From Crocinitomicaceae bacterium (GTDB taxonomy: Bacteria; Bacteroidota; Bacteroidia; Flavobacteriales_D; Crocinitomicaceae), in contig JAQXCN010000060.1 in NCBI GenBank assembly GCA_029251865.1, forward strand, positions 1 to 64,000: DNA of 64,000 bases, written 5' to 3'. Every line of letters starts with the position of its first letter. Position 1 is the first letter of the stretch. The translations under genes and the position numbers were made by a program. The notes beneath the pieces are model-generated. The model saw nothing but the letters and a program-made list of their open reading frames with translations. It was not told the DNA's origin and searched no databases. Shown in pieces: positions 1-64,000 of this stretch.

Positions 1-1556
<1,556 letters not shown>

Positions 1557-1582
1557 AACTAATTTCTATATTCAATAAGCAC

Positions 1583-1608
1583 AAAAAAAGGCTGATGAAT
1601 CAGCCTTT
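1583..1608 (-). terminator. Intrinsic terminator downstream of glnA
   Basis: Perfect 9-bp stem AAAGGCTGA-TGAA-TCAGCCTTT (1587-1608) flanked by an A-tract on + (T-tract on the minus-strand transcript), just past the glnA stop at 1633. Confidence 0.8.
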
Positions 1609-1632
1609 CTAAATACTTAAGAAAGAGATTCA

Positions 1633-2637
1633 TTAAGCTCCCTTAACCGTTTCTATTATTCTTGCAGCAATCTTATAAGGATCTCCATTTGAAGCTGGCC
1701 GTCTATCTTCTAGCCAACCTTTCCACCCATTTTCAACAACCATTATTGGTATACGGATGGATGCACCTCTATCAGAAACACCATAACTAAAATCGTGTAT
1801 AGAGGCTGTTTCATGAAGTCCTGTTAATCGCTGTTCATTGTATGCACCGTAAACTTTAATATGCTCTTTTGTAACCGGTCTAAAAGCTTCACATATTTGT
1901 TCATAGACTTCTTTTGAACCACATGTTCGTAACGTCGTGTTTGAGAAGTTCGCATGCATTCCTGAGCCATTCCAATCCCCTTTAACAGGTTTTGGGTGGT
2001 ATTCAATATAGTATCCAAATTTTTCAGTCAAACGGTCTAATAAGTAACGTGCAATCCATATTTCATCACCTGCCTTCTTTGCTCCTTTAGCAAAGAGTTG
2101 AAATTCCCACTGTCCACTAGCAACCTCCTGATTAATTCCTTCAAAGGTTAAACCAGCATCTAAACACATGTCAGCATGTTCTTCAACGAAATCTCTTCCA
2201 TGCGTATTTCTTCCACCAACTGAACAGTAATAAAGACCCTGCGGGCCAGGATAACCTCCCAGTGGAAAGCCAAGAGGTAGTTGCGTATTTCGGTCCATAA
2301 TGAAATATTCTTGTTCAAAACCAAACCAAAAGTCATTATCGTCATCGTCAATAGTCGCTCGCCCATTAGAATCATGACTAGAACCATCAGAATTTAAAAC
2401 TTCAGTCATTACCAAAAAACCATTCTTACGGTCAGGATCAGGATAAATGGCAACAGGTTTTAATAAACAGTCAGATGCTCCACCCACAGCTTGTTTAGTG
2501 GAACTTCCATCAAAAGACCACATTGGACAATCTTCAAGCTTTCCACTAAAGTTTTCTAAAACCTTAGTTTTACTTCGCATGTTTTGGGTCGGGACATATC
2601 CATCAAGCCAGATATACTCTAATTTACTCTTACTCAT
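1633..2637 (-). CDS. glnA: Glutamine synthetase, type II (eukaryotic-like, ~334 aa)
   Basis: EYIWLDGY, MWSFDGSSTKQA, FGFEQEYF, QWEFQL, GDWNGSGMHANFS motifs of GSII. Confidence 0.93.
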   Translation of the reverse strand: MSKSKLEYIWLDGYVPTQNMRSKTKVLENFSGKLEDCPMWSFDGSSTKQAVGGASDCLLKPVAIYPDPDRKNGFLVMTEVLNSDGSSHDSNGRATIDDDDNDFWFGFEQEYFIMDRNTQLPLGFPLGGYPGPQGLYYCSVGGRNTHGRDFVEEHADMCLDAGLTFEGINQEVASGQWEFQLFAKGAKKAGDEIWIARYLLDRLTEKFGYYIEYHPKPVKGDWNGSGMHANFSNTTLRTCGSKEVYEQICEAFRPVTKEHIKVYGAYNEQRLTGLHETASIHDFSYGVSDRGASIRIPIMVVENGWKGWLEDRRPASNGDPYKIAARIIETVKGA

Positions 2638-2843
2638 ATTCGTAACGATTTATAATTTATTTAACTCGCAATTAAGCCTCTAAAACTGACCCAAACATTT
2701 TTGGTCTCTTTCTAAGAAACATTTACAAATATAAAAGTTATACTTGCCATGAAATCCCTAAAAACACCCCTTTTTTCAACAAAAGTACTTACTTTTTCAC
2801 ATTCGTAACATTTTACTTACTTGACATTCCAAAAAAATAAAAA

Positions 2844-3476
2844 TTGACGATTAAAGAACTTAAAGGAAAAATGAAAAAAAAACTGCCCGGTAGAGCGGCA
2901 CACCGCGCATTTTCTCCCTTAAGAAACTATCAAATGGATACAACAAACTTTAAGAAGGCAGCAGTTGCATTGCACCTTTTGATTCGAGAAAAAGAAATGC
3001 GTTTACTTCTTATTAAAAGAACTGCTTATAATGGTGTGCACAGCAGACAAATTGCCTTCCCCGGGGGGAAATATGATCCGGGTGACTTAGATTTAGAATA
3101 TACAGCAAGAAGAGAAAGTTTAGAGGAAGTTGGTATGCCAATGAATCAAGGAGAATTTATAGGGGAATTAAGTCAGGTACTCATTCCCGTTTCATCATTT
3201 AGCGTTACACCATTTGTTTTTGTTCACAAGGAATATCCCCAATTCGTAAAAGAAGATCGAGAAGTTCAAGAGGTATTAGATTGCAATCTCAATGAATTAG
3301 ATACGTTTAAATTCAAAACATTCCAGAATGTAAGGGCTCGAAAGGGAACGATAATTAATGGGGTTCCGGGCATCGACTATGAAGGTCACTTTATTTGGGG
3401 AGCCACGGCCTTAATTCTTCATGAATTCAATACAATTTTGAAAATGATATCAATCAAAAAGAGGAACAAACCTTAA
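2844..3476 (+). CDS. NUDIX hydrolase, CoA pyrophosphatase-like
   Basis: Nudix box GGKYDPGDLDLEYTARRESLEEVGM; start codon uncertain (TTG). Confidence 0.88.
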   Translation: MTIKELKGKMKKKLPGRAAHRAFSPLRNYQMDTTNFKKAAVALHLLIREKEMRLLLIKRTAYNGVHSRQIAFPGGKYDPGDLDLEYTARRESLEEVGMPMNQGEFIGELSQVLIPVSSFSVTPFVFVHKEYPQFVKEDREVQEVLDCNLNELDTFKFKTFQNVRARKGTIINGVPGIDYEGHFIWGATALILHEFNTILKMISIKKRNKP

Positions 3477-3489
3477 CTTGTTCCTCTTT
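3458..3489. terminator. Strong hairpin, probable (bidirectional) intrinsic terminator
   Basis: Perfect 12-bp stem AAAGAGGAACAA / TTGTTCCTCTTT with 8-nt loop; overlaps the NUDIX stop codon; on the minus strand it continues CTCTTTTTG (U-tract). Confidence 0.8.
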
Positions 3490-3591
3490 CTGCTAAACCA
3501 TGCTAAACTATAAAACTCAAAGTTACAAGAACTGCAACTTTGCCGCAAAGATAACACTTGTTTTTAATTCCTTTACACTTTTTTTAAAAAC

Positions 3592-4257
3592 TTATTTATT
3601 TTTTATTGCTTTAACCATCTCTCTCTTTCCTGGAGGACCAGGCATGCTAAAAACTTTAAAGCCAACTTTTTTTAAATCTCTTTTAAATTGACCTTGAGCA
3701 CAATATGTCACGAGAAAACCATTGCTTTGAAGACAATCATACATTTTTTTCATAATTGAATCTGACCACATTTCCTGTTGAACCCGAGGGCCAAAAGCGT
3801 CAAAATAAATAAGATTAAACTTTTTTTCAAATTCACATTTTTCGATTTTCTGTTCAAGTTTTGTTAAAGTAAAAGTTTTGGAGATTTTTTGTTCTTTACC
3901 CCATCGATCGTGAATTATTCTTTCATAATAGGCCTCTGCATTATCATTTTCAATTAAGGATGGATAATTCAATTCACCAAGTAAATCAGTAGCGACGGGA
4001 TATGCTTCAACACCAATATAGTTTATCTCACGCCGCGATTTATCTGACGCGCAAGCTGTAAGTAATGCATTTAAACCCGTTCCAAATCCCACCTCTAATA
4101 TTCTAACGCTTTGAGAATTAATAGCCTCAATTCCGTTCTTTATAAATACATGATTCGCCTCTTGAAGCGCTCCATGGTACGAATGGTAATGTTCATCTAA
4201 ATCAGGAACATATAATGTTAGAGAACTATCACCTGTTTTTTTTAATTCTAACGCCAT
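3592..4257 (-). CDS. mnmD: MnmD-type tRNA (5-methylaminomethyl-2-thiouridine) methyltransferase domain protein
   Basis: ILEVGFGTGLNALLT, IYFDAFGPRVQQEMWS, GFLVTYCAQGQFKRDLKKVGFKVFSMPGPPGKREMVKA: MnmC N-terminal-like methyltransferase. Confidence 0.85.
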   Translation of the reverse strand: MALELKKTGDSSLTLYVPDLDEHYHSYHGALQEANHVFIKNGIEAINSQSVRILEVGFGTGLNALLTACASDKSRREINYIGVEAYPVATDLLGELNYPSLIENDNAEAYYERIIHDRWGKEQKISKTFTLTKLEQKIEKCEFEKKFNLIYFDAFGPRVQQEMWSDSIMKKMYDCLQSNGFLVTYCAQGQFKRDLKKVGFKVFSMPGPPGKREMVKAIKNK

Positions 4258-4259
4258 GT

Positions 4260-4973
4260 TTATTTCTTTCTTACCACTGTTAATCCATCTCGTATAGGTA
4301 GTAGAATAACTTCGACCGAATTATCACGCAATAGTGCTTTGTTAAACCTCCGCAATGCAATAGTATCTTTATCTGAGGCAGAGGCATCTATAACCTTACC
4401 GGACCATAAAACATTATCAGCAAGAATATAACCACCTGATTTGACTTTAGGTAAAATGAGTTCATAATACTCTAAATAATTCTCTTTATCAGCATCAATA
4501 AAAACCATATCCCAAGATTCGTTGATTTGGGGAATGAGTTTTATTGCATCTCCGCTCCGCATTTCTAATTTAGCGCCAAAGCTCGATTCAGAAAAATAAC
4601 CATTTACCCGATCAATCAGCTCAACATTTTTATCTATTGTAATCAATTTCCCATTCACAGATAATCCTTCGGCCAAACAAAGAGCAGAATACCCTGTATA
4701 TGTTCCAATTTCAAGAATGGTATCGGGTTGAATCATTTTAGCGAACATACTTAAAAGTCGACCTTGAAGGTGACCACTTAACATTCTAGGCTGCAGAACC
4801 TCTAGAAAGGTATCACGGGTTATTTTCTTGAGAAGTAAATTTTCAGGACTGGTATGCGCTTCAGCATACTCCTCAATTTCCTTTTGAATAAAATTCATAG
4901 TATTCTTTTCATCAAAGATAATCCTTTGGCCTAAGCTTTCAGATGAACATCTAAAACAAAGAATGGAAATCAA
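4260..4973 (-). CDS. O-methyltransferase (catechol-OMT-like, class I SAM)
   Basis: ILEIGTYTGYSALCLAEGL, DMVFIDADKENYLEYYE; the likely true start is the internal Met of MNFIQKEIEEYAEAHTSPEN (~4898). Confidence 0.88.
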   Translation of the reverse strand: MISILCFRCSSESLGQRIIFDEKNTMNFIQKEIEEYAEAHTSPENLLLKKITRDTFLEVLQPRMLSGHLQGRLLSMFAKMIQPDTILEIGTYTGYSALCLAEGLSVNGKLITIDKNVELIDRVNGYFSESSFGAKLEMRSGDAIKLIPQINESWDMVFIDADKENYLEYYELILPKVKSGGYILADNVLWSGKVIDASASDKDTIALRRFNKALLRDNSVEVILLPIRDGLTVVRKK

Positions 4974-5042
4974 TAACTACGATACTAATAAGCGTGAAGG
5001 ATTGAAAGATAAATTCTAACTTTACACACGATAATTTGAATT

Positions 5043-7655
5043 ATGACAGTAGCAGAAATACGTAACACATTTATTGATTTTTTTAAAAGCAAAGGACATG
5101 AAATTGTCCCTTCTGCCCCTATGGTAGTCAAGAATGATCCAACGCTTATGTTTATTAATGCGGGAATGAATCAGTTCAAAGATTACTTTTTAGGTAACAC
5201 TGTTCCAAAAAACCGCAAGGTGGTTAACAGTCAAAAGTGCTTAAGGGTATCCGGAAAGCATAATGACCTTGACGAGGTTGGTGTGGACACCTATCATCAT
5301 ACCATGTTTGAAATGCTGGGAAACTGGTCGTTCGGAGACTACTTTAAAGAAGACGCCATTTCCATGGCGTGGGAGCTACTTACGAAAGTTTACAAATTGC
5401 CAGAGGACAGACTCTATGTAACCGTATTTGAGGGAGATACATCCGACAAATTGGCTATTGATCAGGAATCAATAGAAATTTGGAAAAAATACATTAATGA
5501 AAATAGAATAATCCCAGCTTCTAAAAAAGATAATTTTTGGGAAATGGGAGATATTGGTCCATGTGGACCATGTACAGAAATTCATATTGACCTCAGAAGT
5601 GATATTGAAAGGGAGAAAACGGATGGGAAATCATTGGTTAATGAGGACCACCCCCAAGTTATAGAAATATGGAACGTCGTTTTTATTCAGTTTGATAGAA
5701 AAGCTAACAAATCACTCACAAACCTTCCTGAGACACATGTTGACACTGGGATGGGATTGGAAAGACTTGCAATGGCCTTACAGGGTAAACAATCCAATTA
5801 TGATATTGATTTGTTCCAGGCAATAATAGGAAAGTTAGAAAAAATCTCATCCATTAAATACGGTAAAAATGAAGAGACAGATATTGCGCTAAGAGTTATT
5901 GCAGATCACCTCAGGGCTATTTCATTTTCCATTTCAGACGGTCAACTGCCCTCAAATACGGGTGCTGGATATGTGATTCGAAGAATTTTGAGACGTGCAA
6001 TTCGATACGCATACCAAACCTTAGATTTAAAAGAACCATTTATGGGTGCATTAATCCCAATTCTAATTGAACAAATGGGCACTACTTATCCAGAATTAAA
6101 AACTCAAGAGCATGTAATTATAAAAGTAATCACCGAAGAAGAGTCGAGCTTTTACAGAACCTTAGCACAAGGTATTAAACGTATCAATCAGCTCATCTCT
6201 AAATGTAAAACGGAGAATAAAAGGCTCCTCGATGGAAAGTCCGTATTTGAACTTTACGATACATATGGATTCCCACTTGATTTGACATCCTTAATTGCAA
6301 GAGAGCAGAATCTTTCTATTGATGAAAAAAGTTTTAGGACAAATTTAGAAGAACAAAAAAACAGATCTAGAAAAGCAACAAGTATAGCCGTTCAAGACTG
6401 GATTACCATAACAGATGAATTATCGAATGGCTTTAATGGTTATGATGTACTTGATGCTGATGTTGTAATTTCGAAATACCGCGAGGTGAAGCAAAAGGGG
6501 AAGGTATTCTATCAACTTGTCCTTAATACCACTCCTTTTTATCCTGAAGGTGGCGGACAAGTTGGAGACCAAGGTGTATTGCTTAAAGATGAAGACAAAA
6601 TCATAATTTTTGATACTAAAAAAGAGAACAATCTAGTTGTTCACTTCACCAAAGAACTACCAAAGGAACTGAATGGTATCTTCCATGCAAGCGTAAATCA
6701 ATCTAAAAGATTTAATGCTGCAAAAAACCACTCAGCAACCCATCTCTTACATCATGCACTGAAGAGTGTTTTAGGTGATCATGTTGAACAAAAAGGTTCT
6801 TTAGTACAACCTAATGCGTTACGATTTGACTTTTCGCACTTCAGCAAAGTAAGTGATAAAGAATTGGCACAAATAGAAACATTAGTTCTTAAAGAAATTG
6901 AAGATAATTACAAACTTGAAGAGTATAGAAACATACCTATACAGGAGGCAAAATCAATGGGTGCAACTGCCCTCTTCGGAGAAAAATATGGTGAGGAGGT
7001 TAGGGTAATTAAATTTAATGATTCCTTAGAGCTTTGTGGAGGGACACACATTTCCTCAACCAACGAAATTGGAATGTTTACAATCATATCAGAATCTGCT
7101 GTCGCCTCTGGAATTCGAAGAATAGAGGCTATTTGTGGCGATGCAGCAGACCGCTATTTTCGAGACCGTAGTCTAAAATATGAGGCAGCCTCTACCCTAC
7201 TTAAAAAGCCAAAAAATTTAGAACAATCTATTCAAGATTTAGTAGACAAAAACCAAATACTTAATAAAAAAATAGAGTCCTTTCAGAAGGATCTATCCAA
7301 GAGAATTAAGGCTGATTTAAAAAATAAAATCACCGCAATCCATGGGGTTAATTTCTTAGGAGCTAGTGTTGAGCTTACGTCTTCAAGTGTAAAAGACATC
7401 CTTTTTCAACTGAAGTCCGAGCAGTCTAATTTTGTAGGAATAATAGGCAACATAGAAGACTCCAAATGTGGAATGCATGTTATTATTTCCGAAAATCTTG
7501 TGACTGAAAAAGATTGGAATGCCTCTGCATGGATTAAAGAAATAAGTAATATTATTCAAGGTGGTGGTGGTGGTCAGGCATTCTATGCTTCCGCAGGAGG
7601 GAAAAATTCAAATGGTATCCCACAAGCCATCAATGAATTGAAAAAGAAGCTTTAG
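5043..7655 (+). CDS. alaS: Alanyl-tRNA synthetase
   Basis: 870 aa; MTVAEIRNTFIDFFKSKGHEIVPSAPMV...HHTMFEMLGNWSFGDYF; SATHLLHHAL; CGGTH; C-terminal GGGGG...AGGK. Confidence 0.98.
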   Translation: MTVAEIRNTFIDFFKSKGHEIVPSAPMVVKNDPTLMFINAGMNQFKDYFLGNTVPKNRKVVNSQKCLRVSGKHNDLDEVGVDTYHHTMFEMLGNWSFGDYFKEDAISMAWELLTKVYKLPEDRLYVTVFEGDTSDKLAIDQESIEIWKKYINENRIIPASKKDNFWEMGDIGPCGPCTEIHIDLRSDIEREKTDGKSLVNEDHPQVIEIWNVVFIQFDRKANKSLTNLPETHVDTGMGLERLAMALQGKQSNYDIDLFQAIIGKLEKISSIKYGKNEETDIALRVIADHLRAISFSISDGQLPSNTGAGYVIRRILRRAIRYAYQTLDLKEPFMGALIPILIEQMGTTYPELKTQEHVIIKVITEEESSFYRTLAQGIKRINQLISKCKTENKRLLDGKSVFELYDTYGFPLDLTSLIAREQNLSIDEKSFRTNLEEQKNRSRKATSIAVQDWITITDELSNGFNGYDVLDADVVISKYREVKQKGKVFYQLVLNTTPFYPEGGGQVGDQGVLLKDEDKIIIFDTKKENNLVVHFTKELPKELNGIFHASVNQSKRFNAAKNHSATHLLHHALKSVLGDHVEQKGSLVQPNALRFDFSHFSKVSDKELAQIETLVLKEIEDNYKLEEYRNIPIQEAKSMGATALFGEKYGEEVRVIKFNDSLELCGGTHISSTNEIGMFTIISESAVASGIRRIEAICGDAADRYFRDRSLKYEAASTLLKKPKNLEQSIQDLVDKNQILNKKIESFQKDLSKRIKADLKNKITAIHGVNFLGASVELTSSSVKDILFQLKSEQSNFVGIIGNIEDSKCGMHVIISENLVTEKDWNASAWIKEISNIIQGGGGGQAFYASAGGKNSNGIPQAINELKKKL

Positions 7656-9145
7656 TTTCTTAAATTTTTAATGACATGCCTCACTCCATTACGAAGATAG
7701 TTCCGGAGCTCAGGCTCAAGATTGAATAATAAGATAGCACCGAAGTAAATAAGTATCGTTAAAGAAGTTGTTATTGCAGCATTCAACCAAGTAATCTCAA
7801 ACAATTCAGGTGTGATTTTAATCAAATAAAAACATATTACACCTACACCAATTACAAGAACTTGTTGGAATTTAAAAGGATGTAAATTGTAGGTGAAGAA
7901 CACAAAAATGATTCTACCTAAATTATATACTATAAGGGCAATGGCTGTAGATATTGCTGCACCCTCAATACCATAAAGAGGTATTAAATAAAGGTTTAAT
8001 ACATAGACGATAACGATGAGATTTAAAGTGAAGATTAAATCATATCGGTACTTCTTAGAAGTATTAAAAATTGCCCCATTTAAACCAAAATACATATCAA
8101 GAAGTCGCCCCATCATTAAAAAAAAGAATACCCAAATACCATCACTAAACTCAGGTTTTAGCAATGAAAACAAAAAATCTATATTCACCCAAACAATAAG
8201 AAATAAACCCAATCCCAAAACAAGTGAAACAGAACTCACCTGAGTATATAAAAGTTTCATCTTCAGCATGTCTCTTGTCTTCCAATATTCTGCTACGAGA
8301 GGCGCGCTAACCCTAATGAGCGCTTTGTAAGGAACTTGTAGAGCACTTGTCAGGAAGATCACGGTTGTATATACACCTGTTGCCCGCAGTCCTATATACT
8401 GAGCAACCATAATGACATCAAGTGAATTCACAAGCACACCACCTAAAGAATTTATATAGTTAAAACCGGAATAATTAAATAAAATCTTTTGGAAACGCTT
8501 AGAAATCTGAATGTGTTTTGGATGTATGTAGAACTCTTTTATTCGAATCAAATATCCAATCAAAATTAATGGTGGAAGAAAAAATAGTAAACTGTGACCG
8601 GCAACAAAGGAATCAAAACCTATCTGGCCATTCCAAAACAAAAATAACAATAGCGTTACGGCCAGTCGAAGCACAATATCAAGAGCAAAAACCGATATAA
8701 TATTCTTAAATAAGGCACGTAAATAGACCTCAAAAACCAAGTACATCAAGTAACCGAGTCCCAGTGGAATAACCCAATAATAATACTGAAGGAAAAGAGG
8801 GGATTTTTCTATATAAATCGATTCAATACTTGATCTAAAAACTAAAAAAAGAGCAGTCACCAATAAAGCTCCAAGACTTACTATAAATAGCATGAAAGCA
8901 AGAAAACCATGATGTGCCTTGTCTTTATTTTTGAAAAAAGGAAAGAATTTCCAAATACTATATAATGAACCAAGATTTGAAAATTGAGCAAATAAAACTC
9001 CAAGTGAAAATATAAGATTTACGACGCCAATCTGTTCAGTAGAGAATATTAAAAGAAAAAGTAGCCCCTTATTAACATAACCAAGCACAAGCCCAAATGA
9101 GGAAATCAATGTAGTTCGTAATGCATCTTTTTGGACAAGTCCCAT
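7652..9145 (-). CDS. Polysaccharide biosynthesis/flippase family membrane protein (MOP superfamily)
   Basis: ~500 aa, many TM segments; Wzx-like organisation. Confidence 0.8.
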   Translation of the reverse strand: MGLVQKDALRTTLISSFGLVLGYVNKGLLFLLIFSTEQIGVVNLIFSLGVLFAQFSNLGSLYSIWKFFPFFKNKDKAHHGFLAFMLFIVSLGALLVTALFLVFRSSIESIYIEKSPLFLQYYYWVIPLGLGYLMYLVFEVYLRALFKNIISVFALDIVLRLAVTLLLFLFWNGQIGFDSFVAGHSLLFFLPPLILIGYLIRIKEFYIHPKHIQISKRFQKILFNYSGFNYINSLGGVLVNSLDVIMVAQYIGLRATGVYTTVIFLTSALQVPYKALIRVSAPLVAEYWKTRDMLKMKLLYTQVSSVSLVLGLGLFLIVWVNIDFLFSLLKPEFSDGIWVFFFLMMGRLLDMYFGLNGAIFNTSKKYRYDLIFTLNLIVIVYVLNLYLIPLYGIEGAAISTAIALIVYNLGRIIFVFFTYNLHPFKFQQVLVIGVGVICFYLIKITPELFEITWLNAAITTSLTILIYFGAILLFNLEPELRNYLRNGVRHVIKNLRN

Positions 9146-9239
9146 TCGTTATGTCAATATTACAATTGTTATAAGGTCAAATGTACAAAGAAATTATACT
9201 AATTTAGACGCGTTTTATAGGATCAACACAACTTAAAAA

Positions 9240-10136
9240 ATGGTTTCAATCGTAATATGCACGTACAATAGACAGGAATACCTCCCTAAATGCCTTGGAC
9301 ATTTAAAAGCTCAAAATTGTGACCCTAAGGCCTATGAAATCGTACTTATAAATAATAATTCTACAGATTCTACAGACGCCATCTGTAATGATTTTATTGC
9401 GGCAAACTCAAGCCTAAACGTGAGTTACTATATTGAATCCAACCCAGGTCTTTCTTTTGCAAGAAACCGCGGTATAAACGAGGCTAAGGGTGATATTATT
9501 TGCTTTATCGATGACGACGGGTTTGCGATTCCGGAATATGTAAATATTATTTCTGATTACTCAAAAAAAATGGAGTTTAGCAACTATATGGCCTTTGGAG
9601 GAAAGGTAATTCCCTGCTATAATGAAGGCATGTCACCAAAATGGATTTCTCCTTACATCAGCGGTTTAGTTTCAGAGGTAGACTTGGGTAAAAAAGTAAA
9701 AACGTTTGCAAAGAAATATCCGGCAGGATGCAATATGATTTTCAGAAAAGAGTTTTTTGAAAAACATGGCGGTTTCAATACAGATTTGCATACACGCGGA
9801 GATGATAAATTCATTTTTCTTAAACTCAAAGAATCAGGTCATAAGATACTTTACATCCCCGAACTTGAAGTATCTCATTTTATAGACGATTACAGGTTGG
9901 AAAAATCCTTCATCATAAGGCTCTCTAAAGTCATTGGTCAAAGTGAATGTATCCGACTCAAAAATCACAAGCTAATTTCAAGACTGCAAAAACAAATTGA
10001 ATATCTAGTTAAACTAAAAATTGCACTTGGATTGGGCCTGTTATACCTAATTAAAGGTCAATCATTGAAAGCACAATACCTTGTCCTTGTGCGGTGGTAC
10101 GTATTGAAGGGTTACTATATCTCCGAAAAGTTATAA
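9240..10136 (+). CDS. Glycosyltransferase family 2
   Basis: MVSIVICTYNRQEYLPKCL...ICFIDDDGFAIPEYV. Confidence 0.9.
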   Translation: MVSIVICTYNRQEYLPKCLGHLKAQNCDPKAYEIVLINNNSTDSTDAICNDFIAANSSLNVSYYIESNPGLSFARNRGINEAKGDIICFIDDDGFAIPEYVNIISDYSKKMEFSNYMAFGGKVIPCYNEGMSPKWISPYISGLVSEVDLGKKVKTFAKKYPAGCNMIFRKEFFEKHGGFNTDLHTRGDDKFIFLKLKESGHKILYIPELEVSHFIDDYRLEKSFIIRLSKVIGQSECIRLKNHKLISRLQKQIEYLVKLKIALGLGLLYLIKGQSLKAQYLVLVRWYVLKGYYISEKL

Positions 10137-10158
10137 CTTTAATTCTCTAAGATATCAA

Positions 10159-11049
10159 ATGCTAAAAAAGTTATATAATCATTCAGGACTGAGGGTTTTA
10201 CATGGGGTTTTTGAAGCAAAAGCCATGAGGAAACGCATTGTTAAAGAGGGGCTGCAGTCTATTGGTAAATTACCTGTTTCAAATCACAAAACTTCAGACA
10301 CCTTATTTATTCTTGGAAGTGGTTATTCGATTTCGGAAATAAGCGAATCTCAATGGAAGCAGATTGAAAAGCATGATACAATTGGATTCAATTCGTGGAT
10401 GTTTCATGATTACACCCCCACCTATTTTGCTATTGAAACACCTATGGCAGCGGAACATTTCAATGAGATGATAAACGAGCTGAATCGTAAAAAAGAGGAC
10501 TATAAAAATGTGCCTTTCATTATTCAATACCAGCATTATTTGCGTTCTCCTAACAATTATATAAACCTCGAACTTCCAAAAGAAAATATTTACTTCAATG
10601 CGCCTCTAATGCCCTACACGACATCAAATAGAATGTTAGATCTCTTACTTTCTTGGTGGGAGAAGCAACATACAAAAAACATGTCTTGGTTATTACATTA
10701 TGCCGGAAGCCTATCTTACATGATCGCAATGGGATATGTAATGAATTATAAAAAAATCATTCTTCTAGGTGTTGACCTGAATGATCCGAGATATTTTTTT
10801 GAACATCCCGATTCAAATGTGTTCACAAAAAAATTCGCCGCAATGCACAAATCTTTATTAAAAAGCTTAAAGCGATCAGGTTTAGACACTGTGAATGCAA
10901 AAACCACTAAAACATATGGCTGCCTTCCCATTGATCAATATCTCTATAAGTTTAATAGGATTATAAAAAAAAATGGCGTAGAATTATTTGCAGGTAACAA
11001 AAACTCAAAACTTGCGGAGGGATTACCGATATATGAATTTCCCAATTAA
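10159..11049 (+). CDS. Putative glycosyltransferase with GT42 (Cst-like)/DUF115-like layout
   Basis: FILGSGYSISEISESQWKQIEKHDTIGFNSWMF followed by AGSLSYMIAMGYVMNYKKIILLGVDLNDPRYFFEHPDSN: resembles the G(N/S)G-S...(conserved)...ILLGVD layout of Cst/DUF115 proteins. Confidence 0.5.
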   Translation: MLKKLYNHSGLRVLHGVFEAKAMRKRIVKEGLQSIGKLPVSNHKTSDTLFILGSGYSISEISESQWKQIEKHDTIGFNSWMFHDYTPTYFAIETPMAAEHFNEMINELNRKKEDYKNVPFIIQYQHYLRSPNNYINLELPKENIYFNAPLMPYTTSNRMLDLLLSWWEKQHTKNMSWLLHYAGSLSYMIAMGYVMNYKKIILLGVDLNDPRYFFEHPDSNVFTKKFAAMHKSLLKSLKRSGLDTVNAKTTKTYGCLPIDQYLYKFNRIIKKNGVELFAGNKNSKLAEGLPIYEFPN

Positions 11050-11066
11050 GACTTTGAAACTTTCGC

Positions 11067-13805
11067 TTACTTAAGAATAATCGGTTTTAGTGCGAAAGAA
11101 AAAACTACAAGGCAGAGCAATATCAGTAAAGATGAGCCAATCAAGGATGCTGTTTTTGCCTTATAAAAGGTTTGTGGCTCGTACTTCCAAACAATTTCAT
11201 TTTTACCTTTAGGTACATTTGCACCTCTCAGCACATAATTCACCCTAAAGTTTGGTGTCAACTTTCCATTTATGTAACAGTTCCAACCCTTTGGGTAATA
11301 AATTTCACTAAAAACTGCAAGTTGCATTGTTTTTGAATTTGATACATATTCAATTTGGTTGGCAGCATACTTAACCATTTTAATTGTTGCCGTCTCATCT
11401 CTATCGTTTGCGGAATTAACCGAACCAAAAGACTCGGAAATAACAGCTGTTCTGCTTAAATCCACGGTACTATCAGATAAGGCAAGTATTTCTTCGTTTG
11501 ATGTTTTGACCTTTTTCACATTGGACACAAACCAAGCATTACCAAAACGAAATGCATTTTCCACCGGTCTTTGATTTGGGTTTAAAATAATGTACTTTGT
11601 ATTAAGCATATTTAACGTAGGAGTTTTCTTAAATACACCTATACCTTGAGCATTAATGTTTTGTTGTAAATAAGCCATTTCCTGGCTAATCCTAAAATCT
11701 ATAACTTCTTGATAACGCTTTAACTTTGCGCCATGATAACCTCCGATGCTTTTGTGATAATAACTTGTTCTTGTTTCATTAAAGGGGTTACCTAGTGTCA
11801 ATACCCGATAGTTCGTGTTCTGGTTTAATACGCCATATTGGGTAATAAGGTCTATTAACTTTTCATTATTCACTGCTTTGTAATAAAAATGATCGGATAA
11901 AGACGATCGAAAAACGGATACCAATTTGTCATATTTGTCAACCTTAGATTTTTCAGCATTCAGAATAAATTGATCTGCAGGAGAAGGCATTTGAGGTGGC
12001 AATAATGAAAGAGCTGCAGGTTCAAAACTTTCGTAAGGAATTCGATCCTCAACATCATCCATAAAACCCGCGGAAATAACATTCGAAATTTGATCAGCAT
12101 CTCGATCTTCTGAACTTTCTTCTGTATTGAGATATCGCTTAGAAATCGAAATATTATCCCCTATTGCAAAGGCCCCGAGAAGTATACAAAGTCCAAAACT
12201 AAAAGAATTTTTGCGGTAGTAGAATAAGACACTTATTAGGGTAAGTAATGCTAGACCCAACGCTCTTAATGCATCTTTTTTAAACAGAAATATACGTGCG
12301 TCCTTCATTGCAGATTTTAAGCCAATAAAATATTCTTTAGCATCTGGTTGATTTTGAGCAGCCTCTGCAAAGAGTTTTGATTCGTTATCAGATATAAAAT
12401 TCCCACTTAAATTTGGTGCAAAGGCCATAATGACAAAAAATAATAGAACTACCCCTGCAGTACCGTAGACCTTTTTTGAATTTGTAAAAGAAAACTGCTT
12501 TTTAATTAGACCATCCACAAACAATACCGCTATCATAGGTATAATGAGCTGTATTAAAATCAAAATCATCTTAGAATCTCTAAACTTATTGTACAACGGG
12601 AATTTATTGATAAAAAATGCATTAATACCCTCTGGATCATTTGAGGCTAAAAGCATTACCAATACCATCATTACAATTAATGGCCATTTTATACTGTCTT
12701 TCAAGAAAACAACGCCAAAAATGAATAAAACAAAAAGAACAACACCGAAATAGAAAGCACCACCGCTAAAGCGTTGACCTCCCCAATACGTACTTTGACT
12801 TAAAAAGGTTTTGTCGTCTGCAAATGAGGTCTCTTTTTCTACATCTCGCTCTGCCATGTATTCTACAACCGCCTCATTGTTTCCAAATGGCGCTCCTTTT
12901 TCACCTCTTGCATTTGGAATAAGCATTGATAGTAATTCTCCACCTCCGTAATTGTATTCGAGTATATAATCCGTATCCAAACCTGTTTGTTTAGAGTTCT
13001 CTTTTTTGGAACCATCGGGTTCAATGGTTAAAGTTGTTGCTCCTCTCGTTGTAAAAGCGCTGTATTCTTGGGTGGGTAAAAGACTAGAGGCATTGGATAG
13101 CAGAGCGAGTGCGGCCGCTACAATTAGTAGCCCACTAGTATAGAAAAACTCGCGTGTGTGTTTCATTTTAACACAACGATAAAGCTCACCTATACCAATA
13201 AAAACACAGGCAAAAACAAGATAATAAGTCATCTGGGGGTGGTTTGCCATCAAATTCAAACCTAGAAACAGGGAGAAAACAGCAGCTCCAAGAAACATTT
13301 TCCCGCGAAATGCCAGAATAAGTCCCCCGATAGTTGGGGCGATATAGGCAATGGTATTTACCTTCGTAATGTGACCCGCACCGATATATAAAATATTAAT
13401 TGTACAAAAACCATAGGCGACTGCGGCTCCGATTCCTAACCACGGATTCACTCTTAAGCATAAGGCAAAAATATAAAAGCCAAGCATTACCGTAAATAAT
13501 ATTGCACAAGATTTAGGCAAACCGAGTTTTATGACTCGATCCACATAGGAAAGAACATTACTTTTATCATAAACTAGAATTTGATAGGCAGGCATGCCAC
13601 CAAACATAGCGTTTGTCCACAAAGGATCCTCGTCGTTAACGACATGGTGATCCAAGATTTCCTTGGACATACCCTGATATTGCTTGACATCAGACTGTTT
13701 CAAACTGTAACCTTGAAATAAGGGCGAAAAGAACACACCTGAGAAGAATACAAATACTATTATTGCAACAAAATGAGGAAGCGCTGATTTTAAATGATCT
13801 TTCAT
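11067..13805 (-). CDS. YfhO family membrane protein
   Basis: 912 aa, multi-TM, with C-terminal YYPKGWNCYINGKLTPNFRVNYVLRGANVPKGKNEIVWKYEP. Confidence 0.85.
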   Translation of the reverse strand: MKDHLKSALPHFVAIIVFVFFSGVFFSPLFQGYSLKQSDVKQYQGMSKEILDHHVVNDEDPLWTNAMFGGMPAYQILVYDKSNVLSYVDRVIKLGLPKSCAILFTVMLGFYIFALCLRVNPWLGIGAAVAYGFCTINILYIGAGHITKVNTIAYIAPTIGGLILAFRGKMFLGAAVFSLFLGLNLMANHPQMTYYLVFACVFIGIGELYRCVKMKHTREFFYTSGLLIVAAALALLSNASSLLPTQEYSAFTTRGATTLTIEPDGSKKENSKQTGLDTDYILEYNYGGGELLSMLIPNARGEKGAPFGNNEAVVEYMAERDVEKETSFADDKTFLSQSTYWGGQRFSGGAFYFGVVLFVLFIFGVVFLKDSIKWPLIVMMVLVMLLASNDPEGINAFFINKFPLYNKFRDSKMILILIQLIIPMIAVLFVDGLIKKQFSFTNSKKVYGTAGVVLLFFVIMAFAPNLSGNFISDNESKLFAEAAQNQPDAKEYFIGLKSAMKDARIFLFKKDALRALGLALLTLISVLFYYRKNSFSFGLCILLGAFAIGDNISISKRYLNTEESSEDRDADQISNVISAGFMDDVEDRIPYESFEPAALSLLPPQMPSPADQFILNAEKSKVDKYDKLVSVFRSSLSDHFYYKAVNNEKLIDLITQYGVLNQNTNYRVLTLGNPFNETRTSYYHKSIGGYHGAKLKRYQEVIDFRISQEMAYLQQNINAQGIGVFKKTPTLNMLNTKYIILNPNQRPVENAFRFGNAWFVSNVKKVKTSNEEILALSDSTVDLSRTAVISESFGSVNSANDRDETATIKMVKYAANQIEYVSNSKTMQLAVFSEIYYPKGWNCYINGKLTPNFRVNYVLRGANVPKGKNEIVWKYEPQTFYKAKTASLIGSSLLILLCLVVFSFALKPIILK

Positions 13806-13808
13806 TTT

Positions 13809-14975
13809 CTATCGTTTTGAATTTGAGTACATTTTCACATCTTCGGCTGAAATCACTGGCCCACAAAGAATAACAAGACGTTCAATAATGTTTCGAAGCT
13901 CTCTAATATTCCCTGTCCAATCAATACTTTTCAGTGCAATCAATGCTTTCTCATCGAAGGATTTCAAAGGTATCCCTTGATCTGCACAGACCATTTTAAT
14001 AAAGTGATTTGCGAGTAAAGGAATATCATCTGAACGATCATTTAAAGAAGGAACATGTATAATTATAACAGCTAATCGATGGAATAAATCCTCTCTAAAC
14101 CGCCCCTCCTCTATTTCTTTACGAAGGTCTTTATTTGTTGCCGCCAATACGCGACAATCCACTTTTATATCTTTCTCACTTCCAACGCGTTGAATCACAT
14201 TTTCTTGAAGTGCTCGCAATACTTTTGCTTGGGCACTGAGAGACATGTCTCCTATTTCATCAAGGAATAAGGTACCACCTGAAGCAAGCTGAAACTTTCC
14301 TTTTTTGTCTTTAACAGCAGATGTAAAGGCTCCTTTTTCATGACCAAATTATTCACTTTCGATAAGTTCTGACGGTATTGCAGCACAATTAACCTCGACG
14401 AAAGGCATTTTTTTACGACCAGAAAAATCATGTAATGAACGTGCTACTAATTCTTTACCAGAACCATTGCCACCTGTAATCATTACACGCGCATCAGAAG
14501 GTGCAACCTTTTCGATCATTTCTTTGATTGCATAAATTTCAGGCGTTTCACCAATTATGGCGGATCCTTTAAACTTTTTAACCGTCTTTTTTAAGGTTTT
14601 GGTTTCTGCTACCAAAGAATTTCGATCCTTCGCGTTTCTTAAGGTGACGAGAATACGATTTAAATCAAGGGGTTTTTCAATAAAATCAAATGCACCGTCT
14701 TTAATTGCCTGAACAGCGGTATCAATAGTCCCGTGCCCACTAATCATGATGATTGGCGATTCTATATTCAGTTGCATTGCTTTAGCTAAAAATTCTAAAC
14801 CATCCATTGCAGGCATTTTAATATCACAAAAAATAAGATCAAAATCTTTTTGCTGACTCAAGGCTAAGCCTTGCTTGCCATCCTCTGCCTCTTGAACAAC
14901 ACATTCCTCAAATTCTAATATTTCCTTCAACGCCCTTCTTATGGCGCGCTCATCATCTATTATCAATACATTCAT
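13809..14975 (-). pseudogene. Sigma-54-type AAA+ response regulator interrupted by an in-frame TAA (14349-14351)
   Basis: ORFs 14349..14975 and 13809..14246 are in the same frame. Read-through gives ...[60 protein letters not shown]...; only one stop interrupts an otherwise intact receiver + AAA+ protein. Confidence 0.85.
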
Positions 14976-14977
14976 AA

Positions 14978-15631
14978 CTATCTAACTTTTCGTTCCAGCA
15001 TAGGAACAAATTTAAATGTTCCATATTCCTCTTGAGAAATTTGACCATTTAAGTCTTTTTTAATTTTTAACATTTTTTGTTCTGCACCATCTCCAACAGG
15101 AATCACAAGGATTCCACCATTTTTTAGTTGCTTCAACAACTCATTTGGGATTTCTGGGGCTCCACAAGTTACCAAAATTCTATCGTAGGGAGCATATGCC
15201 TTTTTTCCCTGATACCCATCTCCGAAAAATAAACGCGCAGGAAATCTAAAATAATCTACCATTAACTTAGCCTTTCTGTGAAGCTCTTTATGCCTTTCGA
15301 TACTAAATACTTTTACGCCTAATGCTGCAAGAATACATGTCTGAAACCCTGAACCCGAACCAATTTCTAAAACTTTGTCTCCTTTGCTCAACTCTAAAAG
15401 TTGGGTTTGAAAAGCAACTGTAAATGGATGTGATATAGTTTGACCTGAACCTATTTGAAAGGCCATATTTGTATAGGCTTGCTCATCAAATGCAAGATCC
15501 AAAAAAAAGTGTCTTGGAACTTGATCAAACGCTTTCAATATCCTATCATCATTAATTCCCATTTCTTTTAATGCAGCGATTAATATTTTACGTTTTCCCT
15601 TGTGCTTAAAAGAATCCTTTAGGTGGTGCAT
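14978..15631 (-). CDS. pcm: Protein-L-isoaspartate O-methyltransferase
   Basis: VPRHFFLDLAFDEQAYTNMAFQIGSGQTISHPFTVAFQTQLLELSKGDKVLEIGSGSGFQTCILAAL. Confidence 0.95.
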   Translation of the reverse strand: MHHLKDSFKHKGKRKILIAALKEMGINDDRILKAFDQVPRHFFLDLAFDEQAYTNMAFQIGSGQTISHPFTVAFQTQLLELSKGDKVLEIGSGSGFQTCILAALGVKVFSIERHKELHRKAKLMVDYFRFPARLFFGDGYQGKKAYAPYDRILVTCGAPEIPNELLKQLKNGGILVIPVGDGAEQKMLKIKKDLNGQISQEEYGTFKFVPMLERKVR

Positions 15632-15767
15632 TGAATTTTATGGTTTAAATGGTAAAATATCATTTGTTAATTTTAATCTAAAACAAATTAAACCCCAAAA
15701 TTAACAGTTTTAAGGAGGATACCTCTTTAAATTCTTAACTTTACACAAGATTTAGAATCAGCTAAAA

Positions 15768-16298
15768 ATGAACGATACTCCTGCCAAAAATTGGTATGTG
15801 ATAAAAACTTTGAGCCGAGCAGAAAAAAAAACTGCCGAAAGATTGACTGATACTCACTATGAGGTTTATCTTCCATTGCAAACAACTATAAAACAATGGA
15901 GTGATCGAAAAAAGAAAGTAGAAGTCCCACTTATCCCCGGAGTTATTTTTGTTTATTGTGTAGAAAACGCACTCATAAAATTGTATAGTTTTCAAGGTAT
16001 TTACTCAATACTAAAGCTTTCAGGTAAATTTGCAATCGTTCGCGAAAACGAAATAAAAAATCTTAAACTCTTACTGAAAGATCACGTAGAACTAAAGGAA
16101 GAAGATTTCGAAACTGTTAGCAAAGGTGAACTTGTTGAAGTTATTCAAGGACCTTTACAGGGAATTACTGCAACATCTATCGAGCAGCAACGTAATTATA
16201 AATTAATCATACAATTTGAAAGTATAGGAAGGCAGTTTGTTTTTCATGTTCCGCGCTCTCAAGTTAGAAAAATCAAAGAAAAATCGCCCAATCTTTGA
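15768..16298 (+). CDS. UpxY/NusG-like transcription antiterminator
   Basis: NWYVIKTLSRAEKKTAERL...YLPLQTTIKQWSDRKKKVEVPLIPGVIFVY (NGN) plus KOW-like KGELVEVIQGPLQG; first gene of the polysaccharide locus. Confidence 0.9.
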   Translation: MNDTPAKNWYVIKTLSRAEKKTAERLTDTHYEVYLPLQTTIKQWSDRKKKVEVPLIPGVIFVYCVENALIKLYSFQGIYSILKLSGKFAIVRENEIKNLKLLLKDHVELKEEDFETVSKGELVEVIQGPLQGITATSIEQQRNYKLIIQFESIGRQFVFHVPRSQVRKIKEKSPNL

Positions 16299-16359
16299 TG
16301 TTTAACATGTGTTGTCCATTTCTTGTAATGGGACTCACAATCGGCGAAGCCATATAAAA

Positions 16360-17337
16360 ATGAAAATATTAGTTACAGGAGGAGCAGGTTTCATTGGAAG
16401 CAATACTTGTGAAGATTTAGTTCATAACGGTCATCATGTAATCTGTCTCGATAATTTTTTAACGGGCAAGAGAGAAAATATTAGTCATCTTGTGTCAAAT
16501 GAGCAATTTACACTTGTCGAGGGTGACATCCGTGATATTGATTCATGCAGAAAAGCAGTCCAAGGAGCGGATGTTGTTTTACATCTGGCTGCACTAGGGT
16601 CAGTACCTCGTTCTATTTCAGATCCAGTTACGACAAATGACATCAACATAAATGGCACGTTGAACATGATTGTAGCAACACGAGATGCTGGAATTAAAAG
16701 ATTTGTTTATGCAGCAAGTTCATCAACTTATGGTGATTCAGAAAGCCTACCAAAAGTCGAGCATATTATTGGAAAACCTCTATCTCCATATGCCATAACC
16801 AAATATGTCGGAGAACTTTACGCTGATGTTTTTTCTAAAACCTATGATATGGAGTGTATTGGCTTGCGTTATTTTAATGTCTTCGGAAGACGACAAGACC
16901 CAAAAGGAGCATATGCCGCTGTTATTCCGAAGTTTACAGCTCTTCTTCTTCAACATCAAGCACCAATAATAAATGGAGATGGTTCCTTTTCGAGAGACTT
17001 CACTTACATCGATAACGTCATTCAAATTAATAAACTCGCATTGTTTACAGAAAACAAAGAAGCGCTCAACCAAGTATACAACGTGGCATATGGAGAAAGT
17101 TCGACATTGAATGACCTTTATGATGAAATTAAAGTAAACCTTTCCAAGTTTGACTCGGAGATTGCAAACATAGTTTCAATACATGGACCAAATAGAACAG
17201 GAGACATACCTCATTCATTGGCATCTATTGATAAAGCCAAAGAATTATTGCATTACAATCCTGAGTTTTCTCTTGAAACAGGGTTAAAAGAGGCAATGCT
17301 CTGGTATTGGGAACATAAATCAACCCTTGAAGCCTAA
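16360..17337 (+). CDS. NAD-dependent UDP-sugar epimerase (UDP-GlcNAc 4-epimerase, WbpP/TviC-like SDR)
   Basis: MKILVTGGAGFIGSNTCEDL; SSSTYGDSESLPKVE; YAITKYVGELYADVF; RYFNVFGRRQDPKGAYAAVIPKF. ORF-track start 16309 probably too early. Confidence 0.88.
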   Translation: MKILVTGGAGFIGSNTCEDLVHNGHHVICLDNFLTGKRENISHLVSNEQFTLVEGDIRDIDSCRKAVQGADVVLHLAALGSVPRSISDPVTTNDININGTLNMIVATRDAGIKRFVYAASSSTYGDSESLPKVEHIIGKPLSPYAITKYVGELYADVFSKTYDMECIGLRYFNVFGRRQDPKGAYAAVIPKFTALLLQHQAPIINGDGSFSRDFTYIDNVIQINKLALFTENKEALNQVYNVAYGESSTLNDLYDEIKVNLSKFDSEIANIVSIHGPNRTGDIPHSLASIDKAKELLHYNPEFSLETGLKEAMLWYWEHKSTLEA

Positions 17338-18524
17338 TGAATATTTTAAATTTAATTGGCAGAAAAAATCCTTTATTCGAAACGGATATTTCAACGAAGG
17401 CTCAGCAAATTTCTAAAAATGTATCCTCAAGTACATTTTTGGTTTTAGGAGGTGCAGGTTCTATTGGCCAAGCCGTAGTTAAAGAGATTTTTAAAAGAGG
17501 TCCGAAAAAACTGCATGTTGTCGATATTAGTGAAAATAATCTTGCGGAACTCGTTCGAGACATTAGAAGTTCATTTGGTTATATATCAGGAGATTTTCAA
17601 ACATTTGCTTTAGATATTGGCTCATCGACATATGACGCTTTTATTGAAAAGGATGGAGAATATGACTATGTATTGAACCTTTCCGCACTCAAACATGTGC
17701 GCAGTGAGAAAGACCCTTTCACTTTAATGCGTATGATTGAAGTGAATATTTTGAATACAGAAAAGACAATACAACAAGCGATTGATAAAGGAAGTAAAAA
17801 ATATTTTTGTGTTTCAACGGATAAGGCAGCGAACCCTGTAAATATGATGGGTGCTTCAAAGCGGATAATGGAAAAATTTCTTTTAAGGAAAAGTAGTGAA
17901 ATAGCCATTTCTACTGCAAGATTTGCAAATGTTGCCTTCTCTGACGGTTCTCTTTTACACAGTTTTAAGCAACGTTTAGACAAACAGCAGCCTATCGTTG
18001 CCCCTACGGATGTTAAAAGGTACTTTGTTACCCCAGAGGAATCAGGACAACTCTGTTTGATGTCATGCTTATTTGGGGACACAAGGGATATATTCTTCCC
18101 TAAACTTTCGCGAGAATTGGATCTCATTACCTTTTCATCAATTGCAGAAAAGTTTTTAAATGCTCAAGGCTATGAAGTTCATATTTGTGATTCAGAAAAA
18201 CAAGCACGATCAGTAGTTTCAAATGACATATTATCAAAAAAATGGCCCTGCTTTTTTACCCTGTCAGATACAACAGGAGAAAAAAGCTTTGAGGAATTCT
18301 ATATGCCAAATGAAACACTTGACTTACAAACATTTGAAAAACTTGGCATCGTCAAAAGTGAGGCGGATTTCAATAATGACCAATTAAATTATTTTCTCGA
18401 TAGCATAGAAACTATGAGAAATCAAAATTCTTGGAGTAAAGAGTCAATCGTATCTTTATTTTTCGAAATGCTGCCTGAACTTAATTATGAAGACAAAGGC
18501 AAGTACTTAGATTCAAAAATGTAA
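17337..18524 (+). CDS. legB: Nucleotide-sugar 4,6-dehydratase (LegB/CapD-like)
   Basis: VLGGAGSIGQAVVKEIFKRGPKKLHVVDISENNLAELVRDI...NLSALKHVRSEKDPFTLMRMIEVN; immediately upstream of LegC-like aminotransferase. Confidence 0.75.
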   Translation: MNILNLIGRKNPLFETDISTKAQQISKNVSSSTFLVLGGAGSIGQAVVKEIFKRGPKKLHVVDISENNLAELVRDIRSSFGYISGDFQTFALDIGSSTYDAFIEKDGEYDYVLNLSALKHVRSEKDPFTLMRMIEVNILNTEKTIQQAIDKGSKKYFCVSTDKAANPVNMMGASKRIMEKFLLRKSSEIAISTARFANVAFSDGSLLHSFKQRLDKQQPIVAPTDVKRYFVTPEESGQLCLMSCLFGDTRDIFFPKLSRELDLITFSSIAEKFLNAQGYEVHICDSEKQARSVVSNDILSKKWPCFFTLSDTTGEKSFEEFYMPNETLDLQTFEKLGIVKSEADFNNDQLNYFLDSIETMRNQNSWSKESIVSLFFEMLPELNYEDKGKYLDSKM

Positions 18525-18529
18525 AGTAG

Positions 18530-19678
18530 TTGAAAGAAGAAAAAATCATATCATTTATAAGATCATTGCATAAAAGTGATGCTTTCATTCCACTCCATGC
18601 ACCGTATTTCGGAGGGAATGAAAAGAAATATCTCAATGAATGCATTGACTCCACTTTTGTATCAAGTGTCGGTCCTTTTGTGAATAACTTTGAAAAGGAA
18701 ATAGCTAAGTATGTTGATGCACAACATGCCGTTGCCGTTGTAAATGGCACCTCTGCTATTCATACTGCTTTGGAAGTTGTAGGAGTAAAAGAAAATGATG
18801 AGGTGATTACACAAGCTCTTACCTTTGTTGCAACAGCAAATGCAATTGCCTACTGCAAAGCAAAACCACTTTTTATTGATGTAAATAAAGAATCAATGGG
18901 TCTCTCACCTACCGCTTTAAAAACCTTCCTTGAGGAAAATACGACTGTAAAAAATGGCGTATGTATAAATAGTTTAACAAATAGAAAAATAAAAGCATGT
19001 CTTCCAATGCATACTTTCGGATTCCCTTGCAGAATCGTAGAAATATGTGATATATGTGAAGCTTTCGGAATCCCAGTTATCGAAGATGCTGCAGAAGCGT
19101 TGGGAAGTTCGGTGAATGGAAAAAAAATAGGGACTTTTGGTACAATTGGTGTTTTTTCTTTCAATGGAAATAAATTAATCACCGCTGGTGGTGGTGGTGC
19201 ACTGGTTACGAACAACACCAAATACGCTCAAAAAGCGAAGCACATTACAACAACAGGTAAAAAAAACCACCCTTTTGAATTTTTTCACGATGAGTTAGCT
19301 TACAACTACAGAATGCCAAACCTAAATGCAGCCTTAATTTGCGCGCAGTTGGAACAAATAGAGGTTTTCCTTAAAGATAAAAGAGAATTAGCGAATGATT
19401 ACCGATCATTCTTTGAAGCATTAGGAGTCACTGTAAGAAGTGAAGAAGAAAATACAAAGGCAAATTATTGGCTCATCTGTCTTGAATTAAACAATAAAGA
19501 GGAAAGAGACCACTATTTAAAATTCTTAAATCAAAATGAAATTATGGCGCGGCCGATTTGGCAATTAATGTATAAACTACCTATGTATGAAAACTGTTAC
19601 CGAGACGACCAAAAAAATGCCCAATATTTAGAAGATAGAATTATTAATATACCAAGCAGTTATAGAAATAATGGATGA
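18530..19678 (+). CDS. legC: LegC family PLP aminotransferase
   Basis: IPLHAPYFGGNEKKYLNECIDSTFVSSVGPFVNNFEKEIAKYVDAQHAVAVVNGTSAIHTAL; ITAGGGGALVTN. Confidence 0.85.
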   Translation: MKEEKIISFIRSLHKSDAFIPLHAPYFGGNEKKYLNECIDSTFVSSVGPFVNNFEKEIAKYVDAQHAVAVVNGTSAIHTALEVVGVKENDEVITQALTFVATANAIAYCKAKPLFIDVNKESMGLSPTALKTFLEENTTVKNGVCINSLTNRKIKACLPMHTFGFPCRIVEICDICEAFGIPVIEDAAEALGSSVNGKKIGTFGTIGVFSFNGNKLITAGGGGALVTNNTKYAQKAKHITTTGKKNHPFEFFHDELAYNYRMPNLNAALICAQLEQIEVFLKDKRELANDYRSFFEALGVTVRSEEENTKANYWLICLELNNKEERDHYLKFLNQNEIMARPIWQLMYKLPMYENCYRDDQKNAQYLEDRIINIPSSYRNNG

Positions 19679-20288
19679 TGGGATTATTTTATTGGGGTAT
19701 TCTGGCCATGCCTATTCGGTAATAGATGCGGCGTTAAATAATGGCAGCAAGATCACGGGCTATTGTGATTTTAAGGAAAATAAAGAAAATCCTTTTGCCA
19801 TTAAATTCCTTGGAAAGGAAGATGATTTGGCGCACAATCAAAATGTCTTGTTCTTTCCTAGTGTCGGAGATAACATACTTCGAAAACAACTTGTTGGTTT
19901 TATTGAATCAAAAAAATGGGGACAAACAAAAATCATACACCCGTCATCTAAAATTTCGCCGAAAACCACAATCGGGCATTCAACATTTATATCAAGTGGT
20001 GCAATTGTCAATGCACTCGCATATATAGGCAAAGGCTGTATTATCAATTCAGGAGCAATTATTGAACATGAATGTAAGATTGAAAACTTTTGCCATATCG
20101 CCCCAGGAGCAACAGTTGCAGGAAATGTTAAAATAGGGGCGCACTCTTTTGTCGGATCAAACGCGACAATAACCCCGGGAGTTACTATAGGACAAAACGT
20201 CATAATTGGTGCGGGAACCGTAGTACTAAAAGATATTCCTGATAATGCTACTTGTGTAGGCAACCCCGCAATAATAATAAAGAAATGA
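19671..20288 (+). CDS. NeuD/LegH-type sugar O/N-acetyltransferase (left-handed beta-helix)
   Basis: N-terminal GYSGHAYSVIDAALNNG and hexapeptide repeats ...IGAHSFVGSNATITPGVTIGQNVIIGAGTVVLKDIPDNATCVGNPA. Confidence 0.88.
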   Translation: MDDGIILLGYSGHAYSVIDAALNNGSKITGYCDFKENKENPFAIKFLGKEDDLAHNQNVLFFPSVGDNILRKQLVGFIESKKWGQTKIIHPSSKISPKTTIGHSTFISSGAIVNALAYIGKGCIINSGAIIEHECKIENFCHIAPGATVAGNVKIGAHSFVGSNATITPGVTIGQNVIIGAGTVVLKDIPDNATCVGNPAIIIKK

Positions 20289-21301
20289 AACCTGTTTTAA
20301 TCATCGCAGAAGCCGGAGTAAATCATAATGGGGACCTCAATATTGCCAAAGCATTAATCGATGCTGCCTCAGATGCCAAAGTTGATATCGTAAAATTTCA
20401 AACGTACAAAACTGAAAAGCTCGTCAGTAAAAAAGCAAAACAAGCATCTTATCAACAAAAAAACACAAAATCAGAAGGTCAGTTTGCAATGCTGAAAAAA
20501 TTAGAATTACCTGAAGATTGGCATTATAAACTTAAAGCCTACGCCGAAACTAAAGGGGTTCAATTCTTATCCACCGGATTCGATCATGATAGCTTAGACT
20601 TTTTGTATTCCATGGGGCCCTCGTTTTTCAAAATACCATCAGGAGAGATCTCTAACAAGCCTTATCTTGAACATGTTGCTGCCTTTAAAAAGCCTATCGT
20701 CTTATCAACAGGAATGAGTAACATTGAGGAAATCGCAGCCGCGATCAGTGTACTTGCAAACAATGGTATTTCTAAAGAGCAACTATGCATTCTACATTGT
20801 AACACAGAATACCCAACCCCATTTGAAGATGTAAATCTTAAAGCAATGTGTTCGATACAAAATCATTTTAATGTAGAAGTAGGATACTCTGATCATACGC
20901 TAGGAATAGAAGTTGCTGTTGCTGCCGTTGCTCTCGGCGCAAAGGTTATTGAGAAGCATTTTACAATATCTCGCGCCATGGAAGGTCCTGATCATGCAGC
21001 TTCACTTGAACCTGACGAACTCAAAGAAATGGTCAAAAGCATTAGGAACATTGAAAAAGCACTATCAGGTAACGGTATCAAAGCTCCAAGTCCATCAGAA
21101 TTAAAAAATAAAACCGCTGCAAGAAAAAGCATTCACATTAATACCGCTCTCAATACTAATGATTGTGTTGAAAGACACCATTTAGACATAAAACGACCTG
21201 GAGATGGCATTAATCCAATGCAAATAGACGAGGTTGTGGGTAAAAAGATTAAAACAGATTTACAAGCTGATTCAAAGTTAAAGTGGGAGGACTTAGAATG
21301 A
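20285..21301 (+). CDS. neuB: N-acetylneuraminate/legionaminate synthase
   Basis: MKPVLIIAEAGVNHNGDLNIAKALIDAA...FKIPSGEISNKPYLEHVA...EVGYSDHTLGIEVAVAAVALGAKVIEKHFT plus SAF-like C-terminus. Confidence 0.93.
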   Translation: MKPVLIIAEAGVNHNGDLNIAKALIDAASDAKVDIVKFQTYKTEKLVSKKAKQASYQQKNTKSEGQFAMLKKLELPEDWHYKLKAYAETKGVQFLSTGFDHDSLDFLYSMGPSFFKIPSGEISNKPYLEHVAAFKKPIVLSTGMSNIEEIAAAISVLANNGISKEQLCILHCNTEYPTPFEDVNLKAMCSIQNHFNVEVGYSDHTLGIEVAVAAVALGAKVIEKHFTISRAMEGPDHAASLEPDELKEMVKSIRNIEKALSGNGIKAPSPSELKNKTAARKSIHINTALNTNDCVERHHLDIKRPGDGINPMQIDEVVGKKIKTDLQADSKLKWEDLE

Positions 21302-22413
21302 AAATAGCTGTTTTAACAAGTTCAAGAGCGGATTACGGAATTTATTTACCACTGCTAAAAAGACTGAAAGAAGATGCTGAAATTCAACTTTCAATTATTG
21401 CCTTTGGCACGCATTTAAAAGCCCAATTCGGAAAAACAATAGACCAAATTAAAAATGACGGGTACACAATTACAAAACAAATTGACAACCTAAAATATGG
21501 TGACAATCCACAAGATATTGCGCTAAACTATGCGTATACAACCAAGTTATTTGCTGAGTTATGGAATGATACGAGCTATAACTACGTTATTTGCTTGGGG
21601 GATCGCTATGAAATGGCAGCAGCTGTAAATGCCGGGATTCCATTCGGCGTTAAATTTGTACATATTCATGCAGGAGAGACCAGCGAAGGTGCAATAGACA
21701 ATATTTATAGAGATCAAATCTCATTGGCCTCTACCCTTCATTTCGTGGCAATTGAATCCTTTACGAAACGAATTAAAGCACTCACTAAAAAGAAAAATAC
21801 CTCTCATTTCTGCGGAGCAATAGGCTTAGAAAATATTAACGGTGTGAAATTATTATCAAACAAGGAATTTTACACAAAGTGGCAAATAGATTTAAAGCTA
21901 CCAACAATTTTAATGACTGTCCATCCCGAAACAATTGATACTACCGCCAACCATTCGCATATAGAGGAACTTAAAACAGCTTTGATTGTACTTCTTGAAC
22001 AAAGTCAGGTACTAGTTACTATGCCAAATGCGGATACTCTTGGCTCCATGTATAGAACAATGTTTGAAAAACTTAAATATAAATATCCCGTAAAATTATT
22101 TCTTGTTGAGAATCTGGGGACACAATCCTATTTTACAGCAATGAAATATTGCAAATTACTCATCGGGAACACATCAAGTGGTATAATAGAAGCTGCTTCA
22201 TTTAAGAAATTTGTGATTAACCTCGGTAATAGGCAACTAGGACGAGCACATGGTGAAAATGTCATTCATGTGCCTTTTGATTGTAAAAAAATCGTTTCAA
22301 AAGCCATGATTTATTTTGACTCCATTTATACAGGGCCGAACATATATGAGCGAAAAAATGGCAGCGCACAAATAATAAAAATCTTAAAAGATAAACTGAA
22401 TGGAATTTCGTAA
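21298..22413 (+). CDS. neuC: UDP/GDP-N-acetyl-sugar 2-epimerase, hydrolysing (NeuC/LegG)
   Basis: MKIAVLTSSRADYGIYLPLLKRL...CLGDRYEMAAAVNAGIPFGVKFVHIHAGETSEGAIDN. Confidence 0.92.
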   Translation: MKIAVLTSSRADYGIYLPLLKRLKEDAEIQLSIIAFGTHLKAQFGKTIDQIKNDGYTITKQIDNLKYGDNPQDIALNYAYTTKLFAELWNDTSYNYVICLGDRYEMAAAVNAGIPFGVKFVHIHAGETSEGAIDNIYRDQISLASTLHFVAIESFTKRIKALTKKKNTSHFCGAIGLENINGVKLLSNKEFYTKWQIDLKLPTILMTVHPETIDTTANHSHIEELKTALIVLLEQSQVLVTMPNADTLGSMYRTMFEKLKYKYPVKLFLVENLGTQSYFTAMKYCKLLIGNTSSGIIEAASFKKFVINLGNRQLGRAHGENVIHVPFDCKKIVSKAMIYFDSIYTGPNIYERKNGSAQIIKILKDKLNGIS

Positions 22414-23449
22414 GCATATAATTCAAGAAACTGACAGTGTCAAGAACGCATTAGTTATGCTCGATAAATTAGCAGCAGACGCGATTCTTTTTGCAGTTGA
22501 CCATGATGGTGTCTTAACTGGCTCTTTAACAGATGGAGATATAAGAAGAGGGCTAATGGCTGGTTCTAAAATCAACGATTCAATACGCTCGGTATGCTAC
22601 AAGACTCCAAAATATATAAACCAAAAAAAGATAGAATTAACCAAGTTAATTGATTTTAGACAAAATGATTTTAACATTATACCCATTGTTGATGAGAATA
22701 ATATTGTTGTAGATGTTATCAATTTTAAAAAACGAAAGACGATTCTTCCTGTTGACGTGGTCATTATGGCAGGAGGCAAAGGAATGCGTCTTCGTCCACT
22801 TACTGAGGATCTACCTAAGCCGCTATTAAAGGTTGGTGATAAATCAATTCTAGAACATAGCTTATTAAGGTATGACGCATTTGGCGTAAAGAGTATAAAT
22901 ATTACCACAAATTACTTGTCTCAAAAAATAGAGGACTTTATTGAACAGAAAAAAAACGATTATCGCACGACGATAGAAACGGTTAAAGAAAGTCAATTTT
23001 TAGGCACAATAGGAGCCATTAAGCTTGTCAAAAATTTCAGTGAAGATTACATTTTAGTGTCAAACTCTGATTTATTAACGGATATTGATTTTGAGGCATT
23101 CTTTTTAGATTTCGTTGAAAGTGACGCTGACATGAGTGTTGTGAGCATCCCATATCATGTTGACATACCATATGCAATAATGGATATAGAGGATGATTAC
23201 CTCAAAAGTTTTCACGAAAAACCGAAGTACACCTATTATTCAAATGGTGGTATATACCTATTGAAGAAAGAATTATTAAATCTCATTCCTATTAATGAGG
23301 CATTCTCGGCAACAGATTTAATGAATGCGGTTATAAGTCAACGTAAAAAAATAAAAACTTTCGCACACAACAGTTACTGGCTAGATATAGGGCAACATCA
23401 GGATTACAAAAAGGCACAAAATGATATAAAAACACTAAAGCTTTTATGA
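22400..23449 (+). CDS. CBS-domain nucleotidyltransferase (PtmE-like)
   Basis: CBS pair then DVVIMAGGKGMRLRPLTEDLPKPLLKVGDKSILEH. Confidence 0.85.
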   Translation: MEFRKHIIQETDSVKNALVMLDKLAADAILFAVDHDGVLTGSLTDGDIRRGLMAGSKINDSIRSVCYKTPKYINQKKIELTKLIDFRQNDFNIIPIVDENNIVVDVINFKKRKTILPVDVVIMAGGKGMRLRPLTEDLPKPLLKVGDKSILEHSLLRYDAFGVKSINITTNYLSQKIEDFIEQKKNDYRTTIETVKESQFLGTIGAIKLVKNFSEDYILVSNSDLLTDIDFEAFFLDFVESDADMSVVSIPYHVDIPYAIMDIEDDYLKSFHEKPKYTYYSNGGIYLLKKELLNLIPINEAFSATDLMNAVISQRKKIKTFAHNSYWLDIGQHQDYKKAQNDIKTLKLL

Positions 23450-24153
23450 CTTCAATAAACGATATTTTAGTTGTTATTCCAGCAAGAGGAGGCTCTAAAG
23501 GCATTCCTATGAAAAATATAAAGTTGCTTAATGGAAAACCATTGATACAATACAGTATTGAATTTGCTTTAACTCATTTTAAAAAGGAGCAAATTATTGT
23601 CTCCACCGATCACAAAGACATTCAAAGAGTTGCTCAAATATGTGGAATCCCCACACCTACACTAAGACCAAGACATTTGGCAGAGGATGATAGCTCTACT
23701 CATGATGTGTTATTGAACTTAATAAAACAAAAAAAAGCAGAGGGTTTTTCATTTAAGCGTGTTTTACTTCTTCAACCCACTTCTCCCTTTAGAAAATCGA
23801 ATCACCTGAAAGATATTTTAAAACTAACCTCACCAAACCTAGACATGGTTGTTAGTGTAAAAGAATCTAAGTCAAATCCTTATTTCAATCTTTTTGAAGA
23901 AAATGAATCAGGAAATCTTGAACTTTCAAAACAAAGGGATGTTTCGGGTAGACAATATGCACCGAAGGTATTTGAATACAATGGATCAATGTATCTCATG
24001 AACGTCAACAGCCTGGAGCGTATGAAAATTAATGAGTTTTCGAAAGTTAAAAAGTATGTCATGTCATCATTAGATTCAATTGACCTAGACTCTCAGATTG
24101 ATTGGGATTTTGCTGAATTAATGATCAAACAAAATCAGATTGAAATCGATTAA
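23446..24153 (+). CDS. CMP-nonulosonate cytidylyltransferase (NeuA/LegF)
   Basis: VVIPARGGSKGIPMKNIKLLNGKPLIQYSI...LLQPTSPFRKSNHL. Confidence 0.9.
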   Translation: MTSINDILVVIPARGGSKGIPMKNIKLLNGKPLIQYSIEFALTHFKKEQIIVSTDHKDIQRVAQICGIPTPTLRPRHLAEDDSSTHDVLLNLIKQKKAEGFSFKRVLLLQPTSPFRKSNHLKDILKLTSPNLDMVVSVKESKSNPYFNLFEENESGNLELSKQRDVSGRQYAPKVFEYNGSMYLMNVNSLERMKINEFSKVKKYVMSSLDSIDLDSQIDWDFAELMIKQNQIEID

Positions 24154-25594
24154 GAAAAAAACTATAAAAGCATTTTCTTGGGACTTTATTGGCAGATTCT
24201 TTAGCCAAAGTAGCACATTCGTCGTTTCAATTTTTTTAGCGAGACTTCTCAATCCTGAGGACTTTGGCTTAATAGCAATGGCTATGGCCTTTATTCATAT
24301 TGGAGGCGTATTCATTGATGTTGGGTTCTCAGCAGCTCTAATACAAAACAAAGAAAATAGTACATTAACGTATAACACTATTTTCATATTCAATATTATA
24401 GCTGGCATTTGCCTGACAGGCCTTGTATATTTCATGAGTGACTTAATTGGTGAATTCTACAACAATCCGGAAATAGCTGTACTCGTAAAATGGTTATCAC
24501 TGTTTTTTGTGTTCAATTCCTTTAACCGCGTTCAAAATGCCATCTTATCAAGAGAACTGAATTTCAAAGCCTTAACCATAAGAATGTTCATTGCATCGAC
24601 CATTGGAGGGAGTCTTGGCGTCGCAGCTGCCTACAACGACTATGGTGTTTATAGTCTCGTTATTCAAATATTATCGACGGCAGTTATGAGCACCCTATTA
24701 CTTTGGAGCACCTCAAAATGGAGGCCGAAACTTCAATTTTCCTATCAAGAAATGAAAAAACTTTTTGGTTTTAGTGTTTTTGCATTTTTAGAGAGAGTTA
24801 TGAATAATATATTCTTAAGGCTAGATGTTCTGCTTTTGGCTAAAATATTTAATCCTATCGCGGTTGGTTTTTACACGAGAGCATCTACGCTTCAAGACCA
24901 AGCCACAAAATATTCTTCATCAAGTATAATCCGAGTTTTATTTCCTGTTTTATCCAAATACCAGGATAGACCGGATGAATTCAGAAGGATTTACTTGAAA
25001 ATGTTCGAGATTATTTCATTTTTAAGTTTTGGGTTAACGGGTTTACTTTTTATTTTAGGTAGTGATATTATTATTTCATTATTTGGAGAAAAATGGGCTC
25101 CTTCAATACCTATTTTTCAAATTCTAATTCTAGCAAGTGCAACAATACCCTTGAATTCATTGATGTGGAACGCTATTATGAGTCAAGGGAAGTCCAAAGA
25201 GAATTTCTATTTAGGTTTGGTAAAAAAAACAATTAGTCTTATACCATTTGTTATTGCGATTAAATACAACATCCTTTACTTCACAGTAACATGGGTCATA
25301 GCAAAGTATATTGCCACTTCTCTAAATATGTTTCTTATTTATAAAATTTCTGCAGTTTCAATTCGTGGTCAAATGATTAGTGTTTTCAAAACCTCAATCC
25401 CGCTAGTCCTAGGCATTGTAGTATTTTACATCTCAGATCTACAAAACATAGGTACAAGAATAGCAAGCGCTTTACTTTTTTCGGTACTTTATTTAGTCTT
25501 TGCAGCACTCATGAAAAATCAAGGCTTTATTTATATTCAAAGCACAATAAAAGAAATTAAGAACTCGTTAAATAAAAATAAAGCTCTTGAATGA
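24140..25594 (+). CDS. Oligosaccharide flippase (Wzx)
   Basis: SWDFIGRFFSQSSTFVVSIFLARLLNPEDFGLIAMAMAFIHIGGVFIDVGFSAALIQ. Confidence 0.9.
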   Translation: MKSIKKKTIKAFSWDFIGRFFSQSSTFVVSIFLARLLNPEDFGLIAMAMAFIHIGGVFIDVGFSAALIQNKENSTLTYNTIFIFNIIAGICLTGLVYFMSDLIGEFYNNPEIAVLVKWLSLFFVFNSFNRVQNAILSRELNFKALTIRMFIASTIGGSLGVAAAYNDYGVYSLVIQILSTAVMSTLLLWSTSKWRPKLQFSYQEMKKLFGFSVFAFLERVMNNIFLRLDVLLLAKIFNPIAVGFYTRASTLQDQATKYSSSSIIRVLFPVLSKYQDRPDEFRRIYLKMFEIISFLSFGLTGLLFILGSDIIISLFGEKWAPSIPIFQILILASATIPLNSLMWNAIMSQGKSKENFYLGLVKKTISLIPFVIAIKYNILYFTVTWVIAKYIATSLNMFLIYKISAVSIRGQMISVFKTSIPLVLGIVVFYISDLQNIGTRIASALLFSVLYLVFAALMKNQGFIYIQSTIKEIKNSLNKNKALE

Positions 25595-26667
25595 TTCCCG
25601 TAACTAAAACATATCTACCCGCAATAGAGCGTTATCATGAAAAAGTAAATGAAATATGGCATTCCGGTATCTTAACAAATAGAGGATCACTTGTTGTCGA
25701 ACTTGAAGCGTCGTTAAAAAAAGATTTGAATCAAGACCATTTGCTTTGCACAAGTAATGGGACAATCCCTCTACAAATCGCATTAAAACTATACGGAAAA
25801 GAAGGCGAGATAATAACTACGCCTTTTAGCTACGTTGCAACAACAGCAGCAATTCAATGGGAAGGTTGCAAACCTGTATTTGTCGACATTGAGCGAGACT
25901 ATTGGACAATAGACCCTCAAAAAATAATTAAAGCTATAACGCCAAAAACAACTTGTATACTTGCTACTCACGTTTTTGGCAATCCATGTGATATTGAGTC
26001 CATTGAGAAAATTGCTAGAGATTATAATCTAAGAGTCATCTATGATGCTGCGCATTGCTTTGGTGTGAATTACAATGGTAAAAGCATATTTAGTTTTGGA
26101 GATATTAGTACATGTAGCTTTCATGCTACCAAAATATTCCATACTGCTGAGGGTGGTGCCATATTTTGTAATAATCCTGAGGATAATGATGAGGTATTCG
26201 GGTTACATAATTTTGGACACAAAGGTAAACTGGAATATAGCGGTTTAGGAATTAATGCAAAAATGAGTGAATTATCAGCTGCAATGGGATTAGCCGTTCT
26301 ACCAGATATGGAATTGATTTTTAACAAAAGAAAAAAACTTGTTGACAAATATAAAACACATCTATCCAATCTTAATTGTATATCTTTCAAAACGAGGCCT
26401 AAAACTGAAATTAACAATAGTTATTTTCCATTAGAGTTCCCAAATCAAGCGGTTCGAGAAAAGGTTGAAAAAGCATTGAATGCCGAAAATATTATTCCAA
26501 GGCGATATTTCTTTCCCTCATTAAACAAATTACCTTACATCAAGAGTGAAAAAATGCCGATTTCTGAATCGTTGGCAGACCGTGTTCTTTGCCTACCGTT
26601 ATACCATTCATTGTCAGATAGCGAACAAATGCTTGTCATTAATATTATAAAAAAGACACTCTCATAA
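25591..26667 (+). CDS. DegT/DnrJ/EryC1/StrS aminotransferase
   Basis: LCTSNGTIPLQIALKL, ILATHVFGNPCDIESI, STCSFHATKIFHTAEGGAIFCN. Confidence 0.9.
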   Translation: MIPVTKTYLPAIERYHEKVNEIWHSGILTNRGSLVVELEASLKKDLNQDHLLCTSNGTIPLQIALKLYGKEGEIITTPFSYVATTAAIQWEGCKPVFVDIERDYWTIDPQKIIKAITPKTTCILATHVFGNPCDIESIEKIARDYNLRVIYDAAHCFGVNYNGKSIFSFGDISTCSFHATKIFHTAEGGAIFCNNPEDNDEVFGLHNFGHKGKLEYSGLGINAKMSELSAAMGLAVLPDMELIFNKRKKLVDKYKTHLSNLNCISFKTRPKTEINNSYFPLEFPNQAVREKVEKALNAENIIPRRYFFPSLNKLPYIKSEKMPISESLADRVLCLPLYHSLSDSEQMLVINIIKKTLS

Positions 26668-27384
26668 ATGAAGCTCGCAATAATGCAACCTTATTTATTC
26701 CCATATATAGGCTACTTTCAGCTGATAAATGCGGCAGATATATTCATTCTATATGATGATGTCAACTTCCGAAAACAAAGTTGGATCAATAGAAATAGGA
26801 TTCTATTAAATGGAAGCATCCATACCTTTACAATTCCATGCAAGGGTATTAGTTCAAATAAATTAATCAAAGAAATAGAATTAAATAATAAAAAGGATTT
26901 TGAGCATAACTTCCTTGAACTTTTGGGTCATAGCTACGAAAAAAAAGCTCCTTATTTTGACGAAATCATTCGTTTACTGGAGAAGATATTTAATACACAT
27001 GACACAAATAGTATATCCAGTTTTAATTATGCGTCAACCTCTCATATTTGTGATTATTTAGGTATAAAAACAGAAATTAAACAAAGTTCCGAATGCAGCA
27101 GCCATACAAGTCATTTAAAAGGAAGCAAACGTTTATATTCAATCTGTAAACAATTTGATGCGAAGACATATATTAATGCTAGCGGAGGAAAAGAACTCTA
27201 CTGCAAATCTGATTTTATTGATGAAGGATTGAACTTGAAATTCATAACACCCGAAATACAGAAACTTTGCTATAACCAAATAAGCACAAAATTATTCACA
27301 CCGTGGCTTTCAATAATTGATGTCCTAATGAATAACTCAAAAGAAGAATGTCAAACCATGCTCAATTGTTCATCACTGTCATGA
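26668..27384 (+). CDS. WbqC family protein
   Basis: MKLAIMQPYLFPYIGYFQLINAADIFILYDDVNFRKQSWINRNRILLNG. Confidence 0.92.
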   Translation: MKLAIMQPYLFPYIGYFQLINAADIFILYDDVNFRKQSWINRNRILLNGSIHTFTIPCKGISSNKLIKEIELNNKKDFEHNFLELLGHSYEKKAPYFDEIIRLLEKIFNTHDTNSISSFNYASTSHICDYLGIKTEIKQSSECSSHTSHLKGSKRLYSICKQFDAKTYINASGGKELYCKSDFIDEGLNLKFITPEIQKLCYNQISTKLFTPWLSIIDVLMNNSKEECQTMLNCSSLS

Positions 27385-28184
27385 ATCGTTTTGCATTACA
27401 TAGTGTTCCAAGGTCTGGATCTTCATGGGTTGGAGCCGTTTTAAATAAACATCCAGAAATTAATTACTTTTTTCAGCCTTTATTTTCAAATTCATTCAAG
27501 CCAAGCCTAGACGAATGGAGCTCAAAAGAAGATATTATTCACTTTTACAATGCACTTCAGAATTCAAACGATTCCTTCGTTCAACAAATAAGATTTGGTG
27601 AAAAAAATGGCACTAGAAATAAGCATGCAGTAAATATCCTTTACAAGGAAGTAAGATACCATCACATTATTGAAAATCTAATTAAAAAAGACCCTTCGAT
27701 AAAAATAATTGGCCTAATTCGAAATCCCCTAGCCACTATAAATTCCTGGCTAAATGCCCCGAAAGAATTTAGGAAAGATCTCTTGTGGGATGAACTAGAG
27801 GAATGGAAATATGCCGAAAAAAAAAATAATGGAAAAATTGAGGAGTTTAATGGCTTTTTAAAATGGAAAGAAACTACACTTCTTTTCGAAAAACTATCAT
27901 CTCTCTATCCAAAGAACTTTTACATCGCAAAATATTCTGAACTTCTTTCCGATACCTGTTACGCTTTTGAAAAAATCTTAAATTTTTTGAATTTAGAAAT
28001 GCATGAGACCATTTTAAAGTTCATTCATGAAACAAAAACTTCCGAAAACCATAACCCTAGCGCCTATTCCATATATAGAATTAAAAAAATGGATAATGAC
28101 TGGAAATCCCAATTAAACCCTATAATTGCAAAGGAAATAATGAATGAAATGAATCATCCTATTTTGATTAAATATTTGACATGA
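27381..28184 (+). CDS. Sulfotransferase family protein
   Basis: MNRFALHSVPRSGSSWVGAVLNKHPEI (5'-PSB) and IKIIGLIRNPLATINSWL (3'-PB); 4-nt ATGA overlap with WbqC gene; ORF-track start 27348 probably too early. Confidence 0.82.
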   Translation: MNRFALHSVPRSGSSWVGAVLNKHPEINYFFQPLFSNSFKPSLDEWSSKEDIIHFYNALQNSNDSFVQQIRFGEKNGTRNKHAVNILYKEVRYHHIIENLIKKDPSIKIIGLIRNPLATINSWLNAPKEFRKDLLWDELEEWKYAEKKNNGKIEEFNGFLKWKETTLLFEKLSSLYPKNFYIAKYSELLSDTCYAFEKILNFLNLEMHETILKFIHETKTSENHNPSAYSIYRIKKMDNDWKSQLNPIIAKEIMNEMNHPILIKYLT

Positions 28185-29158
28185 GCTTACAAAAAATCTT
28201 CTTATTCTGTACTGAGAGATCTGGAAGTAATCTCATTACAAAATTAATGAATGCACATACCCAGATATGCGGACCGTCAACAAAGCACATCTTAAATCCA
28301 ACTTTTAGAAACCTTCACCGCTATACACCTATTGATGACATCAATAACTGGTATTCGTTCATAGATGACTTACTCAACTTGTTCTATGTTGATTTCTCAT
28401 CTTGGCATGTGACTTTCACGAAAAAAGAATTAATCGAAAAAGTAAAACCGGGAAATGTAAGTGAGTTATTTCACTATATATTTGATAAAGAAAGTAAAGC
28501 GCATTCTAAAAGAATTTGTTTTATAAAAGAAATAAAGACTTATGAAATAGTCCCTCAAATTAATTATTATTTACCTGAATCTAAATATTTGTACTTGGTT
28601 AGAGATCCACGCGACATGGCTTTATCTTGGAAAAAAAGTGCGATCCACAAAGGAAGTATCGTTACAGCGGCAAGACAATGGAAAATAGACCAACAACAAT
28701 ACCTAAAACATTTTCACCTCGAGTCCATGAAAAAGAATATTCTTCTTTTACGCTATGAACAACTCATTTCAGAATCGAAAAAAGAATTAAACCGTGTTTT
28801 TTCATTTATTGGTGTAGAAAATGAAAATGTTCACTTATCGTTTCATAAAGATTCAAAAACAATGGAAAATGCAAAAAAAAATGAGGCGTGGAAGAATATT
28901 TCAAAAGGACTATTAAAGGGAAATAAAGAGAAGTACTTGAAAGAATTAAGTTCCAAAGAAATTTCAATTATCGAATTTATATGTAGGGATGAAATGAATT
29001 ACTTTAGCTATAAACTAAAAAGTAGTGAACAAGACCTGAATAAAATTAAAACTAAAGAAATTGACGAATTACAACGTTTAGAAAGGACACTACCCTACAC
29101 ACCACCACCAGGAGTTGCAAACAACATGAAGGCAAAAGCCAGGTTCTATCAAAAATAA
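28181..29158 (+). CDS. Sulfotransferase family protein
   Basis: IFLFCTERSGSNLITKLMNAHTQI and YLYLVRDPRDMALSWKKS. Confidence 0.85.
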   Translation: MSLQKIFLFCTERSGSNLITKLMNAHTQICGPSTKHILNPTFRNLHRYTPIDDINNWYSFIDDLLNLFYVDFSSWHVTFTKKELIEKVKPGNVSELFHYIFDKESKAHSKRICFIKEIKTYEIVPQINYYLPESKYLYLVRDPRDMALSWKKSAIHKGSIVTAARQWKIDQQQYLKHFHLESMKKNILLLRYEQLISESKKELNRVFSFIGVENENVHLSFHKDSKTMENAKKNEAWKNISKGLLKGNKEKYLKELSSKEISIIEFICRDEMNYFSYKLKSSEQDLNKIKTKEIDELQRLERTLPYTPPPGVANNMKAKARFYQK

Positions 29159-29161
29159 GAA

Positions 29162-30142
29162 ATGCTAAGTGAAAACTTGATTATTGACAACTGGCAAGAA
29201 AAAAAATGTCTTGTGAGTATCTGCTGCTTAACTTATAACCACGAATTATTTATTGAACAGTGCCTCAAAAATCTTCTGAACCAAATAACTGATTTTGGCT
29301 TCGAGATCCTTATTCATGATGATGCCTCTCAAGATCAAACACAAGGAATCATTAAAAAATATGCCGAACAATATCCAAAAATCATTAAACCAATTCTACA
29401 GACAGAAAACCAAAGGTCTAAAATAAATACGGGAATGAACCCTAAATTTAATTATCCAAGAGCTGCTGGTAAGTACATTGCCTTTTGTGAAGGGGATGAT
29501 TACTGGATTGACCCCTATAAACTTCAAAAACAAGTTGCCATTTTAAACACCAATCATGACATTGGATGTGTTGTTACTGATTATAATAAACTGATAGAAA
29601 ATAAGTCGGTTTACAACGAAAAAGTTTTATCAAAAACATTTAAAACCATTCAGAACGGAATAATATCCGCATATCCCTTATTTTCAATTGCACTTAAAAA
29701 AACGAGAACGGTAACGGCTATGGTGCGGATGGATTGTATTAATGAATTTCAAAAAAAAGACTTTTTAAAGGGGGTGCCTGGAGATACTCAACTTTTTGGA
29801 TATCTGCTTTTAACAACAAAAATCTATTTCAAAAAAGAAAGTACAGCCGTTTATAGAATCTTGAATGAATCTGTGAGTCATACAAATTCATTCGCGAAAA
29901 AGCAGCAATTCATGAAAAGCTTTAATATCTATATGGCACATATAATAGCCAATTACAACTTACCAAGGGCCGATAAAAAGTACTATCAAAAATCGATTAG
30001 GCTATTTAAAATAAGAGCCATGGCTCACGAGCAAAAAAGGCTTCAAACCTTAATAGAATCGATACTTTTTGTCCTAAACGGTCATTTATCGAAACTTATT
30101 ATTCCTCAAATTAAAATTGCATTTAAAAATAAAGATGAATAG
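29162..30142 (+). CDS. Glycosyltransferase family 2
   Basis: VSICCLTYNHELFIEQCLKNLLNQITDFGFEILIHDDASQDQTQ...FCEGDDYWIDPYKLQKQV. Confidence 0.92.
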   Translation: MLSENLIIDNWQEKKCLVSICCLTYNHELFIEQCLKNLLNQITDFGFEILIHDDASQDQTQGIIKKYAEQYPKIIKPILQTENQRSKINTGMNPKFNYPRAAGKYIAFCEGDDYWIDPYKLQKQVAILNTNHDIGCVVTDYNKLIENKSVYNEKVLSKTFKTIQNGIISAYPLFSIALKKTRTVTAMVRMDCINEFQKKDFLKGVPGDTQLFGYLLLTTKIYFKKESTAVYRILNESVSHTNSFAKKQQFMKSFNIYMAHIIANYNLPRADKKYYQKSIRLFKIRAMAHEQKRLQTLIESILFVLNGHLSKLIIPQIKIAFKNKDE

Positions 30143-31163
30143 AAGTTATTTTTTTGTTCGAACACCAATTCAATATTATAATGCCATAGAGGCAAAAGAA
30201 AGTTTACCGAAGAACGTACAATGTTTTCTAATCATTTTATCCGATTATCCCAAAACGCTCAGTCAATTTAAAGAACTAGTCGACCATGAAATGTGGGTAA
30301 GCGTTTTAATGCCATGGAAAAAGTATGGGGATTTAACAAAGTCTAAATTTTTAAATCGCCTCTTGAATATCACAAGACGACTCTCGTTAAATGCTATTTT
30401 TAAATCAATTGAAGAATCAGATACTATCTTTTGGGGGAACTATAACTCAATTTGGTTGCGTTACTTTATATCAAAGAAAAACAATACGGTATCCATTCTT
30501 GATGATGGGTTTGCGACGCTTTCACTCGTCAGCCAAATACAAAAAGACAGGATCGTATTTGTCAAAAATGTGACCACCTCGGGGTTCATTGACCGCCTTC
30601 TCGTAAGCAGATCAACAAGTATTCCTCTAAAAAGACTTAAGTTTTTTACCTCATTTAGAAACATATCACCCTTAATAAATGAGAGGTCAACCTATACGGA
30701 GTATCCTTTCCTAAGAAAACAAGCAAATCAGAATTTTCGGATCGAAGAAAAAATGTTTTTCATTGGCCAACCGCTAATACGTCTCTCTTTAATGACAAAG
30801 GTAAATTACATAAAGAATATTAATCGCATTTTTGATTTTTACAAAAAACAAGGCTTAAAATGTTTTTATATTCCTCATCGAACCTCCAAACTTGATTATT
30901 TCCCAAAACAATGGAATACAATTAATTTCAATTTCCCACTAGAAAATTTGATATTTGAAGAAAATGAAAGTTTACCAAGAGTAATAGCAAGTTTCTATTC
31001 TTCGGCTCTCTATTTCGTAAATAAATTTGGGCAAAACCAAGAAATTAATTTTGAATATTGGAAAGCAATGGATTTAGAAGGAAACCGAAATATCGAAAAT
31101 TGTTACGCTTATATTAAAAAAGAAAAATCTAAAAACACCGTTATTCATCAGCTTGATACCTAA
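30135..31163 (+). CDS. Putative polysialyltransferase/GT52-superfamily-like glycosyltransferase
   Basis: MNRSYFFVRTPIQYYNAIEA; SILDDGFATL (D/E-D/E-G motif); FYIPHRTSK (HP-like position); IASFYSSALYF (S/SS motif). Confidence 0.6.
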   Translation: MNRSYFFVRTPIQYYNAIEAKESLPKNVQCFLIILSDYPKTLSQFKELVDHEMWVSVLMPWKKYGDLTKSKFLNRLLNITRRLSLNAIFKSIEESDTIFWGNYNSIWLRYFISKKNNTVSILDDGFATLSLVSQIQKDRIVFVKNVTTSGFIDRLLVSRSTSIPLKRLKFFTSFRNISPLINERSTYTEYPFLRKQANQNFRIEEKMFFIGQPLIRLSLMTKVNYIKNINRIFDFYKKQGLKCFYIPHRTSKLDYFPKQWNTINFNFPLENLIFEENESLPRVIASFYSSALYFVNKFGQNQEINFEYWKAMDLEGNRNIENCYAYIKKEKSKNTVIHQLDT

Positions 31164-32388
31164 AGATAAAATAGAAACTGTAGTCAAAATCTTTTTAATC
31201 ATTCCATTGATAAATGTCGTGGCTACTATTTTTACTCCTTACTTTCCTGGAGGAACTTTGAACCCAGGAGTTGTAAGAGGTATCTTCTTGACTCTATTTT
31301 GTCTCTGGTTTTTGATTTCTAAGAATCATTTTAATGCCATCACTAAATCCTCATACGTATTTCTATTCTACCTTTTGATTCTTTGTTTTCTCTCGTCGAG
31401 CATTCTTACATCCCTTTACATTTATAATAAAGTTTTTATTGCTAGTATGTTTTTGCCTTTAGCCATATATTTTTTGAATACAGAAGATAAATTCTTAATA
31501 CTTCTACGGATCTGTATTCTAGCTTTAGGAATACTTGAAATCAACTTTTTCTTATCAAATATCCTAGGAATCGGCATTGCCACGTATAAAGACGAGAGCG
31601 TTCTGTTTGGAGAAGCCGGGGTAAATATCACCAAGGATATAGTAATATTTATTGTTATACTGCCTTTTTATCTTAAATATGAAAAACATAACACGTTAAA
31701 AATCATAGGTTCCTTCCTTCTCGCTCTTGGTGTTATAATCGTCATTCTCGGGATGAAAAGATCCGCGATTCTTGCGTTATCTGCAGGTTTTTTTATTTAT
31801 TCATTGTTAACCCCTTATAAGACAAGAATCCTGAGACTAACGCCATTTATCGTTGCTTTTGTTCTTTTGTCAGGCCCCTATTATATCCCAATTATTGAAA
31901 AAAGATTTAAAGCGCGACAAGAACGTGTTTCAATGACTTATAATCAATTATCTTCCAGTGAGGAAGAAGGTCGATTACTCGAGGTTCAATTTACTATACA
32001 GCAAACATTTGGAGATTCATTTGAAAAAATATTTATTGGATATGATTTGTTTTTGAAAAAACAATTCCAAGGGCATAAAAGAATGCTTCATATTGATTAC
32101 ATGAACATGCTCGGCGGTGCAGGGGTATTTGGTTTAACGCTATTCTTATATATATATTGGTGTATATGGCACTATGCAAGGAAAATCAAAAAAACAAGTC
32201 AACCTAGTTTGGCTAAAAATGAGGTTTATGCCGTGATATGCTGTCTTCTGGGGGTTCAAGCCTTCATGTCCTTTGGAGGGACAATGCAAGGACTTGATTT
32301 AAGGGGTACCATTTTACTCTTGCTTGGCTCTTTCCTTGCACTCGGATTACAGGAGTTAAAAAAAGAAAATGTAGTATATGAATCCTGA
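31153..32388 (+). CDS. O-antigen polymerase-like membrane protein (Wzy)
   Basis: ~411 aa multi-TM protein in a Wzx/Wzy-type locus; TTG start. Confidence 0.7.
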   Translation: MIPKDKIETVVKIFLIIPLINVVATIFTPYFPGGTLNPGVVRGIFLTLFCLWFLISKNHFNAITKSSYVFLFYLLILCFLSSSILTSLYIYNKVFIASMFLPLAIYFLNTEDKFLILLRICILALGILEINFFLSNILGIGIATYKDESVLFGEAGVNITKDIVIFIVILPFYLKYEKHNTLKIIGSFLLALGVIIVILGMKRSAILALSAGFFIYSLLTPYKTRILRLTPFIVAFVLLSGPYYIPIIEKRFKARQERVSMTYNQLSSSEEEGRLLEVQFTIQQTFGDSFEKIFIGYDLFLKKQFQGHKRMLHIDYMNMLGGAGVFGLTLFLYIYWCIWHYARKIKKTSQPSLAKNEVYAVICCLLGVQAFMSFGGTMQGLDLRGTILLLLGSFLALGLQELKKENVVYES

Positions 32389-33649
32389 AATAAACGGAAA
32401 CGATTTAGCCCTTTTTTCCTTATTCCATCATGATATTTCGAAAAATACCAATGGGTACTCTTATTTAAATTCAGCGCACTTCAATGCCCTCAAAGAAACG
32501 CCCACTTGCGATGATGAATCTATTACAAATACAATAATAGAAATCGTAAAAGAAGGAACATCTGGATGCTTAGAAGGTGAAGTTGGACTGACGCTAACCG
32601 GTGGATTTGATTCTAGGGTTATTCTCGCTGCTTTATTATCTATCGGTATAAAACCGATTTGTTTAACGTATGGAAACCCAAGAAATAAGGATATCAGTAT
32701 TAGTAAAAAAATCTGTAAGACCTATGGTCTGAAACACGTTAATACAGTTTCTGAAAAGCCAACAGCGACATCTTATTTAAAGGCTGTCAAAGAAACTATT
32801 TTGATAGATAAGGGAGATGCGCATCTCCATCGTGCACATAGAACGCTTGCAATAAATGAATTTACAAAACAGCAGAAAATCAAAGTGCTTTTTACCGGTC
32901 ACTTTGGGGGAGAACAAATCAGAGGATTGAGCTATAATAATTATTTTTCTTCATCTATATTTGAGGAGTATAATGAGAGACAATCTCAAATAGAAAAACT
33001 CGTAGAGGAAGGTTTAAAAAAGTACTTTTTAAAAGAAGGAAGCTATTCATTACCAGTAGTTATCGAAAAAGTGAAAAACTTGAAATGGATGCAGCGTGAT
33101 AAACAAAATAATAAGCTTTATTTCTTGTACGATTTAGTTGGTATGAATCATCACATGCAAGACATTAGAATTTATTCAAAATATGTCGATAAAGTAATCC
33201 CTGTGTATTTAGATGACAGGTTTATTGATACGCTAATGCGCTCTCCGCATCACTTTTCAAGGAAAAAATCAAATAAATTAGCTTCGTTATCGCACCCCAA
33301 ACTGTATTGTGAAATCATAAAAACATTATATCCTGAATTATTAAAAATTGAGCTTAGTAATGGCTACAAACCTTCAGATTATGAAAAAGGAATCTTTCAC
33401 TATGTAAAAAAGCGCATTTTTAAAAAGTATATTTTGAAATCCTATAATCCACCTTCATTCTCCTACGGACAATGGTATATTGATTTTGTAACAAAAAACT
33501 CAAATCTTGTCCAAAATGAAATTTGGGAATATTTTGATGAGAAAGCGTATTTTCATGCGCTGAAAGAAAACCAACATGCGTCCAATGAGGGATATTGGCA
33601 TAAATTTTCAAATCCTATCTTTTTTAATCTTAAAAAGTTATCTAAATGA
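32378..33649 (+). CDS. Asparagine synthase C-terminal-like PP-loop enzyme without glutaminase domain
   Basis: VGLTLTGGFDSRVILAALLSIGIKPICLTYGN PP-loop (SGGxDS-like), LFTGHFGGEQIRG; no N-terminal class II amidotransferase Cys. Confidence 0.75.
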   Translation: MNPEINGNDLALFSLFHHDISKNTNGYSYLNSAHFNALKETPTCDDESITNTIIEIVKEGTSGCLEGEVGLTLTGGFDSRVILAALLSIGIKPICLTYGNPRNKDISISKKICKTYGLKHVNTVSEKPTATSYLKAVKETILIDKGDAHLHRAHRTLAINEFTKQQKIKVLFTGHFGGEQIRGLSYNNYFSSSIFEEYNERQSQIEKLVEEGLKKYFLKEGSYSLPVVIEKVKNLKWMQRDKQNNKLYFLYDLVGMNHHMQDIRIYSKYVDKVIPVYLDDRFIDTLMRSPHHFSRKKSNKLASLSHPKLYCEIIKTLYPELLKIELSNGYKPSDYEKGIFHYVKKRIFKKYILKSYNPPSFSYGQWYIDFVTKNSNLVQNEIWEYFDEKAYFHALKENQHASNEGYWHKFSNPIFFNLKKLSK

Positions 33650-34692
33650 GCATTGTAATTCTTAGAAATGAACTACCAGACTCTTCAAAAAAGTGGGAAT
33701 TAGCTTGTGATCGCAAAAACTTAAGTTACACCACCATAGATTTAACAAGTCATAATTGGTTTGAACAGATCCGTAATGCTAAGCCTTCTCTCCTATTATT
33801 GAAACCCTCTGGACTTACTGCTCCCTATAAAGAACTCTACGACGAGCGAATAAGAGTATTAGTAGAAGAATGTAATCTGCCTTGCTACCCCTCTGTTAAA
33901 TCAGTTCTTTTATATGAGAATAAACGATTCTTATCCTTTTGGCTAAAGTCAAACGATATTGATCATCCAGAAACCTTCGTGTTTTATAAAAAACAAGAGG
34001 CTTCGCATTTTGCGAATAACAATGAAGACTTCCCTATCGTTGCAAAGACAAATATAGGTGCATCAGGAAGTGGCGTGACCATTTTAAAATCTAAAAACGA
34101 TCTAGAATTATACATTTACAATACATTTTCTGGTATGGGCGCCATGAAAAGAAGAGGTCCCAACCTTAAAAAAGGAGGTCTTCTCAAACGAGGATTTAAA
34201 CTACTACTTAATCCAAAGAAACTCAAAAGTAAAATTGAGGTCTACGAGGCAAGAGCCGCGGATATTCAGAAAAACTTCATTTTGCTTCAAGAATTTATTC
34301 CACACGATTATGAATGGCGGGTTGTGCGTATTGGGAAATCTTTTTTTGCTCACAAGAAACTTATCAAAGATGATAAAACAAGTGGGAGCTTAGAGAAATC
34401 ATATGAAAATCCTCCCGTTGAACTTTTCGAGTTTGTTCGGAATCTGACAGATACTCATGATTTAGATTCCGTTTCGATTGATTTATTTTATCATAATGGA
34501 ATTTATTTGGTTAATGAAATTCAATGTATTTTCGGTCAATCTGATTCATTCCAAATGAAAGTTAATGAAACAATTGGTCGATACACCTTCTTGAAAAACA
34601 ATTGGGTATTTGAAGCGGGAGACTTCAACACAAACGAAAGTTATGATTTGAGATTATCACATGCACTTTTAAAACATTCCATAGAAGAGTGA
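33646..34692 (+). CDS. ATP-grasp enzyme (RimK-like)
   Basis: FPIVAKTNIGASGSGVTILKSKNDLELYI, FILLQEFIPHDYEWRVVRIGKSFFAHKK, SVSIDLFYHNGIYLVNEIQCIFGQ. Confidence 0.82.
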   Translation: MSIVILRNELPDSSKKWELACDRKNLSYTTIDLTSHNWFEQIRNAKPSLLLLKPSGLTAPYKELYDERIRVLVEECNLPCYPSVKSVLLYENKRFLSFWLKSNDIDHPETFVFYKKQEASHFANNNEDFPIVAKTNIGASGSGVTILKSKNDLELYIYNTFSGMGAMKRRGPNLKKGGLLKRGFKLLLNPKKLKSKIEVYEARAADIQKNFILLQEFIPHDYEWRVVRIGKSFFAHKKLIKDDKTSGSLEKSYENPPVELFEFVRNLTDTHDLDSVSIDLFYHNGIYLVNEIQCIFGQSDSFQMKVNETIGRYTFLKNNWVFEAGDFNTNESYDLRLSHALLKHSIEE

Positions 34693-35609
34693 AGGTCCTT
34701 TTTGTAAGCAGCGGTAATTTAAATAAAGGTCGACCAAGTGTTCTTGTTAAGAATCAAGGTGACTCCTTGGTAGACTGTGATATTGAAGTTGCTTATTTTA
34801 CCATCCAAAGCAAAGGTTTAATGGGTTATCTAGGAGCAGTAAGGCACATTTTAAGAACCATAAAATTAAATAAACCGGATTGCATTCATTCGCACTATTC
34901 ATTAAGTGCTTTTGCTACATCAATTGCTTTGATATTGCTAAGAAAAAAAACACCGCATATAGTATCTTTAATGGGCAGCGATACAAAAATTGGTGGTTGG
35001 AAAAGAACCCTTGCAATTCACTTATCTAAGAGTCGATGGAACCATACGATTGTAAAGGCAGAAAGCATGGCAAAAGAATTAGGTATTAACAAATACAACG
35101 TTATACCTAACGGTGTTGACATGCGCAAATTGAAGCCAATTAGTTCAGATAATAATTTAAGCGTTATTTTCCCCGCGGACCCGTCTAGGGAATCTAAAAA
35201 CTATAACCTTGCAGAACGCGCTGTATCACTAGTGAAAGAGTCCATACCAAATTTGAATTTTCAAATTTGTTTTGGCCTAAAACACGCAGAAATCATTTCA
35301 AAACTTCAGCAATCAGGAGTGGTTTTAATAACATCACTTTGGGAAGGATCCCCGAACATTGTAAAAGAAGCTATGGTTCTCAATAAGCCAATTGTATGCA
35401 CGAAGGTTGGAGATACAGAATTACTGCTTGAAAATGTATCAGGCGCATTCTTGGTTGGTTTCGATGTTCAAGAGGTTGCGAATGGGATCAAAAAAGCTAT
35501 CGCTTTTAGCCAAAGCGAAAGTAAATCAACAGGTCGTATGAGAATAGAGGAACTGAAGCTTGATAGTACAAGTATTGCGGAGCGATTAATCAACATCTAT
35601 AAATCATAA
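34689..35609 (+). CDS. Glycosyltransferase family 4
   Basis: HSHYSLSAFATSIAL; NVIPNGVDMRKLKP; TSLWEGSPNIVKEAMVLNKPIVCTKVGDTELLL. Confidence 0.92.
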   Translation: MKVLFVSSGNLNKGRPSVLVKNQGDSLVDCDIEVAYFTIQSKGLMGYLGAVRHILRTIKLNKPDCIHSHYSLSAFATSIALILLRKKTPHIVSLMGSDTKIGGWKRTLAIHLSKSRWNHTIVKAESMAKELGINKYNVIPNGVDMRKLKPISSDNNLSVIFPADPSRESKNYNLAERAVSLVKESIPNLNFQICFGLKHAEIISKLQQSGVVLITSLWEGSPNIVKEAMVLNKPIVCTKVGDTELLLENVSGAFLVGFDVQEVANGIKKAIAFSQSESKSTGRMRIEELKLDSTSIAERLINIYKS

Positions 35610-36757
35610 TGGTAAAGGGAGTTCTTATTATCGAAGGGCATGTTCAAGGGCTTTCTAATGCCCGCAGTGCCGCAGAACTCAATCTCCCTGTCTGGGTGAT
35701 GCACAATGGCTCCTGTATTACCTCCCACTCTCATTCTTGTAAAAAATTCATTCCATGTAGTCCCTACGGCTCTCCGGAATTTATTGAAGAACTAGTAAAA
35801 CTTGGTAAACAAAATAGACTTAAGGATTGGCTTATCTTACCATCGAACGATTATGCTGTTCTTAATATTGCAAAAAATATAAAAAAACTTGTTCCTTTTT
35901 ACAAAACCTTTAGTTCAAGTATTGAGATCCTTAATACTATTGTGAATAAAAGCAAATTAATGGGGCTTGCTATAGAGTCGGAAATTGATATTCCCAAGAC
36001 CTATGAAGAAATTCAATACAATGATTTTTTAGAACACGATTTTACATACCCACTCCTTACCAGGGGAATTATAGGTCAAGATTTTTATAAAAGAATTGGT
36101 GTTAAAGCCCTCAAAAGCGAAAACCTAAAGGAACTCAAATTAAATCTCATTCGCATTACAAATCACATTGATCTAAGCCAATCGATTACCCAAGAACTCA
36201 TTCAAACAACAAATGGTCAAAAATCAGCAACAATTTCTACATGCTGTCTATGCGTTGAGGGAATCATTCTTAATTTATGGATGGGTGAAAAACTCAATGA
36301 GCATCCCATATCTTATGGGACAGCGACTCTCGCACGAAGTGTAAAAATAAAAGCGTTAGAAGAACCTGCTAAAAAACTAATAAAAGCGATTAATTATACG
36401 GGGATTTGTGAAATTGAATGGTTATACAATCCCAAGCAAAGAAAATATAACCTCATCGAAATTAATCCAAGAACATGGCTTTGGGTCGAGCTTGCAAAAG
36501 CCTCGGGAATTGATTTTATAAAAGATGTGATTCATATTTTAAACGGCGAAGAAATAACAAAAAATAAGTTTTATGAAAATCATGTTTATTGGTATAACCC
36601 GATAACATATTATCCTTTTAAATTTTTTGCAATAGTCAAAAACATACCCAATTTCAGTCCAAAAGGTAAAGTGGTGAATGCATTATTTAAAAAAGGAGAT
36701 AATAAACCTGGTTGCGCTTATCTTTGGACTTTATTAAATATTATAAAACGAAGATGA
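35609..36757 (+). CDS. ATP-grasp enzyme (carboxylate-amine/D-aspartate ligase-like)
   Basis: VLIIEGHVQGLSNARSAAELNLPVWVMHN; TGICEIEWLYNPKQRKYNLIEINPRTWLW. Confidence 0.78.
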   Translation: MVKGVLIIEGHVQGLSNARSAAELNLPVWVMHNGSCITSHSHSCKKFIPCSPYGSPEFIEELVKLGKQNRLKDWLILPSNDYAVLNIAKNIKKLVPFYKTFSSSIEILNTIVNKSKLMGLAIESEIDIPKTYEEIQYNDFLEHDFTYPLLTRGIIGQDFYKRIGVKALKSENLKELKLNLIRITNHIDLSQSITQELIQTTNGQKSATISTCCLCVEGIILNLWMGEKLNEHPISYGTATLARSVKIKALEEPAKKLIKAINYTGICEIEWLYNPKQRKYNLIEINPRTWLWVELAKASGIDFIKDVIHILNGEEITKNKFYENHVYWYNPITYYPFKFFAIVKNIPNFSPKGKVVNALFKKGDNKPGCAYLWTLLNIIKRR

Positions 36758-37836
36758 CGGTTTTATTTATTACTGGACACCCTGCTCAAATTCATAATTT
36801 TAGAATCGTTAAACAGCTTCTTGAAAAAAAGGGACACGACGTCCATTGGGTCTCTAGTAAGAAAGATATCAGTTTTCAGCTTTTAAAGCTCTACAACATA
36901 AAGTATACGGAAATTAGAAAACCTGACAAGAACCTATTTTCAAAGGCGAAGGCTTTATTTGTGAATACTCGAATTATCATGCGCGTATTAAGAACAAAAA
37001 AAGTAGACCTGATTGTATCGCGTGTATCCCCATTTGGAGCGCTAGCTGGATTTCTTTACCGCAAACCTCACATCGCATTAGCAGATACAGAGTCGTCTGG
37101 AATATATGATACAATCTTTTCTAAATTTATTCAAGTGTTAATAACATCTTTGAGCTATGCGCGAACACTAAGAAAAGATCAGGTAAGAATAGATAGTAAT
37201 ATAGAATTGTTTTATCTGCATCCTGAGCATTACGTATTACCAAAAGAAAATACGCCTTCATTGAAGATACAAAAAGATGAGCCTTATGCCTTACTAAGAT
37301 TTGTGAATTGGGAAGCATATCATGATAAAGGACTTAGTGGTTTTACAAATGAAAATAAAATAAAAGTGGTTAACGAGCTACGCAAGAACCACATGAAAGT
37401 ATTTATCTCCTCAGAAGGTGCATTGCCTGAAGAACTCGAACCTTTCAGAATTTCAATATCTTTTGATGAAATGCATGACGTTATTGCAAAGAGCAAATTA
37501 TTTTTCGGTGAAGGCGCCTCAATGGCGGCAGAAGCTGCTGTTCTTGGTGTACCTGCAATTTTTCTCAATGACAATTGGTCAGGCAATGCTATAGATCTTG
37601 TTAAATACGAGTTGATGTACTGTTTCAAAAGTACATCGCAAGACCAGAATGAAGCCATTTCAAAAGCAATAGCAATTGCTACGATGACAGATAAAACTTA
37701 TTACCAAAATAAACGGAAAATTTACCTAGACTCTAAAATAGACGCCTCCACTTTTCTTTGTTGGTTTATTGAAAACTACCCTGAAAGTAAAATTAAAGCA
37801 TTAATAAAAACCTCTAATTTAGTCGATCTTAAGTAA
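36754..37836 (+). CDS. DUF354 family GT-B-fold protein
   Basis: MTVLFITGHPAQIHNFRIVKQLLEKKGHDVHWVSSKKD...FFGEGASMAAEAAVLGVPAIFLND. Confidence 0.82.
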   Translation: MTVLFITGHPAQIHNFRIVKQLLEKKGHDVHWVSSKKDISFQLLKLYNIKYTEIRKPDKNLFSKAKALFVNTRIIMRVLRTKKVDLIVSRVSPFGALAGFLYRKPHIALADTESSGIYDTIFSKFIQVLITSLSYARTLRKDQVRIDSNIELFYLHPEHYVLPKENTPSLKIQKDEPYALLRFVNWEAYHDKGLSGFTNENKIKVVNELRKNHMKVFISSEGALPEELEPFRISISFDEMHDVIAKSKLFFGEGASMAAEAAVLGVPAIFLNDNWSGNAIDLVKYELMYCFKSTSQDQNEAISKAIAIATMTDKTYYQNKRKIYLDSKIDASTFLCWFIENYPESKIKALIKTSNLVDLK

Positions 37837-38591
37837 TGGATTTCACAATATATACCTATAAAAAATTACTGAATGCACTTCAAAATGCTGGTTACAACTT
37901 CCAAACCTTCGCTGAATTTATAAGAGAACCAAAAGAAAAAAGCGTAATGCTCCGCCACGATGTAGACAAACGACCAAGAAATTCAGAGGAATTTGCTAAA
38001 ATTCAGAAATCTCTTGGAATCAAAGGGACCTATTATTTCAGATGCGTGCCAGAAAGCTATGATGAGCAAATCATCAGAAATATCTCGGAAATGAACCATG
38101 AGGTTGGCTACCATTACGAAGAAATGGATTTATGTCATGGGAATCTTGATTCGGCTCTTAAATTATTTGAAAAAAACATTACAAAACTACGCGAACTTTG
38201 TCCTATTGAAAGTATATGTATGCACGGAAGCCCAAGATCAAAGTATGACAATAAATCACTTTGGAATTCAAATAAATATTCTGATTATCAGGTTGTTGGA
38301 GAGCCATACCTAGACTTAAATTTTAACAAAATAGGATACCTTACCGACACGGGGCGCACTTGGAATGGAGCACGGTTCTCAGTACGTGACAAAGTAGATT
38401 CCAAGCTAGAATTTAACATTGCTTCAACACAAGAGTTCATCGGTGCATTAAATGAAAATAGACTTCCAAATCAATTAATGCTCACTTTTCATCCACAACG
38501 CTGGACATCTAATAAGACAGCTTGGTTTCAAGAGCTTCTAGTTCAAAACTTGAAAAACGTAGTGAAAAAGATTTTAGTAAGAAGAAATTAA
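37836..38591 (+). CDS. Polysaccharide deacetylase-like protein (NodB-like)
   Basis: SVMLRHDVDKRPRNSEEFAKIQKSLGIKGTYYFRC...NHEVGYHYEEMD; LTFHPQRWT. Confidence 0.78.
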   Translation: MDFTIYTYKKLLNALQNAGYNFQTFAEFIREPKEKSVMLRHDVDKRPRNSEEFAKIQKSLGIKGTYYFRCVPESYDEQIIRNISEMNHEVGYHYEEMDLCHGNLDSALKLFEKNITKLRELCPIESICMHGSPRSKYDNKSLWNSNKYSDYQVVGEPYLDLNFNKIGYLTDTGRTWNGARFSVRDKVDSKLEFNIASTQEFIGALNENRLPNQLMLTFHPQRWTSNKTAWFQELLVQNLKNVVKKILVRRN

Positions 38592-38728
38592 AACGGTTTT
38601 ATGATTCACACATGAAACGCGGTTGTATCTGGACAGAAAACAATAAGAGTCGTAAATCCGTGTTATCCCTTTCATTCGAATTCTCGAAGATGTATTCTAG
38701 TTAATTTTAAGATTTCAGATAATTGGCT

Positions 38729-38736
38729 TATTTTTG
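38729..38736 (+). promoter_or_regulatory. Bacteroidetes -7-like box TATTTTTG upstream of sugar transferase/wza/wzc
   Basis: Matches TAnnTTTG, 28 nt before the ATG at 38765, inside the only sizeable gap of the locus; no convincing -33 element seen. Confidence 0.4.
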
Positions 38737-38764
38737 CTTGAACAAAGGAATACAAAGGATAGCT

Positions 38765-39808
38765 ATGGAAAATAACGTCAATTTAGAGCACGACACTTCT
38801 GTTGAACTAGACGCTATGGTAGCCTTACTTGTAAAAAAAGCAGCCACAGCAAAAGAGTCACTTTTTAATGAAGAGTATTTGCTAGAACAACTCCTTCAAT
38901 CCTTTCAGCTAAATAAAACACATAAATACTTTATTGATACCCAGCCATTAAATGAATTTAGAGATTTAGATGCTCATTTAAAACTAATGAATACAGAGTT
39001 GGACAACGAAAAACTCTATATTGGATTCGTGCAAACCTTAAGTGATTGGAGAAAATCTAAAACTATACTTCGAATCCCAATCATTGGTATGAGTTTTAGG
39101 ATTTTCACCTTCTTTACCAAACGTGTCATTCCAAGACTAAATATTTATAAAAAAGTTGGTCTTCAGAGAAAATTCCATTTCCTTTCTAAGGCGGAATCAA
39201 TTGGGCGGCTCATATATAATGGCTTTGAAGTTCAGGCTTTTTTAGAAATTAAAAACAGACATGTTTTTGTAGTCAAAAAAATTGGGCAACCTAAATCTGT
39301 AAAGCCTAGCTTTGGTCCTATTTTCAAAATGAACCGAATTGCAAAAAATGGAAAAATTATAGGTGTTTATAAGTTAAGAACTATGCATCCCTATTCTGAA
39401 TTTGTATACGACTACATGGTTGTAAACCATGGATTTGGACCAGATGGTAAAATAAAAGATGATTTCAGAACATCAAGATGGGGTAAAATTCTAAGGAAAT
39501 ATTGGATTGACGAGCTTCCGCAATTAGTAAATCTATTTAATATGCAAATGAAACTAGTTGGTGTTCGTCCCGTAAGTGAATCTTATTTCAATAGACTACC
39601 TAAAAAATTAAAAGAAAACAGGGTGAAATATAAGCCAGGATGTATACCGCCATATGTTGCTTTAGATTTAGGAACTACTAAGGATGCAGTTTTAAAGGCA
39701 GAAGAAATTTATTTAGAAGAAAAAGAAAGGAATCCTTACACCACAGATTTGAAATATTTGTTTAAATCTATATACAAAATCATTTTTCAACGTAAACGGT
39801 CTGCATGA
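38765..39808 (+). CDS. Bacterial sugar transferase (phosphoglycosyl transferase-like) initiating glycan assembly
   Basis: FGPIFKMNRIAKNGKIIGVYKLRTMHPYSE, DFRTSRWGKILRKYWIDELPQLVNLFNMQMKLVGVRPVSESYF. Confidence 0.85.
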   Translation: MENNVNLEHDTSVELDAMVALLVKKAATAKESLFNEEYLLEQLLQSFQLNKTHKYFIDTQPLNEFRDLDAHLKLMNTELDNEKLYIGFVQTLSDWRKSKTILRIPIIGMSFRIFTFFTKRVIPRLNIYKKVGLQRKFHFLSKAESIGRLIYNGFEVQAFLEIKNRHVFVVKKIGQPKSVKPSFGPIFKMNRIAKNGKIIGVYKLRTMHPYSEFVYDYMVVNHGFGPDGKIKDDFRTSRWGKILRKYWIDELPQLVNLFNMQMKLVGVRPVSESYFNRLPKKLKENRVKYKPGCIPPYVALDLGTTKDAVLKAEEIYLEEKERNPYTTDLKYLFKSIYKIIFQRKRSA

Positions 39809-40575
39809 TGAAATTAAAAAACCTTACTGCATTAATGTCGGTTTGTATTATTTTGTTTTCCTGTCGTAACAGTGATAATGTAATTTATTTTCAAGGCGAG
39901 TTCTCTAATATTGATCAAAAATATCATTCTACTTTTGTTCCTGTTATCGAAAAGAATGATTTACTGGATATCAAGCTTATTTCTCAAAATACTGAAGCAT
40001 CTGCCTTGTTCACTCCAAAAATTGAAAATTCTAGAAACTCAATAACATATTCCTCCGGTGCACCCGCAAAAGAAGGTTTCTTGGTAAATCAGAATGGGGA
40101 AATTGAACTCCCTTACATTGGTGTGTTGGTTGTTGCAGGCCTTTCAAGAGATGAGGTTACGCTCGAAATTGAAAAAAGACTTTCAGAGTATATAAACGAG
40201 CCAATTATTAAAGTTCAAATTTTAAATTTCAAAGTGACAATACTTGGAGATGTAAGAAACCCTGGCACATTCAATATTCCAAATGAAAAATTATCTATCG
40301 TTGAAGCTATAGGTATTGCTGGTGATCTTAATATTACGGGTATGAGAAAGGATATAAAATTGATAAGAGAAATTGGAGGCTCAAGAAAAGAGTATAATAT
40401 TGATTTTACGGACAAAAATATATTTAACGCAGACTTTTTCTTCCTAAAGCAGAATGACATTATATATGTTCCTCAAAACAGAGCAAAAATTAGTAATTCA
40501 AGTTTTAGTCAGATTTATCTTCCAATATTATCCACGCTTTCTATTTTATTGAGCACAATAAGTCTATTTAGATAG
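39805..40575 (+). CDS. Polysaccharide export lipoprotein (Wza-like, SLBB)
   Basis: Lipobox LFSCRNSD; GFLVNQNGEIELPYIGVLVVAGLSRDEVTLEIEKRLSEYI; VTILGDVRNPGTFNIPNEKLSIVEAIGIAGDL. Confidence 0.92.
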   Translation: MMKLKNLTALMSVCIILFSCRNSDNVIYFQGEFSNIDQKYHSTFVPVIEKNDLLDIKLISQNTEASALFTPKIENSRNSITYSSGAPAKEGFLVNQNGEIELPYIGVLVVAGLSRDEVTLEIEKRLSEYINEPIIKVQILNFKVTILGDVRNPGTFNIPNEKLSIVEAIGIAGDLNITGMRKDIKLIREIGGSRKEYNIDFTDKNIFNADFFFLKQNDIIYVPQNRAKISNSSFSQIYLPILSTLSILLSTISLFR

Positions 40576-42992
40576 TGATTCAGAATAACAAAATCATCGA
40601 GTCTATACAGACTCAAGAAACAAATTACCGCGAACTTTTAATGTCGTATCTTTCAAAGTGGAAGGTATTTACTCTTTTATTGATCATTTGCATAGGAGGC
40701 GCTCATCTGTATTTGAGATATGCGAACCCGCTTTACGAGGCTCGTGCGACTATACTCATTAAGAATAGTCAGAAGATTGGTACTGGAATGTCCGAGACTT
40801 CTGTTTTCGAAGATTTGAGTGTTTTTGGAGAAAGCCGCTCAATTGAAAATGAAAAATCAATTTTGAATTCAAGAAACATTATGAGAAAAGTCATAATGGA
40901 TCTTGGACTAAGACATGAATACTACGCCCTAGGTTCTGTGACTGGATTCAATCGATTTGAGCAATATAACAATTGTCCGATTCAAGTTGAATTCAGTTAC
41001 GAGGATACTATTAAATTCATAAATTCAAGACATAAGCTCAATCTTGAGATTCAAGATCTCGAAAAGGTTCGAGTGAAAACTAAAGGTGGGGGAATTACCT
41101 ATAAGTTTAATAAATGGTATCCTACTAAAAATAAAAAGTTCAATATCCGAATTGTCCCAACCAGTTACTTTACAAAAAATCAAATAGGTCGTAAAATTGA
41201 ATACCACATGATTCCTCTTGAAGCATGTGTAAATAAATACTTAGCAAAACTCAGCATTCAACAAAATGCAAAAAACTCAGCAATATTACAACTTACAATA
41301 CGTCACCAATCAAAAGAAAAAGCTGTTGATGTTGTAAATGAAATCATCTCAAAATATAATGAGGACGCCATAAGCGATAAAAATATGATTTCAAAGAACA
41401 CTTCTGAATTTATTAGTGGAAGGGTCAAAGTAATCTCGAAGGAACTAGATAACGTTGAGGACTTAGCAAAGGATTTTAAAAATTCAAATGAACTTATAGA
41501 CATATCATTCGAATCCCAAATTGGGTTAAACTACTCTAATGATATCCGCCAAAAGCTCATAGAGGCAAATACTCAATTGCAATTAAGTAACATGATGATC
41601 GAACATTTAGACAAGAATGATCAGAATGATGTTTTAATCCCGATTAATCTAGGCCTTGCTGACAACAGAATAGAAAGTACCATATACGAGCATAACAAAC
41701 TTGTAATGGATCGATTAGATGCGCTTAAAACATCGAAAGAGAAGAACCCAATAATTATTAATCTTTCAGAGCGAATAAAGGAACTAAAAGCTAATATCAA
41801 AAACAGTATCAATAACTTAATTGAAGTCAAATTAAAAACGGTTAAAGAAATAGAAAAAGAGGAACGAAAAATTGAGGCCTCACTTACTAAAATACCGAAA
41901 TTTGAAAAAGAACTTCGTGGTATAGTAAGACAACAGCAAATTAAGGAGTCGTTGTTCCTATATCTTTTACAAAAAAGAGAAGAGGCTCGTATAGCGCTAG
42001 CTGTGGGGCTTGGCAATGCTAAAATTGTTGACCCTGGGTATAGCAACGGTGTTATTGTATCTCCAAAATACAATGTAATTTACTCATTTTCGGTAATATT
42101 AGCGATTGTTCTAGGGTTTCTGTATGTGTATGTCAAAGGTGTACTGTACGATAAAGTCTATTCGAAATCAGATATTGATAAGTTTGGATTACCGTACATT
42201 GGAAATATCCCTCTCGGAGAAAAAAAATCAAATATTGTTATTTCTAAGGGTAGTAAAACTGCAATTTCTGAAGCATTCAGAACACTTCGAACGAATATTG
42301 ATTTTATGATGCCTAGCAAAGGTCATGCGAAAACAATCTTAATAACCTCTTCAGTAGCAAAAGAAGGAAAGTCGTTTACAGCTGTAAACTTTTCACTTTC
42401 ACTCGCACTATCAGGTAAAAAGGTACTTATCCTCGGTATGGATTTAAGAGCTCCAAAGCTGGAAGACTATATGGGGAATGATAGGTCAAAAGGAGTCACC
42501 AATTATATTGTTGACCCAAGTAAGTCATACGAGGATTATATATATACGACTGAACTCAATAATAATATTGATGTATTACCTTCAGGAGATATCCCTCCCA
42601 ATCCCTCGGAATTGCTGATGTCAGACAAGGTCAATCATCTATTTAATGATTTAAAATCAAAATATGACTATATTATCGTGGATACGGCACCAATCGGCAT
42701 CGTTAGCGATGCGCTACTTATATCTAAGCACGCAGATACGGTAGTATACGTCGTACGCGCACACCAACTCCCGAGAAAAATGCTGAATATAGCCGCAGAT
42801 CTCAAAGCAGAAGATCGTTTACCAAATATGGCAATATTACTCAATGGAACATTTGGAAATAAAGGTTACGGTTACGGTTACGGATATGGATACGGCTATG
42901 GATACGGCTATGGGTATACAGAAGACTACTACGGTGATAATAGCACTAAGGGTAGTAAATTCAACCCACGAAATTGGTTTAAAAAGAAATAG
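40575..42992 (+). CDS. Polysaccharide co-polymerase/tyrosine autokinase (Wzc-like)
   Basis: Wzz domain plus BY-kinase: TSSVAKEGKSFTAVNFSLSLALSGKKVLILGMDLRAPKL...YDYIIVDTAPIGIVSDALL; (GY)9 tail. GTG start. Confidence 0.93.
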   Translation: MIQNNKIIESIQTQETNYRELLMSYLSKWKVFTLLLIICIGGAHLYLRYANPLYEARATILIKNSQKIGTGMSETSVFEDLSVFGESRSIENEKSILNSRNIMRKVIMDLGLRHEYYALGSVTGFNRFEQYNNCPIQVEFSYEDTIKFINSRHKLNLEIQDLEKVRVKTKGGGITYKFNKWYPTKNKKFNIRIVPTSYFTKNQIGRKIEYHMIPLEACVNKYLAKLSIQQNAKNSAILQLTIRHQSKEKAVDVVNEIISKYNEDAISDKNMISKNTSEFISGRVKVISKELDNVEDLAKDFKNSNELIDISFESQIGLNYSNDIRQKLIEANTQLQLSNMMIEHLDKNDQNDVLIPINLGLADNRIESTIYEHNKLVMDRLDALKTSKEKNPIIINLSERIKELKANIKNSINNLIEVKLKTVKEIEKEERKIEASLTKIPKFEKELRGIVRQQQIKESLFLYLLQKREEARIALAVGLGNAKIVDPGYSNGVIVSPKYNVIYSFSVILAIVLGFLYVYVKGVLYDKVYSKSDIDKFGLPYIGNIPLGEKKSNIVISKGSKTAISEAFRTLRTNIDFMMPSKGHAKTILITSSVAKEGKSFTAVNFSLSLALSGKKVLILGMDLRAPKLEDYMGNDRSKGVTNYIVDPSKSYEDYIYTTELNNNIDVLPSGDIPPNPSELLMSDKVNHLFNDLKSKYDYIIVDTAPIGIVSDALLISKHADTVVYVVRAHQLPRKMLNIAADLKAEDRLPNMAILLNGTFGNKGYGYGYGYGYGYGYGYGYTEDYYGDNSTKGSKFNPRNWFKKK
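42864..42917 (+). repeat. Hexanucleotide (GGNTAY)9 encoding (Gly-Tyr)9
   Basis: ggt tac x3, gga tat, gga tac, ggc tat, gga tac, ggc tat, ggg tat: 9 contiguous GY codon pairs. Confidence 0.97.
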
Positions 42993-43743
42993 ATACTGGA
43001 CAATGGTCGGATCCCATTATTTCATGGTGGATTTCTGCTGAAACCAATTTAGATTCAAGTTCCTTCGAAACCAAAAAATAATCAATACGCCAACCAATAT
43101 TTCGCTTTCTAGCACCTGCCCTATAACTCCACCAAGAATACCGCTCTGTTTTTTCAGGATGCATAAATCGAAAAGAATCGATGAAACCTGAAGATATATA
43201 TCGATTCATTCCATCAATTTCTTCTTGCATGTGACCCGCAGATTTATTGTAATTGGGCTTTGGGCGCGCCAAATCAATAGACTTATGAGCGACATTGAAG
43301 TCACCACAAATAGCCACAGGTTTCTTGGCCTCTAATTTTTTCAAGTAGTCACAAAAGTCAACATCCCACTTTTGGCGGTATGGTAATCTGAGTAATGTAT
43401 TTCCTGAATTTGGAACATATACGTTGACAAGGTAAAAATCAGCGAATTCCGCGCACACTACTCTACCCTCTTGGTCATGTTCGTTACTATTAATTCCATA
43501 AGAAACAGAAATAGGCTCTTCTTTCGAAAGAATTGCCGTGCCTGAATAACCTTTTTTTTCGGCTTCATTGGCAAAAACGTGATACCCATCCAATGATGAA
43601 ACAGCTTCTTTAACCTGCAATACCGTCGCCTTTGTCTCTTGAAGGCAAATTATATCAAAATCTAAAGCTTTCATATCAGAAACGAATGATTTCCCTACGA
43701 TAGCTCTAATTCCGTTAACATTAAAAGAAAGGAGTTTCATCAT
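42979..43743 (-). CDS. xth: Exodeoxyribonuclease III
   Basis: MKLLSFNVNGIRAIVGKSF, DIICLQETKA, NVYVPNSG, ICGDFNVAHKSIDLARP, WRIDYFLVS, GSDHCPV. Confidence 0.95.
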   Translation of the reverse strand: MMKLLSFNVNGIRAIVGKSFVSDMKALDFDIICLQETKATVLQVKEAVSSLDGYHVFANEAEKKGYSGTAILSKEEPISVSYGINSNEHDQEGRVVCAEFADFYLVNVYVPNSGNTLLRLPYRQKWDVDFCDYLKKLEAKKPVAICGDFNVAHKSIDLARPKPNYNKSAGHMQEEIDGMNRYISSGFIDSFRFMHPEKTERYSWWSYRAGARKRNIGWRIDYFLVSKELESKLVSAEIHHEIMGSDHCPVSISF

Positions 43744-43928
43744 TCGTTAGATTTGCATTGTTCTTCGGGCTTGGCTCCACAAAAACTGCAGGAACCTTCA
43801 TCGTTTTGAAACATAGGATTATTACTTGCACAAGTACCTGCAAACTCACCATTTTTCTTCAATAGGATTTTAATTGCAATTCCTGCAAAGGCAAGAACAA
43901 GTAGTAGAATAGGAATTAAAAATGTCAT
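43740..43928 (-). CDS. Small membrane-anchored Cys-containing protein
   Basis: 62 aa; one TM helix then CASNNPMFQNDEGSCSFCGAKPEEQC. Confidence 0.65.
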   Translation of the reverse strand: MTFLIPILLLVLAFAGIAIKILLKKNGEFAGTCASNNPMFQNDEGSCSFCGAKPEEQCKSNE

Positions 43929-43974
43929 TTAACAAAATTATTGGTTTTTCTTCATTAAAGCAACGAAGACACTG

Positions 43975-45054
43975 TTAATGTAACTCTCTTTTCGGGATTA
44001 AAAACCCCAATCCCAGCTCTAAATAATCTGCCTTGGCCCAATGACTTTTAATGGCAATATGACCAAACATACCATTTCGCCATTGATATCGCACTCCAAC
44101 GCGATGGTATAGCGGACCATTTGGTTTATACCAATCCCTAACATAAGCACCCATTCCAAAAACAAAATGAATATGATTCATCGGAACAAAATAGGCCGCG
44201 TACAATCCTAGTTGGATTAAATTGAACTGTGATTTCTCTACCAAGGGCTCTACCTCAATATGAGATTGATTTGAAAAAATATCAAATCCAACTTCAACAC
44301 CTGACTTAGGCCCCACTACTGACTTAGTGAAAAATGACGCCGCATATATCGGATATTTACGCAAGCCATAAGGCATCGTTTCTTTCAATGAGAAAATCCC
44401 GAGAAAACCTGAGTATATTTTTCTTGATTCGAACTGGTAACTTTTACTTATAGGTTTCTTAACCTTACCTATTTTTCTTCTGTAACCCAATGAAAAAAAT
44501 GGCACATTTAATCCTAGATTTGGAACACGAAAAGCTGAATTACTAAAATGTGTCATATCAGCAGATAAACTAAAACTACTTTTTTCAAATGACATCTGAG
44601 CTTTTAAAGCCATTACAATCATCATATTTATATTTGATCCAATAGCAATGTTTTCAGGGTTAAAAATAGAATCATACTTTCTATTTGTCACACCAATCCC
44701 GCTGCCTAGCTTCCATGATAAATCAAATCTATTTACCCGAAAAAGAGGAAGATCGGTAAAACCATATGCAGCAAGATATCTACCAAGTATTTGATTATTA
44801 CCCACGGAACCAATAAAAAGTGTTACACCAACGGTGGGGTTTTTAAACGATTCAACCCAAGAATCTTTTTGGTGTAATTCTCTGAAAAATGAAATTTCAC
44901 TTGCCAAAGCCGTTTGCTCAGGAAGTTCGGCCATACCCCCCTTATGAGCTAACAAAAACCCTGCTTTAAGCTGATATCCCATACCCCATTCAGATTGAGA
45001 GATACAATTGGTAAGGCTGACAAAAAAGAAAAGGATAACAGAAAATATTTTCAT
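43975..45054 (-). CDS. Acyloxyacyl hydrolase/PagL-like lipid A deacylase, outer-membrane barrel
   Basis: Signal peptide; MTHFSNSAFRVPNLGLNVPFFSLGYRRKI (H-x-S-N...PN.GLN). Confidence 0.75.
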   Translation of the reverse strand: MKIFSVILFFFVSLTNCISQSEWGMGYQLKAGFLLAHKGGMAELPEQTALASEISFFRELHQKDSWVESFKNPTVGVTLFIGSVGNNQILGRYLAAYGFTDLPLFRVNRFDLSWKLGSGIGVTNRKYDSIFNPENIAIGSNINMMIVMALKAQMSFEKSSFSLSADMTHFSNSAFRVPNLGLNVPFFSLGYRRKIGKVKKPISKSYQFESRKIYSGFLGIFSLKETMPYGLRKYPIYAASFFTKSVVGPKSGVEVGFDIFSNQSHIEVEPLVEKSQFNLIQLGLYAAYFVPMNHIHFVFGMGAYVRDWYKPNGPLYHRVGVRYQWRNGMFGHIAIKSHWAKADYLELGLGFLIPKRELH

Positions 45055-45059
45055 TATTC

Positions 45060-45067
45060 CAAAGTTA
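45060..45067 (-). promoter_or_regulatory. -7-like box TAACTTTG for the PagL-like gene
   Basis: TAnnTTTG match on the minus strand, 5 nt upstream of the ATG at 45054. Confidence 0.4.
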
Positions 45068-45104
45068 AGTAATCAAAGGGATTAATCTTAAATTTACACT
45101 GAAT

Positions 45105-45878
45105 ATGGACCCACGCCTTCAAGCTTTCGAGCGCCTTTTAAATATTATGGATGACCTTCGAGCGCAATGCCCCTGGGATCAAAAACAAACCCTAGCTTCT
45201 CTAAGAAACTTAACCATTGAAGAAACATATGAACTTGCAGATGCAATAACAAAAAATGATCTTCAAGAACTTAAAGGCGAAATCGGGGACTTACTTTTAC
45301 ACATGGTTTTTTATTGCAAAATTGCTTCAGAAAAAAATGCGTTCACAATTACAGATGCCCTAAACTCGGTATGCGAAAAACTTATTCATCGACATCCTCA
45401 CATTTATGGAGATATTAAAGTCGCTGATGAAGAAGAGGTTAAGAAAAATTGGGAAAAGTTAAAACTTAAAGAAGGTAAGAAATCTGTGCTTTCAGGAGTG
45501 CCTTCTTCTCTCCCTGCCCTCGTAAAAGCCACAAGGATTCAGGAAAAAGTAAAGGGTATTGGTTTTGAATGGAAAAATTCAGAAGATGTATGGTCAAAAG
45601 TAAAAGAGGAGTTAGAAGAGTTTGAATACGAAGTTGCTCAAAATTCGTCAGCACAGGAGGAGGAATTTGGAGATCTTATTTTTTCACTCGTCAATTACGC
45701 AAGATTTAAAAATATCTCTCCCGAATCCGCACTTTCCAAGACTAATCTGAAATTCATAACACGCTTTCAACTCATGGAGAAAATGATTCTTGAAAATGGG
45801 CAAAGTATTGCTGAGATGAATTTAGAGGCTATGGATGAGTTTTGGGAAAAGGCTAAGGATGTTTTAAAGAACAGATAA
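45105..45878 (+). CDS. mazG: Nucleoside triphosphate pyrophosphohydrolase MazG
   Basis: LRAQCPWDQKQTLASLRNLTIEETYELADAI; GDLLLHMVFYCKIA; HPHIYGD. Confidence 0.95.
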   Translation: MDPRLQAFERLLNIMDDLRAQCPWDQKQTLASLRNLTIEETYELADAITKNDLQELKGEIGDLLLHMVFYCKIASEKNAFTITDALNSVCEKLIHRHPHIYGDIKVADEEEVKKNWEKLKLKEGKKSVLSGVPSSLPALVKATRIQEKVKGIGFEWKNSEDVWSKVKEELEEFEYEVAQNSSAQEEEFGDLIFSLVNYARFKNISPESALSKTNLKFITRFQLMEKMILENGQSIAEMNLEAMDEFWEKAKDVLKNR

Positions 45879-45884
45879 TACCAC

Positions 45885-46838
45885 TTAAAGTAATTCCTCA
45901 ATAATGCGATCCATAGAGTAACCCTCAGCATCTGCACGATAATTGCGAACCAGTCTGTGACGGAGTATGGGTTTTGCAATAGCCTTGACATCCTCGATGT
46001 CTGGAGAATACTTACCTCTTAGCGCTGCATAACACTTTGCACCTACAATTAAGTATTGAGAGGCTCTTGGACCAGCACCCCATGTGATGTATTTTTCAGT
46101 TAACGGAGTGGTTTTGGAATTATCTAATCTCGTTTTTGCCACAAGAGAAACCGCATATTCTAAAACATTATCTGCTACAGGAATTCTTCGGATGAGATTT
46201 TGATAAGTAATAATTTGTTCTGTAGTCAAAATTACGTCTAATGACGCACTTTCATCTGATGTCGTTTTCTTAACGATCTCAAGCTCCTCCTCATATGTTG
46301 GATAATCAACCCAAACATTAAACATAAAACGGTCTAGCTGTGCTTCAGGCAATGGATATGTACCTTCCTGCTCAATAGGGTTTTGGGTTGCCAAAACGAA
46401 AAAAGGATTGGGCAACTTGTAAGTATTTCCTGCAGCAGTGACACTACCCTCTTGCATCGCTTCAAGCAATGCAGACTGAGTTTTCGGAGGTGTCCTATTG
46501 ATTTCATCAGCCAAAATAACATTTGAAAATATAGGGCCATTGATAAATTTAAAACCTTTATTCTCATCTAATATCTCAGAGCCAATAATATCTGAAGGCA
46601 TTAAGTCTGGTGTAAATTGAATTCTATTAAAACTCAGGCCAAGGGTCTGTGCTATCGTATTAACGAGAAGTGTTTTAGCCAAACCCGGCACGCCGACAAG
46701 AAGACAATGCGCACGAGATAAAATACTGATACATACTTGATTAATCACATCCTCTTGTCCAACAACCACTTTCGAAATCTCGGACTTTAAACGATTATAA
46801 TTTACAACGAGTTCATCTATTTTATCTTTGTCAGACAT
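45885..46838 (-). CDS. MoxR-family AAA+ ATPase
   Basis: VVVGQEDVINQV, LLVGVPGLAKTLL, ILADEINRTPPKTQSALLEAMQE; ORF-track start 46919 overlaps upstream gene; MSDKDKIDE start at 46838 preferred. Confidence 0.93.
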   Translation of the reverse strand: MSDKDKIDELVVNYNRLKSEISKVVVGQEDVINQVCISILSRAHCLLVGVPGLAKTLLVNTIAQTLGLSFNRIQFTPDLMPSDIIGSEILDENKGFKFINGPIFSNVILADEINRTPPKTQSALLEAMQEGSVTAAGNTYKLPNPFFVLATQNPIEQEGTYPLPEAQLDRFMFNVWVDYPTYEEELEIVKKTTSDESASLDVILTTEQIITYQNLIRRIPVADNVLEYAVSLVAKTRLDNSKTTPLTEKYITWGAGPRASQYLIVGAKCYAALRGKYSPDIEDVKAIAKPILRHRLVRNYRADAEGYSMDRIIEELL

Positions 46839-46842
46839 ATAA

Positions 46843-48201
46843 TTATTTATTAGAAATAGGTAACCATTGATGCTTAAAATCACAATTCTGATATGACGCA
46901 TCAACGCGTATGAAGGCATTAAATATTTTAGAATCTACCCATTTGGATGTAGTTCTTTGCTTCTTGTCATTTTCAGCTGCTGCCTTAATCAATGCATAGT
47001 CATCATTTAAATTGGCCTGATGTGGTTCATAACGATCTCTAAGTCGAACAATTCGAATTCCTTGTTTGCGCTCAAAAATATCTACATAGAGATTTGGAGC
47101 CGTTATATCACCTTTTTCCATAGCATCTGTAAGCAGGTAAATTTGTTGATCAACCTGATTCAAGTCTTCCATGTCCCATGTTTGATCTCCCGTTATAGGA
47201 TTGGTTATTACACCCTGGTTTTGCATTGTTCTATCATCATTAGAATATTGCGTAACAGCCTCAGACCAAGTGATTTCATTTTGATTCAGTTTTTTATAGC
47301 AAGCCTCCATCTCAATGGATGCATCATTTATGGCGTCATTACTAAATTCTGGCATGTTTAATATATGTAAACATTCATAATCTTCACCCTTTCTAGAAAC
47401 CAACTTAATGATATGAAAACCATATTGAGTTTCAATAATCTCAGATACTTCACCCACTGAAAGGCGGAATACCGCAGCCTCGAATTGTGGCACCATCATC
47501 CCTTTCGAAGCTTGAATTTTACCACCTTGAGAACCGCTACCGGGATCATCAGAATGGATTCTTGCCATCGTTTCAAAGGATTTACCTTCAATAAGGATTT
47601 GGTTTTGAATATCCTCAAGTTCTTTAACAGCGCGTAATTTATCCTCTTTTGTTATTTCAGGATACATAACGATTTGCTGAAAGCTCAACTTCATATTGAT
47701 AAACGGGATACTATCTTTAGGAAGCATGTTGAAAAACGTGGATACCTCTTTTGGTGTAACAGATACGGCACTCGTAATGGTTCGTTCCATTTCTTGCGCT
47801 AGTATTTTATCCTTAATTACCGAACGGAATTCGTTTTTAATCTGAGCCGTGCTTTTTTCGTAGAAAGCCTCTAAAGCCTCTCTACCACCCATTTTGTTTT
47901 CAATGATTCTCAAGCGATTTTCCATTTCTGCATCAACTTGCTCGTCAGGAATAATGATACTGTCTAGCTTGGCTTGATTTACAAGTAATTCTTGTATCAT
48001 TAGTTGTTCAAGAACAGTACATGAAAAATTAAAATTAACGTCTAATTCAGACTGCTTTGCCTGAAGCTGCTGTTGTTCTAAATCGGATAAGAGAATGATA
48101 TTGTCACCGACTTGCGCAACAACCTTATTAACAAGTTTCCCTGGTTGTGCATTGGCATTTAAACAAACAAATAAAAAGAAAGAAAGAAATAATCTATTCA
48201 T
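46843..48201 (-). CDS. SurA-like periplasmic peptidyl-prolyl isomerase
   Basis: Signal peptide; SurA-N-like plus rotamase [51 protein letters not shown]. Confidence 0.9.
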
Positions 48202-50152
48202 TCGTCCCCAAATTATAAAGAACGTTATCGTAAATCCTTACTGGATATTTTTCAACAAGTTCTTTCATCCAATATTTTTCTAAATGGTTCTGATAATCAG
48301 AGATTACAGCACCTTTAATTTCTTTAAGTTCTTTCGGCATTGACGGAAGCGCTTCATTTACAACTACAACATAGTACTTGTCTTCAAATTCATACCCTTC
48401 ATTTCGCCCTGTGTTAAAACTCCTACCTTTTAAATAGGGTATGGATTTCTGGATATACTTGTTCATCTTAACATCTAAGTTCAGTTCAGATTCTTTGTTA
48501 ATAGCTTCCAAAATCACCTTACTATTGTTTTTCTTCTTTTTAAGCATTTTGTATACACGTTGGGAAACGTCGACAGATGCGCAGATAAAAATTGTCGCAT
48601 CGATGCGGTCTGGCCACATATACTTTGTCTTTTGCGTTTCGTAATATGCTTTCAAACCTGTAGTGTCCTTTACCGCTTTATTCCAAACCTTATCCGACAT
48701 TACTTCATACAAGATTATACCATCGTGATACTCCTGCACAAGCGCTTTATATTCTGGATATTTTGATGCCAACTTTGATTCTTCGTATGCCAAGACGCCC
48801 TTTTTCACCCAGGCTTTGTATTGTGAATCGACAATGTCTTGAAAGGATTTCCCTCTTCCATTTCTAAATGTCCTTCGAAGGTGATCTGTGAAATCCGTTT
48901 GACGGTAACTCCTGTCACCAATCGTAAAAAGAACATTATCAATCTTCAAGCTATCATCCGTCCAATTTCCTATAAAAAATGAAGAATCAAGATTTTCTAC
49001 AAACCAATCTAAATATTGCTTCTCGCCTTCTTCAAATCCGTATTTTGCCTTGAGCTTCGTCACAAAAACATCCTGTGTTTTTTTTGATCTTTCATCCTTA
49101 TTCACACGCTTTTGCAGCTCTTTTTTCATATCATTAAAAGAACGTAAATCATTCCATTCCAATCTGCGAATAATATGGTAGCCGTAATCAGTTTTAATAG
49201 GTTTAGAAATTGCACCATCAGTTTGAATTGAGAAAGCAGCATCCTCAAAAATAGGAACCATTCTTTGAGAAGTTCCTGAACCAAATAATGGAAGCTCGCC
49301 ACTTTTTCTTGAAGATGAAGGATCATCCGAATATTTTGCCACCATATTCTTCCACTTTTTATCCGTTAAAGAATCTTGCAACAGGGCATAAATTTCATTT
49401 ATCTTTCTCTCAGCACTTTTTTGTTCTTCTTCGGAAGATTCTGACGGCGATGAAATCATTAAGTGTGCACACTTCGTAGTACCTCTTGCCGGTCTTCGAT
49501 CAGTAACCGAAAGAATGTGATAACCAAACTTTGTTCTAAAAGGCATAGAAACAGACCCAACATCAGTTGTGTAAGCCATTTCTTCAAAAGAATAAAGCAT
49601 TTGAAAAGCTGTGAAGAATCCTAAATCCACGGCATTCCCTTCTGTTCCATTTTTTGACCTCGCCACGATTTCAAAATCTTCACCATCGATAATGCGCTTT
49701 CTAAGTCCCAATAATCTATTATATGCTTTTGCTGTATCTTCAACTTTTGCATTTGGTTTTAAACGAATCAGAATGTGAGAAGCTCGTACCTCTGTCTTCA
49801 ACCGATTATAGGCTTGAGCAACCATTGCCTTGTTTTCTATACTGTCAATTAAATAAGGCAGAGCAAGCTGTTTTCTATATCCTTCAAGTTCTTTTTTTAG
49901 CTTTGGAACAGTATCGTATCCTAACGCCTCTGCTTCTGCTACCTTTAACTTAAACTTCGTGAAGAGTTCCATATACTCATCGAGGGAGGCTTTATCATAT
50001 TTAGGAGCGTCATTGTTTTTGAGATAAATCTGTAAAAACTCACTTTTTGTGACTTTTTGACCGTTTATTTCCATTACTACCTCTTCTTGAGCATTAATGT
50101 TAGATAGTAAAAGAAGAAGGGTTGAAAAAAGAAGAATTGTTTTGTTTAGCAT
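48194..50152 (-). CDS. PpiC/parvulin-type peptidyl-prolyl isomerase (two rotamase domains)
   Basis: Two parvulin repeats: RASHILIRL...[39 protein letters not shown] and KCAHLMIS...[20 protein letters not shown]...YGYHIIRRL; start [10 protein letters not shown] (50152) preferred. Confidence 0.9.
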
Positions 50153-50165
50153 TTTAATGAGTTTA

Positions 50166-51638
50166 TTATTTGATACTATAATTGGGAGCCTCTCTTGTAA
50201 TCGAAACATCATGAGGGTGAGATTCTCGAACACCCGCTGAGGTGATCCTTACAAATTTTGAGCCTTTTAATTTATTTACTGTAGGTGAACCACAATACCC
50301 CATACCTGCACGAATCCCACCAATAACCTGATACATTACCTCCGAAAGCTTTCCTTTATAAGGAACTCTACCAGAAATGCCTTCGGGTACTAATTTTTTC
50401 ACATCATCCTCTGCATCTTGAAAATATCGATCTTTCGACCCCTGTTGCATGGCCTCTATGGATCCCATCCCACGATAGGACTTGAACTTACGTCCCTCAT
50501 ATATTATGGTTTCTCCGGGAGATTCTTCTACTCCAGCGAACATAGACCCAAGCATAACAGAATCAGCTCCGGCCGCCAATGCTTTTACAATGTCGCCAGT
50601 GTAACGAATACCGCCATCTGCAATAACAGGAACACCAGAACCTTCGATAGCGTTAGCCACTTCATTCACTGCAGTTAGCTGAGGAACTCCAACTCCAGCA
50701 ATGATTCTCGTAGTACAAATAGAACCAGGACCGATACCAACTTTTACGGCATCTGCTCCCGCATCAACTAAATATTTAGCAGCCTCTGGTGAGGCAATAT
50801 TACCGACAACAACATCAAGTTCTGGGAATTTAGACTTTACTTCTTTCAGTTTAGTCACTACTCCTTTTGTATGACCATGTGCCGTATCAATTACTATCGC
50901 ATCAACTCCAGCATCAACCAATTTTTCTACACGCTGAATCGTATCGTCAGTTACACCAACAGCAGCGGCAACTCGCAAACGTCCAAGATTATCTTTACAT
51001 GACGTAGGATGTTCCTTAACCTTTATAATATCTCGGTATGTTATCAATCCAATTAACCGGTTAGATGCATCTATAACAGGTAATTTTTCAATTCTATTTT
51101 CTTGCAAGATTACTTCTGCATCGCTAAGTGATATCGATTCGAGCGTCGTAATTAGGTTTTTAGAAGTCATAACCTCTCTAATAGGGCGTTGAATATTTTT
51201 TTCAAATCGTAAGTCCCTATTCGTTACAATACCAATCAGTTTTTTGTCGCCATCAACAACAGGTATTCCACCAATGCTATTTTCCTTCATAAGAAGCAAT
51301 GCATCACTAACGACTGCGTTTTGATCCAATGTAATAGGATCTATAATCATACCACTCTCAGATCTTTTTACCTTACGAACATTTTTAGCTTGGTCTTCAA
51401 TAGACATGTTTTTGTGAACCACACCTATGCCGCCTTGTTGTGCAATAGCTATTGCCATGTTCGCCTCTGTTACAGTATCCATTGCTGCAGATACGATTGG
51501 CGTATTCAACTGAATATTTCTTGAAAATAAACTTTTCAGTTGAACCTCACGGGGCAAGACCTCTGAATATGATGGAACAAGGAGCACATCATCATAGGTT
51601 AAACCTTCCTGAATTTCTGATAAATTTTTTAGAGACAT
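50166..51638 (-). CDS. guaB: Inosine-5'-monophosphate dehydrogenase
   Basis: [21 protein letters not shown] pair; [35 protein letters not shown]; start 51638 preferred over 51734. Confidence 0.97.
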
Positions 51639-51773
51639 AATGAACCTATTAGTGAAAATAAATTCTTGCAAATTTAGAAAAAAAAGACTTGACATAAGAA
51701 TTAACCATAGATTACTAATGTTAATATTCTGCAATTTTTTGAATCAGAACCATTATTTCTGAAAACTTGCCTT

Positions 51774-52418
51774 GTGAAAAAAGGAATCCATGTCTTTTGC
51801 TGCTTTTTCTTTGTAATGTTTTGGGCAACATGCTTTGCACAACGTCAAGACATTGACACCTCTCGCATGCTGCAGCTTTCAGGCGTAGTCGTTTCAGAGC
51901 AAGACCTCACTCCAATGCCTTATATTACGGTTTACGATAAATCCATAGGACGTGGTGTAATTGCAGACTACTATGGCTATTTCTCCACGGTTTCTTTTCC
52001 AGGTGACACCTTGTTTTTTTCCTATTATGGATACAAGACTTCAACCTATATTGTTCCTGATTCACTCGATGAAAATAGATACAGTATTATTCACATGCTT
52101 CAACAAGACACGATAAATCTTCCTGAAGTCACGGTATACCCATGGCCTTCAAAAGAGGACTTCGCTAAATTTTTTGTAGAAATGAAACCATATGACGATG
52201 CCATAAGACGTGCTCAAAGAGAATTGTCCGGAGAGTCACTTGCCTTCGTTGCAGCAAGGCTAGATGCAGACGCCTCGCTCGCAAGCGGTCTTGTTGCCAA
52301 TCAGAGGTATACCAAATTATATACGAACGGACAACTTCCTGGGAATAATTTACTCAACCCCTATTCCTGGGCGAAGCTCATAAAGGATTGGAAAGAAGGA
52401 AAACTCAAAAAAGAGTAA
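51774..52418 (+). CDS. Secreted protein with carboxypeptidase-regulatory-like (CarboxypepD_reg-like) domain
   Basis: Signal peptide; LSGVVVSEQDLTPMPYITVYDKSIGRGVIADYYGYFSTVSFPGDTLFFSYYGYKTSTY. Confidence 0.75.
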   Translation: MKKGIHVFCCFFFVMFWATCFAQRQDIDTSRMLQLSGVVVSEQDLTPMPYITVYDKSIGRGVIADYYGYFSTVSFPGDTLFFSYYGYKTSTYIVPDSLDENRYSIIHMLQQDTINLPEVTVYPWPSKEDFAKFFVEMKPYDDAIRRAQRELSGESLAFVAARLDADASLASGLVANQRYTKLYTNGQLPGNNLLNPYSWAKLIKDWKEGKLKKE

Positions 52419-52419
52419 A

Positions 52420-53658
52420 TCAACGCGGATAGCACAAGAAATACTTCTCAACCGGTTTGGCTAGAGCGGATATATTTAAATTATCTGAAGCCTCGGATAA
52501 ATCAACAACATCACCAGACTTAAGTAGCAAGTTGATATTTTGAAACTTTTGATTATACGCTTTATTGACGAGCTTATCCGAAAACACTAGAAAATTCAAA
52601 TCCATATCTTTGTATAGATCAGTCGCTAACAGTTTCGCTTTAACATTGGCAATATCATTATCCGAAAATGGCTTTTTAGATATCTCAATCTGGAAGAGTT
52701 GTCTGTTGACAATTGACGAAGAAAGAAAATTAAGGGTTGCGTCATTGTGCTTGGACCAAACTTTTAGACTTTGTAAGATATCATAGTCATCAAGCAAAGC
52801 GAAATTCTCAAGAACATCTTCATTATTTTCAAAATCTTCTTTTGAGACATCTTTATTTAGAAAAAAAGACAAGGCAGGACTGCTAAACATCTCAATTTTT
52901 TTACGAGTCAACCATTTTGCCCTTCTCAATGCATAAATTAGCATATACTCTGCTGCAACAACTGTTTTGTGAAGATACACTTGCCAATACATTAGTCTGC
53001 GCGCTACGATAAATTTCTCGACTGAATAAATTCCCTTTTCCTCAATTACCAATTGACCTTTATACACAGCCAGCATCTCGATTAGACGTTCGCTTCCAAT
53101 AATACCTTCACTCACACCGGAAAAGAAGCTATCACGATTTAAATAATCTAGACGATCCATATCGAGTTGACTTGAAACAAGTTGATGCAAGAATGGCTTT
53201 TCATGTTTATCTTCGAAAATTCTTAAAGCTAGTCTTAAGTCAGGGCCAAATGTTCGTTCCAAGCTCTTTATAAAATAGGCTGAAATATCCTCGTGATTGA
53301 CAGATTTTACTATGTCAAATTCTAGGGCGTGACTGAATGGACCGTGTCCAATATCGTGCAATAATATTGCAAGTAGCACCGCTCTTTTCTCCTCATCACT
53401 TATTAGGCAGCCCTTTTTTTGAAGGACCCTTAAAGCTTTACCCATGAGATGCATTGCACCAACAACATGCTGGAAACGCGTGTGAACAGCTCCGGGATAA
53501 ACGAGATGACTTAATCCAAGTTGAGAAATCCTACGCAACCTTTGCAAATATGGATGTTCGATTACATCAAAAATAAATTCATCAGGAATCGAAATAAAAC
53601 CATAGATTGGGTCGTTAATGATTTTCTTCTTGTTGTTTCGATTTCGATTCGCTTGCAA
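52420..53658 (-). CDS. HD-domain phosphohydrolase
   Basis: YPGAVHTRFQHVVGAMHLMGKAL, LLAILLHDIGHGPFSHALE, LDMDRLDYLNRDSFFSGV. Confidence 0.92.
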   Translation of the reverse strand: MQANRNRNNKKKIINDPIYGFISIPDEFIFDVIEHPYLQRLRRISQLGLSHLVYPGAVHTRFQHVVGAMHLMGKALRVLQKKGCLISDEEKRAVLLAILLHDIGHGPFSHALEFDIVKSVNHEDISAYFIKSLERTFGPDLRLALRIFEDKHEKPFLHQLVSSQLDMDRLDYLNRDSFFSGVSEGIIGSERLIEMLAVYKGQLVIEEKGIYSVEKFIVARRLMYWQVYLHKTVVAAEYMLIYALRRAKWLTRKKIEMFSSPALSFFLNKDVSKEDFENNEDVLENFALLDDYDILQSLKVWSKHNDATLNFLSSSIVNRQLFQIEISKKPFSDNDIANVKAKLLATDLYKDMDLNFLVFSDKLVNKAYNQKFQNINLLLKSGDVVDLSEASDNLNISALAKPVEKYFLCYPR

Positions 53659-53699
53659 ATGTTTACTTTTAATAATTACCTCAAAAATAACGTAAAAGA

Positions 53700-55253
53700 A
53701 TGACTAATTCAGGAAATATACTTTGGGCAGATGATGAAATAGACCTTCTAAAACCACATATATTATTTTTAGAATCAAAGGGCTACACCGTTCAGGGGGT
53801 GACAAATGGTCTTGATGCACTTGAAAAAGTGCAAGAATCATTTTTTGATATCGTTTTTTTAGATGAGAATATGCCCGGTCTCTCAGGACTTGATACACTT
53901 ACTCGTATTAAAGAAATCAAACCCAACCTTCCTGTTGTTATGATTACAAAAAGTGAGGAGGAACATATTATGGAAGATGCCATCGGTTCGAAAATCGCAG
54001 ATTATTTGATTAAACCCGTAAATCAAAATCAGATATTAATTAGTCTTAAGAAAAACCTTCAAGCCAGGCAACTGGTAAGCGATAAAACAAGTTTGAATTA
54101 CCGACAAGAATTTCGTCAACTTGGCATGCAATTGAGCAATAGATTGAATACGGAAGAATGGAAAGAAATGTACGCGAAGTTGGTATACTGGGAATTACAA
54201 CTTGATAAGATAGAGGACTCTGGCATGAGTGAAATCTTTGAAATGCAAAAAAAAGAGGCCAACCAACTTTTTTGTGGTTTTATAGAGAATAATTATCTAA
54301 ACTGGCTTAACGGGGTCGAGGAATCTCCCCTTTTTATTCATAATATGATAAAAGATAGGATCCTAAAGGAACAAATTGAAACCAAAACACTTGTCTTAGT
54401 CATTGACAATTTACGCTATGACCAATGGAAAGTATTAGAACCTGTATTCAATAAGTATTTTGTTAAAGAACACGAAGAAATTGCATTTAGTATTCTACCA
54501 ACAGCAACACAATATGCACGTAATTCATTTTTTGCGGGACTTATGCCATCAGAAATTTCTAAAAAGTACCCTCAATTTTGGAAAAACGAAGAGGACGAAG
54601 GAAGCAAGAACTTATATGAAAAAGAGCTTCTTGAAACCAATCTCAAACGTTTAGGAAAATCTGATTTAAGATGGTCTTACAATAAAATCACAAATGTAAA
54701 AGCCGGTAAAAAGCTTGTCGAGCAATTTCATAAACTCAAAGAAAATGATGTGAATTTCCTTGTATATAACTTCGTGGATATGCTCTCCCATGCCCGCACT
54801 GAAATGGAGGTTATTCGCGAACTTGCAGATGATGAATCAGCATATCGCTCACTAACAATATCATGGCTCGAACATTCACCATTACTAGATGTTATTAAAC
54901 AAGCCGCTGATGAGAAAATGAAATTAGTAATAACAACCGACCATGGTACAATTAAGGTGAATCAACCTGTTAAAATAGCAGGTGAGCGAAATACAAATAC
55001 TAACCTTAGATACAAAGTTGGAAGAGGATTAGGTTATAAAGAAAAAGATGTCTTTGTGGTTAAAAATCCGCAGGATGGCTTCTTACCTAAACAGAAAATG
55101 TCAAGTGAATTTGTTTTTGCGAGAGAACAGGACTTTTTTGTTTATCCGAATAATTACAATCACTTCGTAAATTATTACGGAAACACCTTTCAACACGGCG
55201 GTATTTCACTGGAAGAAATATTAATACCATATATAGAAATGATCGCAAAATAA
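53700..55253 (+). CDS. porX: PorX: response regulator with PglZ (alkaline phosphatase-superfamily) domain
   Basis: ILWADDEIDLLKPHILFLESKGYTV...DIVFLDENMPGLSGLDTL; PglZ part LVIDNLRYDQW...ITTDHGTIKVNQP...FQHGGISLEEILIPYI. Confidence 0.93.
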   Translation: MTNSGNILWADDEIDLLKPHILFLESKGYTVQGVTNGLDALEKVQESFFDIVFLDENMPGLSGLDTLTRIKEIKPNLPVVMITKSEEEHIMEDAIGSKIADYLIKPVNQNQILISLKKNLQARQLVSDKTSLNYRQEFRQLGMQLSNRLNTEEWKEMYAKLVYWELQLDKIEDSGMSEIFEMQKKEANQLFCGFIENNYLNWLNGVEESPLFIHNMIKDRILKEQIETKTLVLVIDNLRYDQWKVLEPVFNKYFVKEHEEIAFSILPTATQYARNSFFAGLMPSEISKKYPQFWKNEEDEGSKNLYEKELLETNLKRLGKSDLRWSYNKITNVKAGKKLVEQFHKLKENDVNFLVYNFVDMLSHARTEMEVIRELADDESAYRSLTISWLEHSPLLDVIKQAADEKMKLVITTDHGTIKVNQPVKIAGERNTNTNLRYKVGRGLGYKEKDVFVVKNPQDGFLPKQKMSSEFVFAREQDFFVYPNNYNHFVNYYGNTFQHGGISLEEILIPYIEMIAK

Positions 55254-55288
55254 ATGGCCCTCTGTGGAGGGAATCTGTTTGCTTTGCT

Positions 55289-55296
55289 TAATTTTG
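55289..55296 (+). promoter_or_regulatory. -7-like box TAATTTTG upstream of sufS
   Basis: TAnnTTTG match, 16 nt before the ATG at 55313. Confidence 0.4.
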
Positions 55297-55312
55297 TAAA
55301 AGTTCGTAAAGA

Positions 55313-56539
55313 ATGACGGAAACACCAGGATATATACAAAAAATAAGGGCAGACTTCCCAATACTTCAATCGAAAGTACACAACAAACCCTTGGTCTATT
55401 TTGACAATGCTGCAACAACCCAAAAACCCAATTTGGTAATAGAAAGGATCAAAAACTATTACGAGAAACAAAATGCAAATATCCATCGGGGCGTTCATCA
55501 TTTAAGTCAGGTGTCTACCCAAGATTACGAAGATGCAAGAATTAAAATCCAGCATTATATTGGGGCATCAAAATCTTCTGAGATTATATTTACAAAAGGC
55601 ACAACCGACGGAATTAACCTTATTGCCTCATCTTTTGGTGCATTACTGAAAGAAGGAGATGAAATCTTAATAAGTGCAATGGAGCACCACTCCAATATCG
55701 TCCCTTGGCAATTGCTCGCTGATGCTAAAAAAATCGAGTTAAAAATAATCCCAATAGCTCAAGACGGCACACTCCTAATGGAGGAGTTTGAGCGCTTACT
55801 TACTGCAAAAACAAAACTTGTTTCTATTACACATATTTCAAATACTTTAGGAACAATTAATCCTATTGAAAATATCATTTCGAAATCACATGCTTTTGGT
55901 GCCAAAGTACTTGTTGACGGGGCACAGAGTATTCAACATGGTGAAATTAATGTTTCAACCTTGGATTGTGATTTTTTTGTGTTCTCAGGGCACAAAATTT
56001 TCGGACCTACCGGAATAGGTATTCTTTACGGCAAGGAACAGATTCTTGATGAAATGCCACCTTATCAGGGAGGAGGAGATATGATCAAAAGTGTGAGTTT
56101 TGAAAAGACGACTTTCAACGAACTACCCTTTAAATTTGAAGCAGGAACTCCCAATATAGTTGGTGGCATTGCTTTGGGTTCAGCCATAGAGTATATTGAA
56201 TCTATCGACAAACAAAGCGCCTTTGAATACGAGAAAAACCTTTTAAAGTTTACTGAAAAAGAACTCCTTAAGATTGACGGTCTAAGAATCTTTGGGACAG
56301 CTAAAGAAAAAACAAGCTTGGTTTCTTTTAATGTAGGCGACATTCATCCTTTCGATATCGGAACCCTGCTTGACAAACAAGGTATTGCTGTGCGGACTGG
56401 TCATCACTGCACACAACCTTTAATGGATTTCTATGAGATTCCAGGTACCCTGCGTGCTTCTTTTTCCATTTATAACACGGTTGAAGAGGTTAGTCAATTT
56501 TTAACCGCGCTGAAAAGAGCAATATCAGTTTTATCATGA
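55313..56539 (+). CDS. sufS: Cysteine desulfurase SufS
   Basis: YFDNAATTQKPNLVIERI, NIHRGVHHLSQ, SGHKIFGPTGIGILYG, RTGHHCTQPLM. Confidence 0.96.
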   Translation: MTETPGYIQKIRADFPILQSKVHNKPLVYFDNAATTQKPNLVIERIKNYYEKQNANIHRGVHHLSQVSTQDYEDARIKIQHYIGASKSSEIIFTKGTTDGINLIASSFGALLKEGDEILISAMEHHSNIVPWQLLADAKKIELKIIPIAQDGTLLMEEFERLLTAKTKLVSITHISNTLGTINPIENIISKSHAFGAKVLVDGAQSIQHGEINVSTLDCDFFVFSGHKIFGPTGIGILYGKEQILDEMPPYQGGGDMIKSVSFEKTTFNELPFKFEAGTPNIVGGIALGSAIEYIESIDKQSAFEYEKNLLKFTEKELLKIDGLRIFGTAKEKTSLVSFNVGDIHPFDIGTLLDKQGIAVRTGHHCTQPLMDFYEIPGTLRASFSIYNTVEEVSQFLTALKRAISVLS

Positions 56540-56949
56540 GTACATTTCAAGAAAAGCAATTGGCAATAATCGCTGATTTCGAAGTTTTTGATGATTGGAT
56601 GGATAAATATGAGCTCATCATAGAATTAGGTAAAGAAATTGAAGGTATTCTGCCTTCGGATAGAAATAATCAGCAACTTATTGATGGCTGTCAATCTCGG
56701 GTCTGGTTAGATTCGTCGTATGCAAACAATGTCATGCGTTTTTCCGCTGATTCAGATGCCATAATCACCAAAGGGATTATTGCAATGCTGATTAAAGTTT
56801 TTGATGGAGAAACCCCAAAAACGATACTTAAAGAAGACATCTTCTTTATTAATAAAATAGGCTTACAAGAACACCTTTCTCCGACAAGAGCAAACGGTCT
56901 TCTTGGAATGGTGAAAAGAATGAAAATGGACGCCTTAAAACACGTGTAA
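56536..56949 (+). CDS. sufE: SufE family cysteine desulfuration protein
   Basis: ELIIELGKEIEGILPSDRNNQQLIDGCQSRVWLD. Confidence 0.92.
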   Translation: MSTFQEKQLAIIADFEVFDDWMDKYELIIELGKEIEGILPSDRNNQQLIDGCQSRVWLDSSYANNVMRFSADSDAIITKGIIAMLIKVFDGETPKTILKEDIFFINKIGLQEHLSPTRANGLLGMVKRMKMDALKHV

Positions 56950-57254
56950 TGGAGGAATTAGAAAATACTATAGTAGAAGTTTTGAAATCAATATTTGACC
57001 CGGAAATACCCGTCGATATTTATGAACTTGGCTTAATCTATGAAGTTAAAATTGATGCCGAAAAAAATGTTGCCATAGACATGACCCTAACCTCACCGAA
57101 TTGCCCTGTGGCTGAGACTATGCCAAAAGAAGTTGAAGACAAAGTTGGTGAAATCGACGGTGTAAAATCCTCCAAAGTGGAAATAGTCTTCGACCCTCCA
57201 TGGGATAAAGATATGATGAGTGAAGAGGCTAAGTTAGAACTTGGTTTTCTATAA
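56949..57254 (+). CDS. DUF59/MIP18-family (SufT-like) Fe-S assembly protein
   Basis: VLKSIFDPEIPVDIYELGLIYEV...MTLTSPNCPVAETMP. Confidence 0.9.
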   Translation: MEELENTIVEVLKSIFDPEIPVDIYELGLIYEVKIDAEKNVAIDMTLTSPNCPVAETMPKEVEDKVGEIDGVKSSKVEIVFDPPWDKDMMSEEAKLELGFL

Positions 57255-58751
57255 CTACTTTAAATAAACCTCTACCCTTCTATTCAAGGCACGACCTGCA
57301 CTCGTCGAGTTAAGAAATTTCGGCTTCAATTCTCCAAAAGAGACAACTTCGATGCTCTCGCTTGAAATTCCTTTACCCATTAAATATTTCTTTACAGAAT
57401 TTGCCCGTCTTAAAGCTATACTTTGATTCAAAGACTCATCACCCGTAATATCAGCGTGACCAGCGATTAAAATCTTAGAACCTGGCATTGTCTTTAATAA
57501 ATTTGCTGTCTCATTTAAAACAGGATAAAATCTAGATTGCACAACTGATTGGTTCAAACCAAAATTAATATCTCCGATAGAAGTTAAACCTGTCTTGTCC
57601 AATACTGGTACTGGAGATGGTTTCACATCAGGCGTTGGTGTTACATCTGGTGTTGGTGTAACATCTGGTGTTGGTGTTACATCGGGCGTTGGTGTTACAT
57701 CTGGTGTTGGTGTTACATCTGGTGTTGGTGTTACATCTGGCGTTGGTGTTACATCTGGCGTTGGTGTTACATCTGGCGTTGGTGTTACATCTGGAGTTGG
57801 TGTAACGTCGGGCGTTGGCGTGACATTCGGTGTGGGAGATGAATCAGGATCAACATCAGGGATGGGCGACACGTCAGGTGTTGGCGTTGGCACAACTGCT
57901 ATATCCAGAGAATCAATAACTTTTTCTTTACCATTACAGTCCACTAGAGCACCGTTAGGCGTATTCTTCTCTTGATCTATAAAATTAATAATTCCATCCC
58001 CATCATCATCATCAAATTTCTTTTGGAGCACTACGTTTGCACTATCTAGTTTTTGAATCTCATTCTGTAAATATGACATATCTGGAAAGCACGGAGAGTA
58101 AGCCCAGTCCATGTGTTGCTCGTGTTTCCCTAAGTAAATATTAAAACCAATCGACGCATTTGCTAAAAAAGAATCAAAGCCTCTTTTTGCGTGTGAATTC
58201 GTCATATCAAACTTTTTTTGTTGATAAACGTGCCATATAAATGAGGCATCTACAAATAAAGCAACGCGTTTCCCTAATTTAACTTGAGGGGTGAAACCAA
58301 ACATAAAGTTGACCATGTTTTCATTTTCACCATCAAAACTAAGATCACTCTGGAGCATAGAAAAACCAATACCGGTATGAAAAAGTAAGCTAATGTGATT
58401 CGTGAAATTCTCAAACATAAGTAGTCTTCCAACATCAGCAATTCCCTGAAATGAAGTTCGGAAGTAATTCGTTTGAAATTCGTTACTTAAAACATCGCCT
58501 ACAGAGCCATTCGTTATACGATCATACCCTCCATCAAATTTAATTCCATATTTGTTGTTAAACATGTATCTAATACCACCAGAAACATGAAACAAGTCAT
58601 AGGTATTTGAAAAATAACCCGTCGTGTAGGGTTTTACGGCATTCGTAAGACCACCACCCAAATCAAGTGACCATTTATTATTTTGCTCAAATTGTCCAAC
58701 AACGTTTGAGGATAATGACAAAACGAAAATAACGACAAAAAACTTATACAT
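57255..58751 (-). CDS. OmpA-family outer-membrane protein with Pro-rich tandem-repeat linker
   Basis: Signal peptide, N-terminal barrel, DDDGDGIINFIDQE Ca-binding-like element, (PTPDVT)n, OmpA C-domain ILIAGHADITGDESLNQSIALRRANSVKKYL. Confidence 0.9.
   Translation of the reverse strand: MYKFFVVIFVLSLSSNVVGQFEQNNKWSLDLGGGLTNAVKPYTTGYFSNTYDLFHVSGGIRYMFNNKYGIKFDGGYDRITNGSVGDVLSNEFQTNYFRTSFQGIADVGRLLMFENFTNHISLLFHTGIGFSMLQSDLSFDGENENMVNFMFGFTPQVKLGKRVALFVDASFIWHVYQQKKFDMTNSHAKRGFDSFLANASIGFNIYLGKHEQHMDWAYSPCFPDMSYLQNEIQKLDSANVVLQKKFDDDDGDGIINFIDQEKNTPNGALVDCNGKEKVIDSLDIAVVPTPTPDVSPIPDVDPDSSPTPNVTPTPDVTPTPDVTPTPDVTPTPDVTPTPDVTPTPDVTPTPDVTPTPDVTPTPDVTPTPDVTPTPDVKPSPVPVLDKTGLTSIGDINFGLNQSVVQSRFYPVLNETANLLKTMPGSKILIAGHADITGDESLNQSIALRRANSVKKYLMGKGISSESIEVVSFGELKPKFLNSTSAGRALNRRVEVYLK
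57625..57840 (-). repeat. 18-bp tandem repeat, 11 consensus units plus 1 degenerate unit, encoding (PTPDVT)n
   Basis: + strand consensus acatctggYgttggtgtt; units counted by eye from 57625 (57625-57822 consensus-like, 57823-57840 degenerate). Confidence 0.95.
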
Positions 58752-58803
58752 AGTTCAACCTTTGATTAATCAACAAATATAGGACAAAATAAAAGAATTA
58801 CTT

Positions 58804-59226
58804 CTATTCTTGTTTAACGAAAATAAACTTCCTTAACTGAAAGTTTAATGCATCATAATACTCTAAAACTAAATCTCTATTAGTTAAAAGAATGACCTTG
58901 AAGGTGTTCTGATATTGATCTTGACCAAACATGAGCGTCTGTGATTCAGAATCGTAAATTAATGCTGTACTTGAAAAATCCATCGTGAATTGAGACAACA
59001 CATTATTAACAGGGATTGCAAATAAGCAAGACCCTATCACATAGGAGTTTTGAAAATTAAAATGTATTTCACCCTGGGGGTCGTAAATTATGGTCTCTTG
59101 AAGTTGCCCGTCAGTAATCATCATCCTTGATAAATCCCAACTTCCTTTTGCTGTCTCTTCAAATCTCTTTTCCTTAGAACATGACCCAAGTAAAAGACAC
59201 AATAAAAAGAAATGGAAAACTTTCAT
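58804..59226 (-). CDS. Hypothetical lipoprotein
   Basis: MKVFHFFLLCLLLGSCSKEKR lipobox. Confidence 0.75.
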   Translation of the reverse strand: MKVFHFFLLCLLLGSCSKEKRFEETAKGSWDLSRMMITDGQLQETIIYDPQGEIHFNFQNSYVIGSCLFAIPVNNVLSQFTMDFSSTALIYDSESQTLMFGQDQYQNTFKVILLTNRDLVLEYYDALNFQLRKFIFVKQE

Positions 59227-60419
59227 ATCTCTGAAGAAAAAGCAATTGTCGAAAAAACATTCAAACCAGTTAACATTGATTTTGGTTCAATATCAAATCG
59301 TGCACTGTGAACATTATGGGTTATACCTTTGGCGGTATTCCCTACTCCCAAACGAAAAAAACAAACTGGGACTATATGGCTGTAAAAAGCAAAATCCTCT
59401 GCAGTCATACGCAATCCTAGATCATGCGTTTTATCCTTACCCAATATATCTTCTGCTAGGTTTTTAACGGTCCGAGTAAGTTCTGTATGGTTTTTTAAGA
59501 ATGGGTAACCTTTCGAAATATTTACATCAATTTGACCTCCATACTTTTCTGAAACCCCCTTCGCTATTTCCTGCAAATGCTCTTTCGCCTCTCTGCGCCA
59601 GTTCTCATCCATAGTACGAAAAGTGCCTTTTATGTGCGCTTTCTCGGGAATGACATTTGTAGAGCCCAGCGCCTCAAATCTACCAAAGTTGATTACACTT
59701 GGAACGTCTTTGGGTGTACTCGAATTTATATAATTTTGAGCTGCAATAATAAACTCTGCACCCATAAAAAGCGGATTAATCGTTTGACCTTTAAGAGCAC
59801 CATGACCTCCTTTACCTTTAATCGAAATATGTAATTCATCACTTGAAGCCATATACAAACCCTCCCTAAAACCACAATTTCCAAATTCAAAATCAGGGTA
59901 AACATGCAACGCAAACATTTTAGAAACTTCAGGATCATTTAATCCGCCTTCGTCAATTATTAGGTTTGCACCACCGGGATTGACTTCTTCGCCAGGTTGA
60001 AAAATCAGCTTGACTGGCCGAGGAAGATGGTCTCTAAATGAAAATAGAATTTCAGCTAAACCAAGAAGGATAGCAGTATGAACATCGTGGCCACATGCAT
60101 GCATAACACCATCATTCCGGCTTTTATACATAACATCATTGAGCTCTTGTATCGGCAATGCATCAAGGTCAGCCCTAAACGCAATACATTTGTCATCTTC
60201 CAAATGGTGTTTAGCATAAATGGTAGTAATCACTCCTGTCCCTCCAATAAATCGAACATCATCTAAACCAATATCTAATAACGTTTCTTTGACAAATTCA
60301 GCGGTCTTAAATTCTTTATACGAAAGTTCAGGTTGCATATGAAGATGTTCACGATACGCGCACATTTTTTCAAAAACAGCATTAGTTTTGGAAATTAGTT
60401 GCTGCTGATCAATCTTCAT
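59223..60419 (-). CDS. M20-family amidohydrolase
   Basis: HMQPELSYKEFKTAEFV, MHACGHDVHTAILLG, FQPGEE. Confidence 0.93.
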   Translation of the reverse strand: MKIDQQQLISKTNAVFEKMCAYREHLHMQPELSYKEFKTAEFVKETLLDIGLDDVRFIGGTGVITTIYAKHHLEDDKCIAFRADLDALPIQELNDVMYKSRNDGVMHACGHDVHTAILLGLAEILFSFRDHLPRPVKLIFQPGEEVNPGGANLIIDEGGLNDPEVSKMFALHVYPDFEFGNCGFREGLYMASSDELHISIKGKGGHGALKGQTINPLFMGAEFIIAAQNYINSSTPKDVPSVINFGRFEALGSTNVIPEKAHIKGTFRTMDENWRREAKEHLQEIAKGVSEKYGGQIDVNISKGYPFLKNHTELTRTVKNLAEDILGKDKTHDLGLRMTAEDFAFYSHIVPVCFFRLGVGNTAKGITHNVHSARFDIEPKSMLTGLNVFSTIAFSSEI

Positions 60420-60804
60420 TGGTCACAATTGATTGGTAGCCTGAAACAATAAGTTTAATAGACACCAAGGCCATTAAAATTCCAAAGAGGAATTTAACAA
60501 GACTTGGACTTAACTTTAAAGAAAGCTTTGATCCAAAATAAGCACCCACAAAAAAAGTAATGGCTATGACCAAACCATACTTCCAGTGAACATTTCCATC
60601 TTTCCAATAATTCATTAGTCCTAACCATACTACGGGCATTGCTAGGACAAAAAGACTTGTTCCTTGGGCTTCATGTTGTGTCAAGCCTAATAAAAAAACA
60701 AGACCTGGAACAATAATAATACCCCCACCTACACCCACAAAGCCGCTGAGTATTCCCGCAAATATTCCAATTGAAGCAAGCACTAAAATCGTTTGTAAGG
60801 TCAT
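60409..60804 (-). CDS. TauE/SafE-family permease, short single-repeat form
   Basis: GILSGFVGVGGGIIIVPGLVFLLGLTQHEAQGTSLFVL; 131 aa only. Confidence 0.85.
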   Translation of the reverse strand: MTLQTILVLASIGIFAGILSGFVGVGGGIIIVPGLVFLLGLTQHEAQGTSLFVLAMPVVWLGLMNYWKDGNVHWKYGLVIAITFFVGAYFGSKLSLKLSPSLVKFLFGILMALVSIKLIVSGYQSIVTNED

Positions 60805-60831
60805 TTGTGTGTTTTTTTAAAATTAAACATT

Positions 60832-61803
60832 CTATTCGATTAATAAATTGCAACCTCGAATATCTGTATTTTGGATTCGCCCCAATATTTCGAATCCACC
60901 ACCTCGCTTTATACCTAAATCATCTGTAGCAATAAAACTGCAACTGTAAACATTTGCAAGATCAATTATATTCAAGCCTGAACTTTTCATTCCGTTATTT
61001 AATGTCAATGGATCCGATGGGTCACGAAAAAAAACCTTAAGCCAAGGTGGTGTTTGAAATACCAAATCCTCTTGACAATAACCCTGAGATAAGAGCTCTG
61101 TCATCCCATACTCTGAGTATAGCTTCGGGATATTTAATTCTTTACAAAGCAACTTATGCATCTCTGCTTTTGAGAGCTCTTTCCTGCGCCCTTTCATACC
61201 TCCAGTTTCTACAACAACACATGATGAAAGATCAATTTTCAACTCAATTAAGTCCAACAAAGAGTATGATACACCAAACAATAAGACGCGTCTTCCTTCT
61301 TTTTTTGCGGCCTTAATAAGCTTTGGGATTTCCTCTGGTGTGTTTAGAATAAATTTAGAGTGCTGAGAACCACTTTTTCGCATAAGTGCGGAGACCATAT
61401 ACACAAGACTAGAATCACCTTGTTCCATGTAGTTCGGAAGTAACCCTAGAATAACAAATGAATCTGGTTTGCCTATAAAGTATTCGAATGTTTTTTGGAA
61501 TGACGCCTCGTACAACATTATATCTTTTACAAAATGCTGACTTCTTATGCCTTGAGTACCACTGCTCTTAAAAATACTTTCACCTGTGGTAAAAGTTTCG
61601 CTTGAAACAACCTTATGTGTCTTGAAAAAAGAAATAGGTAAAAATGGAATATCTTCAATACACGATGGTACTTCACGATTTAAAGCAAGAACATAGTCAG
61701 AGTAGACAGAACAATGCTTGATTTGATATTGAAATACTGCATGTACTAAATCCTCAAAATTTTGTACCGTTAATTTTTTAAATATTTTTTGTGTCCACTC
61801 CAC
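60832..61803 (-). CDS. LuxE-like acyl-protein synthetase/acyltransferase
   Basis: IPFLPISFFKTHKVVS, FKSSGTQGIRSQHFV, LYSEYGMTELLSQGYC. Confidence 0.82.
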   Translation of the reverse strand: MEWTQKIFKKLTVQNFEDLVHAVFQYQIKHCSVYSDYVLALNREVPSCIEDIPFLPISFFKTHKVVSSETFTTGESIFKSSGTQGIRSQHFVKDIMLYEASFQKTFEYFIGKPDSFVILGLLPNYMEQGDSSLVYMVSALMRKSGSQHSKFILNTPEEIPKLIKAAKKEGRRVLLFGVSYSLLDLIELKIDLSSCVVVETGGMKGRRKELSKAEMHKLLCKELNIPKLYSEYGMTELLSQGYCQEDLVFQTPPWLKVFFRDPSDPLTLNNGMKSSGLNIIDLANVYSCSFIATDDLGIKRGGGFEILGRIQNTDIRGCNLLIE

Positions 61804-61808
61804 AACTA

Positions 61809-61837
61809 CAAAGTTATTTAAAGTCTTTGAAAATCAA
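61809..61837 (-). promoter_or_regulatory. Promoter-like TTG-N18-TAACTTTG for luxE-like gene
   Basis: Minus strand: TTG at 61835-61837, TAACTTTG at 61809-61816; resembles the Bacteroidetes -33/-7 consensus. Confidence 0.45.
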
Positions 61838-61903
61838 TAAAGTCATTACTTTTGAACTGAAATTAATTGGATTTGTTTATACAACCAATAAAAACAGATA
61901 AGA

Positions 61904-62926
61904 TTGAATAGAACTTGTGTATTATTGTTACAGTTGGGCACCCCCGATAGTCCATCGACGAGAGATGTCAGACGGTACCTCTCTGAATTTCTTAATGATC
62001 CAAGGGTTATTGATTTACCCTATGTATTAAGAAAAATACTCGTAAACGGTGTTATTGTGCCGTTTAGAGCACCGAAATCAGCCAAAATTTATAAGGAACT
62101 TTGGGAAAAAAGTGATAATGTTTCTCCGTTAATGACCCATACGGAAAATGTAAAAAAACTTTTACAGGAAAAGTATAATTCCGATGAAGTTATCATTGAA
62201 TACGCTATGCGTTATCAAAACCCATCAATGGATTCGGTAATGGAAAAAATCCGAAAAGAAAACTTCGATCATATTGTGATCTTACCTTTATTTCCTCATT
62301 ACGCTAGTGCCTCTGGCGGTTCAGCTATAGAGAAGGCCATGAGAATTATTAAAGATTGGTGGGTACTTCCCAAAATAAGTGTAATCAACCAGTTTTGGGA
62401 CAATGAGGGCTATATTAATTCAATAGTAGAGCGAAGTAAAGCATTCGATATTAAAGCTTATGATCATATATTATTCTCCTACCATGGACTTCCCAACAGG
62501 CATGTAGATAAAGTGTATGAAGGCAGCGATCTCTGTTCAGACCAACCTTGTGAAAGCGAAATAAATGAAAAAAACAAATTGTGCTACAAAGCAACGGCTT
62601 ATGCAACGACGCGATTAATAGCTGAAAAATTAAATCTAAAAGAAAAGGATTATACCGTATGTTTTCAATCCAGACTTGATAAAAAATGGTTAACGCCATT
62701 TTCTGACCAGGTCGTAGAAGACTGGGCAAAAAAAGGAGCTAAAAAACTACTCGTATTTTCTCCTGCTTTCGTTGCAGATTGTCTAGAAACCATTATTGAA
62801 ATTGGTACCGAGTATCAAGAAATATTTGAAGAATTTGGGGGAGAACATGTGCATCTAGTCCCTAGCAATAATGACCATCCCAAATTCATAAACGGTCTAG
62901 AGCAATTAATTAATAACGAGCTTTAG
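61904..62926 (+). CDS. hemH: Ferrochelatase
   Basis: VLLLQLGTPDSPSTRDVRRYLSEFLNDPRVIDLP; LFPHYASASGGS; HILFSYHGLP; TTG start. Confidence 0.96.
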   Translation: MNRTCVLLLQLGTPDSPSTRDVRRYLSEFLNDPRVIDLPYVLRKILVNGVIVPFRAPKSAKIYKELWEKSDNVSPLMTHTENVKKLLQEKYNSDEVIIEYAMRYQNPSMDSVMEKIRKENFDHIVILPLFPHYASASGGSAIEKAMRIIKDWWVLPKISVINQFWDNEGYINSIVERSKAFDIKAYDHILFSYHGLPNRHVDKVYEGSDLCSDQPCESEINEKNKLCYKATAYATTRLIAEKLNLKEKDYTVCFQSRLDKKWLTPFSDQVVEDWAKKGAKKLLVFSPAFVADCLETIIEIGTEYQEIFEEFGGEHVHLVPSNNDHPKFINGLEQLINNEL

Positions 62927-62957
62927 TTGATTCCTGCGCATTAGTTTTATAATTTTG
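62927..62957 (+). promoter_or_regulatory. ahcY promoter, TTG-N20-TAATTTTG
   Basis: TTG 62927-62929, TAATTTTG 62950-62957, ATG at 62976; matches Bacteroidetes TTTG/TAnnTTTG spacing. Confidence 0.55.
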
Positions 62958-62975
62958 CAACTTAAATAGAAAAGA

Positions 62976-64000
62976 ATGTCTAATACAACAGAAAAATTAA
63001 CCTATAAGGTTAAAGATATTTCCCTCGCTGAATGGGGTAGAAAAGAAATTAAATTAGCCGAAGCAGAAATGCCAGGTCTGATGAGTTTAAGAGAAGAATA
63101 CGGTGCTGCTAAACCTTTAACCGGTGCACGTATTGCAGGATGTCTCCACATGACTGTGCAAACCGCTGTTCTTATTGAAACATTAGTTGAATTAGGTGCC
63201 GATGTAACATGGTCATCTTGTAACATCTTCTCAACCCAAGACCACGCTGCTGCTGCTATTGCCGCTGCAGGTGTACCTGTATATGCTTGGAAAGGTATGA
63301 ATGAAGAAGAGTTTGACTGGTGTATTGAACAAACCTTATTTGCATTCAAGGATGGTGAGCCATTAAACATGATTTTAGATGATGGTGGTGACCTAACCAA
63401 TATGGTTTTTGATCGCTACCCAGAGTTAACGGCAAACATCAAGGGCTTATCTGAAGAAACTACAACAGGGGTTCATAGACTGTACGAAAGAAAAAATAAT
63501 GGCACACTTGTAATGCCGGCAATCAACGTAAACGATTCGGTAACCAAATCTAAATTTGACAACAAATACGGATGTAAAGAATCATTAGTTGATGCTATCA
63601 GACGTGCTACAGATACAATGATGGCAGGAAAAGTTGCTGTTGTATGTGGATACGGTGATGTTGGTAAAGGTTCTGCTGCTTCACTTCAAGGTGCAGGAGC
63701 AAGAGTTATTGTTACAGAAGTGGATCCAATTTGTGCATTGCAGGCAGCAATGGACGGATTTGAAGTCAAAAAACTAGATTCTGTCGTCAATAATGTAGAT
63801 ATCGTAGTAACTACAACAGGAAATAAAGATATCGTTGTTGGTTCGCACTTCGAGAGTATGAAGGACAAAACCATCGTATGTAATATTGGTCACTTCGATA
63901 ATGAAATCGATATGGCATGGTTAAACGGAACTTACGGAGATACAAAAGTTGAAATCAAGCCTCAGGTTGATTTGTATAATGTTAAAGGAAATGAAATCAT
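62976..64000 (+). CDS. ahcY: Adenosylhomocysteinase (3' end truncated by window edge)
   Basis: Own translation: [70 protein letters not shown]...[38 protein letters not shown]. Not in ORF track because it is open at the edge. Confidence 0.97.

What the first reader, a model, noticed from the sequence alone, without database searches (positions are those of the whole stretch)
32378..38591. PP-loop + two ATP-grasp + GT4 + DUF354 + deacetylase cassette: candidate undescribed glycan-amidation pathway
Six tightly coupled genes: AsnB-like PP-loop enzyme lacking the glutaminase domain, RimK-like ATP-grasp, GT4, a second ATP-grasp (carboxylate-amine ligase-like), DUF354 and a NodB-like deacetylase. 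Both PP-loop (AMP-forming) and ATP-grasp (ADP-forming) enzymes typically activate carboxylates for amide or peptide bonds. Three such activators in one glycan locus that also makes a carboxylated nonulosonic acid suggests decoration of the sugar with amino acids or an amide. The families are established; the pathway is inference.
Basis: partly seen in the sequence, partly recalled or inferred. Interest (0 to 1): 0.72.

Follow-up and report, generated by a model that had tools for sequence, protein, structure and literature searches.

The report
Modular amide-decoration cassette for surface sugar
A block of six bacterial genes sits at one spot in a sugar-coat locus and probably attaches amino-acid-like groups to the cell's surface sugar through amide bonds; related bacteria swap the attaching enzymes in and out of the same slots, which makes this a testable but still unproven source of surface variety.

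Summary
The six genes are real, overlap by 1-4 bp and keep one order in all eight complete congeneric loci found. They encode a PP-loop ligase without a glutaminase domain, a LysX/ArgX-type ATP-grasp, a GT4, a second ATP-grasp, a DUF354-like protein and a diverged NodB-like deacetylase. Key residues are conserved. Relatives in three other families keep the set in shuffled order.

The cassette is modular, not indivisible. At the same locus in sister genomes a RimK-like ATP-grasp, GT4, DUF354 and deacetylase persist, the PP-loop varies or is absent, and the second ATP-grasp is replaced by a FemAB-type aminoacyltransferase or other enzymes. DUF354-deacetylase pairs also occur alone. An E. coli homologue of the first ATP-grasp sits beside an opine-type dehydrogenase and UDP-uronate genes.

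Best reading: the deacetylase frees an amine, an ATP-grasp (in a FemAB/VimA-like slot) acylates it with an amino acid, and the other two ligases form further amides. This resembles the Wbp/Vim and C. difficile flagellin pathways but uses different ligases. The proposed tie to the nonulosonic acid is not general. All chemistry is inferred. New variant of a known kind; interest 0.55.

The parts
32378..33649 (+). PP-loop (AsnB-like) AMP-forming ligase, 423 aa, no glutaminase domain; motif TGGFDSR
   Evidence: PF00733 25.4 bits; AF2 model pLDDT 85 matches AsnB 1ct9 E 2e-6, carbapenam and beta-lactam synthetases; TGG-D-R invariant in 12 homologues
33646..34692 (+). ATPg1: RimK/LysX/ArgX-type ATP-grasp ligase, 348 aa
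   Evidence: TIGR00768 5.5e-9; model pLDDT 82, best PDB matches ArgX 3vpb E 1e-14 and LysX; K93, K134, D279, E291 invariant in 13 homologues, R225 in 12 of 13
34689..35609 (+). GT4 glycosyltransferase, 306 aa (GTG start)
   Evidence: PF13439, PF13692, PF00534 above cut-off; retained in every genus allele whose slot is covered
35609..36757 (+). ATPg2: CPSase-like (PF02786) ATP-grasp carboxylate-amine ligase, 382 aa
   Evidence: PF02786 37.8 bits; E268, E284, N286, R288 invariant in 10 homologues; its slot holds a FemAB-type enzyme in G223 and G225
36754..37836 (+). DUF354-like GT-B-type protein, probable glycosyltransferase, 360 aa
   Evidence: PF04007 19.9 bits, below cut-off; same-slot proteins elsewhere are true DUF354
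37836..38591 (+). Diverged NodB/CE4-like putative deacetylase, 251 aa
   Evidence: PF01522 13.8 bits, below cut-off; RHDVD, H88, H93, H130, D171, W176, H219 invariant in 8
38723..39808 (+). Initiating sugar-1-phosphate transferase (Bac_transf); neighbour, often directly after the deacetylase in unrelated loci
   Evidence: PF02397 81.4 bits; adjacency
30117..31163 (+). polyST-like (PF07388) transferase, probable nonulosonic acid transferase; conserved upstream neighbour
   Evidence: PF07388 33.7 bits
31153..32388 (+). Wzy/O-ligase-like membrane protein; conserved upstream neighbour
   Evidence: PF04932 19.8 bits (below cut-off), TIGR03097 E 2e-7
16309..24153 (+). TviC-like epimerase and nonulosonic (legionaminic-type) acid set: LegB/PseB-like, LegC, NeuD, NeuB, NeuC, sugar-1-P nucleotidyltransferase, CMP-NulO synthetase
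   Evidence: TIGR04181 543 bits, TIGR03570 207, TIGR03569 476, TIGR03568 336, all over cut-off

Best explanation
The block is a modular amide-forming decoration unit inside a wzy-type surface-polysaccharide locus of a Crocinitomicaceae-type bacterium. GT4 and the DUF354-like protein add sugars of the repeat unit (inferred from families). The deacetylase removes an N-acetyl group from an amino sugar and exposes an amine (inferred). ATPg2 activates a carboxylate as acyl phosphate and joins it to that amine, most likely adding an amino acid or similar acid; in sister loci the same slot holds a FemAB-type aminoacyltransferase (slot swap shown, chemistry inferred). ATPg1, a LysX/ArgX-type ligase, joins the amine of an amino-acid-like compound to a carboxylate of the substituent or of an acidic sugar (fold and residues shown, substrates inferred). 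The PP-loop enzyme adenylates a carboxylate and couples it to an amine that does not come from glutamine, because it has no glutaminase domain (absence shown, reaction inferred). The outcome would be a glycan carrying one or more amide-linked, possibly peptidyl, groups.
For: Fixed order in eight complete congeneric loci and the same genomes for PP-loop and ATPg1. Set kept in other families with shuffled order: G304, G394 and G422 have all six types, G361 has all six on a short contig. ATPg1 fold = ArgX/LysX; PP-loop fold = AsnB/carbapenam/beta-lactam synthetase. Ligase residues intact. Relatives of the PP-loop keep an N-terminal GATase-like domain without an N-terminal Cys. Slot swap ATPg2 to FemAB in G223 and G225, the FemAB matching TIGR03019, the family that VimA also matches (PMC7468200). 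No locus examined had both ATPg2 and FemAB (tallied in 107). E. coli homologue of ATPg1 (30.5% identity over 91%, same Q293/H236 signature) is followed by N5-(carboxyethyl)ornithine synthase with UDP-sugar dehydrogenase and epimerase; the pair is kept at 71% identity in three other E. coli. Precedents with experiments: ATP-grasp amidation of glucuronate in C. jejuni (PMC11800379), ATP-grasp CDR20291_0245 needed for the peptidylamido-sugar of C. difficile flagellin (PMC5207246), deacetylate-then-aminoacylate in the Wbp/Vim linking sugar (PMC7468200).
Against: No glycan structure or enzyme assay exists. The deacetylase is below the Pfam cut-off and has Glu where I recall the second metal-binding His of the CE4 family. 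ATPg2 and the deacetylase act on unknown substrates, and three type C loci have a MaoC-like dehydratase rather than FemAB or ATPg2 in that slot. Five further Bacteroidota deacetylase loci with strong hits show neither ATPg2 nor FemAB (tallied in 107). ATPg1 has Gln where related ligases have Asn at the metal site (Asn from my own knowledge).
Confidence: 0.57

Rival explanations
1. One reading: the ligases decorate the carboxylate (or amines) of the legionaminic-type nonulosonic acid made by the same locus.
For: In this genus all type A and B loci whose contig reaches far enough contain the NeuB/NeuC/NeuA set; cassette versus close NeuB: 9 of 11 against 5 of 75 genomes, and four of those five carry variant cassettes while the fifth contig ends early. 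ATPg1 is of the class that joins an amine to a carboxylate. C. botulinum flagellin carries a legionaminic acid with an N-methyl-glutamyl group (PMC5207245).
Against: The module occurs in G304, G394 and G422 with no NeuB hit in about 45-48 kb, and the core occurs in G159, G206 and G208 whose genomes have no NeuB match. G394 and G422 instead carry UDP-sugar dehydrogenases, and G304 has neither.
Confidence: 0.17
2. The cassette makes a Wbp/Vim-like linking sugar to which type IX secretion cargo is attached.
For: Part-by-part resemblance to VimE (deacetylase), VimA (FemAB slot), VimF (glycosyltransferase), WbpS (AsnB-like) (PMC7468200); the genome has a PorU sortase at 1239 bits; a protein with a type IX sorting tail lies beside the cassette in G159; G394 carries a dehydrogenase/Gfo-Idh/aminotransferase/hexapeptide set like Wbp next to the cassette.
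Against: PorU is in 84 of 86 congeners but the deacetylase in only 21 (12 of 50 good genomes against 50 of 50), so the cassette is not needed for type IX attachment in the genus; no Wbp set in the window locus; allelic variation suits a polymer better than a conserved linker. Direct homology to VimE/VimF was not tested.
Confidence: 0.12
3. Plain primary-amide formation (uronamide or acetamidino) as by WbpS or by N-acetyl sugar amidotransferase (WbuX/PseA).
For: The PP-loop enzyme belongs to the broad AsnB/PP-loop class; acetamidino genes (N-acetyl sugar amidotransferase, HisF2, HisH) lie near DUF354-deacetylase in Spirosoma.
Against: No glutaminase domain or partner glutaminase was found next to it; the N-terminal domain of longer relatives has no N-terminal Cys; the fold match to the N-acetyl sugar amidotransferase 8wex is poor, E 6e-3 and TM 0.23. 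It would not explain two ATP-grasps.
Confidence: 0.07
4. No joint pathway: glycan genes brought together by ordinary shuffling of a variable locus.
For: Slots are swapped and DUF354-deacetylase occurs alone.
Against: The same specific subfamilies, rare in the phylum (PP-loop in 6 of 396 genomes), are found side by side in unrelated families.
Confidence: 0.07

Closest known systems
Wbp/Vim linking-sugar pathway of Porphyromonas gingivalis and Tannerella forsythia (PMC7468200)
   Same: Deacetylase, amino-acid-transferring enzyme, glycosyltransferase, AsnB-like enzyme and initiating transferase acting on one amino sugar; type C sister loci have a FemAB that matches the same model (TIGR03019) as VimA
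   Different: Window has ATP-grasp ligases rather than a FemAB, a PP-loop enzyme without glutaminase rather than WbpS, no Wbp uronate set in the locus, and it is not present in most type-IX-bearing congeners
Peptidylamido-glycan locus of C. difficile type B flagellin (CDR20291_0244-0247; PMC5207246, PMC5207245)
   Same: ATP-grasp enzyme, FemAB-like enzyme, glycosyltransferases and an alanine-dehydrogenase-like enzyme; ATP-grasp mutant loses the amide-linked group
   Different: Flagellin O-glycan, one ATP-grasp, no PP-loop ligase, no deacetylase-DUF354 pair
Cj1438 C-terminal amidoligase of C. jejuni capsule (PMC11800379)
   Same: ATP-grasp ligase that joins an amine to a sugar carboxylate during capsule synthesis
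   Different: TupA-like subfamily, fused to a GT2; no TupA-type match for ATPg1 or ATPg2 was listed
LysX/ArgX (LysW-gamma-aminoadipate or glutamate ligases)
   Same: Fold of ATPg1 and the ATP-grasp residues
   Different: About 13-16% identity, Gln for Asn at the metal site, about 65 extra residues, sugar-locus context
AsnB / beta-lactam and carbapenam synthetases / lasso cyclases
   Same: Fold and PP-loop of the PP-loop enzyme; loss of glutaminase function as in beta-lactam synthetase (from general knowledge)
   Different: Entire N-terminal domain gone in this genus, TGGFDSR rather than SGGxDS, unknown substrates

Membership tests
Glutamine-dependent AsnB/WbpS amidotransferase | N-terminal glutaminase domain with N-terminal Cys | tested here: not met
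   No GATase match and protein starts directly at the synthetase domain; longer relatives lack the N-terminal Cys
Glutamine-dependent AsnB/WbpS amidotransferase | PP-loop synthetase domain | tested here: met
   PF00733 over cut-off, fold AsnB E 2e-6, T-G-G-x-D-x-R invariant
N-acetyl sugar amidotransferase (WbuX/PseA) | Same PP-loop subfamily and HisH/HisF-type partner | tested here: not met
   No such model; weak fold match only; no HisH/HisF-like gene among the annotated genes of the window locus
RimK/LysX/ArgX ATP-grasp ligases | ATP-grasp fold of this type | tested here: met
   Foldseek E 1e-14, TM 0.56/0.67; TIGR00768 E 5.5e-9 but far below the subfamily cut-off
RimK/LysX/ArgX ATP-grasp ligases | ATP- and metal-binding residues | tested here: inconclusive
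   K93, K134, D279, E291 invariant, but Gln at 293 where Asn is expected (expectation from general knowledge)
DUF354 (PF04007) | Score over the Pfam gathering cut-off | tested here: not met
   19.9 against 22 bits; same-slot homologues pass
NodB/CE4 polysaccharide deacetylase (PF01522) | Score over the Pfam gathering cut-off | tested here: not met
   13.8 against 23.1 bits
NodB/CE4 polysaccharide deacetylase (PF01522) | Conserved CE4 catalytic motifs | tested here: inconclusive
   RHDVD, H93, D171/W176 and H219 invariant, but Glu replaces the expected second His (motif expectation from general knowledge)
Wbp/Vim pathway | VimA-type FemAB aminoacyltransferase in the locus | tested here: not met
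   None in the window cassette; ATPg2 lies in that slot; FemAB present in type C sister loci
Wbp/Vim pathway | Wbp set for a diacetamido-uronic acid in the locus | tested here: not met
   No UDP-sugar dehydrogenase among the window locus genes; a Wbp-like set is present in G394
Wbp/Vim pathway | Deacetylase orthologous to VimE | not tested
   No named Porphyromonas sequence was available to compare
Wbp/Vim pathway | Type IX sortase PorU in the genome | tested here: met
   1238.6 bits, cut-off 420
TupA-like amidoligase (Cj1438C type) | Match to a TupA-type ATP-grasp model | tested here: not met
   No TupA-type family among the matches of ATPg1 or ATPg2
Glycan amide-decoration locus | Amide-linked substituent on the polymer | not testable with these tools
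   Needs MS/NMR of the glycan

The most novel reading that the evidence does not exclude
A so far undescribed route to peptidyl-glycans in which three ATP-dependent ligases of two mechanistic classes (one AMP-forming PP-loop enzyme without glutaminase, two ADP-forming ATP-grasps) build a multi-amide side group on each repeat unit, with ATP-grasp and FemAB enzymes exchanged at one slot between strains as a serotype-like switch.
Probability: 0.25. Interest if true: 0.75.

Novelty: new variant of a known kind. Interest (0 to 1): 0.55.

Why it matters
Amide-linked amino acids on bacterial surface glycans are known chemically in many species, but the enzymes that attach them are characterised in few. 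This locus type, with defined slots that are filled by different ligases in sister strains, gives a natural set of comparisons: matching glycan structure to slot content in a few strains would assign functions to a PP-loop ligase subfamily without glutaminase, an ATP-grasp subfamily also found in E. coli, and the widespread DUF354-deacetylase pair that bacteria and haloarchaea share.

Tried and rejected
Single-sequence scan of genome contigs for the PP-loop protein found no relatives; the alignment scan did. A phage search for ATPg1 and a plasmid search for the PP-loop gave no match. A profile comparison of the PP-loop family with a true AsnB from L095 gave only a weak alignment, so I did not map catalytic residues onto AsnB. 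Rejected: primary amide formation (no glutaminase, no Cys); N-acetyl sugar amidotransferase (fold and family); the type IX linking sugar as the main role (84 of 86 against 21 of 86 genomes); a strict six-gene unit (slots are swapped). I considered testing whether ATPg1 loci are enriched for acidic-sugar genes; the sample (present in the window genus, G394, G422 and the E. coli locus, not found in G304 and G449) is too small and has no proper background, so I draw no statistics from it. Literature searches for ATP-grasp with DUF354, deacetylase or asparagine synthase in glycan loci found no description of this cassette; the library holds only open-licence papers.


Full report
OBSERVATION. The window lies in contig C20 of a 2.38 Mb genome whose congeners are labelled Crocinitomicaceae, Flavobacteriales or similar in public records (two carry the labels Chitinophaga pinensis or Lishizhenia tianjinensis, which are MAG names). 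The six genes are there, on the + strand, overlapping by 1-4 bp. Upstream is a nonulosonic acid set that passes NCBI cut-offs for LegC, NeuD, NeuB and NeuC, a flippase, an aminotransferase, WbqC, two sulfotransferases, a GT2, a polysialyltransferase-family protein and a Wzy-like protein; downstream are an initiating sugar transferase, Wza and Wzc.

FAMILIES. The PP-loop protein is Asn_synthase-like without a GATase domain. ATPg1 is RimK-like. GT4 and ATPg2 are clear. DUF354 and deacetylase score below the Pfam cut-offs. A predicted structure of ATPg1 (pLDDT 82) is closest to ArgX and LysX, enzymes that join the amine of an amino acid to a carboxylate of a carrier protein (function from general knowledge). 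A model of the PP-loop protein (pLDDT 85) is closest to asparagine synthetase B, then carbapenam and beta-lactam synthetases, and not to the N-acetyl sugar amidotransferases. One oddity is Gln293 in ATPg1 where related ligases have Asn; it is kept in all nine members of the close subfamily, including the E. coli one, and differs in more distant relatives.

CONSERVATION IN THE GENUS. Of 86 congeneric genomes, PP-loop was found in 11 and ATPg1 in 10 of those 11; in the eleventh, G160, the contig ends inside the PP-loop gene. In the eight complete loci the order polyST-wzy-PPloop-ATPg1-GT4-ATPg2-DUF354-deac is the same, while the genes between wzx and polyST differ. A single ancestral locus explains part of this, so the Fisher values should not be read as independent trials.

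MODULARITY. The same locus, bounded by nonulosonic genes or wzy on one side and the initiating transferase, wza and wzc on the other, has other alleles. Type B (G155, G203, G161, G167) has a diverged PP-loop protein of about 560-585 aa, a hexapeptide acyltransferase, another RimK-like ATP-grasp of about 344 aa, then GT4, ATPg2, DUF354 and deacetylase. Type C (G223, G225, G159, G206, G208) lacks the PP-loop and ATPg2; where covered it keeps the RimK-like ATP-grasp and GT4, always DUF354 and deacetylase, and puts a FemAB-type enzyme (G223, G225) or a MaoC-like protein with a hexapeptide protein (G159 by Pfam; G206 and G208 by position and size) where ATPg2 would be. The FemAB of G223 matches PF02388 at 9e-13 and TIGR03019. 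Over the genus the deacetylase is in 21 and ATPg2 in 17 of 86 genomes.

OUTSIDE THE GENUS. In a sample of 396 genomes of the phylum, PP-loop relatives were found in five genomes besides the window's own, four of them strong. G449 has ATPg1, ATPg2 (weak), DUF354 and deacetylase but no PP-loop match. The PP-loop relatives are 562-586 aa long; three of them match GATase or glutaminase-containing models in the N-terminal part, but they start MIQW, MKPD, MWLI, MTDS or MSQR, so the N-terminal Cys of a glutaminase is absent. The window version has lost the domain altogether.

INDEPENDENT PARTS. DUF354 and the deacetylase occur as a pair without the ligases in Spirosoma and, adjacent or nearby, in Halobaculum and Halorientalis plasmids, several times with a PF13480/FemAB-type GNAT. 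In many Bacteroidota loci the deacetylase lies next to the initiating transferase. An ATPg1 homologue in an E. coli plasmid polysaccharide locus is directly followed by N5-(carboxyethyl)ornithine synthase and accompanied by a nucleotide-sugar dehydrogenase and an epimerase; a 71%-identical pair is found in three other E. coli. O-antigens with N-epsilon-(carboxyethyl)-lysine amide-linked to galacturonic acid are known (PMC10609480), which makes an opine-type amine the likely partner of that ATP-grasp (inference).

MECHANISM. The most economical reading combines three precedents. In the Wbp/Vim pathway a deacetylase (VimE) exposes an amine and VimA adds serine or glycine to it, and an AsnB-like WbpS makes the uronamide (PMC7468200; the VimE and VimA steps are those authors' inference from mutants and mass spectrometry). 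In C. difficile an ATP-grasp enzyme is required for a peptidylamido-sugar, with a FemAB-like gene beside it (PMC5207246). In C. jejuni an ATP-grasp domain amidates glucuronate (PMC11800379). In the window the deacetylase would free an amine, ATPg2 would acylate it, and ATPg1 and the PP-loop enzyme would add further amides. Shown: gene content, order, slot swaps, fold class, intact residues, absence of a glutaminase. Inferred: all substrates, the order of steps and the product.

THE NONULOSONIC ACID. Within the genus, type A and B loci are associated with the nonulosonic set wherever the contig allows a look. Outside the genus the module occurs without a NeuB hit in about 45-48 kb around it, and type C cores occur in three congeners whose genomes have no NeuB match (two of the three are 88-90% complete). 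So the nonulosonic acid may be the acceptor here, but it is not a defining partner.

TYPE IX SECRETION. The resemblance to Wbp/Vim raised the possibility of a linking sugar for secreted proteins. PorU is present in the window's genome and in 84 of 86 congeners, while the deacetylase is in 21. The cassette is therefore not the general linking-sugar pathway of this genus.

VERDICT. I rate it a new variant of a known kind, interest 0.55.

Noticed in passing
L124:16655-17461 (G161); L051:219-1025 (G394); L053:17711-18526 (G422): A phosphatidylserine-decarboxylase-family protein (PF02666, E 1e-35 to 1e-42) sits between or beside ATPg2 and DUF354 in three separate lineages; it might decarboxylate an attached serine, a guess only.
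   Followed up: partly
L100 (Halobaculum magnesiiphilum plasmid, about 7898-17608): Acyltransferase, DegT, Gfo/Idh, nucleotide-sugar dehydrogenase, deacetylase homologue, DUF354 and GNAT in one haloarchaeal locus: the gene types of a complete Wbp/Vim-like set in an archaeon.
   Followed up: partly
27348-29158: Two sulfotransferases and the preceding WbqC protein are found only in the closest alleles (G212, G160); other alleles have acyltransferases or nothing there.
   Followed up: no
L020 and L021 (G176, G209), between tviC and neuD: The LegB- and LegC-like genes are absent from these two alleles although NeuB, NeuC and NeuA remain, which suggests a sialic-acid-like rather than legionaminic-acid-like product.
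   Followed up: no
L120:6978-9050 (G159) and size-matched ORFs of about 690-740 aa in other alleles: A protein of about 690 aa with a type IX sorting tail (PF18962) lies between the deacetylase and the initiating transferase in G159; ORFs of similar size lie there in several other alleles, often on the opposite strand.
   Followed up: partly
L093, L162, L163: An ATP-grasp and opine-type dehydrogenase gene pair in E. coli surface-polysaccharide loci on plasmids and chromosomal islands, surrounded by insertion sequences.
   Followed up: partly
L051:3219-4391, L041:15362-16534: A conserved protein of about 390 aa without a family over cut-off (weak GH127-like match) follows the two-domain oxidoreductase in three lineages.
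   Followed up: no
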